Below are positions 1 to 35,142 of a stretch of 35,142 nt of DNA, piece after piece; position 1 is the first letter of the stretch; each line of letters starts with the position of its first letter. The DNA lies in contig JANQEP010000139.1 of NCBI GenBank assembly GCA_028278305.1, positions 1-35,142 of the forward strand, in the 5' to 3' direction. The position numbers were made by a program, and so were the translations under genes. The stretch is from Candidatus Gastranaerophilales bacterium. GTDB taxonomy: Bacteria > Cyanobacteriota > Vampirovibrionia > Gastranaerophilales > UBA9971. The notes below the pieces were generated by a model that was not told where the DNA came from, did no database searches, and saw nothing but the letters and a program-made list of their open reading frames with translations.

Positions 1-24
1 ACATCTTCCAATTTTTTCTTTCAT
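1..24 (-). CDS. Start of a gene running off the left edge (8 codons)
   Basis: On the minus strand an AAAGGAGG ribosome binding site stands 7 nt before an ATG at position 24. The codons then read MKEKIGRC up to the window edge. The strong spacing argues for a real start; the product cannot be told from eight residues. The promoter-proximal sequence is duplicated at 10711-10798. Confidence 0.5.
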
Positions 25-99
25 AACTGTTCCTCCTTTATGATTTACAGTTATTATTTCAGGTTTTAACTTTTTTTCATTAAACTTTTAGCCACTACC
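12..99 (-). repeat. 88-bp direct repeat, copy A (leader, ribosome binding site and start codon)
   Basis: Positions 12-99 match 10711-10798 in the same orientation with one difference that I see (G at 63, A at 10762). Read on the minus strand it runs from a GGTAGTGGCTAA stretch through an AT-rich leader to AAAGGAGG and ATGAAAGAAAAA. This copy leads into an open frame that leaves the window; the other copy does not lead into a long gene. Confidence 0.9.
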
Positions 100-234
100 T
101 AATTTTTTAGCGTATTTAATGATACCTTTGCAGGTTTTGATAATGCTGCTGGTATTATGTAATACCAATTGTTTTACTGAAGTTTGGACTTTATATCTTC
201 TGAGATCGCCTCTAATCCAGCAAAAATGACTCTT
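88..234 (-). other. Open frame without a start codon; possible gene remnant
   Basis: Between the pilin-like gene and the partial gene at the edge, the minus strand has an open stretch of about 48 codons ending in KYAKKLGSG and a TAA at 88-90. There is no ATG and no ribosome binding site. Its stop codon falls inside the 88-bp duplicated segment, so it may be the tail of an old gene. Chance openness is equally possible. Confidence 0.2.
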
Positions 235-751
235 CTATACTTCCTGATTCTACAGTAATTTTTCCTGTTTTAAATATATAAATATCTAAAATATCTTCAT
301 CATCCGTGTTATTTCCATCACTGCCGGTAACATCGACTCTTATTCGGATACATTCTCCTGTTTCCCCGCTGGGACAATTAGCGGACTCAAAATCATTCTC
401 CATATTATACCATCTCATCCCATTCGTTGTTACTGCATTAGGCTTATCTGCACTCGGAGGAAAAGTAGAGCCAAAAGTATTCAGACAATTGCCGCTCGTA
501 TATCCTATTGTATTAACTTTACTGAAAAAATTGGCGCAAAACTTATTATTACCAAATTCTCCGCTGGGATACATAGAAACATCGTTGATTATTTCATTAA
601 TAACAGTTTCAACATTCTTAAAAGCTGACTTATACAATGTTTTAATTTTAGAATCTGTGGACTGAAATAGTATCGGTATACTTAAGGCGGCTATTATACC
701 GATTACTACTATTGTAGCGAGCATTTCACCAAAACTAAAACCTTTTTTCAT
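212..751 (-). CDS. Type IV pilin-like / type II secretion pseudopilin-like protein
   Basis: The protein begins MKKGFSFGEMLATIVVIGII, a class III (prepilin) signal. The short basic leader ends in Gly4. The mature protein would start with Phe, carry Glu at mature position 5, and continue as a hydrophobic helix that anchors it in the inner membrane and packs the filament core. A prepilin peptidase would cut after Gly4. I chose ATG 751 because GGAG lies 7 nt upstream; a GTG at 769 in the same frame has no such site. That gives 179 aa. Four cysteines in the globular part could pair. Stand-alone pilin-like genes with an SFGE/TLAE motif are common in gut Melainabacteria and relatives. Whether it is a pilus, secretion or uptake subunit cannot be told, as no assembly genes are nearby. 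Confidence 0.85.
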   Translation of the reverse strand: MKKGFSFGEMLATIVVIGIIAALSIPILFQSTDSKIKTLYKSAFKNVETVINEIINDVSMYPSGEFGNNKFCANFFSKVNTIGYTSGNCLNTFGSTFPPSADKPNAVTTNGMRWYNMENDFESANCPSGETGECIRIRVDVTGSDGNNTDDEDILDIYIFKTGKITVESGSIEESFLLD

Positions 752-832
752 ATTTTTTACTCCAAACACATAGTTTAAATAAAATTACAGTATAGTATTT
801 AATTCTATCATAATTTAAATACTGTTTCGAGG

Positions 833-1873
833 TCAAAATATTAACATACAATCACCATAGCTGTAAAAACGGTATTTTTTTCTCATAGCTTCCTCATACG
901 CCTGAAAAACAAAATTTTTTCCTGCAAATGCTGAAACAAGCATTAAAAGGGTTGATTTAGGCAGGTGAAAATTTGTAATTAATTTATCAGTTATTTTGAA
1001 TTCATACCCCGGATATATAAACAGATCACTCCATCCGCATAAAGAAGGTGATTCTAAGTTATCTTTAAAAGCAGTTTCCAGTGTCCTTACTGATGTAGTA
1101 CCTACTGCGACAATATTTTTTCCCTGTTTTTTAGTTTTTTTTATTATTTCTGCGGTAGTCTGCGGAACTTCATAATATTCCCTATCCATTTTATGTTCAA
1201 GAATATTATCTGCTCTGACAGGTTTAAAAGTTCCCAGTCCAACATTCAGGGAAACTTCACAGGTTTCAATGTTTTTTTCTTTTAATTTATCAAGGATTTC
1301 CCCGGTAAAATGAAGCCCTGCTGTTGGAGCAGCGACCGAGCCAGGATTTCGAGCATAAACAGTCTGGTATCTTTCAAAATCAAGATTTTTCACATCTTCA
1401 TCAGCTAAATTTCTCTCTATATAAGGAGGAAGCGGAATGTTTCCGGTTTTTTCAATAATCTGATTAAAATCCCCTTCATAAATAAGTTCAATCTTCCATT
1501 TTTGGTCTTCTTCCCGGGAAATAACCCTGGCTTTAAGCCTGTCTGAAAAGCATATTTCCGTAGACTTTTTCACTCTTTTTGAAGGTTTAATCAGCGCAGA
1601 CCATATTTTATCGGTTTGTTTTTCCAGGAGAAAAACCTCAATTTCCGCACCTGTTGATTTTTTACCAATAAGCCTGGCAGGAATCACTTTTGTATTATTC
1701 ATTACAAGAACATCATTTTCTGACAAATATTCTGTTATATTAAAAAATTTCCTGTGCTCAACAGTCTGGTTTTTGCGATCCAGCACCATTAATCCGGAAT
1801 GCCCTCTTTTTTCCGGGGGGAACTGGGCTATTAGTTCTTTTGAAAGCTCATAGTCAAACTCATCCAGCTTCAT
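833..1873 (-). CDS. queA: S-adenosylmethionine:tRNA ribosyltransferase-isomerase QueA
   Basis: QueA transfers and isomerises the ribosyl moiety of SAM onto 7-aminomethyl-7-deazaguanine in the wobble position of tRNA, making epoxyqueuosine; it acts in the cytoplasm. The 346 aa length is normal. Family signatures are visible in order: FDYELSKELIAQFP at the N-terminus, NNTKVIPARL near residue 60, GSVAAPTAGLHFT near 180, LNVGLGTFKPV near 210, VGTTSVRTLE near 260 and TNFHLPKSTLLMLVSAFAG near the end. The start ATG shares one base with the stop of the upstream GerMN gene (TAATG), so the two are translationally coupled. No other queuosine gene is in the window. Confidence 0.97.
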   Translation of the reverse strand: MKLDEFDYELSKELIAQFPPEKRGHSGLMVLDRKNQTVEHRKFFNITEYLSENDVLVMNNTKVIPARLIGKKSTGAEIEVFLLEKQTDKIWSALIKPSKRVKKSTEICFSDRLKARVISREEDQKWKIELIYEGDFNQIIEKTGNIPLPPYIERNLADEDVKNLDFERYQTVYARNPGSVAAPTAGLHFTGEILDKLKEKNIETCEVSLNVGLGTFKPVRADNILEHKMDREYYEVPQTTAEIIKKTKKQGKNIVAVGTTSVRTLETAFKDNLESPSLCGWSDLFIYPGYEFKITDKLITNFHLPKSTLLMLVSAFAGKNFVFQAYEEAMRKKYRFYSYGDCMLIF

Positions 1874-2412
1874 TAAATATTCTGCCCCCTGCTCAGGTTT
1901 CCGGATAGAGGTTGAGGGATCATAACTCCTTCTCCTCCGATATGTTTAACCTGTTCTCCTTCGAGTTCAAGATAAACAGGTTTTTTATCCGCGGAATCAA
2001 GAGCTGTATTAACCAGCTGTTGTAATCTTAAAGTCATACTGGCTGAACCCCCGCCTTTTTCAAATTCCCGGGAAAGGTTTATGATTATTCTTTCAGGAGT
2101 TTCTTTTAATTCTATAAGTTCTGTTTTTACAGGAATTTCAGTGCTATACCCCAGTTTTTTTTCGTTATTCTCAGGACCTCTGAGTAATTCACCGAGGGCT
2201 ACTTTAAGTCTGTCTTCTTTTTCATATATTTTTCTTCTTACAGACAATAGTTTGAGATCATTATCAAATGTTCTTACAAAATATACTGTGACAGAATTTT
2301 TATCTGTAAATACTTCCCTGTCTTTTTTTATAAAATTAGAAATAGTTATAATAGGAACCAGAGTTACTATCAGCAAGATAGCTGTTATTAGTATAGTTCT
2401 CTTTATTTTCAT
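1873..2412 (-). CDS. GerMN-domain membrane-anchored protein
   Basis: This 179-aa protein starts with a basic N-terminus and one hydrophobic segment (about residues 5-28), so it is probably anchored in the membrane or exported. The rest matches the GerMN fold: a VTVYFV strand, LKVALGELLRGP, GYSTEIP, then INLSREF, a GGGS turn, LRLQQLVNTAL and a final LEGEQVKHIGGEG. GerMN domains occur in sporulation GerM and in many non-sporulating envelope proteins; the molecular role is not settled. I chose ATG 2412, with GAGG 7 nt upstream, over ATG 2436, which has no ribosome binding site. The stop overlaps the queA start by one base. A long inverted repeat lies just upstream (2445-2513). Confidence 0.8.
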   Translation of the reverse strand: MKIKRTILITAILLIVTLVPIITISNFIKKDREVFTDKNSVTVYFVRTFDNDLKLLSVRRKIYEKEDRLKVALGELLRGPENNEKKLGYSTEIPVKTELIELKETPERIIINLSREFEKGGGSASMTLRLQQLVNTALDSADKKPVYLELEGEQVKHIGGEGVMIPQPLSGNLSRGQNI

Positions 2413-2444
2413 TTTATCCTCTCTTATAAAAGACATTAATTATA

Positions 2445-2513
2445 AATGAGTTTTTCTATGCTAATTTTATCACTAATAATATTTTTAGATAACAGGGTAA
2501 AGAAAAACTCATT
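2445..2513. promoter_or_regulatory. Long inverted repeat upstream of the GerMN-queA operon
   Basis: AATGAGTTTTTCT (2445-2457) is perfectly complementary to AGAAAAACTCATT (2501-2513), a 13-bp stem around a 43-nt AT-rich loop that itself holds a small nested palindrome. It sits 33 nt upstream of the GerMN start. It could be an operator, a leader hairpin or a decayed repeat; only the symmetry is seen. Confidence 0.4.
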
Positions 2514-2553
2514 ATGCAACATTTACCAAAAAATATAAAAAAGGATTTTTTTA

Positions 2554-2796
2554 CAGGGCTATTCAATTCTAAATTAGACAAACTAAGCTTAAACTGTCAC
2601 CCCGTGCTTGCGGATTGCTCGCAGAGAGTGAACGAAACTCGTTTAATGCGAGCAATCAAGCTGACACGGGGTCTATGTAAAAATCATTAATATGCGATAA
2701 ATCAAGGTTGAATATATGCCCCCGTGTCAAGCACGGGGCAGGCTTCTCAAGTGCGGCATGACGTTATTAGCTTAAAATTAGAATTGAATTACCCTG
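2554..2796. repeat. Palindromic intergenic element (about 243 bp) with inverted ends
   Basis: The ends are inverted copies: CAGGGCTATTCAATTCT (2554-2570) against the complement of 2780-2796, with two differences. Similarity continues inward (AAGCTTAAACTGTCA against AAGCTAATAACGTCA). Inside are further hairpins: GATTGCTCGCA pairs with TGCGAGCAATC, and CCCCGTG pairs with CACGGGG across five bases. It is more GC-rich than its flanks and has no transposase, so it looks like a MITE or nested REP-type element. The right end overlaps the 3' end of a short secreted-protein ORF, and that ORF's stop codon lies within it. Confidence 0.75.
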
Positions 2797-2881
2797 GCTC
2801 TAACTCGATCTCTTCAATTGCACTTGCTTGCGGTATGCTATATATGATAGTTACAAATATAATAATTAAAAATTTTTTCAT
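2789..2881 (-). pseudogene. Truncated secreted-protein gene (30 codons, signal peptide only)
   Basis: An ATG at 2881 directly follows the stop of the upstream gene (TAAATG). It encodes MKKFLIIIFVTIIYSIPQAS, then AIEEIELEPG and a TAA. This is a textbook Sec signal peptide: two lysines, a hydrophobic core and an ASA cleavage site after residue 21, followed by only nine mature residues. The stop codon and last codons are made by the end of the palindromic element at 2554-2796. I infer that a longer exported or periplasmic protein was cut short by that element. A genuine tiny exported peptide is the alternative. Confidence 0.55.
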
Positions 2882-3151
2882 TTAAGCCTGTATATTTAAT
2901 TTTCCCCCAATTTTTCCATTAATTGCATCTTTGCCTAATGCACCGAATTTAAGTCCGCTAAGTCCATACCTGAAATTTTCCCTTGCAACCGGCATATAGG
3001 TAGGGTCTATAAATGCACCATGATTTTCTGTCAAAGTTTTTTGAGTTGGTACCATAGAAGTAATACGCTGACTTGGAGCAAGTCCGCTTTGTTCCACTGC
3101 CTGTGATGCATGATGAGCCAAGCCTAAAAAAGACACATTATTTATATCCAT
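2882..3151 (-). CDS. Small protein of unknown function (89 aa)
   Basis: No family is recognised. I chose ATG 3151, with GAGGG 8 nt upstream, over ATG 3175, which has no ribosome binding site. The protein starts MDINNVSFLGLAHHAS, has no signal peptide or membrane segment, and ends with a Gly-rich FGALGKDAINGKIGGKLNIQA-like tail. It is directly followed, with no gap, by the truncated secreted-protein ORF, so the two were probably translated together. It may be a lineage-specific protein. Confidence 0.55.
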   Translation of the reverse strand: MDINNVSFLGLAHHASQAVEQSGLAPSQRITSMVPTQKTLTENHGAFIDPTYMPVARENFRYGLSGLKFGALGKDAINGKIGGKLNIQA

Positions 3152-3320
3152 GTACAAACCCTCGCTTGTTTTCATTATTATAACTTTATTTTCAGATGAA
3201 AATAATACTTTTTGATAAAAATTTACAAAAAATTAACATATTATAATAAATTAATATGTTTAGGGTAAAATTATGTATTCTTTTACGAAACCTCGTTAGG
3301 TTATGAGACCACTTCTAAGA

Positions 3321-3340
3321 ATTTTTTATTACTTCCTTAT
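3321..3340 (-). repeat. Half copy of the ~55-bp palindromic repeat family
   Basis: ATTTTTTATTACTTCCTTAT matches one arm of the full copies at 5428-5483 and 28550-28603. It lies 28 nt past the rlmH stop. The other arm is absent. Confidence 0.7.
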
Positions 3341-3349
3341 CATAAAGTG

Positions 3350-3367
3350 CTGAAAATTAATTTTCAG
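3350..3367. terminator. Perfect 18-bp palindrome just past rlmH
   Basis: CTGAAAATTAATTTTCAG begins two bases after the rlmH stop codon and is flanked by TTTATG/CATAAA, which extends the symmetry. It could serve as an AT-rich terminator hairpin. There is no uninterrupted T-tract, so function is uncertain. Confidence 0.35.
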
Positions 3368-3368
3368 T

Positions 3369-3839
3369 TTATTTATGATAGGGCTCATTTTGAAGGATTT
3401 TAAAAGCCCTGTAAACCTGCTCAATCAAAATGAGACGCATTAACTGGTGTGGAAACGTCATCTCTGAAAAACTCAACGACAGGTCAGCTCTTTTTTTTAT
3501 TTCATCAGCTAACCCCTCAGAGCTCCCTATTATAAAAGCAATCCGGTTTATTCCCTGCAAAAAAATTTCTTTCAGCTTTTGAGCGAACTTTTCAGAGCTT
3601 AATTTCTCGCCTTTTCTGTCCAGTACAATCACATAAGTGTTTTGCTTTATGTTATTAAAAATTTTTTCTGCTTCTTTTTCGAGAATTTTTTCCGTAGAAG
3701 TATATGTATTCAGTTCTTGCGCGGGAATTTCAGTTACTTTTACCGAAGAATAAGCAGATATGCGCTTTAAAAACTCATCAATCCCCGCTTTTATATATTT
3801 TTCCTTTATTTTTCCCACGGAAATTATATTTATGTTCAT
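3369..3839 (-). CDS. rlmH: 23S rRNA (pseudouridine-1915 N3)-methyltransferase RlmH
   Basis: RlmH is a small SPOUT-fold methyltransferase that modifies pseudouridine 1915 in helix 69 of 23S rRNA on the assembled ribosome. The 156 aa length is standard. The SAM-binding knot is seen as IAFIIGSSEGLADEI, followed by LSLSFSEMTFPHQLMRLIL and EQVYRAFKI. The protein ends with the conserved NEPYHK tail, which is catalytically important in the family. The usual GG in the SAM loop is GS here, a mild variant. It is downstream of the GT2 gene by about 115 nt and probably has its own promoter. Confidence 0.97.
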   Translation of the reverse strand: MNINIISVGKIKEKYIKAGIDEFLKRISAYSSVKVTEIPAQELNTYTSTEKILEKEAEKIFNNIKQNTYVIVLDRKGEKLSSEKFAQKLKEIFLQGINRIAFIIGSSEGLADEIKKRADLSLSFSEMTFPHQLMRLILIEQVYRAFKILQNEPYHK

Positions 3840-3954
3840 TTTTTATCCGGCTCTTCCCGCCTGTCAGTACATTTTTAGCTATCCTGAACCTGTTATGTAA
3901 AGCAGATGTTGTTTGTCAGCTAACGTGTTTTTAGTATCTCAGCAATAAAAATCT

Positions 3955-5304
3955 TTACTGGTCGACCTGCTCAATCAGCGCGTTTGGATCAGGGATTTCT
4001 GCGCCATGATCTGTTTTACCCCAGTCCATTGTCCGTTTTGCGAAAATTATTTTAAGCACAATATAAGACACCATAGGTACCCAGATAATTATCATGTAAA
4101 TTCCTGTTTCTATGCTTTGCTTTACGGTTTTTAATATTGAAAACCGCTTGTATTTCTTAATACTGTAAAGCAGTCCTGTTTCAAAAAACAAAAATAATGC
4201 CGGTAATAACATAAGTGTATAGAGGATATTATCTTCTACACCCCTGACAAACCTGAATCCCTGGATTAAATACTCCGATAATAACCATACAGGAAAGATA
4301 AACTTGGAAATAAACGCTAACATATCTATGGTTACTCTTAAAGAAATTTTCCTTGAAGTTAAAATTTCCGGGGAATGGTCAAGATACCTTCTTATACTGC
4401 CTTCTATCCATCTTCTTCTTTGTCTTAGAAGCGGTAAAAAGCTTGTTATTCCTTCTTCATAAACATTAATATTTTCCGCAAATCTTACATCCCAGCCTTT
4501 AAGATGAAGCCGTGTGGAAAGATCAAGATCATCAGTAATGCTGTAATTATTCCATCCGCCTACATCCAGCATTGCAGACCTTCTTACAAGCTGACCGTTG
4601 CCTCTTAGCTCAACAGCCCCTTTAATGGAGTCCCTGTTTGACTGAAAATGGGTATCAAGAATATATTCATTATCCTGACACCTTGTAAGTAAATTAGTCT
4701 CTCTATTGGCTATAATTTTTCTTGCCTGAACCGCTCCAACTTCGGGTTCTGCAAAGTAAGGAAGAATTTTTTTAAGAAAATCAGGCTCTATTCTTGCATC
4801 AGCATCAAATACACAGATTATTTCTCCTTTTGTAATTGATAATGAGTCATTCATTACCGCGGACTTGCCGGGAAAAGAGTTTTTATCCCTTATAAAACAG
4901 CTTACCCCAGGGTATTTTGAGCTTATCTTTTTTATTACTTCTGCTGTTGAATCCTCGCTTCTATCATCCACCACCAGAATTTCATAATTTCTATAATCAA
5001 GGGTTAAAATATTTTTTATGGTATTTTCTATTACTTTTTCTTCATTATGAGCAGGAACAACTATACTCACAAAAGGCTCATAATTCAGGTCTTCCAGGGT
5101 TTTTCCCTTGTAAACACCTTTTTGAATAAGTTTTTTTATTTTTCTTTTTTTATGAAAATCAGCTGCATGTATTAAGAATGCGTATGTAATCATAAATGCA
5201 AACAGTACGTATATTGCCGATTGAATAGGTAAATATTTCTGGAAAATAAACAGAATTATCCATGAAAGGACCAGTAATATTGATAAAATTATTCTGTTCT
5301 TCAT
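3955..5304 (-). CDS. Membrane GT2 glycosyltransferase (PgaC/BcsA-like, processive type)
   Basis: The 449-aa protein has two N-terminal membrane segments (about residues 4-48), a cytoplasmic GT-A domain and C-terminal membrane segments (about 325-425). Catalytic motifs are all present: SIVVPAHNEE near residue 80, DDRSEDST near 113, DAD at 167-169 for the nucleotide-sugar metal, TDDLDL near 257 and QRRRW at 295-299. TDD plus Q-x-x-R-W is typical of processive synthases such as poly-N-acetylglucosamine or hyaluronan synthase, which polymerise and export a sugar chain through the inner membrane. No partner such as a deacetylase or outer-membrane porin is next to it. The next gene upstream is another glycosyltransferase, so a shared glycan or glycolipid product is plausible. 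The sugar used cannot be predicted. Confidence 0.88.
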   Translation of the reverse strand: MKNRIILSILLVLSWIILFIFQKYLPIQSAIYVLFAFMITYAFLIHAADFHKKRKIKKLIQKGVYKGKTLEDLNYEPFVSIVVPAHNEEKVIENTIKNILTLDYRNYEILVVDDRSEDSTAEVIKKISSKYPGVSCFIRDKNSFPGKSAVMNDSLSITKGEIICVFDADARIEPDFLKKILPYFAEPEVGAVQARKIIANRETNLLTRCQDNEYILDTHFQSNRDSIKGAVELRGNGQLVRRSAMLDVGGWNNYSITDDLDLSTRLHLKGWDVRFAENINVYEEGITSFLPLLRQRRRWIEGSIRRYLDHSPEILTSRKISLRVTIDMLAFISKFIFPVWLLSEYLIQGFRFVRGVEDNILYTLMLLPALFLFFETGLLYSIKKYKRFSILKTVKQSIETGIYMIIIWVPMVSYIVLKIIFAKRTMDWGKTDHGAEIPDPNALIEQVDQ

Positions 5305-5427
5305 TATCCTGCCCTTTTTTATAAATTATCTGAATCATTAAAATTATTTATCACATTCTAAACAAGATTTAGCAATATTGCAATTGTTTTGGCTGGTCTT
5401 CTTTTCTGAATCAACTGTCGAAAATCA

Positions 5428-5483
5428 TTAAGGAAGTAATAAAAAATTTTAAAATGCGTAAGTTTTTATTATTTACCCCTTAA
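5428..5483 (+). repeat. Full copy of the ~55-bp palindromic repeat family
   Basis: It runs from TTAAGGAAGTAATAAAAAAT through a TTTTAAAATGCGTAAG core to TTTTTATTATTTACCCCTTAA. The two ends are imperfect inverted copies of each other. It lies between two minus-strand glycosyltransferase genes and contains the TAA stop of the upstream one (5480-5482). Confidence 0.85.
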
Positions 5484-6667
5484 TAACACTGCAACCGGCT
5501 GTAATAATCTTTTATAACTTCAATAACCTTATTCCTGCCCTGAATTTCCCGGGCAAGTTCCCTGAATTTTTGAGATTTTTCCTTATAAACAGATTCATTT
5601 GAAATTTTTTGTATGGCTTCACTTAATTTTTTAGGGGAAAAATCACTGTATTCTATTCTCAGGGAAGTTTGCAGCTCTTCCATGCGCAGGGCGTTGTTTT
5701 CCTGCTCTATTTGCTTATAATCAGGAATTACTATGGAAGGCTTGCCAAGTGTCAAAAGTTCCATTGCAGTACTGTGTCCCGCCTGGGTTATTACAAAATC
5801 AGCAGCATTCAAATAAGGTGCAATATTAGATATAAATCCCCGTATTCTCAAATTTTCAGGAAGCTCACCAACTTCAAAACCGGCAAATACGTCAAAATGA
5901 AAATCAGGAAATCTTTTTGCTGTTTCAATAACCGTATCCAGAAGGGGTTTTCTGTAAGCATGCCCGCCAAGCATAACTGCTACATATTTTTCAGCAGGCT
6001 TTTCAATTTCCTCAAGTTTATCCGGGTCAAAGCAAATAAGCGGACCTGCAAACCGTGTACGCTTTTTTACCTTAAAATTCTCGCTCAGGTTGTGCAGACA
6101 AACCGTATAAGGAGGAGGAAAGTCAGGGATCATGATTTCCTCGGCTGAACTTAGCCAGGTTTTCATAAGCCAGTCAAAAGACTTGCCAAAAACACGTATT
6201 AAAGCGGAATCTTTTGCAAAAAACGGGTAAAATGCGCTCTGGTTAGTAATTACAATACATGGCAGGCTAAGCCTGTCAGCCGCCATAACCGGCGCAAGCC
6301 TTCCGTCTGCTATAACACAGGATGCGCCATGTTCTCTTATTGCCTCTATTTCTTTGGATATAATGTTATTAAATGTCAAAGCGCCCGAGTGGTTTTTTAT
6401 TATGGTCTTTTTAACGTCAAAAGTCCCCTTTGCGCCGATTATTTTAAATTCATGGGGCAGTTCCACGCAGTTATATCCTGCTGTTTTAAACCTGTCCAGC
6501 GCATAGCTGTAGGATCCTATTATTACTTCTTCTTTTGACAGCTCCTTTGCAATAGCCATTGCCCTGCTGGAGTGCCCGAAACCTTCGCTGCTGAACGACA
6601 AATACACTTTATGATCAGGTATAAATTTTTTCTTCTTTTTAATTATTGGCGCGTCAAATATTTGCAA
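5480..6667 (-). CDS. GT-B glycosyltransferase, MurG/MJ1255-like
   Basis: The 395-aa protein has a GT-B layout. The N-terminal half has a glycine-rich loop (YLSFSSEGFGHSSRAMAIAKEL, about residues 23-44, the acceptor/phosphate loop in MurG-type enzymes). The C-terminal half has YVAVMLGGHAYRK and the donor-binding motif ITQAGHSTAMELLTLGKPS, then a loop rich in acidic and amide residues (YKQIEQENNA). This pattern is seen in GT28 and in the MJ1255 group. Activated sugar nucleotide is the likely donor; the acceptor, lipid or glycan, is unknown. There is no membrane segment, so it should act at the inner face of the membrane. The start is a TTG at 6667 with only a weak AGG upstream, and a basic run KKKKK follows. 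The TAA lies within a palindromic repeat. Confidence 0.8.
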   Translation of the reverse strand: MQIFDAPIIKKKKKFIPDHKVYLSFSSEGFGHSSRAMAIAKELSKEEVIIGSYSYALDRFKTAGYNCVELPHEFKIIGAKGTFDVKKTIIKNHSGALTFNNIISKEIEAIREHGASCVIADGRLAPVMAADRLSLPCIVITNQSAFYPFFAKDSALIRVFGKSFDWLMKTWLSSAEEIMIPDFPPPYTVCLHNLSENFKVKKRTRFAGPLICFDPDKLEEIEKPAEKYVAVMLGGHAYRKPLLDTVIETAKRFPDFHFDVFAGFEVGELPENLRIRGFISNIAPYLNAADFVITQAGHSTAMELLTLGKPSIVIPDYKQIEQENNALRMEELQTSLRIEYSDFSPKKLSEAIQKISNESVYKEKSQKFRELAREIQGRNKVIEVIKDYYSRLQCY

Positions 6668-6856
6668 TAGTTTTAACCTGCAGGTTATTTCTTCCTTTAA
6701 TATACAGCAAAAACAAAATATAAATTTTTGTTCCGAAATCTTAATGTTTATGCAAAATTTTACCGGTAATTTTAAAAAAATAATATCTATTGAAATTACT
6801 TATTTTTACTCTCTCACAAAATCAATAAAAAAATTTATTTGCGAGCTTTATTTCTA

Positions 6857-8005
6857 TTAACCATACCGTTTATTCAAATCCAAAAAATTCTCATCGGGCC
6901 ATGGATATTCAGGGACAGTCCTTTCGGTTTTTATTTCCTGAGGTTCAGGCAGGTTTAATTTTTTCCCGACCAGCTTGACCGGATAAAATCTTACATTTCC
7001 CAAATGAAAATGACTTATGTAATTAAGTAAAATTGAACCGTCCAGATCGATTCTTTTAGACTTGGTGTATACAATAACTTTTGACTCTTCGTATAATGTT
7101 TGATAATATCTATCGTCCTTTATTCGGGTTTCTCCAAGTTTAGTATCCAGAGGGGCAAAATTATAAGCCCTGCCCATATAACCAATTTCTCTATTATAGA
7201 CTTCGATATTTTTTATATCTTCATCTTTTTCTTTTAAAGAGTCTTCTCCTTCTTCCTCTATTACTTTTTTCTCTAGTTTCTTATAAATTTTGTTTCCCAT
7301 GTTTGTCTCCATATCCTGAATTTGATATTTATCATCCAATCCTTCAGGGAAATTCATAAATAAAATATTTGGCTTACCGTTTTTTACTAAGGGTAAAAAG
7401 GTATAAATCGTATTTGCCATCATTTCGTAATATTTATTTCTTTTTCCCTCAGCTTTTTCAAGCAGTATGTTTTTCTTATCTTCATCTTTTTCCATGTCAG
7501 CTTTACGCTCAAATTCTCTTGCTTCTTCAAAATAACGATGGAATGGATGAAGTGAAATTGTTATGTCTGAGATACATTCACTATCATTAACTATCTTTTC
7601 AGCTGCCCTCTGTGCGAATTTATTTTTCGGACTCCAGCCGGCTGTGGTTAGACTAAACTTTGTCCCTGTTTTTTCATAAAACAGCCTGGCGGCATCGTGA
7701 ATATCGCGATATACGGGGTTTCCTTTTTCATCAGTTAGTCCTGTAGAACTCTTGAAAAGCATTGGATCTGAGTCAATAAAAGGGTATATTACATTTTCTG
7801 AATATGCATTATCACCAAGTCTAAACGGGTTAAACCCTAACCTTTCTTTGAGTTCCCCCATTCCATTTGCTATTGCCTCAAAGTTTTTCCAGCTCATTGT
7901 TGTAATTTTACGCTCTGAATCAGCTCCGCAGTGACCACAGTGATGAGAACAACCCCTTTGAAGAAGTATAGAATCCATATGATCAGCAACAAAATTTATT
8001 ATCAT
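6857..8005 (-). CDS. Radical SAM-like protein (no SPASM domain)
   Basis: A C-x3-C-x2-C motif, RGCSHHCGHCGADS (Cys19, 23 and 26 from ATG 8005), is the iron-sulfur/SAM signature of the radical SAM superfamily. The rest (382 aa) reads as a partial TIM barrel with a FRLGDNAYSENVIYPF strand/turn and a charged helical insertion near residues 165-200 (ERKADMEKDEDKKN). Only one other cysteine follows, so there is no SPASM or twitch auxiliary-cluster domain. The substrate is unknown. The start is uncertain: TTG 8023, ATG 8005 and ATG 7978 are in frame and none has a good ribosome binding site. With ATG 8005 the gene overlaps the upstream small gene by 23 nt, which suggests translational coupling. It is preceded by an unknown 110-aa protein and followed by a 190-bp gap. 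Confidence 0.75.
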   Translation of the reverse strand: MIINFVADHMDSILLQRGCSHHCGHCGADSERKITTMSWKNFEAIANGMGELKERLGFNPFRLGDNAYSENVIYPFIDSDPMLFKSSTGLTDEKGNPVYRDIHDAARLFYEKTGTKFSLTTAGWSPKNKFAQRAAEKIVNDSECISDITISLHPFHRYFEEAREFERKADMEKDEDKKNILLEKAEGKRNKYYEMMANTIYTFLPLVKNGKPNILFMNFPEGLDDKYQIQDMETNMGNKIYKKLEKKVIEEEGEDSLKEKDEDIKNIEVYNREIGYMGRAYNFAPLDTKLGETRIKDDRYYQTLYEESKVIVYTKSKRIDLDGSILLNYISHFHLGNVRFYPVKLVGKKLNLPEPQEIKTERTVPEYPWPDENFLDLNKRYG

Positions 8006-8315
8006 AAGAATCCCAGCCTTCAAAAATATCTATCCCTGCTGCTATATCCCTGATTCTTGATAAGTCCAGCTTGTCAAGATTTTCAAGAGAACCATTTTCT
8101 TGTCTTCTTATCTCCTCTATATATTCCATGGTGGCTTTAGAAGGAGCTTGAGCCGCTTTAAAAGGCAATACCTGCGCCCTGTGATAAGCAGGAATAATAT
8201 AAACCGGTTTTATATAACCATTATTCCTGCTCTCAGAAGCTTTTAGGTTTGTTTTACTTTTTTGGAGCAGGGGGCTATAGTAATTATTCTGAATATTATA
8301 AACAGAATTAATCAT
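7983..8315 (-). CDS. Unknown 110-aa protein coupled to the radical SAM gene
   Basis: I do not recognise a family. An AAGGA stands 10 nt before the ATG. The N-terminal 60 residues are polar, low in structure and rich in Asn, Ser, Tyr and Lys. A VLPFKAAQAPS stretch follows near residue 48. Then come a predicted helix (KATMEYIEEIRRQENGSLEN) and a C-terminal LDLSRIRDIAAGIDIFEGW, ending SYDNKFCC. There is no signal peptide. The frame overlaps the start of the radical SAM gene by 23 nt. It could be a partner or substrate of that enzyme, or an unrelated lineage-specific protein. The Cys-Cys end is notable but proves nothing alone. Confidence 0.6.
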   Translation of the reverse strand: MINSVYNIQNNYYSPLLQKSKTNLKASESRNNGYIKPVYIIPAYHRAQVLPFKAAQAPSKATMEYIEEIRRQENGSLENLDKLDLSRIRDIAAGIDIFEGWDSYDNKFCC

Positions 8316-8415
8316 TTAAAATTTTCCTTTTTTAGTCAGCTACAAAATTAAAAACAAAACGAAAATAAAATTGCCTAAAACTGGCAAAAAAATGGTTAAA
8401 ATAATTCAGGTAAGT

Positions 8416-9792
8416 CTAATTTTCCTGTAAAACCCGGCTATTTTTGACCATACCCCAAACACCAAACAGTGCGATAGGAATCCCGGCTAAAACAAGAACT
8501 TTTGTAACCCCCAGTAAATCAGCGGCAAAAGCTGCAATAAGTATTGGTAAGGTTGATGCCGTGCTTAAAAGCGTAAATTGTATCCCAAAAATTTTACCCC
8601 TGATCTGCTCTGGCACTACCGTATGCAGGATAGTCTGCACAGGGATAGCCGCCATCGCACACCCAAAACCTATTATCCCTGCTACTGCATATGAATAAAT
8701 CATTCTCCAGGTTAAATTAAAAGCCTCCAGGTAAAACCCGAAAATAATACGTTCTTTTACGGGAATATACAGGTTATTCGGAATAAGTTCTATCCCGCTT
8801 AACATCACCAGCCCTGCACCTATTCCCGTAAAGCCGATAAACGTGGTTAAGAGCTTATTAAAGTTTTTAAGATACCTGCCCACGATACCTGCACCCAGAA
8901 TCATGCCGATTCCGCTGAAAGCAACAACATATACAAATTTTTGCGCCCCTAATTTAGGGTTATGAGGATATAGCAGCTGCTGGCTTATGCTTATTGCAAG
9001 TATACACAGCATTACAATTATAGAAAACAGCGCAGTCAGTTTTAAAAGCGCATTTAATGTAACCCTGCTGCCTTTAATATAGTTAAATCCCTTTTTAAAG
9101 TCATCAATAAATTCGCCTATGGTTTTATGCTGTGTTTTTTCATGCTCGCATGGTCTGTATTTTATGAAAACCAGGAATAAAGCGGAAATTATGAAAAACG
9201 CGGAAATTGCTATGTTAACGTTTTTTAGCCCAAAAATATTTATCAATGGGTCACCAAGCGCAAAACCAAATATTAATGATCCCATCATCGTTGCGGTAAA
9301 AAGGGAATTCGCAGACATAAGTTGGTGTTTTTTAACCATTAAAGGAATAGAACTTGCTTCTGCCGGTACAAAAAACTGTGTTACAGAAGAAACAAGAAAA
9401 GCCAGGGTATAAATTCCAAATAAAGTCTGGCTAAAAAAAGGCAGGGCAATTATTAACCCTGCTCTCAGTAAATTTGTAGTGATAAGAATATATTTTTTAT
9501 TCCATTTATCAATAAAAACACCTGCTATAGCGGTTAAAAGCACGGCAGGAATTGTAAAAGCAATGTAAAGCCAGCTTTGATACGTTATTGATGTTGAAAA
9601 AGAATGAGCAATGAAAGCTACAAATACAACAAAAATAACCCTGTCAGCAAGCTGGGAAAATATTTGCGCCAACCACAGGGCAAGGAAATTCTTATTCTTG
9701 AGAACTGCCCTATAGCCCTGGGTTTTAAGAAGTGCAGGATCTGTGATCGGATTCTCTATTATATCTGAAGGTCTTTCTTTTATTTCTAACAT
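8416..9792 (-). CDS. MFS transporter (MFS_3/EntS-like drug or siderophore efflux type)
   Basis: The 458-aa protein has about 12 hydrophobic segments after a 30-residue cytoplasmic N-terminus. KNKNFLALWLAQIFSQLADR opens the first helix. The A-like motif GVFIDKWNKKYILI lies in loop 2-3, and PEQIRGKIFGIQ lies in the second half. These are typical of the MFS_3 group of efflux permeases (EntS and macrolide-efflux relatives). The substrate cannot be predicted. It follows recO by 37 nt on the same strand and has a poor ribosome binding site, so it may depend on recO transcription. Confidence 0.85.
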   Translation of the reverse strand: MLEIKERPSDIIENPITDPALLKTQGYRAVLKNKNFLALWLAQIFSQLADRVIFVVFVAFIAHSFSTSITYQSWLYIAFTIPAVLLTAIAGVFIDKWNKKYILITTNLLRAGLIIALPFFSQTLFGIYTLAFLVSSVTQFFVPAEASSIPLMVKKHQLMSANSLFTATMMGSLIFGFALGDPLINIFGLKNVNIAISAFFIISALFLVFIKYRPCEHEKTQHKTIGEFIDDFKKGFNYIKGSRVTLNALLKLTALFSIIVMLCILAISISQQLLYPHNPKLGAQKFVYVVAFSGIGMILGAGIVGRYLKNFNKLLTTFIGFTGIGAGLVMLSGIELIPNNLYIPVKERIIFGFYLEAFNLTWRMIYSYAVAGIIGFGCAMAAIPVQTILHTVVPEQIRGKIFGIQFTLLSTASTLPILIAAFAADLLGVTKVLVLAGIPIALFGVWGMVKNSRVLQEN

Positions 9793-9829
9793 ACTAATTT
9801 ATTTTTTTCGGGATAAAATTAAATTTTTT

Positions 9830-10585
9830 TCATAAAAATTCAATCATTTCAGCTGTTTTTAATTTTCTGTCTGATCTTTGTGAAATAAACTCCTTTAAAA
9901 TGTTAAAACCTGAAAATAAGAGATTTTTGTCTTTATACTCGTTTTCAAAGGGAAAATCATAATTTATAGCATCTCTGAACAATTTAATATGGCGTTTGTC
10001 AATTTCAAAGGATTTCCGGCTTTTGAGAAAGCATTCACTGCATACCACGCCGCCTGTTTCCGGGCAGAAAAAGTGATAAGTCCTGTATTTCCGCTCTGTT
10101 TGATTGCATCTTACGCAACTGTCAAGTTCTACGGCATATCCCAGATATTCGGCTAATTTCAGCTTAAACCTTAACACTGCCCACATGCTCTCTTCATTAT
10201 TATCAAAAATAGATATGTTTTTAAACGTTTCAAACAAAATATCGTAAATTTGTGAGCTGTTTGAATCATTCTCCGTACCGAAAACATTAATTAACTCAGC
10301 ACAGTAGAAAGCGTAAGAGAGCTTACTATAATCTGTTTTTAGCTTACAAAAACTTTCTATGTTTTCTGCCTGGCAGACTATATCAAGGTTTCTGCCCTTT
10401 GCCAGGAAAAGCTTATTTGCCATAAAAGCCTGCATTCTTCCTCCAAGGCTGCTTTTTGCCCGCTTAACCCCCTTGGCTACACATCTTATTATTCCGTAAT
10501 CCCTGGAATACATGACAATTATCTTATCTGCTTCACCGAAGTTATATGACTTTAAATTTATTGCCTGGGTGCTATAATGAGGCAT
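9830..10585 (-). CDS. recO: DNA repair protein RecO
   Basis: RecO loads RecA on SSB-coated single-stranded DNA with RecR in the RecFOR pathway. The 251 aa length is normal. The N-terminal OB fold is seen as INLKSYNFGEADKIIVMYS and GIIRCVAKGVKR. A helical domain follows. Two cysteine pairs, CVRC near residue 156 and CPE...CSEC near 175-182, form the zinc-binding site found in many RecO proteins. It is the first gene of a likely two-gene unit with the MFS transporter. Upstream lie a degenerate ORF and repeats. Confidence 0.95.
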   Translation of the reverse strand: MPHYSTQAINLKSYNFGEADKIIVMYSRDYGIIRCVAKGVKRAKSSLGGRMQAFMANKLFLAKGRNLDIVCQAENIESFCKLKTDYSKLSYAFYCAELINVFGTENDSNSSQIYDILFETFKNISIFDNNEESMWAVLRFKLKLAEYLGYAVELDSCVRCNQTERKYRTYHFFCPETGGVVCSECFLKSRKSFEIDKRHIKLFRDAINYDFPFENEYKDKNLLFSGFNILKEFISQRSDRKLKTAEMIEFL

Positions 10586-10681
10586 TTAAAATACGAACCC
10601 CTATATTTTAATTATACTATAAGTTTTATATGCGGATTGTAGCACACTTAGGCATATCGGGCAGGTTATTAAATTTAAATC
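10586..10681. other. Leader region upstream of recO
   Basis: AT-rich spacer before the recO start. An AATTATACTATAAG stretch (10608-10622) could hold a -10 box on either strand, but no convincing -35 partner was found. The orphan ORF at 10601-10723 crosses it. Confidence 0.3.
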
Positions 10682-10723
10682 AAGGGGTAAAGAATAAAAA
10701 CTTACGCATTTTTTTTCTTTCAT
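10601..10723 (-). pseudogene. Orphan 40-codon ORF made from a duplicated start plus repeat
   Basis: The same AAAGGAGG-ATGAAAGAAAAA start as at position 24 reappears here. After MKEKK the frame runs straight into a copy of the 55-bp palindrome (CVSFYSLPL is that repeat translated) and stops after 40 codons. It shares only four residues with the gene at the left edge. I read it as a start region that lost its gene by recombination or insertion. It may still be translated, but a function is unlikely. Confidence 0.5.
10682..10712 (-). repeat. Half copy of the ~55-bp palindromic repeat family
   Basis: AAGGGGTAAAGAATAAAAAC followed by TTACGCATTTT matches the AAGGGG arm and core of the copy at 28550-28603. 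The other arm is replaced by the duplicated 88-bp segment, which begins at 10711. Confidence 0.8.
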
Positions 10724-10798
10724 AACTGTTCCTCCTTTATGATTTACAGTTATTATTTCAGATTTTAACTTTTTTTCATTAAACTTTTAGCCACTACC
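10711..10798 (-). repeat. 88-bp direct repeat, copy B
   Basis: Near-identical to 12-99. It contains a ribosome binding site and ATG (10723) but no downstream gene. It abuts the half palindrome at 10682-10712, so one boundary of the duplication coincides with that repeat. Confidence 0.9.
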
Positions 10799-10843
10799 AA
10801 ATTTTCAAAAACCTTGCTCTTCCTTTTAAAATTTTATCAGCAA

Positions 10844-11854
10844 TTATATCTGCATAGTTTTAACTATATAAGAATAAAAATCATCAACACTTTCGGGCTG
10901 AAAAACCTGCGTATTTAACCCGGCAAAAATTGGTCCGAACCCAAGTTTGTTATTTTCAGCAAAATAAGCTGCTACAGAACGTTTTTTCATTAAATTTGCG
11001 ATGTGCAAAGGACCTGTGTCGTTTCCTACATAACCTGCAGATTTCTTTAAAAGACAGGCAAGTTGAAATAAATTTAATTTTCCCCTGTAATCCTCTATAT
11101 AATTTTTATCAGGCAAACTTATTCCCCGGTTCATTCCTATGAAAACAATTTTATAGCCAAAATCCCTATAACATTTCTCAGCCATTTCAAAATATTTTTC
11201 AATTTCCCAGCATCTTTCATCCATATGTTTTTTGCTATATCCGGCTTCTATGCAAAATATAAGATAAGGTTTTTCAGGTATAGCTAAAGATTCATCATTA
11301 AATTCATCAAGACTGAAAAGATCAGAAGAAAAATTAAATGTATCTATGATTTGCTTTTCAGAATATCCTAATTCCAGGCATATGCCAAAAAGACTGATAG
11401 AAGACAGGGAAAATCCGTACTTATCTGTTAAAAATTCCAGAAGATTGCCGGGTAAAAACGTTTTTAAGTTTTCGTAAGTCAAAAAAAGCTGGTTTGACGA
11501 ATATTGTAAATATCTGGGTTGAACAGAAAATTTTAAGAATTTTTTAAAACTGTTTTCTATACCATAGCTTTTTTTTGAATGGTAACCAAAGTTTTTATAA
11601 GTGGTTTCTATAAAAAATGCTCTATCAGCAGGTATTGCCCGGGATTTTAATTTTTCAGCCAGGTTCATTGACCTGACGTTAAGGCACTTTAAAGAAGCAA
11701 AAAGTTTAAGCAGATATGGATATATCAAAACATTAACATCCAGATTACTGTTATATTTTTCATTTAATTGCTGTAAACAAACAATTACAGGTAAACTAAG
11801 AATGGAATCCCCTATTCTTGTGGGAAAAATAATAGCAATTTTTTCTTGTTTCAT
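10844..11854 (-). CDS. GT9 glycosyltransferase (heptosyltransferase-like)
   Basis: The 336-aa GT-B protein starts KIAIIFPTRIGDSILSLPVI, the N-terminal nucleotide-fold signature of ADP-heptose:LPS heptosyltransferases. It carries the GT9 donor motif VGNDTGPLHIANLMKK near residue 276. The family adds heptose or other sugars to the lipopolysaccharide core at the inner membrane face. The middle (about residues 95-190) is divergent, so the sugar is uncertain. It lies 78 nt after pth on the same strand. The ribosome binding site is weak. No other LPS genes are near. Confidence 0.82.
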   Translation of the reverse strand: MKQEKIAIIFPTRIGDSILSLPVIVCLQQLNEKYNSNLDVNVLIYPYLLKLFASLKCLNVRSMNLAEKLKSRAIPADRAFFIETTYKNFGYHSKKSYGIENSFKKFLKFSVQPRYLQYSSNQLFLTYENLKTFLPGNLLEFLTDKYGFSLSSISLFGICLELGYSEKQIIDTFNFSSDLFSLDEFNDESLAIPEKPYLIFCIEAGYSKKHMDERCWEIEKYFEMAEKCYRDFGYKIVFIGMNRGISLPDKNYIEDYRGKLNLFQLACLLKKSAGYVGNDTGPLHIANLMKKRSVAAYFAENNKLGFGPIFAGLNTQVFQPESVDDFYSYIVKTMQI

Positions 11855-11932
11855 CTATTTGCCAATCAGAATTTTATATAAATTATAGTAACTAAAAAAT
11901 AGAAAGTGAAGTCAGGTAACCTCAATGACGGG

Positions 11933-12517
11933 TTAGTTATCTTCCAGAATATTTATACCGTTAAATTTATTTCTCGCAGCAGCCATTTCCTGCTGAATAT
12001 AAAATTCCACGGCATCTACGCAAACATCGGTTATATTTGGAAGATGTTTTTGCTCCTGCTCGGAAAACTTCTGAAGTACATATGTTTTCCATAAACGTTC
12101 GCCCGGGTTTGGTCCTATGCCTATTTTTAGTCTTGGAAAGTTTTCACTGCCGCAACTGGAAATTATGGATTTAATACCGTTATGTCCACCCGCCGACCCG
12201 TCGGGTCTAAACCTTATCCTGCCAAAATCCAGGCTGACATCATCAAAAATAACAAATAAATTACTTACATCCAGCTTATACCAGTTTAAAACCCTTAATA
12301 CAGCTTCTCCTGAAAGGTTCATATAAGTCTGTGGCTGGACAATCAGGACTTCCGTATCTTTTATGTTGCCTTTGCCTATGATTGCATCAAATTTCGGCGA
12401 GTATTTGCCTGTTATTTTAAATTTCTCAGCCAGAGCCCCGGTTATTATGAAACCTATATTATGACGGGTATTTTTATATTTTTCTCCGGGATTTCCTAAC
12501 CCAACGATTACTAACAC
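11933..12517 (-). CDS. pth: Peptidyl-tRNA hydrolase Pth
   Basis: Pth hydrolyses peptidyl-tRNA released from stalled ribosomes. The N-terminus VIVGLGNPGEKYKNTRHNIG holds the substrate asparagine and catalytic histidine (His19). DDVSLDFGRIRFRPDGSAGG holds the catalytic aspartate and glycine loop, and NGIKSII and FPRLKIGIGP follow. I chose GTG 12517 because AGGTG lies 8 nt upstream and MLVIVGLGNPG matches the usual family start; TTG 12523 is too close to that site. The length is then 194 aa, which is normal. It heads the unit that includes the GT9 gene. It is divergent from the HTH regulator at 12883. Confidence 0.96.
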   Translation of the reverse strand: MLVIVGLGNPGEKYKNTRHNIGFIITGALAEKFKITGKYSPKFDAIIGKGNIKDTEVLIVQPQTYMNLSGEAVLRVLNWYKLDVSNLFVIFDDVSLDFGRIRFRPDGSAGGHNGIKSIISSCGSENFPRLKIGIGPNPGERLWKTYVLQKFSEQEQKHLPNITDVCVDAVEFYIQQEMAAARNKFNGINILEDN

Positions 12518-12523
12518 CTGCAA

Positions 12524-12882
12524 AGCACCTAAAGATTAAACTTTTTCAAATCAAACATCAAAAGTAAAGATTTAGCAAAAAATTTTATAAAATGCATGGG
12601 AGTTTTTTGTCTGTTGATTAACTCAATATAGAACCTCTCAAATAATAGTGCCTGTCTATTGAGGAGTTACTACGGTAAATATAATTATTATATTTTAGTT
12701 CTATTGTATATTAAAATTTAAACTTAAAATTTTTACCTGAAAAAACACATTATTTAATCAACTATCTAATTTAAACATTAAACAAACTAATGTAATACTA
12801 TTTTATATACTAGAAGATTTATTATTTTATTTATTGTTAAACCAGACATTTATTACAGGGACTAATAGGGAGGGTAGAGAAA
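12524..12882. other. Divergent intergenic region between pth and the HTH regulator
   Basis: About 360 bp of very AT-rich sequence with no open frame of note. It must hold promoters for both directions. A weak dyad (AACTCAATA near 12620 and TATTGAGGAGTT near 12656) is visible. TATA-like boxes are frequent but none pairs with a clear -35. The last bases hold GGGAGGG, the ribosome binding site of the regulator. Confidence 0.35.
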
Positions 12883-13455
12883 TTGACGGAAAAAGGACAT
12901 GAAACATCAATAGCTTTGACTGACAGTAGCGGGAAGCTGGTAAGCTTTCTTGAGCAAACCGGTCTTCACAAAAAAGATTTTGCAGAAATGATTGGTGTTA
13001 CACTTTCTTACGTTTATAGCCTTATTGACAAGACAGTACCATTTTCCACAAGAACAACGACACTTGAAAGAGTCGCAGTAGTGATGGATATAGTGCCGGA
13101 AGATTTTCCCGAGTACAAAATTTCCGAAGAGCCACGTCTTCTTGACCCGGGTATCCAGTTTCTCAAGGAAAAACAAAAAGAAATGGGACTGTCTAATCTG
13201 GATTTAATTAAAAAATTTCCAAGAAAAAAGAGGGTAGAAATAGTAGATTTATGGAGAGGCGCATTGCCTTTACCGCTTGACTGGAATCATCTTTATTCTA
13301 TATGTGAAATTTTAGGAATTTCTGCTGATGAGATTTACCCTTATTGGCAATCCAGAGTGCAGCAATATCTTATCAGCGGCGGAATCGACGTTATCTCAAA
13401 TGCTCAGCTTATTAATTCAATGTTTAATGGAGCAAAATCCTATCTTAAAATTTAA
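12883..13455 (+). CDS. Transcriptional regulator with two XRE-type helix-turn-helix domains
   Basis: The 190-aa protein has an XRE-like HTH near residues 14-62 (FLEQTGLHKKDFAEMIGVTL, then SYVYSLIDKTVPFSTRTTT as recognition and following helices). A second similar unit lies near residues 87-137 (LSNLDLIKKFPRKK, LYSICEILGISADEIYPYW). Each unit shows the pattern of early helix, LG/MG turn and choice helix. Start is TTG 12883 with GGAGG 9 nt upstream. It probably binds DNA as a dimer, or the tandem units may read two half-sites alone. Its target is unknown; the divergent pth promoter region and its own promoter are the nearest candidates. Confidence 0.75.
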   Translation: MTEKGHETSIALTDSSGKLVSFLEQTGLHKKDFAEMIGVTLSYVYSLIDKTVPFSTRTTTLERVAVVMDIVPEDFPEYKISEEPRLLDPGIQFLKEKQKEMGLSNLDLIKKFPRKKRVEIVDLWRGALPLPLDWNHLYSICEILGISADEIYPYWQSRVQQYLISGGIDVISNAQLINSMFNGAKSYLKI

Positions 13456-13522
13456 CCGCCGGAAAAAAGATTAAAAAGATACATCTTACAAAGTAACCCC
13501 GGTATCTGCGGGGGGCATACCA

Positions 13523-13638
13523 GGCTGCTATTGCGAGGCTGATAAAATTATGAACTATATTATTGTGTATTAAAGAAATAAGCAAAGGATTTTTTTATTA
13601 AAGCGCTTAAAAGCTTATAACACCTCGCAATAACAGTC
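13523..13638. repeat. Palindromic intergenic element (about 116 bp), ATTGCGAGG type
   Basis: GGCTGCTATTGCGAGGCTG (from 13523) and the complement of the segment ending at 13638 (GACTGTTATTGCGAGGTG) are inverted copies with few differences. About 70 bp of AT-rich sequence lies between. Repeats built on TCATTGCGAG cores are widespread in bacteria; this is such a MITE-like element. It lies after the HTH gene and before the PHP gene and may end transcription. Confidence 0.7.
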
Positions 13639-13714
13639 ATTAACAGCTCTTTTTCAATAAAAATTACTTATTTTCCTTATATAATATAACCTGAATAGTA
13701 AAGAAGTATTTATT

Positions 13715-14737
13715 ATGAAATTTATAAGTAAAGGTGCTCTTCACCTTCATACAACGTATTCTGACGGGACGGGGACAATCTCTCAAATAGCCGGGGATGC
13801 AAAAAAAGCAGGACTGGAATGGATAATAATTACTGATCATAACAACCTGACAGGATTGCATAATAACGAAGAAGGCTGGCATGACGGGGTCGCCGTCATC
13901 ATAGGCGAGGAAATCACTCCCGAGCTTGGTGATCATTATTTGGCTTTCGGTTTAACAGAGGCTATCCCGGCTTTTGAAGACCCGCAAAAATCCATCAATG
14001 CGGTAAAAGATCAGGGAGGTATAGGTTTTGTGGCACATCCTGATGAAAACCTTTTCCGCAAAAATGAATACCCGCCTCTAAGATGGTCTGATTGGAGTAT
14101 AAGGGGCTTTGACGGGATTGAAATCTGGAATTACACATCTGACTGGATTGATAACTATGATAAAAGGCTTAATTTTTATAATCTTCTGATAAAAGAGCGT
14201 CTTCTGAAAGGACCTACCCGAAATGTCCTGCAGTGGTGGGATGAGCTGAATAATGAAAACGGAGAAATTACAGCCGCAATAGGAGGATTGGATACCCATG
14301 CCTTTAACGTGGGTCTTCTTACAATTTTTCCTTATTATGATACCTTTAAAACAGTTACAAATTATTTAATTCTCAGGGAAGAATTAGCTTCTGACTTTAC
14401 GGAAGCTAAAAAACAGATTTTAAAAGCCCTGAAATGCGGAAATAATTTTATAGTAAATAGAGTCTGGAATAAATCCCGGGATAATTTCAGTTTTAGTATA
14501 ATTACTAAAAACCATGAAATATTCCCCGGGGAAAAAGTAAGTTTTGCCGAAGCCTGGAAACTTATGGTAAAACTTCCTCAAAAAGCCAGGATCAGGATTA
14601 TCCATAACGGAAAAATCATTCTGGAAAAAGAAACCAGGACAATTGAGCTTGATAAACCAGCCCCGGGTAAATACAGGTTTGAGGCTTATTTAAAAAACCG
14701 TCCCTGGATTTTTTCAAACCCGATTATATGTGAGTAA
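13715..14737 (+). CDS. PHP-domain metal-dependent phosphoesterase with C-terminal beta domain
   Basis: The PHP metal ligands appear in order: HLHTTYSDG near residue 9, ITDHNNLTG near 43, GEEITP near 65, VAHPDE near 108, and GGLDTHAF near 191. These bind a metal cluster that hydrolyses phosphoesters. The C-terminal 90 residues (from about 250) look like a beta-sandwich, with an ARIRIIHNGKII strand pair and PGKYRFEAYL. The 340-aa length and this layout match stand-alone PHP proteins of unknown substrate rather than polymerase or histidinol phosphatase. yjbQ follows 17 nt downstream with its own ribosome binding site, so they form an operon. Confidence 0.85.
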   Translation: MKFISKGALHLHTTYSDGTGTISQIAGDAKKAGLEWIIITDHNNLTGLHNNEEGWHDGVAVIIGEEITPELGDHYLAFGLTEAIPAFEDPQKSINAVKDQGGIGFVAHPDENLFRKNEYPPLRWSDWSIRGFDGIEIWNYTSDWIDNYDKRLNFYNLLIKERLLKGPTRNVLQWWDELNNENGEITAAIGGLDTHAFNVGLLTIFPYYDTFKTVTNYLILREELASDFTEAKKQILKALKCGNNFIVNRVWNKSRDNFSFSIITKNHEIFPGEKVSFAEAWKLMVKLPQKARIRIIHNGKIILEKETRTIELDKPAPGKYRFEAYLKNRPWIFSNPIICE

Positions 14738-14754
14738 GTTAAGAGAGAATAAAA

Positions 14755-15171
14755 ATGCCTATAGCAACAGAAAGATTTAATATTAATACCCGCGGGTTCA
14801 CGGATATTATTGATATAACACAAAAGGTAAAAGAAGCCGTAAAAAAGCATAATCCTGAAGATGCCCAGATTATGGTATATGTGGCAGGAAGCACTGCTTC
14901 TATAGCGACCCTGGAGTTTGAACCCGGCCTGATACGGGATCTTCCCGAAGCTTTTGAAAAATTTGCGCCCATGAATAAGACTTACCACCATGACGAGACC
15001 TGGCATGACGGAAACGGTTACGCTCATGTCCGGGCTGCAATTCTGGGAAGTTCCAGTAACTTCCCTGTAAAAGACCGTGAAATTGTGCTTGGAACCTGGC
15101 AGCAGATAGTTCTTATTGATTTTGACAATAAACCCCGCACCCGGGGAATTTATATACAGATTATTTATTAA
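14755..15171 (+). CDS. yjbQ: YjbQ family protein (UPF0047)
   Basis: The 138-aa length is exact for the family. Signatures are IDITQKVKEAV, VYVAGSTASIATLEFEPGL, the HDETWHDGNGYAHVRAAIL core with its conserved histidines and LGTWQQIVLIDFD near the end. Family members have weak thiamine-phosphate synthase activity in Escherichia coli, and their physiological role is unclear. AGAGAGAA lies 6 nt before the ATG. It follows the PHP gene closely, which may point to a shared small-molecule role. Confidence 0.93.
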   Translation: MPIATERFNINTRGFTDIIDITQKVKEAVKKHNPEDAQIMVYVAGSTASIATLEFEPGLIRDLPEAFEKFAPMNKTYHHDETWHDGNGYAHVRAAILGSSSNFPVKDREIVLGTWQQIVLIDFDNKPRTRGIYIQIIY

Positions 15172-15460
15172 GAAACTCAAGTTGCCGTCTGTAAAGATTT
15201 CTCTATTTTACATAAGAATTTTTTTATTACTTCCTTATATGGATTAGAAAAGGAGAATCATGCCGCGCTGTAAGTATTTTAGCTGGAGAATCCTTTTCAT
15301 TCCTTCAGGGGCAAGGAATTTGGGCTTTTGAAAAAATTTATAAGCATCAATAAGTTTATCAATAAAAAATACATTTATTATAAAAAATTGATTTAACAAT
15401 TTTTATTTTATAATTATAAAATTGAATAAAATAAAAAAGTATTTTTGAAATGTGGGCAAA
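15172..15460. other. Gap between yjbQ and the PilZ-like gene
   Basis: It holds a half palindrome (15214-15238). A fragment reading AGAATCCTTTTCATTCCTTC, about 15280-15310, resembles decayed intergenic palindromes. An AT-only hairpin follows (AAAAATTG 15383-15390 with CAATTTTT 15397-15404). TTGATT (15388-15393) and TATAAT are separated by 15 nt, a possible but weak promoter for the PilZ-like gene. Confidence 0.35.
15214..15238 (-). repeat. Half copy of the ~55-bp palindromic repeat family
   Basis: A TTTTTTATTACTTCCTTAT arm follows the yjbQ stop by about 45 nt. It matches the arm at 3321-3340; the rest of the element is missing. Confidence 0.7.
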
Positions 15461-16123
15461 ATGTCAGAATCATCAGAATTAATTTTTGAAAGTTTAAAAA
15501 TATTTGAACCTCTTAAAATTGAGATTTTAGATGAGAAAGATGACTATTATCAGCTAAGCAGCACCATCGAAAAAATTTGCAGCGAATATTTAATTATTAG
15601 CCCGCCAAAATTCGGGAATGGATATTTTGATTTGCCTGTTGACGCGGAAATAAGTATTGTCTTCTACAGAAGTGACGGAATATTGTTTGGACATTCTAAA
15701 ATATTATCCAAACAGTCAGTAGATGAGGCAAGACTTAAAATTACCCTGCCTTACAATGTCGAGTTAATTAACAGAAGAAGGGCTAAAAGATTCAGATTAA
15801 GGCTAAAGGCAGAGGTTGAGTATTTTATTAATAAAAATGATACAAATAAAAAAATATTAAATGTCGGAATAAATGATATAAACATGTACGGCATAAGCTA
15901 TTTTGATTACGAGCCGCTGGGTAAATACCATAATATCAAATGTAAGATTTACCTGAATGATAATAACCCGAATCCTGCTACGGCTCAATGCAGATTTGTA
16001 TATTCCCAGAAAAAGATGATAAAAGGATATAGTATGTACAAAACAGCGCTGGAATTCACAAAAATTTCCAGGGATGATAAAGAACGGATACATCAAAGAT
16101 GTTTTAGAAAATTTTATGTATAA
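15461..16123 (+). CDS. PilZ-domain protein, YcgR-like, with altered c-di-GMP motif
   Basis: The 220-aa protein has an N-terminal beta-rich domain of YcgR type (about residues 15-95) and a C-terminal PilZ domain. The PilZ arginine cluster NRRRAKRFR sits at about residues 104-112. The second motif, normally D/N-x-S-x-x-G, reads D-I-N-M-Y-G (139-144), so the serine is asparagine. Family knowledge: RxxxR and DxSxxG together grip cyclic di-GMP, and YcgR-type proteins brake flagella or act on synthases. Binding here may be weakened or altered. I chose ATG 15461 over GTG 15452 as GTGGG lies just before it. The Maf genes at 30490-34447 suggest the cell may have flagella. Confidence 0.75.
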   Translation: MSESSELIFESLKIFEPLKIEILDEKDDYYQLSSTIEKICSEYLIISPPKFGNGYFDLPVDAEISIVFYRSDGILFGHSKILSKQSVDEARLKITLPYNVELINRRRAKRFRLRLKAEVEYFINKNDTNKKILNVGINDINMYGISYFDYEPLGKYHNIKCKIYLNDNNPNPATAQCRFVYSQKKMIKGYSMYKTALEFTKISRDDKERIHQRCFRKFYV

Positions 16124-16142
16124 GGACGTAAAAAAATTTTAT
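16121..16142 (+). repeat. Possible decayed half copy of the ~55-bp palindrome
   Basis: ATAAGGACGTAAAAAAATTT resembles the ATAAGGAAGTAATAAAAAAT arm. It overlaps the stop region of the PilZ-like gene, the same position relative to a gene as the clear copies. Similarity is partial. Confidence 0.35.
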
Positions 16143-16281
16143 GGGAGCAGGCAGGATTTTCATTGAGCTATTGAGTTTTTATTTAAATTCCGCAAAGATT
16201 CGTATTCTTAACTTGAAAATTAAATGCTCGTGAAGTACTTTACTGTATAGAATCAAATAAAAAAATAAAAACTAAAAAGTA

Positions 16282-17070
16282 ATGCAGGATACAAAAAATC
16301 ACAACTCAGCACCGGCAATAAAAAAAGGACCTTTTTGCTCAAAAGTCCTTGAAAACAGGAGAGTCTCTGAAGATATTTACCTGTTAAAACTTGAGAGCAG
16401 GAATATTGTAGAAAATTCTCTTCCCGGGCAGTTTGTATCAATTAAGTGCAGGGATTTAACGCTGAGAAGACCTTTTAGTGTGGCTAAAGTTTATGATGAT
16501 AATACCTTTGACCTTATTTATAAGGTAATTGGGCAGGGAACACAATATTTAACAGGTTTAAAAGATGGGGATACAGCTGACTTTATAGGACCTATGGGTA
16601 ATTCTTTCAGCATAGAAAACAAAAATTCCCTGCTGATCGGTTGCGGTGTAGGAATTGCGCCTATAGTTTATATGGCGCAAATTCTTGAGAAAAGGGGAAT
16701 CAAACATAATTGCATAATAGGAACAAAATCATCTATTGATATAGAGCTGTGTAATAAGTCATATAACCTTACTGAAGACGGTTCCTGCGGATTAAAAGGA
16801 AGGCTTGACCATCACCTGGAAGGAATAATCACAGAAACACAGGCGGAAAAAATATTCATCTGCGGACCAAACCCGGCTATGAGATATGCAACTGACATAG
16901 CTAAAAAGCATAACCTGGAAATTGAAGTTGCGCTTGAAAAGGTAATGGCTTGCGGAACAGGAGTATGTATGGGTTGTGTTATTGAGGTCCTGGAAAACGG
17001 GGAAAAATTACAAAGACGTGTTTGCAGGGACGGACCTGTTTTTAACGGAGCAAGTATTCTATGGGAGTAG
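16282..17070 (+). CDS. pyrK: Dihydroorotate dehydrogenase electron-transfer subunit PyrK
   Basis: PyrK carries electrons from PyrD to NAD+ in the class 1B dihydroorotate dehydrogenase. The 262-aa protein shows the FAD motif RRPFSVAKVY near residue 70, GCGVGIAPIVYMAQI near 114 for NAD binding, IFICGPNPAM near 192, and a C-terminal [2Fe-2S] site with cysteines at about 224, 229, 232 and 248. The 3' end overlaps pyrD by 10 nt, so the subunits are co-translated. No clear ribosome binding site is visible at ATG 16282. Confidence 0.96.
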   Translation: MQDTKNHNSAPAIKKGPFCSKVLENRRVSEDIYLLKLESRNIVENSLPGQFVSIKCRDLTLRRPFSVAKVYDDNTFDLIYKVIGQGTQYLTGLKDGDTADFIGPMGNSFSIENKNSLLIGCGVGIAPIVYMAQILEKRGIKHNCIIGTKSSIDIELCNKSYNLTEDGSCGLKGRLDHHLEGIITETQAEKIFICGPNPAMRYATDIAKKHNLEIEVALEKVMACGTGVCMGCVIEVLENGEKLQRRVCRDGPVFNGASILWE

Positions 17071-17999
17071 AAAATACAAATATTACTGATTTATCAGTCC
17101 AAATCGGCTCTTTAAAGCTGAAAAATCCTGTGATTACCGCATCAGGCACCTTCGGGTATGCTAATGAATATGAGGAATTTCTCAGCCTGAAAAACCTGGG
17201 AGCTATTGTAACCAAAGCTATAACACTTAATCCGAGAAAAGGAAACCCCCAGCCCAGAATAAAAGAGGTTTCCGGCGGTCTTATCAATTCAATCGGACTG
17301 GAAAACGTTGGTATTTACGAATTTATTGATAAAAAACTTCCTTTATTAATACAAAACAATATTGATTTTTTCGTAAACATAGCAGGTGAAAGTATTGAGG
17401 AATATAAAAAAGTTGCCGCAATCTGCCGGCAAAACAATATCAGGGCTTTGGAGCTGAACTTATCCTGTCCCAGCGTTAATAAAGGATGCCTTGAATTTGG
17501 AAAGGATGAAAAAACTTTATATGACTTAATTTCCGCTGTCAGGGATGTTTTTCCGGGGATTTTAGCAGTAAAATTAGGGTCAAATGTTTCATTCCCGGAA
17601 AAAATTGCCGTTACTGCTCAAAAAGCCGGAGCAGACGCGATTTCTGCGATTAATACGGTTAAGGCAATGAACATCAGCCTTAAAAAAAACTATAAGGGCT
17701 TTAATTTTATAAAAGGCGGGCTTTCAGGTCCATGTATAAAGCCTGTAGCCTTAAATTTTATCTTTGAAATTAAAAAACATGTCACTATTCCAATCATCGG
17801 CATGGGAGGAATTATGACCTTTACTGATATGCTGGAATTTTTTGCTGTCGGGGCTGATGCAATACAAATCGGTACGGGAACTTTTACTGACCCGGACCTT
17901 GGTGAAAGATTGGTTTTTGAATTGAACAGCTTTATGCAGGCTAATAAATATAAGAACCTGGAGGAATTGATAAATAGTTTAAGAACAGAGGACGAGTAA
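17061..17999 (+). CDS. pyrD: Dihydroorotate dehydrogenase class 1B, catalytic subunit PyrD
   Basis: PyrD oxidises dihydroorotate to orotate in pyrimidine synthesis. The 312-aa FMN barrel shows NPVITASGTFGYANEYEEF, GGLINSIGLENVG, and ELNLSCPSVNKG near residue 135, where the cysteine is the catalytic base typical of class 1. FMN phosphate binding is at GMGGIMTFTDMLEF and ADAIQIGTGTF. Presence of pyrK next to it supports class 1B, which uses NAD+ rather than fumarate or quinone. pyrE starts 2 nt after its stop. Confidence 0.97.
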   Translation: MGVENTNITDLSVQIGSLKLKNPVITASGTFGYANEYEEFLSLKNLGAIVTKAITLNPRKGNPQPRIKEVSGGLINSIGLENVGIYEFIDKKLPLLIQNNIDFFVNIAGESIEEYKKVAAICRQNNIRALELNLSCPSVNKGCLEFGKDEKTLYDLISAVRDVFPGILAVKLGSNVSFPEKIAVTAQKAGADAISAINTVKAMNISLKKNYKGFNFIKGGLSGPCIKPVALNFIFEIKKHVTIPIIGMGGIMTFTDMLEFFAVGADAIQIGTGTFTDPDLGERLVFELNSFMQANKYKNLEELINSLRTEDE

Positions 18000-18001
18000 T
18001 A

Positions 18002-18571
18002 ATGATTGATCTTTTGAAAAAAACAAACAGTCTCATGGAAGGACATTTTGAGCTAAGCTCCGGTTTACACAGCGATAAGTATTTTCAGTGCGCCAGATTG
18101 CTTCAGTATCCGGAATATGCGGAAATCGCAGGTAAAAAAATCGCAGAGCTGTTTGACGGTAATGATGTCGATATAGTACTCGGACCTGCCCTGGGGGGAA
18201 TAATAATCGGCTATGAAGTAGCTCGGGCTCTCGGCAAAAGGGCTTTATTCACGGAAAGAAAAGACGGCTATATGGAGTTAAGAAGGGGATTCCAGATAAA
18301 TGAAGGTGAAAAAATCCTTATAGTAGAAGATGTTATAACCACCGCAAAGTCAGTTAAAGAAAATATACAGATATTACAGGGATATAAAGCAAATATTACA
18401 GGAATAGCCTGTATAGTTGACAGGTCAATGGGAAGGTCCGGTCTGCAGCTGAAGTCTCTGCTTCAAATGGATCCTGCTGTATACTCTGCTGATGACTGTC
18501 CTTTGTGCAGGGAAGGCATAGAAATAGAAAAACCCGGAAGCCAGGCAAAAGTTACAAGGTATATTATATAA
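18002..18571 (+). CDS. pyrE: Orotate phosphoribosyltransferase PyrE
   Basis: PyrE joins orotate to PRPP, giving orotidine monophosphate. The 189-aa protein has the FELSSGLHSDKYFQCARLLQ N-terminal motif, GPALGGIIIGYEVARALG, FTERKDG and the PRPP loop ILIVEDVITTAKSVKENIQ near residue 105. The loop has AKS instead of the common GGS, as in some bacterial homologues. It is the last gene of pyrK-pyrD-pyrE; pyrB, pyrC and pyrF are not in the window. The C-terminal DDCPLCREGIEIEKPGS is also family-typical. Confidence 0.96.
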   Translation: MIDLLKKTNSLMEGHFELSSGLHSDKYFQCARLLQYPEYAEIAGKKIAELFDGNDVDIVLGPALGGIIIGYEVARALGKRALFTERKDGYMELRRGFQINEGEKILIVEDVITTAKSVKENIQILQGYKANITGIACIVDRSMGRSGLQLKSLLQMDPAVYSADDCPLCREGIEIEKPGSQAKVTRYII

Positions 18572-18631
18572 ATTCATTTAATAAAATTGGTAGTGGAATT
18601 TTTGAAAAATTTCCTTGTCTCCGGAAATTGA

Positions 18632-18836
18632 GTTGATAACACCCAAATCGTCATTGCGAGGGCTCAATTATAATTTGAAAGCCCGTGGCAATCTGTGGAA
18701 CCCCGTGTCAAAGCTTAAAATTTATAGCTTAGTGCGACTTTGCTCAGATTCCCACGTCGGGCGAATAACAATTACCTGCTTACATTCTCGCTTTTTCGCC
18801 CGCGCTGCTCAAAATGACATTTCGGTAGCTATCAAC
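18632..18836. repeat. Palindromic intergenic element (about 205 bp), TCATTGCGAG type
   Basis: GTTGATAACACCCAAATCGT (18632-18651) and its continuation CATT pair with the complement of 18813-18836 with few mismatches. Inside, CGTGGCAATCTG pairs with CAGATTCCCACG. The arms match the widespread TCATTGCGAG...GTGGCAATCT repeat style. A middle stretch (CCCCGTGTCAAAGCTTAAA) resembles parts of the element at 2554-2796, so this copy may be a composite. It follows pyrE. Confidence 0.75.
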
Positions 18837-18852
18837 ATGGTGTCGGCAGGCA

Positions 18853-18897
18853 GAAAAAAATTTTAAAATGCGTAAGTTTTTATTGTTTATTCCTTAA
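18853..18897 (+). repeat. Nearly full copy of the ~55-bp palindromic repeat family
   Basis: AAAAAAATTTTAAAATGCGT, then AAGTTTTTATTGTTTATTCCTTAA, matches the core and right arm of the copy at 5428-5483; the left AAGGAAGTAAT tip is missing. It lies 16 bp past the larger palindromic element and before the gene at 18996. Confidence 0.8.
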
Positions 18898-18995
18898 TTG
18901 ATCAATACTTGATTTACAAAAAACAGGCAATTTTTTAAAATCATTTGTTTTTATATAGATAAAGGGAATTTTGTTAATTATAGGGGGTAGGTAAT

Positions 18996-19682
18996 ATGAG
19001 TTCAATTTTAACAATTCCGAGGCTAGGGAGTAGCGCTCAACCACCTTTATTTCCGGTTTCCGATGGTCCGGTAAGACCTGAAGGAGCAGAAGGACCAGTG
19101 TTTTCGGAAATAAATGCAGAAAAAATAAGAAAATTAAGAGAGGAAAATGAGGAACGTTTAAAGAATTATGTAGAGGAAATTAAGCAACAAATATCGGATA
19201 GCCTGGAGTCAATAATATATAGTCAGCTTAACAAATCGCCCGGAGAGGGTAAATCGGACTTATTACAAAATATATCATTGACAGGCGTTAATGGAGGAGC
19301 TGGAGGTGTTTATTTTTCATCTTTAAGCAATGGTGAGCTTCAATTAACCGCATTTATAAATGATTCAATCAAAGGTTCAGAAGGGAATAATATATTTGTC
19401 GGAAGCAGCCTGTCTGTTTCTATAGAAATTGATGATGAAATGCGCCAAAAGATGAAAGAAGCAGTTTTGGAATATATCGGCTCTGGTCTTGAGCAGGTTA
19501 AAAAGTTACAACCGGGAGAAAGCATAGTTTTAGAGGAAACAGGAAATGGTATTCCATTAATATCTGCTTCAAGGGATAATGATGGTATTAAGATTAAAAT
19601 TAATAAAAACGGAATAAGTCTTAATATAGTCTTAAAACCTAATGAACTTGATATTGATGGACGAGCAAGAGAAGAGAAATAA
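18996..19682 (+). CDS. Protein of unknown function (228 aa)
   Basis: No family is recognised. GGGGGTAGG precedes ATG 18996. The first 35 residues are proline-rich and probably disordered. Residues about 40-72 (AEKIRKLREENEERLKNYVE and on) are charged helix with coiled-coil character. A glycine-rich stretch (GVNGGAGGVYF) follows near 99. The rest alternates short strands with an acidic helix (DDEMRQKMKEAVLEYI). No signal peptide or membrane segment, and no cysteine. The last 41 nt overlap the nagA frame. It may be a cytoplasmic or exported lineage-specific protein; the overlap suggests co-translation with nagA but not a shared function. Confidence 0.65.
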   Translation: MSSILTIPRLGSSAQPPLFPVSDGPVRPEGAEGPVFSEINAEKIRKLREENEERLKNYVEEIKQQISDSLESIIYSQLNKSPGEGKSDLLQNISLTGVNGGAGGVYFSSLSNGELQLTAFINDSIKGSEGNNIFVGSSLSVSIEIDDEMRQKMKEAVLEYIGSGLEQVKKLQPGESIVLEETGNGIPLISASRDNDGIKIKINKNGISLNIVLKPNELDIDGRAREEK

Positions 19683-20829
19683 AAACTCCTACACACTGAT
19701 CTCAGGCGGTTTTATCCAAAATCCCGGGGAGATTAAACAGAAAAAAAATATCCTGGTTCAGGGCAGTAAAATTATTGATATAATTGATGATATTCCCTTT
19801 GATATCGAAAATTTCAAGATTATAGACGCGAAAGACTGTATTATAACTCCAGGGCTTATAGACCAGCATATTCACGGGGGATATGACTGCAATTTTAATA
19901 CAGCAGAAGTAAAAACTATAATTAATTTTCTCTCTAACCTGCCAAAGCACGGAATAACTTCAATTTGTCCTACTATAATGACAGATGTACTGGAAAATAT
20001 AAAGGTTCAAACCCGGAGAATCATTGAAGCCGGTAAATTACTGCCTGAAACTTCCGCTAAAATAATCGGCATAAACCTTGAAGGCCCTTTTCTTAACCCG
20101 GAATACAAAGGAGCTCACGCTAAAGAGCTGTTTATTAAACCTGCAATTGAGAATTATAAGAAAATAGAGTCTGATGAAGTTAAGATAATCACAATTGCGC
20201 CCGAGATGGACAGAGGGTTTGAATTAACAAAATATCTCTCAGAAAAAGGGGTTATAGTTTCAGCAGGGCATTCAAAAGCTGATGGGGGTGAGATTAAAAA
20301 AGCTTTTGATGCGGGCTTAGCGCATATAACACATATTTTCAATGCAATGCCGTGCTTACATCACAGGAATCCGGGAATTATCGGGAATTCACTGGTTAAT
20401 GACGCGGTTTATGTTGAAGTCATAGCAGATCATAACCATTTACATCCTGATATAGTAGAGTTAATTTTACGGTCAAAACCCGAAGATAAAGTAATATTCA
20501 TAAGTGACAGCCTGCCTTTAAACCGGGGCAGCTCAGAATCAACAGTTTTCGGGGGGCAGAAAATTTTTAACAGGGGCGAATTTGCGGTAAACGAAGAAGG
20601 CAGGTTTGCCGGAAGCCTGATGTTTTTGGATTCCGTGATAAAAAAGAATTTAAGTTCGGCAGGTTTTCCGAAATTATTGAAATATTGTTCCCAAAACCCG
20701 GCTAAGAACCTTAAAATGAAAACCCTGGGCTATATAGACAGGGAAATGACAGCTGATCTTGTGATATGGAAGCAAGAGACGGCTGAAATACAGAAAGTGC
20801 TTATAAATGGAAATCTTTGTACTACATAG
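19642..20829 (+). CDS. nagA: N-acetylglucosamine-6-phosphate deacetylase NagA
   Basis: NagA deacetylates GlcNAc-6-phosphate in amino-sugar use and cell-wall recycling. The 395-aa amidohydrolase shows ITPGLIDQHIHGG (His76 and His78, metal site), NLEGPFLNPEYKGAH with the metal glutamate, SAGHSKADGGEI, GLAHITHIFNAM, IADHNHLHPDIV and the catalytic aspartate in FISDSLPL. No ribosome binding site stands before ATG 19642 or the in-frame ATG at 19657, so the start is uncertain. The gene overlaps the unknown gene upstream by 41 nt and probably relies on coupling. No nagB or PTS gene is near. It is convergent with glcF, 19 nt away. Confidence 0.93.
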   Translation: MNLILMDEQEKRNKNSYTLISGGFIQNPGEIKQKKNILVQGSKIIDIIDDIPFDIENFKIIDAKDCIITPGLIDQHIHGGYDCNFNTAEVKTIINFLSNLPKHGITSICPTIMTDVLENIKVQTRRIIEAGKLLPETSAKIIGINLEGPFLNPEYKGAHAKELFIKPAIENYKKIESDEVKIITIAPEMDRGFELTKYLSEKGVIVSAGHSKADGGEIKKAFDAGLAHITHIFNAMPCLHHRNPGIIGNSLVNDAVYVEVIADHNHLHPDIVELILRSKPEDKVIFISDSLPLNRGSSESTVFGGQKIFNRGEFAVNEEGRFAGSLMFLDSVIKKNLSSAGFPKLLKYCSQNPAKNLKMKTLGYIDREMTADLVIWKQETAEIQKVLINGNLCTT

Positions 20830-20848
20830 TTAAATTAATTTTGCAGGA

Positions 20849-22102
20849 CTAAGAGGTATTTTCTTCCTGAATATAAAGCCTGGCAAGAAGTTCTACAGGA
20901 CTGGCTACCTGTTTTTTTGTATTTAAACTTACCAGTCCCTGCGAAATTCCGATTTTGCAGGCGGAACAGCTTGTGCAAACTACATCAGCTCCGGAATCCA
21001 GAATATTCTGCGCCTTGTTTTTAGAAATTGCCTGTGAAATACCGGGCTTAACTATACAGAAAGTCCCTGCCGCACCGCAGCATTTATCAGCTTCCTGCAT
21101 TTCCCTGTAGTCTATTCCCGGAATTTTTTGCAGCAGCCTGCGCGGCTCTTTGGTTACATACTGAAACCTTGCCAGGTGACAGGGATCATGGTATGTCACA
21201 GTCTTCTCAAGGGCTATGTTCTCAGGAATGTATAGATCGATTCTGTCTAAAAATTTGTTTATATTAATTGATTTCTCATAGAGCTTTTGTGCTTTTTGAT
21301 TCAGCCCACCTTCAAATAATTCAGGGTAAAATTCCCACGCAGAACCGCAGGAAGCACAGTCAGTAACCAGGTAATCAATATCATCAGGAATTAAGCTGAT
21401 ATTTTTCTCTGCGAGCATCTTAAATGTATCCATATCTCCCGCGCTTCTTGAAGAAATTCCGCAACAGGAAAGATTTTCAGGAATCTGTGCCTCAATGCCG
21501 TTTTTCTCAAGAACCATCACCACCGCGTTTTTTGCTGAAGAGTTTACGTAATTTCCTATACATCCCGGAAAATAAACAACTTTGAGCCCGGTTTTTTCCC
21601 TTGCAGGTCCGAGTTTTTTATATTCGATATTTTCTTTTAGCTGAAGATTAAAAATAGAAATCGGTTCGCCGAGCTTGCCGAGCTTATCGGCAAGTTTACC
21701 TGCTATATGCCTGAGCCCGGTTTTTTTATAAATATTCAGTGTAAATTTAAGAAGCCTCAAGCGCATATTTGATTTAAAACACCAGATTATAAACCTTTTC
21801 AGAAGATTTATTCCGTTAAGTTTATTATTTTCTGCCCTGGCAGCTGTTATGATTTCTTCAGCTGAAATCCCGGAAGGACAGAAGTCATAGCAGGCTTTGC
21901 ATCCTAAACACATATCAAGGTATTTGGCGATTTTTGAGGAAAATTCCACCTTGCCTGTGAGGATTCCGTGTAATAAAGTAAATTTTCCCCGGGAAACTGT
22001 GGTCTCCAGTCCAGTTTCCCGGTAAACCGGACACACTGCCTGGCAAAATCCACACTTTGTGCATTTATATATTTCTTCCGAATAGTCTTTTAGCTGTTTC
22101 AT
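20849..22102 (-). CDS. glcF: Glycolate/lactate oxidase iron-sulfur subunit (GlcF-like)
   Basis: The 417-aa protein has two [4Fe-4S] motifs, CTKCGFCQAVCP (Cys14, 17, 20, 24) and CLGCKACYDFCP (Cys65, 68, 71, 75). Two CCG domains follow, with LSCCGISSRSAGD and DKCCGAAGTF. This is the layout of GlcF, which passes electrons from the flavin subunit GlcD to the respiratory chain at the inner membrane. The glcD-like gene is just upstream. The ATG has no ribosome binding site and lies 6 nt after the stop of a 44-codon ORF, so translation may be coupled to it. The substrate could be glycolate, D-lactate or another 2-hydroxy acid. Confidence 0.9.
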   Translation of the reverse strand: MKQLKDYSEEIYKCTKCGFCQAVCPVYRETGLETTVSRGKFTLLHGILTGKVEFSSKIAKYLDMCLGCKACYDFCPSGISAEEIITAARAENNKLNGINLLKRFIIWCFKSNMRLRLLKFTLNIYKKTGLRHIAGKLADKLGKLGEPISIFNLQLKENIEYKKLGPAREKTGLKVVYFPGCIGNYVNSSAKNAVVMVLEKNGIEAQIPENLSCCGISSRSAGDMDTFKMLAEKNISLIPDDIDYLVTDCASCGSAWEFYPELFEGGLNQKAQKLYEKSININKFLDRIDLYIPENIALEKTVTYHDPCHLARFQYVTKEPRRLLQKIPGIDYREMQEADKCCGAAGTFCIVKPGISQAISKNKAQNILDSGADVVCTSCSACKIGISQGLVSLNTKKQVASPVELLARLYIQEENTS

Positions 22103-22108
22103 AATCAG

Positions 22109-22243
22109 TTACTGTAGTAGTTTTACCCTGTTTTCCGCTTTCAACCATGATTTTCCATAACGGAAGAATAAATTCATTGAGCATTTTATGATTAACCTTT
22201 CCTTATTTCCCATTAATTCAACGGGTTTTTCTTTATTAAACAT
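22109..22243 (-). CDS. Possible small protein between glcD and glcF (44 aa)
   Basis: The frame starts at an ATG right after the glcD stop, and GAAAGGAGATAA gives a strong ribosome binding site. It encodes MFNKEKPVELMGNKERLIIK, then a basic tail, and stops 6 nt before glcF. It could be a real small protein or a spacer translated only to deliver ribosomes to glcF. A second frame (22065-22184, 39 codons from MLNEFILPLWKIM) overlaps it and the glcF start and looks equally protein-like. One of the two may be a frameshifted remnant. Confidence 0.35.
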   Translation of the reverse strand: MFNKEKPVELMGNKERLIIKCSMNLFFRYGKSWLKAENRVKLLQ

Positions 22244-23653
22244 TTATCTCCTTTCAAAAACTTTGTCAGGGTTTAATATTCCTTTTGGATCAAACACATT
22301 TTTTATGGATTTCATAAGTTCCAGGTTTTTTTTATCAAGAGCTTTATGCATAAAAGCAGACTTGGAAAATCCTATACCATGTTCTCCTGAAAGAGTTCCG
22401 CCAAGCGAAAGCGCAGCGTCAAAAAGTTCTTCCACCGCTTTTTCAAAACGCTTAGCCTCATCTTTATTCCTTAAATCCAGTGAAAAATTGGGATGAATGT
22501 TTCCATCTCCGATATGCCCCATAATACAGACCGTTAAGTTGTATTTATCCGCGATTCGCCTTATATTTCTAACCATATCAGGAATTTTATTCCTGGGAAC
22601 TACTGCATCCTCTGTTAAAACATTCGGACTAAGACGGGCAACAGCCCCGAAAGCTGATCTTCTGGCAAACCAGATTTCGTCGGCTTCCTGCCGATTCCTG
22701 GAAGTCCTGATGTTTTCTGCGCCGAATTCCCTGCAAATGCCGGCTACCTGTTCAGCCTGAACCCCCACAGATTCCTTAAAACCGTCGACTTCAAGTACTA
22801 ACACAGCGTCCATATCAGTTGGAAGTCCTGTTTTGTGGAATTTTTCTATGGTTTGCATTGTATTTTTATCCATAATATCAAGAGTTGAAGGCGTAATTTT
22901 TGCGGAAATTATTCCTGTTACAGCTTTTACAGCCTGGTCTATTGAGTCAAAACATGCCAGCAAAACCTGTCTTTCTTCGGGATCCGGAATTAACCTGAGC
23001 GTGGCTTCGGTTATGATTGCCAGAGTTCCCTCAGAGCCTGTAATAAGCTGGTTAAGATTATATCCTGTTACGTTCTTGATTGTTTTACCGCCTGTTTTAA
23101 TTATGGTTCCATCAGCCAGCACTGCTTCAAGAGCCAGTACGTAATCTTTTGTTGTTCCATACTTAAAACCTCTGGGACCCCCGGAAGACTGGGCTATACT
23201 TCCCCCGACCGTTGACACTTTCAAACTTGCCGGGTCAGGCGGATAAAATAATCCCTGCTTTTCCGCTTCCTGCTGGAGTTTTTCAACTATAACCCCGGGT
23301 TCTGCCGTGCATTGAAGATTATTTTTATCAATATTTATTATTTTATTCATTTTTGAGGTATGCAGTATTATTCCGCCCTTTAAAGGCACGCATCCCCCTA
23401 CAAGGTTTGTTCCTGCGCCTCTCGTGATTATAGGAATGCTGTTTTCATTCGCTATTTTTAGAATTTCACTTATTTGATACTTATTTTCAGGCAGAATAAC
23501 AACATCGGGCAGATAAAGTTCTTCTCCTATGGCTGTTGCGTCGTATGCATAACAGTATCTGTCCTCATATTCGGTAAGGATATTTGCTGAGCCGGCTATT
23601 TTCTTTAATTCTTCTATGACATTATTTTTTAACTTTGTTAGCTGTGTATTCAT
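22244..23653 (-). CDS. glcD: Glycolate/lactate oxidase FAD-linked subunit (GlcD-like)
   Basis: FAD-binding PCMH domain signatures are ITRGAGTNLVGGCVPLKGG, STVGGSIAQSSGGPRGFKYG and VTGYNLNQLITGSEGTLAII. The C-terminal oxidase domain has MGHIGDGNIHPNF and SGEHGIGFSKSAFM, the metal and substrate site. It oxidises a 2-hydroxy acid such as glycolate or D-lactate, passing electrons to GlcF. From ATG 23653 it is 469 aa, normal for GlcD. A longer frame from TTG 23710 has no ribosome binding site and 19 atypical residues. It heads the glcD-glcF unit. Confidence 0.92.
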   Translation of the reverse strand: MNTQLTKLKNNVIEELKKIAGSANILTEYEDRYCYAYDATAIGEELYLPDVVILPENKYQISEILKIANENSIPIITRGAGTNLVGGCVPLKGGIILHTSKMNKIINIDKNNLQCTAEPGVIVEKLQQEAEKQGLFYPPDPASLKVSTVGGSIAQSSGGPRGFKYGTTKDYVLALEAVLADGTIIKTGGKTIKNVTGYNLNQLITGSEGTLAIITEATLRLIPDPEERQVLLACFDSIDQAVKAVTGIISAKITPSTLDIMDKNTMQTIEKFHKTGLPTDMDAVLVLEVDGFKESVGVQAEQVAGICREFGAENIRTSRNRQEADEIWFARRSAFGAVARLSPNVLTEDAVVPRNKIPDMVRNIRRIADKYNLTVCIMGHIGDGNIHPNFSLDLRNKDEAKRFEKAVEELFDAALSLGGTLSGEHGIGFSKSAFMHKALDKKNLELMKSIKNVFDPKGILNPDKVFERR

Positions 23654-23978
23654 TCGCCATCCGGATGGTTGTAAATTTTTATAAAATCGTTTTTTGATAT
23701 CAAAAATCAATGAAATATTTTATCTAAATTATGCCATAAAATATTGCTATACAGGAGAAATATTATCTAAGCTTTCTGAAATATTTAAAAAAATTATTTA
23801 TACAAAAAAATGATCTATACCCTGGTATTTATAACTCATTATTATTTCCCATTAAAATTATAAAATCCGTAAACATTAAAAATTACCTTTTAAAAAACTT
23901 GAAGGAAAATATTTTTAATGTATTTTTATTATTGGTACGCTTGGCAGTGCTAAGACCTGTAATTTTGTTACTGAAATA
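23654..23978. other. Intergenic region between glcD and the tRNA promoter
   Basis: About 325 bp, very AT-rich, with no convincing gene. It must hold the glcD promoter. A clear inverted repeat lies at 23873-23921. An antisense frame crossing into the tRNA is not coding. Confidence 0.4.
23873..23921. other. Inverted repeat with 11-bp perfect arms
   Basis: ACATTAAAAAT (23873-23883) pairs with ATTTTTAATGT (23911-23921), and CCTT/AAGG can extend pairing in the loop. It is followed by ATTTTTATT. It might be a terminator or a small-RNA hairpin upstream of the tRNAs; no transcript leading into it is apparent. Confidence 0.35.
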
Positions 23979-24007
23979 TTGACAGTATAATCTGTAGCAA
24001 ATATTAT
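23979..24007 (+). promoter_or_regulatory. Sigma-70 type promoter of the tRNA pair
   Basis: TTGACA at 23979-23984, a 17-nt spacer, and TATTAT at 24002-24007. Transcription should start near 24014, about 17 nt before tRNA-Thr. A consensus -35 and ideal spacing fit a strong stable-RNA promoter. Confidence 0.8.
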
Positions 24008-24030
24008 AAATAGGCACGCAATTATACCGT

Positions 24031-24102
24031 GCCGGTGTAGCTCAATGGTAGAGCAACGGTTTTGTAAACCGTAGGTTGCGGGTTCGAATCCCATCACCGG
24101 CT
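24031..24102 (+). tRNA. tRNA-Thr (anticodon TGT)
   Basis: GCCGGTG at the 5' end pairs with CACCGGC at the 3' end. The anticodon arm ACGGT-TTTGTAA-ACCGT gives anticodon TGT. The T arm has GGTTCGAATCC. CCA is not encoded. It is 33 nt upstream of tRNA-Tyr. Confidence 0.95.
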
Positions 24103-24135
24103 TACTTATTAAAATCTAAATATCAGCTAATATAT

Positions 24136-24218
24136 GGGTAGGTGCCCGAGTGGCTAAAGGGGGTGGACTGTAAATCCACTAGCGAAAGCTTACGTTGGTT
24201 CGAATCCAACCCTGCCCA
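24136..24218 (+). tRNA. tRNA-Tyr (anticodon GTA)
   Basis: GGGTAGG pairs with CCTGCCC. The anticodon arm GTGGA-CTGTAAA-TCCAC gives GTA. A long variable arm (TAGCGAAAGCTTACG) marks it as class II, as expected for bacterial tRNA-Tyr. CCA is not encoded. Confidence 0.95.
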
Positions 24219-24225
24219 TTCTAAA

Positions 24226-24253
24226 GACCCGGTCCGAAAGGACGCGGGTTTTT
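24226..24253 (+). terminator. Rho-independent terminator after the tRNAs
   Basis: ACCCGGTCC, a GAAA tetraloop, then GGACGCGGGT forms a GC-rich stem with one bulge, followed by TTTTT. It begins 8 nt past tRNA-Tyr. Confidence 0.85.
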
Positions 24254-24516
24254 AGAATTTATAATCGACCGCTGTGTGGCGGGGGAATCAGTTTTAAAAA
24301 GAGACTTATTTTCGGAGACTTTTGTTGGATTTTTTCGGGCAAAATTTTGGAAATCAGACAAAATCGGACACTTTTTAGGGAGGGTTAGGATTTGCCTAAA
24401 TATTCTCTTATTTCTTCTCTGATTTTCAAAAAATTGGCCTTTACAGTATTTTTTAAGTTAAAATAAACATTATGACACTTACGCTTAAACAAAAACCTCT
24501 ATAAAAGGAGAATCTT
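24254..24516. other. Gap between the tRNA terminator and the UPF0158 gene
   Basis: About 260 bp. The minus strand has an open stretch ending near 24393 that reads KIREEIREYLGKS before its stop. It has no start or ribosome binding site, so it may be the tail of a lost gene. The plus strand must contain the promoter for the UPF0158 gene; TTTACA at about 24440 is a possible -35. AAAAGGAGA precedes the next ATG. Confidence 0.3.
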
Positions 24517-24978
24517 ATGCCTACAGCAAAATTAAAAGAAATTATTGGTGGGATGGACGACCAAAATGATGAATTGTATTTCTACCTGAATAAAAAAACA
24601 GGTGAAGTTGTTATGGTGTCGAGTGAAGAGATGAGGGCTGCAGAGGATGAGGAGCCTATTGAAGACTACCCGAAATGGCAGCAGGAAATTATTAAAATCG
24701 CCATTGAAATTGTGAATACTGATGATTATATTGAATTGCCGGACAGGTATGAAATTCATGAATATGAAATGATGGAAAATTTTTGCTTGTCAATTGAAGA
24801 TAACAAAATCAGAGGTTCACTTTTTGATGCCATAAGAGGAAAAGGGGCTTTTAGAAGGTTTAAGGATAAAGCATATAAATATGATATTCTTGAAAACTAT
24901 CACGAATTTAAAAATTTAGCATTAAAAGAAATTGCGATTGAATGGTGCAATGAAAATAATATAAAATATATTGACTAA
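24517..24978 (+). CDS. UPF0158 family protein
   Basis: The 153-aa acidic protein carries the family core YIELPDRYEIHEYEMMENF, then a helix (DNKIRGSLFDAIRGKGAFRR) and a KEIAIEWCNENNI end. UPF0158 has no established biochemical role; it is a soluble protein found in scattered bacteria. A strong ribosome binding site (AAAAGGAG) lies 7 nt before the ATG. The SNF2 helicase gene follows by 13 nt, so they form an operon. A joint role in nucleic-acid metabolism is possible but only inferred from position. Confidence 0.88.
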   Translation: MPTAKLKEIIGGMDDQNDELYFYLNKKTGEVVMVSSEEMRAAEDEEPIEDYPKWQQEIIKIAIEIVNTDDYIELPDRYEIHEYEMMENFCLSIEDNKIRGSLFDAIRGKGAFRRFKDKAYKYDILENYHEFKNLALKEIAIEWCNENNIKYID

Positions 24979-24991
24979 TGAGTAAAGTCAA

Positions 24992-27900
24992 ATGCTAAAA
25001 ACAAAACGCAAAACATACGGGAACACCTGGTGGGGCGGTGTTTGGATAGAAGCCTTAGAAAGGATTGACTCAAACAGGCTGGCAAGAGGTAAAACATACG
25101 CTAACACCGGCAGGGTTAAAAATATAAAAATTGATAAGGGTAAGGTCTCAGCCAGCGTAAAAGGCTCATATTATGACTCTTACCGCATAAAGATAAATCT
25201 TGAAAAGTTCACCAAAGACGAAATAAAAAAAATTAAAGAAATAATTGCTCAAAATCCTTCGATTGCAATTGAACTGGGCATGGGCAACTTGCCGGAATCG
25301 CTGCTGGCATTAATCGAAAAAGAAAAAATAACTCTTCTTCCAAAAAAGTGGAAAGATTTAAAATCAAGCTGTTCCTGCCCTGATTCGGCTAATCCCTGTA
25401 AACACCTCGCGGCAGTCTACTATATGCTCGCAAACGAGATAGATAAAGACCCGTTTATACTTTTTAGTATTAAAGGATTTGAATTTGAAAAACAGCAAAA
25501 AAAACATCAAAAAGAACATCCCATAAAAAGCAAATTTGTTGACTTATCAGAACAAAAACCCGGAGAAATAGATGTTAATATTGACGATTTTGAGTTTTCA
25601 TTTCCTCAATATGATATAAGACCCTTGCTGTCGCTGCTTCCTGACAACCCGCCATTTTTTAATGAAGGCAATTTCAAGGATTTTGTTGAAAATATCTATA
25701 AAATAGTCGGTCAAAAACTCGAAACAGCAATCCCTGAAGTAGAAGATTCGCCTAAGTTAATAAAAAACGAGTTCCAGCTTGAGTTTGTAAAAGATGAATA
25801 CAGCCCTAAAAATATTTTCAGAATGAAAATCGTTCCTGATAAAGATAATTTTGAAGTGGACAGGCAAAAAATAATTGAGGAAATAACTAAATCAAACTTT
25901 ATTTCTGAAAAGGCCTTCTTGCCCGAAAAAACAAGGGCAGTATTACCTCTGGAAATAAAATCAAGCATAAATTATTTTCTATCCCAGTCTGTAGACATTG
26001 ACTATGACATAGCATCAGACAGCTTTGCATTCTTAAATATCCTTTCATCAATGTCGCTTGGGCTGGTAAGGGCTAATTTATATTTACCGGAAGTGGTTTT
26101 TGAAACAGACAATGCCTTTACAATACGATATATCCCGTTTGTTAAAGATGAAATAATCCAGGCACAGCTTGAAAAATTAAAACAAATAATGCCCCTGTAT
26201 ATTTGTTATCAGGAAGATAAATTCCTGTCAGAAGACGGGGTATTTGACCTACTATCGCTGTTTATAACGCATATAATAAAAAAGATTATTTATATCTGGA
26301 AGGGGCGCCCTCCAAAAGATAAAATAATACCTGTTTTTGCCTATGATTATTTATTCAGGGCAAATACTTTTGCTGAAAAAAATATAGCGCAAAGCATTGC
26401 AAACTGGCTGGAGAAACTTTACGTACGCAAAAAAGACATCTGCCCGCTCATCAGGATAGAAAACCTTAAAGATGAAAACTTCGGGATTTTTGTTGATGTG
26501 GTCAACAAAAAGAACTCTCTTGAGCCTGTAACTGAGTACAAAAAACTAAAAGACAAGGCAGAGATATCCAAACAACTCATTATTGCCGGTGAATACTTCC
26601 CTGAGTTAAAAGAAATAGTTGATAAAAACGGTAAAACCGTCCCGGTTATTTCAATGCAGAAGATTGCGGAAATATTTTTGAATACTATAGCTATTTTTAA
26701 CGTTATGGGTATTGAAATAGTTTTTCCCAAAGAGCTTAAAAAACTGGCATTCCCTCATTTACAGGCAAGGGCAAAACTTAAAAAATCTGTTGAAACAGGC
26801 GCAAGCTATATTAACCTTGATGAAATGCTTGATTTTTCTTATGAAGTAGCCATTGGAAATGAAATTATACCGTTAAGTGACTTCCGCAAACTGGTTAAAC
26901 AAACCCAGGGACTAATTAAATACAAGGATGAATATGTGCTTTTAAAGCCTGAAGAAGTCCAGAATATCCTGAACAAACTTCAAGACCCTTTCCCCCAAAT
27001 GTCTTCATCAATGCAGGCATTATACACAGCAGTTTCCGGCGAGATAAACGGCGTGAAATTCCTGGCAGACGAGGCTTTGCAAAGGGTTCTTGATGATATT
27101 ACAAAAATAGAAGAAGTTAATATCCCTGAAAACCTTAATGCAACCCTGCGTCCATATCAGGAAAGAGGGTTCAGGTGGCTGTACTCAAACGCTAAAAAGC
27201 GGTTTGGCTCGTGTATTGCTGATGATATGGGACTCGGTAAAACTATCCAGGTCATAACCCTGCTTTTACAGTACAAAAACGAAAACAAAACGCCAAAACC
27301 CTCACTTGTAATCTGTCCTACAACATTAATAGGCAACTGGGAAAAAGAGTGCAGGCGGTTTGCACCGTCCTTGAACCTGAACATCTATCACGGACTGGAA
27401 AGACAGCTTAAAACAAAAGACGTTGATGTTTTAATTACAAGCTATGGCACTTTCAGGCGAGATGTAAAGAAATTCAGCGCACAAGACTGGAGTTTCCTTG
27501 TAATTGATGAAGCCCAGAATATTAAAAACTCGGAAACTGCCCAGACAAAAGCCATAAAATCACTAAAAGCTGATAACTATATTGCAATGACAGGTACTCC
27601 GGTTGAAAACAGGTTAGCTGAACTCTGGAACATTTATGATTTTATTAACAAGGGCTATCTTGGCAGTATGACAAGGTTCAAGACAGAACTTGCCAGTCCT
27701 ATAGAAAAATACAAGGACAAAGACACTATAGAAAAACTCAAAAAAGCAACCGCCCCTTTTCTATTAAGGAGATTAAAAACCGATAAATCAATTATTTCAG
27801 ACCTGCCGGATAAAATCACTTTTGATGAATATTGCTACTTAACAAAAGAACAGGCAGCGGTTTACCAGAGTATTGTTGAAGATATAATGCAGCAGGTCGA

Positions 27901-28552
27901 GGAATCTGATGGCATCCAGCGAAGAGGGTTAATCTTTAAGCTGATAACCGCACTGAAGCAAATATGCAATCATCCTGCGCACTATGCAAACAAAGGCAAC
28001 ACCAGCTCAGACCTGTCCGGAAAAACCGCAAAAGCCCTTTCTATAATAGAAAATATACTTGATAACAGGGAAAAATCATTAATATTCACCCAGTACAGGG
28101 AAATGGGCGATATTTTGCAGGAAATAATCAAAAATGAACTCAAAGAAGAAACTATTTTCTTCCACGGCGGGGTAGCAAGGAAAAAACGGGATGATATGGT
28201 CAATGCATTCCAAAATGACAAGAGAACAAGGCTGATGATAATATCCTTAAAAGCTGGCGGCACGGGTTTAAACCTGACAGAGGCATCAAATGTTATTCAT
28301 TATGATTTATGGTGGAACCCGGCAGTTGAAAACCAGGCAACTGATAGGGCATACAGAATTGGGCAGGATAAAAATGTTATAGTACACAGGTTGATTACGC
28401 TTGGCACGTTTGAAGAAAAAATTGACGAAATAATAAAATCCAAGAAGGAGCTTGCTGACCTGACTGTTTCAACCGGTGAGAGCTGGATTACAGAAATGTC
28501 TAACAAAGACCTGCGGGATATATTTACGTTTGTTAAGGGTTTTAAGGAGTAA
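24992..28552 (+). CDS. SWIM zinc-finger SNF2-family helicase/ATPase
   Basis: The 1186-aa protein has an N-terminal SWIM zinc finger, C-x-C-x6-C-x-H, at Cys127, Cys129, Cys136 and His138. A long middle region resembles SNF2-associated domains. A two-lobe SNF2 motor follows from about residue 710. Walker A is DDMGLGKT at 744-751, Walker B is DEAQ at 839-842, motif III is TGTPVENRLAELW, and lobe 2 carries SLKAGGTGLNLTEAS and NQATDRAYRIGQ. These enzymes translocate on double-stranded DNA and remodel bound proteins; RapA-like and defence-linked members exist. The motor appears intact. It follows the UPF0158 gene by 13 nt. Its stop codon lies in a palindromic repeat. Nothing here identifies it firmly as defence. 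Confidence 0.92.
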   Translation: MLKTKRKTYGNTWWGGVWIEALERIDSNRLARGKTYANTGRVKNIKIDKGKVSASVKGSYYDSYRIKINLEKFTKDEIKKIKEIIAQNPSIAIELGMGNLPESLLALIEKEKITLLPKKWKDLKSSCSCPDSANPCKHLAAVYYMLANEIDKDPFILFSIKGFEFEKQQKKHQKEHPIKSKFVDLSEQKPGEIDVNIDDFEFSFPQYDIRPLLSLLPDNPPFFNEGNFKDFVENIYKIVGQKLETAIPEVEDSPKLIKNEFQLEFVKDEYSPKNIFRMKIVPDKDNFEVDRQKIIEEITKSNFISEKAFLPEKTRAVLPLEIKSSINYFLSQSVDIDYDIASDSFAFLNILSSMSLGLVRANLYLPEVVFETDNAFTIRYIPFVKDEIIQAQLEKLKQIMPLYICYQEDKFLSEDGVFDLLSLFITHIIKKIIYIWKGRPPKDKIIPVFAYDYLFRANTFAEKNIAQSIANWLEKLYVRKKDICPLIRIENLKDENFGIFVDVVNKKNSLEPVTEYKKLKDKAEISKQLIIAGEYFPELKEIVDKNGKTVPVISMQKIAEIFLNTIAIFNVMGIEIVFPKELKKLAFPHLQARAKLKKSVETGASYINLDEMLDFSYEVAIGNEIIPLSDFRKLVKQTQGLIKYKDEYVLLKPEEVQNILNKLQDPFPQMSSSMQALYTAVSGEINGVKFLADEALQRVLDDITKIEEVNIPENLNATLRPYQERGFRWLYSNAKKRFGSCIADDMGLGKTIQVITLLLQYKNENKTPKPSLVICPTTLIGNWEKECRRFAPSLNLNIYHGLERQLKTKDVDVLITSYGTFRRDVKKFSAQDWSFLVIDEAQNIKNSETAQTKAIKSLKADNYIAMTGTPVENRLAELWNIYDFINKGYLGSMTRFKTELASPIEKYKDKDTIEKLKKATAPFLLRRLKTDKSIISDLPDKITFDEYCYLTKEQAAVYQSIVEDIMQQVEESDGIQRRGLIFKLITALKQICNHPAHYANKGNTSSDLSGKTAKALSIIENILDNREKSLIFTQYREMGDILQEIIKNELKEETIFFHGGVARKKRDDMVNAFQNDKRTRLMIISLKAGGTGLNLTEASNVIHYDLWWNPAVENQATDRAYRIGQDKNVIVHRLITLGTFEEKIDEIIKSKKELADLTVSTGESWITEMSNKDLRDIFTFVKGFKE

Positions 28553-28603
28553 GGGGTAAAGAATAAAAAATTACGCATTTTAAAATTTTTTATTACTTCC
28601 TTA
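28550..28603 (-). repeat. Full copy of the ~55-bp palindromic repeat, between convergent genes
   Basis: TAAGGGGTAAAGAATAAAAA, then an ATTACGCATTTTAAAAT core, then TTTTTTATTACTTCCTTAT. It starts at the TAA of the SNF2 gene and ends 5 nt before the 3' end of the HAD gene on the other strand. Position and symmetry would suit a bidirectional terminator. Confidence 0.85.
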
Positions 28604-28608
28604 TAAAT

Positions 28609-30465
28609 CTACTGCAGCGGAAGAAACCTGTTTAATCCTGCGTAATTGGAATTTTCAAGCATTTTTAAAAACGCTTCTTTCCAGTAAGAGCGGTTATAGC
28701 ATTCAACAATCCTGCCGTTCTTGATCCTGTCTTCATTAAACCAGGTTATATTCTCAAGAGCATCCTCAGCCCCGTTATCAAAAGGAACTTCCAGCCCATA
28801 GCGGGCTTCTTCAAGGGAAGGTTCCTTTAAAAACCTCATAACCATTGATTTAATTATTTCATGGTCAATATTTAGCGTATGTTTTTGGTTTAACTCGTAC
28901 CATTTAAGGCAAAATTCAATTATGCCGTTGTGTATTTTATTAAGGATATTGATTCTTAGATCAGAATCCTTGAACAATAGAGGCTCACAGCAATCATAAC
29001 CCACTACGCCTCCGTGGGGAGCGGAAAATATGGTTTCTATCAGACCGCCATAGCCATATGTAAGGTTTTCCCCGGTTGAGAGAAACCCCTGTTTCTTACT
29101 GTCGAGTTTTATTTTTCGGTCGTAAATTTCAAAGTATTTTCCGTCAAACCTTATGTCTGTAAGCATCTCCAGACAGTGCTGAATAGATCCGTTATAGCCG
29201 ATATCACAGAAAACATCATTATTTTGCACATTCAGGCTATCAATATAATTAAGCAGATCCTGCTTTTTAAGACAGCAATGTTCGTATATTTCAGGCTCTA
29301 TGGACTGAAGAAGACGTTCCGTCTTTTCATGCGTTTTCTGCCCGTCGAATTTAAAAGGTTCAATGTTGTCTTCATCGCCTGAAAACCCTACTTTTTTTAT
29401 CCGGTCAAGCACTTTTAAGCTGTCAAAACCTATGCATGCAAGAAGTTGTCTTACTGTATCGACCCTTTGAAACCTGAAAGCATTGTAGAAGTAAAGATTT
29501 TTCTCATGATTAATGGGGTAATCCGTATTAAAAGCTATAAAAGAGGATGAACGCCTTGATAAAAACACATAAGTACAGTTTTTCACGCCCATGATGCATT
29601 TTGCTATCTTATGGGGAATAAACCCGTCCCGGCTGTTAAAAAGAATTTTCCTGTCCTCAGCTTCCCTGACAACCCATTTTACAAACTCGTAAAAAATTAT
29701 TCCCCAGTAAAATCCGATCTTATTATAGATACTTGTATCTGAATTTTCTCTCTCTGTAAGGAGTTTTACCAGAAAAGACGTTGAATAATCCCTGTGATTA
29801 TACAGGTTGATAATTTTTTTATCCTGAATGTCTTTTTTTGTATATGATTTGTCATAATTATTTATAAAATAGTATGTATTTATATTCTTTTTTGCGGCTG
29901 AAATTATATCAGTCGCATAATTATCGCCCAGATGAAGCATTTCCCGGTAATTTATGCCGAGTTTCCTTATTACATGGTCAAATAAATTCCCCTGAGCCTT
30001 ATTAAGCCCGATTTCCCCGGAAACATAGATTTCATGTTCCCCATATCCGGCGTTTTCCAGCATTTTTGCTATAATATCAGCACTTAAATACATATCACTT
30101 ATAAAGATGACTTTATATTTATCCTTTATAGAACCGTAAAATTCGAGAATTTCCGGGATTGGTTTTGTATGTTGCAATTCCAGAGCGATTTCATACTCTT
30201 TAATTTCCTGTAATTTCCCTTTAAAGGCAGGTACTATACGTGTTAAAACTTCGTAAATATCATTAAGTGAGCATTCCCCACTCAACTCAGCCTTTGCCTG
30301 CTTTTCCGCAAGGATTCTTTGCTCTTTAAAGTCTTCCCCATGGCTGGCTTCCACAATATCGAAAATATCCTTCGGGCGGAAAGTCTCCCTTTTAATCGCG
30401 GTATCAAACACATCAAAAGAAATCACTTTTAAATTTTTGTATTTTTTTATATCAGGCATTATCAT
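28609..30465 (-). CDS. HAD-domain protein of the polysaccharide/Maf-associated type (COG5610-like)
   Basis: The 618-aa protein has an N-terminal HAD hydrolase domain. Motif I is FDVFDT at 17-22, motif II is FISDMYLS near 121, and GDNYATDI at 180 is the metal loop. From about residue 245 there is a larger domain of unknown function, with FYWGIIFYEFVKWVV, RDGFIPHKIAK and FCDIGYNGSIQ visible. Such HAD fusions are known beside glycosyltransferases in surface polysaccharide loci, where they probably act on sugar phosphates. GGGGGA stands 10 nt before ATG 30465. It is the last gene of a three-gene run with two Maf genes, 24 nt downstream of the nearer. Confidence 0.72.
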   Translation of the reverse strand: MIMPDIKKYKNLKVISFDVFDTAIKRETFRPKDIFDIVEASHGEDFKEQRILAEKQAKAELSGECSLNDIYEVLTRIVPAFKGKLQEIKEYEIALELQHTKPIPEILEFYGSIKDKYKVIFISDMYLSADIIAKMLENAGYGEHEIYVSGEIGLNKAQGNLFDHVIRKLGINYREMLHLGDNYATDIISAAKKNINTYYFINNYDKSYTKKDIQDKKIINLYNHRDYSTSFLVKLLTERENSDTSIYNKIGFYWGIIFYEFVKWVVREAEDRKILFNSRDGFIPHKIAKCIMGVKNCTYVFLSRRSSSFIAFNTDYPINHEKNLYFYNAFRFQRVDTVRQLLACIGFDSLKVLDRIKKVGFSGDEDNIEPFKFDGQKTHEKTERLLQSIEPEIYEHCCLKKQDLLNYIDSLNVQNNDVFCDIGYNGSIQHCLEMLTDIRFDGKYFEIYDRKIKLDSKKQGFLSTGENLTYGYGGLIETIFSAPHGGVVGYDCCEPLLFKDSDLRINILNKIHNGIIEFCLKWYELNQKHTLNIDHEIIKSMVMRFLKEPSLEEARYGLEVPFDNGAEDALENITWFNEDRIKNGRIVECYNRSYWKEAFLKMLENSNYAGLNRFLPLQ

Positions 30466-30489
30466 AATTATATTTCCCCCGGTGACTGC

Positions 30490-32367
30490 CTATTCAAAAG
30501 GCAGTATTGTTTCATTAAGCTCTTTTATCCTGCTGTAAGTCACCTGGAATAAAGCTTTTGCAGTTTTAGCAAAATCTATGAACATTGAAACGTCGCTTTG
30601 AGCTGATTCATCCTGTATAAGCCGGTTAAATTCAGTGAGCTGCTGAAATACAATTCCAAGCGCAAATTCATACTTATTGTATAAGCTGTCATCAAGCCTT
30701 GTAAAACTCTCTATTATTTTAGTATATTGTGTTTTAACTTTTTTAGGATTGATTTGCCGGTTTCTTAGCTCTCTCAGAAGATCGTCACAGTTCTTAATTC
30801 CTATGTCAGCTGCCTGTAAGAGTTTATTTTTATCGACGCTAAGCGCAGCGTTTAGTTTTGCTTTAACTCTTTGCAGGTTTTCAAGCACAGGGTCTTTTTC
30901 AGTCAGGATTATGTCCTCAAGAACCTCGTTTATGTTCAGGTTAACAGGCTCTAAAGATTCGCTTAAATTCTGAAGATTCCTGTTTTCAAACCCTTCGAGC
31001 TGAGCTCCGCCTGTTGAGCAGTTTATTAAAGTTAACTCAGAAGAATTTTCCTCGGCAAATTCCTCAAAATGACTTATAAAACCTGCGTAATCAGAAGAAG
31101 TCAGCACAGTATCGCCATTTTGCCCTTTAACCCTGGTAAAATTAGTTTCCTTGAGCTGCTTAAGCTTATTTTCCACTGATTTTTTATCTGTTAATAAAGC
31201 TGATTCAACCGCTTCATTTTTTTCATTAATATTATAGAGATCACCCCAGAAACTTCCTGATGAATAGAATTTTCCGTCAGTATAAGCAAGGTCCTGCCCG
31301 GTCAGGATAATCGGGTTACAGCCCATATTCCGGGCAGCAGTCAGCGCAAGGTAAGCAACCGACCCTTTTGTAATGTATCGGTCTATTGAAAATCCGCAAA
31401 AATTCGAAAGCCACCTGGAAAAAAGATCATTCTTGCAGTAAAAAGTGAAAGATCTGTTAGGTTTTAGGGTTTCAAGTATATTTTTATGCGCGGCAGGATG
31501 AACTATTAGGTTTGTCCCGGAATGCTCATACTCAATTATTGCCCTGGTTCCTACAAAATCAAGGTGAATTGTAAAATCAGGTGTAATTCCCGCTGTTATA
31601 AGCTTTTTATACGCCACACTCACACAGAAAATAATAAATTTATCCCTGTTTTGCTTTATTATTTCTATATTCTTATCCAGCGAAGGTCCCGCGGAAACTA
31701 TAAGTGCGGTCTTGTTCTTAAATTTATTCTCTAAAATATTTATTGCAGAATCTTTTTTATCTCCTTTAAACTTATAGAGCGCAGCATAAAACCAGTTCCA
31801 GGAATATTTAAACAGCGTGGCGTAGTTAGAGCTAAGGGTCGGGACAGTTTTATTCATCTCCTGCATTAAGGTTTCGATTTTTTCGGGATAAATCCGGTCA
31901 ACTGAAGCAAGTTTAGTCGCCACAACTTTATTTTTATAAACATAAACCGAGTTTAATATCTTGATTACTTCTTTAGGGTTTGTAGTTATAAAAACCCTGT
32001 TACTTCTTAGTTCTTCGGAGAAATCCACTGCATCCAGCGTGAATTTCAGGATGTTCAGGTCAGGTTCAAAAACAATGATCCTGCATTTAGAGTCCTGGTA
32101 AAACCTTTTAATAAAATACCCGAGCCCCATTCCCGTAACAATCACGATGGTTGAGGAATCGGGCTTTATCCTGTTAAACTCCCGCAATACCTCTGCCTGC
32201 GGATTTTTTTTGCAGTGCAGCGCAATATCGTTATAAAGCACGTTTACATCTCCGGATTCGGAGTTAAACAACTGAAAATTTATGTTTTCAGCGCTTACAT
32301 GGTCTTTTATCCTTGTAAAAAGCTCAGGATTAGTTTCTTTTAGTAAATTTAACTTAATTTCAAGCAT
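30490..32367 (-). CDS. Maf-type (motility-associated factor, DUF115) glycosyltransferase, paralogue 1
   Basis: The 625-aa protein shows the Maf family core. An N-terminal Rossmann-like segment (TVIVIVTGMGLGYFIKRF-type, then RIIVFEPDLNILKFTL) comes first. The DUF115 motif KTALIVSAGPSLDKNIEII near residue 220 follows, with FIIFCVSVAYKKLITAGITP and NPIILTGQDLAYTDGKFY. Maf enzymes put nonulosonic sugars such as pseudaminic or legionaminic acid on flagellin. The last 150 residues are helical. GAGG lies 5 nt before the ATG. It follows paralogue 2 by 7 nt. No flagellin or sugar-synthesis genes are in the window. Confidence 0.85.
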   Translation of the reverse strand: MLEIKLNLLKETNPELFTRIKDHVSAENINFQLFNSESGDVNVLYNDIALHCKKNPQAEVLREFNRIKPDSSTIVIVTGMGLGYFIKRFYQDSKCRIIVFEPDLNILKFTLDAVDFSEELRSNRVFITTNPKEVIKILNSVYVYKNKVVATKLASVDRIYPEKIETLMQEMNKTVPTLSSNYATLFKYSWNWFYAALYKFKGDKKDSAINILENKFKNKTALIVSAGPSLDKNIEIIKQNRDKFIIFCVSVAYKKLITAGITPDFTIHLDFVGTRAIIEYEHSGTNLIVHPAAHKNILETLKPNRSFTFYCKNDLFSRWLSNFCGFSIDRYITKGSVAYLALTAARNMGCNPIILTGQDLAYTDGKFYSSGSFWGDLYNINEKNEAVESALLTDKKSVENKLKQLKETNFTRVKGQNGDTVLTSSDYAGFISHFEEFAEENSSELTLINCSTGGAQLEGFENRNLQNLSESLEPVNLNINEVLEDIILTEKDPVLENLQRVKAKLNAALSVDKNKLLQAADIGIKNCDDLLRELRNRQINPKKVKTQYTKIIESFTRLDDSLYNKYEFALGIVFQQLTEFNRLIQDESAQSDVSMFIDFAKTAKALFQVTYSRIKELNETILPFE

Positions 32368-32374
32368 ACTACCT

Positions 32375-34447
32375 CTATGATTCCAGTTCTTTAACTATTT
32401 CCTTAACCGTTTCTATTTTGCTGAAATACAGACAGAGCAAAAACGTATTCAGGTAATTTGAGATGCATTTCAGGCATCCTTTTGTTGCCGGGTCAAAATC
32501 CTTTAGCAAAAAGTTTGATATTAAGAATTGCTGAAAAAAAATATTATGAATATACGGGTTTTTGCTGAGAATTTTTTCTGCTTTCAGGTAATTTTCCTTT
32601 ACCAGCCTTAAATTCTGGGAAAAAGACTCAAAATCATTGTCAAAAAAATAATCAGCTCCATCTTTTATTTTTTTATCCATCTTTTTTATATTATTTATGT
32701 AGAGCAGTAAAAAATGATTTTCATCAGTTGTAAGAGATTCTGCCTTTTCTGTTTCTTTAAGGTTTAGTGAGTTAATATCGTATTTTTTCTTATATTTTTC
32801 AAATTCTTCAGCATCATCTTTTAGTCGGAATCTTTCCTTGATTTCTTTTTCAAAGATAGGGGTAATGATTTCCCTTGCCTTATAGTAGTTTTTGATAATT
32901 TCCCTGAGGCTGTCAACGACAATTTTTCTTCTTTTAAGAACCTGTTTAGCTCTTATATTTGAGGACTCTAAAACCTCTTTTGTGAAAACTTCCTGATCTG
33001 TATACTTTTGCAGGGCTTCTTTAAGGGGAATATGTTCAAGCCCCTTAAGATAAACCCCTCCTTCTGTAGCATTAACCAGCTTCACGCCCGGGTCGAGCTT
33101 TTCCGCTATTTCTTCAAAATATTTTATGAAAAGAAAAAGAGATGCATTGGTAAGAACTTTTCCCTCTCTGTATCCCTTCACATATAACAGGTCATTGCCA
33201 AGAAAACGACCATGCATGTGTATTTTTTCCTCCGTAACACCGAGAGTTTTTGCGGCATGCTCTGTATTATCCGATTTTATTATTTTAGAATCATCAACTT
33301 TAAAATTCCCGAATACTGTATCTTTTGAATAGCACCTGTTGTCAGTATAAGCCAGGTCCTGCCCTATAAGGATAATCCGGTCAAATCCGAGCATACGGGC
33401 TGAATAAAACGCTGTTAATGATACAGTTCCCGCTTCCTTATAAAGGTCAAGCGATTTTTCCAGGGTCTGTCCCAGCCATTTGGAAGCAGGCGCGTTTTCC
33501 CCGTGATAATTATAAATTCTCAGGGCATTTAGTTTATAAACCCCGGGATAAACCCTGGTACTCAGAATCAGGTTAATATCGGAAATTTCCGGCACATCAA
33601 GGTGAATAAGCGTGCTTTTGAAAATTTCCACGGCAAGCGCAAAATCAGGAATTATTCCGTGTTTAATCACTGTTTTAAGAGCAGTGCCAACGCAAAAAAC
33701 CACTGCTTTATCCCGGTAAGGTTTTAAATCCCGGATATTTTTATCAAGGGAAGGTCCTGCTGAAATTATCACGGCAGTTTTACCTTTAAATTTATCTTTT
33801 AAAACGTCTAAATCCGGATTTTTAATGATTTGAGGAATGTTTTTAAACGTCATATTTGTCCAGACATAATTTTTATGAAGTAAATTTCTGTAATTTGACT
33901 GGTAAATCGAATGTAAGTCTTCGAGTTTTTTCTTAATATCTGCTGATAAGCCGGAATGGTTCATTAAGTAATAATCAGAGCAGCATATATTGAGTTTATA
34001 GTGTATAAAAAACACCTTGCTATAAACACTTTCCAGCTCTGAATAGCTGCTTACTATTTTTACGTTGTCTTTTTGCAGAAACTCGGAGAGGTCTGCAACC
34101 TCGAGGGCTATTCTTAAGAGGTTAATATCAGGCTCGTATATTATGATTTTTCCCGCATACCTGTTTGCCAGTTCCTTGAGCTTATAGCCCAGCCCAAGAC
34201 CAATCACAACCGTAATACTTCTTTTTATTTTAAATTTCAGCTTTTTATACTCTTCCAGCGAGCTCCATACCGGGTCAACCGTGTCATCCGTGGGAGTATT
34301 ATCCTTATATAGAATTGGATCCCCGGACCTGGAATGCTTAATTTCAAAATTCCCTTCCAGCTCGGTTAAACCGGAAATTTTTCTTTCTAAATCTTTGTTA
34401 TATCCGGCTATATACTGTAAATTTTTTTGCAGAATATTTTCTGTCAT
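32375..34447 (-). CDS. Maf-type (DUF115) glycosyltransferase, paralogue 2
   Basis: The 690-aa protein has the same design as its neighbour: VVIGLGLGYKLKELANRY and KIIIYEPDINLLRIALEVAD early, then GKTAVIISAGPSLDKNIRDL near residue 220 and DRIILIGQDLAYTDNRCYSK. It also carries a longer C-terminal helical region (about residues 500-690). The two genes look like an old tandem duplication: core motifs are shared and the remainder diverged. Tandem maf genes occur in Campylobacter and Helicobacter relatives, where they modify different flagellin sites or sugars. It is the first gene of the operon. A weak GGAGAG lies 12 nt before the ATG. Confidence 0.85.
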   Translation of the reverse strand: MTENILQKNLQYIAGYNKDLERKISGLTELEGNFEIKHSRSGDPILYKDNTPTDDTVDPVWSSLEEYKKLKFKIKRSITVVIGLGLGYKLKELANRYAGKIIIYEPDINLLRIALEVADLSEFLQKDNVKIVSSYSELESVYSKVFFIHYKLNICCSDYYLMNHSGLSADIKKKLEDLHSIYQSNYRNLLHKNYVWTNMTFKNIPQIIKNPDLDVLKDKFKGKTAVIISAGPSLDKNIRDLKPYRDKAVVFCVGTALKTVIKHGIIPDFALAVEIFKSTLIHLDVPEISDINLILSTRVYPGVYKLNALRIYNYHGENAPASKWLGQTLEKSLDLYKEAGTVSLTAFYSARMLGFDRIILIGQDLAYTDNRCYSKDTVFGNFKVDDSKIIKSDNTEHAAKTLGVTEEKIHMHGRFLGNDLLYVKGYREGKVLTNASLFLFIKYFEEIAEKLDPGVKLVNATEGGVYLKGLEHIPLKEALQKYTDQEVFTKEVLESSNIRAKQVLKRRKIVVDSLREIIKNYYKAREIITPIFEKEIKERFRLKDDAEEFEKYKKKYDINSLNLKETEKAESLTTDENHFLLLYINNIKKMDKKIKDGADYFFDNDFESFSQNLRLVKENYLKAEKILSKNPYIHNIFFQQFLISNFLLKDFDPATKGCLKCISNYLNTFLLCLYFSKIETVKEIVKELES

Positions 34448-34517
34448 AGTTTAAACAAACTCTCCCATATATAATTTTACCTGCTTGAGCAGGGCAAAAC
34501 AATAAATATATCCTAAT

Positions 34518-34962
34518 TTACTGAATATAAACTAGTAATTCTGCTCCGACTTCAGTAATTTTTCTACCAATATCAAAATCGGCCCAATTTACATTCCATT
34601 CTTATAGAAGAACTTACTGTTTTTGACAACATTGTGCATTTGTCAGAGATTCTATCTAAAGCAAATCTTCCTATGCCTTTTGCTTCAGTCTGGATTCTAC
34701 CAGAGGGTAATTTGTAGTTACTTTTTTTTGAAGAATAACCAATTGTCATCCAGTTTTCATTAATTACCTGTTCAGTCATTCCTGTACCGTTGTCTATTAG
34801 ATATACAGAGCTGGTAGATTCTTCAAAATAAAGGATGCAAGTATTAGCATCGGCGTCATATGCATTTTTAACAAGTTCTAGTATGGCTCCATCTAGTTTA
34901 GATACATTTTCACGCCCAATTAAACGAGCTGTATATGCATCAACATTAAAAGGAACTTTCAT
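34518..34962 (-). pseudogene. Frameshifted, truncated GHKL ATPase gene
   Basis: The first 129 codons give a GHKL (HSP90/histidine kinase/MutL) ATP-binding start: MKVPFNVDAYTARLIGRENV, then LVKNAYDADANT (N box), LIDNGTGMTEQVINENWM (G1) and AKGIGRFALDRISD (G2). A stop follows at about 34573. In the next frame the likely continuation is readable across that stop: EWNVNWADFDIGRKITEVGA, ending LLVYIQ and a TAA at 34518. So one base was gained or lost near 34600. The full family is usually many hundreds of residues, so most of the gene is gone. AAAGGAG stands 6 nt before the ATG. Relatives occur in stand-alone and defence settings; this copy looks dead. Confidence 0.75.
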
Positions 34963-35142
34963 TTAAATCTCCTTTGGGAAAACGTATGCCCAGAACCAAG
35001 AAACAAGCTAAATAATAAATCAAAAATATTTTATCACAAAAGCATTGGTAATGCTCAAGTACGAACTGATAAGTTGTAATTGATAATAAATAGCTCTGTA
35101 ACAATCTCATGAAGTTTCTGAGATCTAGAGAATGATAGAGTG
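34963..35142. other. Region upstream of the GHKL pseudogene
   Basis: AT-rich. It presumably carries the old promoter; nothing else is recognised. A short dyad (ATCTCA at 35104-35109 with TGAGAT at 35119-35124) lies near the window edge. Confidence 0.3.

Follow-up and report, generated by a model that had tools for sequence, protein, structure and literature searches.

Repeats that accumulate downstream of genes are known from the pneumococcus (PMC3049150; PMC2229807; review PMC10969869), where the bias has been ascribed to weak (purifying) selection on insertions (PMC3049150). One of them, RUP, is a short, non-autonomous repeat derived from IS630-Spn1, with TA at both ends and about 100 copies that are intergenic and over-represented between convergent genes (PMC2229807; PMC3049150). 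BOX is a modular high-copy repeat that donates stop codons: 36 genes end within a BOX copy that provides their stop at the extreme 3′ end, with no evident truncation (PMC3049150). SPRITE, a short repeat that resembles a Rho-independent terminator, is likewise concentrated near 3′ ends (PMC3049150), and the Correia/NEMIS and ERIC elements carry TA-ended terminal inverted repeats (Table 1 of PMC2229807), with size classes also present in Correia.

Features of these systems have counterparts in the palindromes described here, which occur in a genome of Candidatus Gastranaerophilales (Vampirovibrionia/Melainabacteria) and came to attention in a 35,142-nucleotide stretch of it (the window). An earlier note, made from the letters of the window, knew of no named family with this core; we found none either, and our search for literature naming Gastranaerophilales together with transposable elements found nothing. 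The palindromes are a new, unnamed family of an already known kind (bacterial MITEs), not a set of terminators. Compared by description rather than by sequence, the known systems also differ from it. RUP is 107 bp long, lives in another host phylum, and has IS630-Spn1 as its proposed partner, whereas no partner IS was found in the contigs searched here. BOX is built of modules (boxA, boxB, and boxC) with ISSpn2 as proposed partner, whereas here there are single TA-flanked palindromes. In SPRITE an 18-bp stem precedes a U-rich tract, in contrast to the weak hairpin without orientation bias seen here. Correia/NEMIS and ERIC, again compared by description only, are longer (Correia 107/155 bp) and reside in proteobacteria. 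By analogy, given its TA ends, inverted repeats, and about 100 copies, the family would work like RUP and Correia, and like BOX it donates stop codons.

A dispersed repeat family and its copies in the window

The palindrome is a dispersed repeat family, far commoner in the genome than in the window. Its exact 18-base core, AAAATGCGTAAnTTTTTA, has 106 matches in the 2.17 Mb genome (160 contigs), 55 forward and 51 reverse; the reversed core pattern, used as a control in the same genome, has none. With mismatches allowed, 154 right ends were found in 1.33 Mb, a subset weighted towards contigs with copies that includes 100 of the 106 exact cores. The consensus of the 54-bp form is TAAGGAAGTAATAAAAAATTTTAAAATGCGTAAGTTTTTATTCTTTACCCCTTA, with a mean column identity of 95% across 32 genome copies, and its imperfect inverted arms surround a TTTTAAAATGCGTAAG core, just as the earlier note described. 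The AT-rich composition would suit simple AT-rich hairpins of chance origin, but that reading is already refuted: 106 exact cores against none for the reversed pattern exclude it, and the 95% identity among 32 copies argues the same way. The suggestion that these are dispersed non-autonomous elements, on the other hand, agrees with what is seen genome-wide.

Complete copies are mostly 50–55 bp long (mode 54); the rest measure 77–78 or 94–190 bp, and a few reach about 290 bp. All length classes share the ends TAAGG.../...CCTTA and, as expected of MITEs, copies of both 50–55 and 77–290 bp are short, have no coding capacity, and carry terminal inverted repeats. Longer copies have TAAGGAAGTAATAAAAAATTCTTACGTAAAATTTTTCAAAAAT as their left end, in most cases a GC-rich hairpin (ATCTATATGGAATTGTTAA...CCACCTCTGAGGGCGGGCGGGTGGGGA) in the interior, and TTTTTGAAAAATTTTAAAATGCGTAAG...CCCCTTA as their right end. 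Because the 54-bp form consists of the outer left end joined to the right end, it looks like the product of an internal deletion in the 140–190-bp form. Across the genome, about half of the right ends are without a recognizable left end, and many of these are fused to other repeats or fall at the end of a contig. Truncated ends of the family are repeatedly joined at TA, after CTTA or TTTACGTA, to a repeat that starts with GAAGTGGTCTC (L069:5896, L189:6038, L186:1443, L114, L092, and window 3276–3315), as if one element favored TA inside the other.

Two complete copies, two right-half copies, and two left-end fragments from the earlier list of window copies stand (Table 1). The “decayed” seventh copy at 16121–16142 was rejected, its profile E of 12 being at chance level. 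The complete copies are 96% identical to each other, and the two left-end fragments match the longer form at its left end. The fragment at 3318–3339 is followed by the different repeat (GAAGTGGTCTC...) at about 3276–3315, and an inverted interior of GGAGACAAGG type lies to the left of the composite right half, at about 18598–18850.

Table 1. Copies and fragments of the palindrome family in the window, with profile E-values
Feature	Position	Strand	E-value
Left-end (terminal inverted repeat) fragment TAAGGAAGTAATAAAAAATTCTTA	3318..3339	-	0.1 (weak alone)
Complete 54-bp copy, TAAGG...CCTTA	5429..5482	+	4e-17
Right-half copy, joined to duplicated 95-bp gene leader (10711-10805)	10682..10715	-	1e-9
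Left-end fragment of long form, downstream of UPF0047 gene	15214..15237	-	1.4 (weak alone; 15219-15237)
Right half of longer composite copy	18848..18896	+	2e-12
Complete 54-bp copy	28550..28603	-	3e-16

Two other features of the window deserve mention. The duplicated gene leader has its other copy at 12–106 (98% identical) and contains a promoter-like region, GGAGG, and ATGAAAGAAAAA on the minus strand; the copy listed in Table 1 continues directly into the right-half palindrome. In addition, a tandem pair of tRNA genes was identified at 24031–24102 and 24136–24218 (Rfam).

Insertion at TA, host range, and the search for a transposase

The family inserts at a single TA, which is duplicated in the process. 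Removal of the element and one TA at L100:15719 yields a gapless paralogous empty site, CAATTAG TA ATTCAGGTTAATTAAC, in agreement with several unoccupied relatives of the host repeat. At a locus of the genus-mate G002 (L132:7668), GAACTGC TA ATTAACC aligns without gaps to the paralogous empty site GAACTGC TA AATAACT (L069). Finally, the site orthologous to window copy 5429 is empty in the genome of a sister species (G001). These three sites (two paralogous, one orthologous) are the ones read base by base; a single TA is present in the empty sites, and TA is found at both ends of the element if occupied. Duplication of a TA target is a hallmark of IS630/Tc1-mariner-type elements, and the family shows it as a MITE derived from such elements should. 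Its copies are also many, dispersed, and polymorphic, with 106 exact cores and absence from the sister's orthologous places. In G001, which has its own related subfamily, there are 31 different insertion flanks, and at the loci shown, with one exception, the flank runs exactly into TAAGG; these flanks, together with the empty sites, define the element ends and identify TA as the target. Another high-copy repeat, TTAACTCGAGTTGCTAATT..., present at about 110 places in 1.33 Mb (L100, L069, L061, L044, and others), is sometimes a landing site for the palindrome.

The exact core occurs in 11 copies in G002 but in none in the genus-mate G001 and in none of 57 further relatives at family and order level. 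In the species-genome collection the genus-mate was the sole exact match, viral contigs contained no exact match, and the named matches were to Candidatus Gastranaerophilales (MAG PL23a_bin.110). Judged from these sequence matches, the family is a lineage-restricted expansion. The G001 subfamily numbers at least 40 near-identical copies, which points to a very recent burst, one that has left the assembly in fragments. Its element ends (L196–L225) are identical over about 95–97 bp and lie nearly all at contig ends.

No transposase bounded by the family's ends, which a partner IS should match (TAAGGAAGTAATAAAAAATTCTTACG / GCGTAAGTTTTTATTCTTTACCCCTTA), was found in the genome contigs or in G001. 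The genome has three DDE_3 (IS630-type) fragments, all within elements that have other ends, some of them inserted at TA in or beside copies of the family; a search for DDE_3 in G001, for all its near-identical copies, gave no match. With a TAAGG end about 220 bp from it, the DDE_3 gene on C26 at first looked like the autonomous partner, but it was rejected as part of a nested element with ends CTAGTGCACTGACACA. The transposase fragments on C36 and C136 were rejected for their differing ends, and the DDE_Tnp_1 loci examined were rejected as well, being without TAAGG ends. It is important to note that high-copy repeats are often missing from such assemblies and that assemblies break at repeats of this family, as the G001 contigs show, so the missing partner IS is weak evidence. 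Presumably, an IS630/Tc1-mariner-type transposase provides the family's mobility in trans.

Gene context and rebuilt stop codons

For the analysis of gene context, 77 complete copies were excised and ORFs re-called (as longest ORFs, without curated annotation). After excision, 15 copies lay inside an ORF, many among its last codons, and 54 were non-coding or stop-codon insertions between two genes. The bias to gene 3′ ends that had been noticed in the window holds across the genome: 26 of the 54 insertions (48%) have a gene 3′ end within 20 bp, compared with 969 of 7528 null non-coding TAs (12.9%; p 3e-10). Conversely, only three (6%) are within 50 bp of a gene 5′ end, compared with 2048 of the 7528 null TAs (27%; p 9e-5). 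A different abundant repeat in this genome shows a weaker effect: 35% of its copies have a 3′ end and 23% a 5′ end within 50 bp (47% and 6% for the palindrome family), a rough comparison given that the distances for that repeat were taken from an internal motif.

Purifying selection on insertions yields just such a bias, as has been argued for the pneumococcal repeats (PMC3049150), and we infer that selection, not site choice, is its cause here. Site-selective transposition, that is, active targeting of gene 3′ ends or stop codons in place of selective filtering, is improbable. It would fit the finding that close to half of the copies have a 3′ end within 20 bp, as well as the ten insertions exactly in stop-codon TAs (16% versus 3.6% of non-coding TAs), for which 2.3 would be expected from all non-coding TAs. 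However, among 3′-proximal TAs (≤20 bp) those in stop codons received 38% of insertions against 37% in the null, and thus we see no preference for stop codons as such. Furthermore, on the one flank that is visible, the young G001 copies lack a tight 3′ preference (2 of 31), and none of the 31 has a 5′ end within 50 bp, so subfamilies may differ in their 3′ bias.

Insertion of the element rebuilds stop codons. The terminal TAA serves the neighboring ORF as its stop codon in 15 of 79 copies, and both complete window copies are of this kind, so that for these two the 3′-end location given in the earlier note is confirmed. The right-terminal TTA of copy 5429 (5480–5482) is the TAA stop of a glycosyltransferase-like gene (ORF 5480–6667, minus strand), and the initial plus-strand TAA of copy 28550 (28550–28552) is the stop codon of a SNF2-helicase-like ORF (24992–28552, plus strand). 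Both element ends read TAAGG, so the base after TA is A at each end, and insertion into a stop codon gives a stop again (TA + A); in the element's other reading frames a stop is also often met inside. G001 orthologs were found for most of the 15 stop-donating copies, and 12 were informative: the ortholog stops exactly at the insertion point in seven (L045, L046, L061, L091, L183, L187, and window 5429), is off by one codon in four, and by seven codons in one. The protein is therefore left intact or nearly so. The gene at window 5429 is 91% identical in amino acids to its G001 ortholog over all 395 residues, with TAA at the same residue, and the gene at copy 28550 has a best G001 match of 54% identity, without a clean ortholog end. 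The G001 ortholog of L099:6612 (L244) has a related TAAGG element in or adjoining the same stop codon, either as a shared old insertion or as one site used repeatedly.

It is a speculative and rather doubtful idea that selection kept the terminal A of this minimal 54-bp TA-target element because, with this A, insertions into stop codons and gene tails are silent. If true, a stop-codon-regenerating transposon end would be an adaptation that lets the element coexist with a compact genome.

RNA folding and the origin of the family

A bias to gene 3′ ends is also what would be seen if the palindromes were transcription terminators or mRNA 3′-end protectors, as the earlier note proposed, having spread or been co-opted in the way suggested for SPRITE. 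Most copies do fold somewhat better than shuffles, and the long form is very stable (−50.7 kcal/mol, z −7). Near-palindromes in general fold strongly. Nevertheless, the hairpin of the 54-bp copies is weak (about −5 to −9 kcal/mol, mainly AU pairs, z about −1 to −2.4) and is not the GC-rich stem followed by a U run of an intrinsic terminator; no intrinsic-terminator match was found at copies in window positions 1–20000, and no Rfam match at copies. Compensatory changes in the named hairpin number 0 among 29 distinct copies, against 0.5 in shuffles, and orientation relative to the adjacent gene is even (17 same, 16 opposite). Copies are also missing at nearly all orthologous sites examined in G001. 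We consider a terminator or protector role for the family quite unlikely; the lack of covariation and of orientation bias argues for a mobile parasite rather than an RNA device, although single copies may have a local effect on transcripts.

The full explanation that we regard as very probable is a non-autonomous MITE family of Candidatus Gastranaerophilales. An element starting with TAAGG and ending with CCTTA would enter TA dinucleotides, duplicating the TA, and would presumably be mobilized in trans by an IS630/Tc1-mariner-type transposase, with the 54-bp form arising from the 140–190-bp form by internal deletion. Insertions within genes and 5′ regions would be purged by selection, leaving survivors mainly near gene 3′ ends, and where the target TA sits in a TAA or TAG stop, the A that follows it would rebuild TAA and leave the protein unchanged.

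The finding adds an unnamed MITE family for Gastranaerophilales, which are non-photosynthetic relatives of cyanobacteria, and illustrates that such high-copy elements also disrupt metagenome assembly, as in the sister genome. It provides clean, orthology-based cases of transposon insertion within stop codons in which the stop is rebuilt by the element, and stop rebuilding is a testable route by which small elements may survive in gene-dense genomes.
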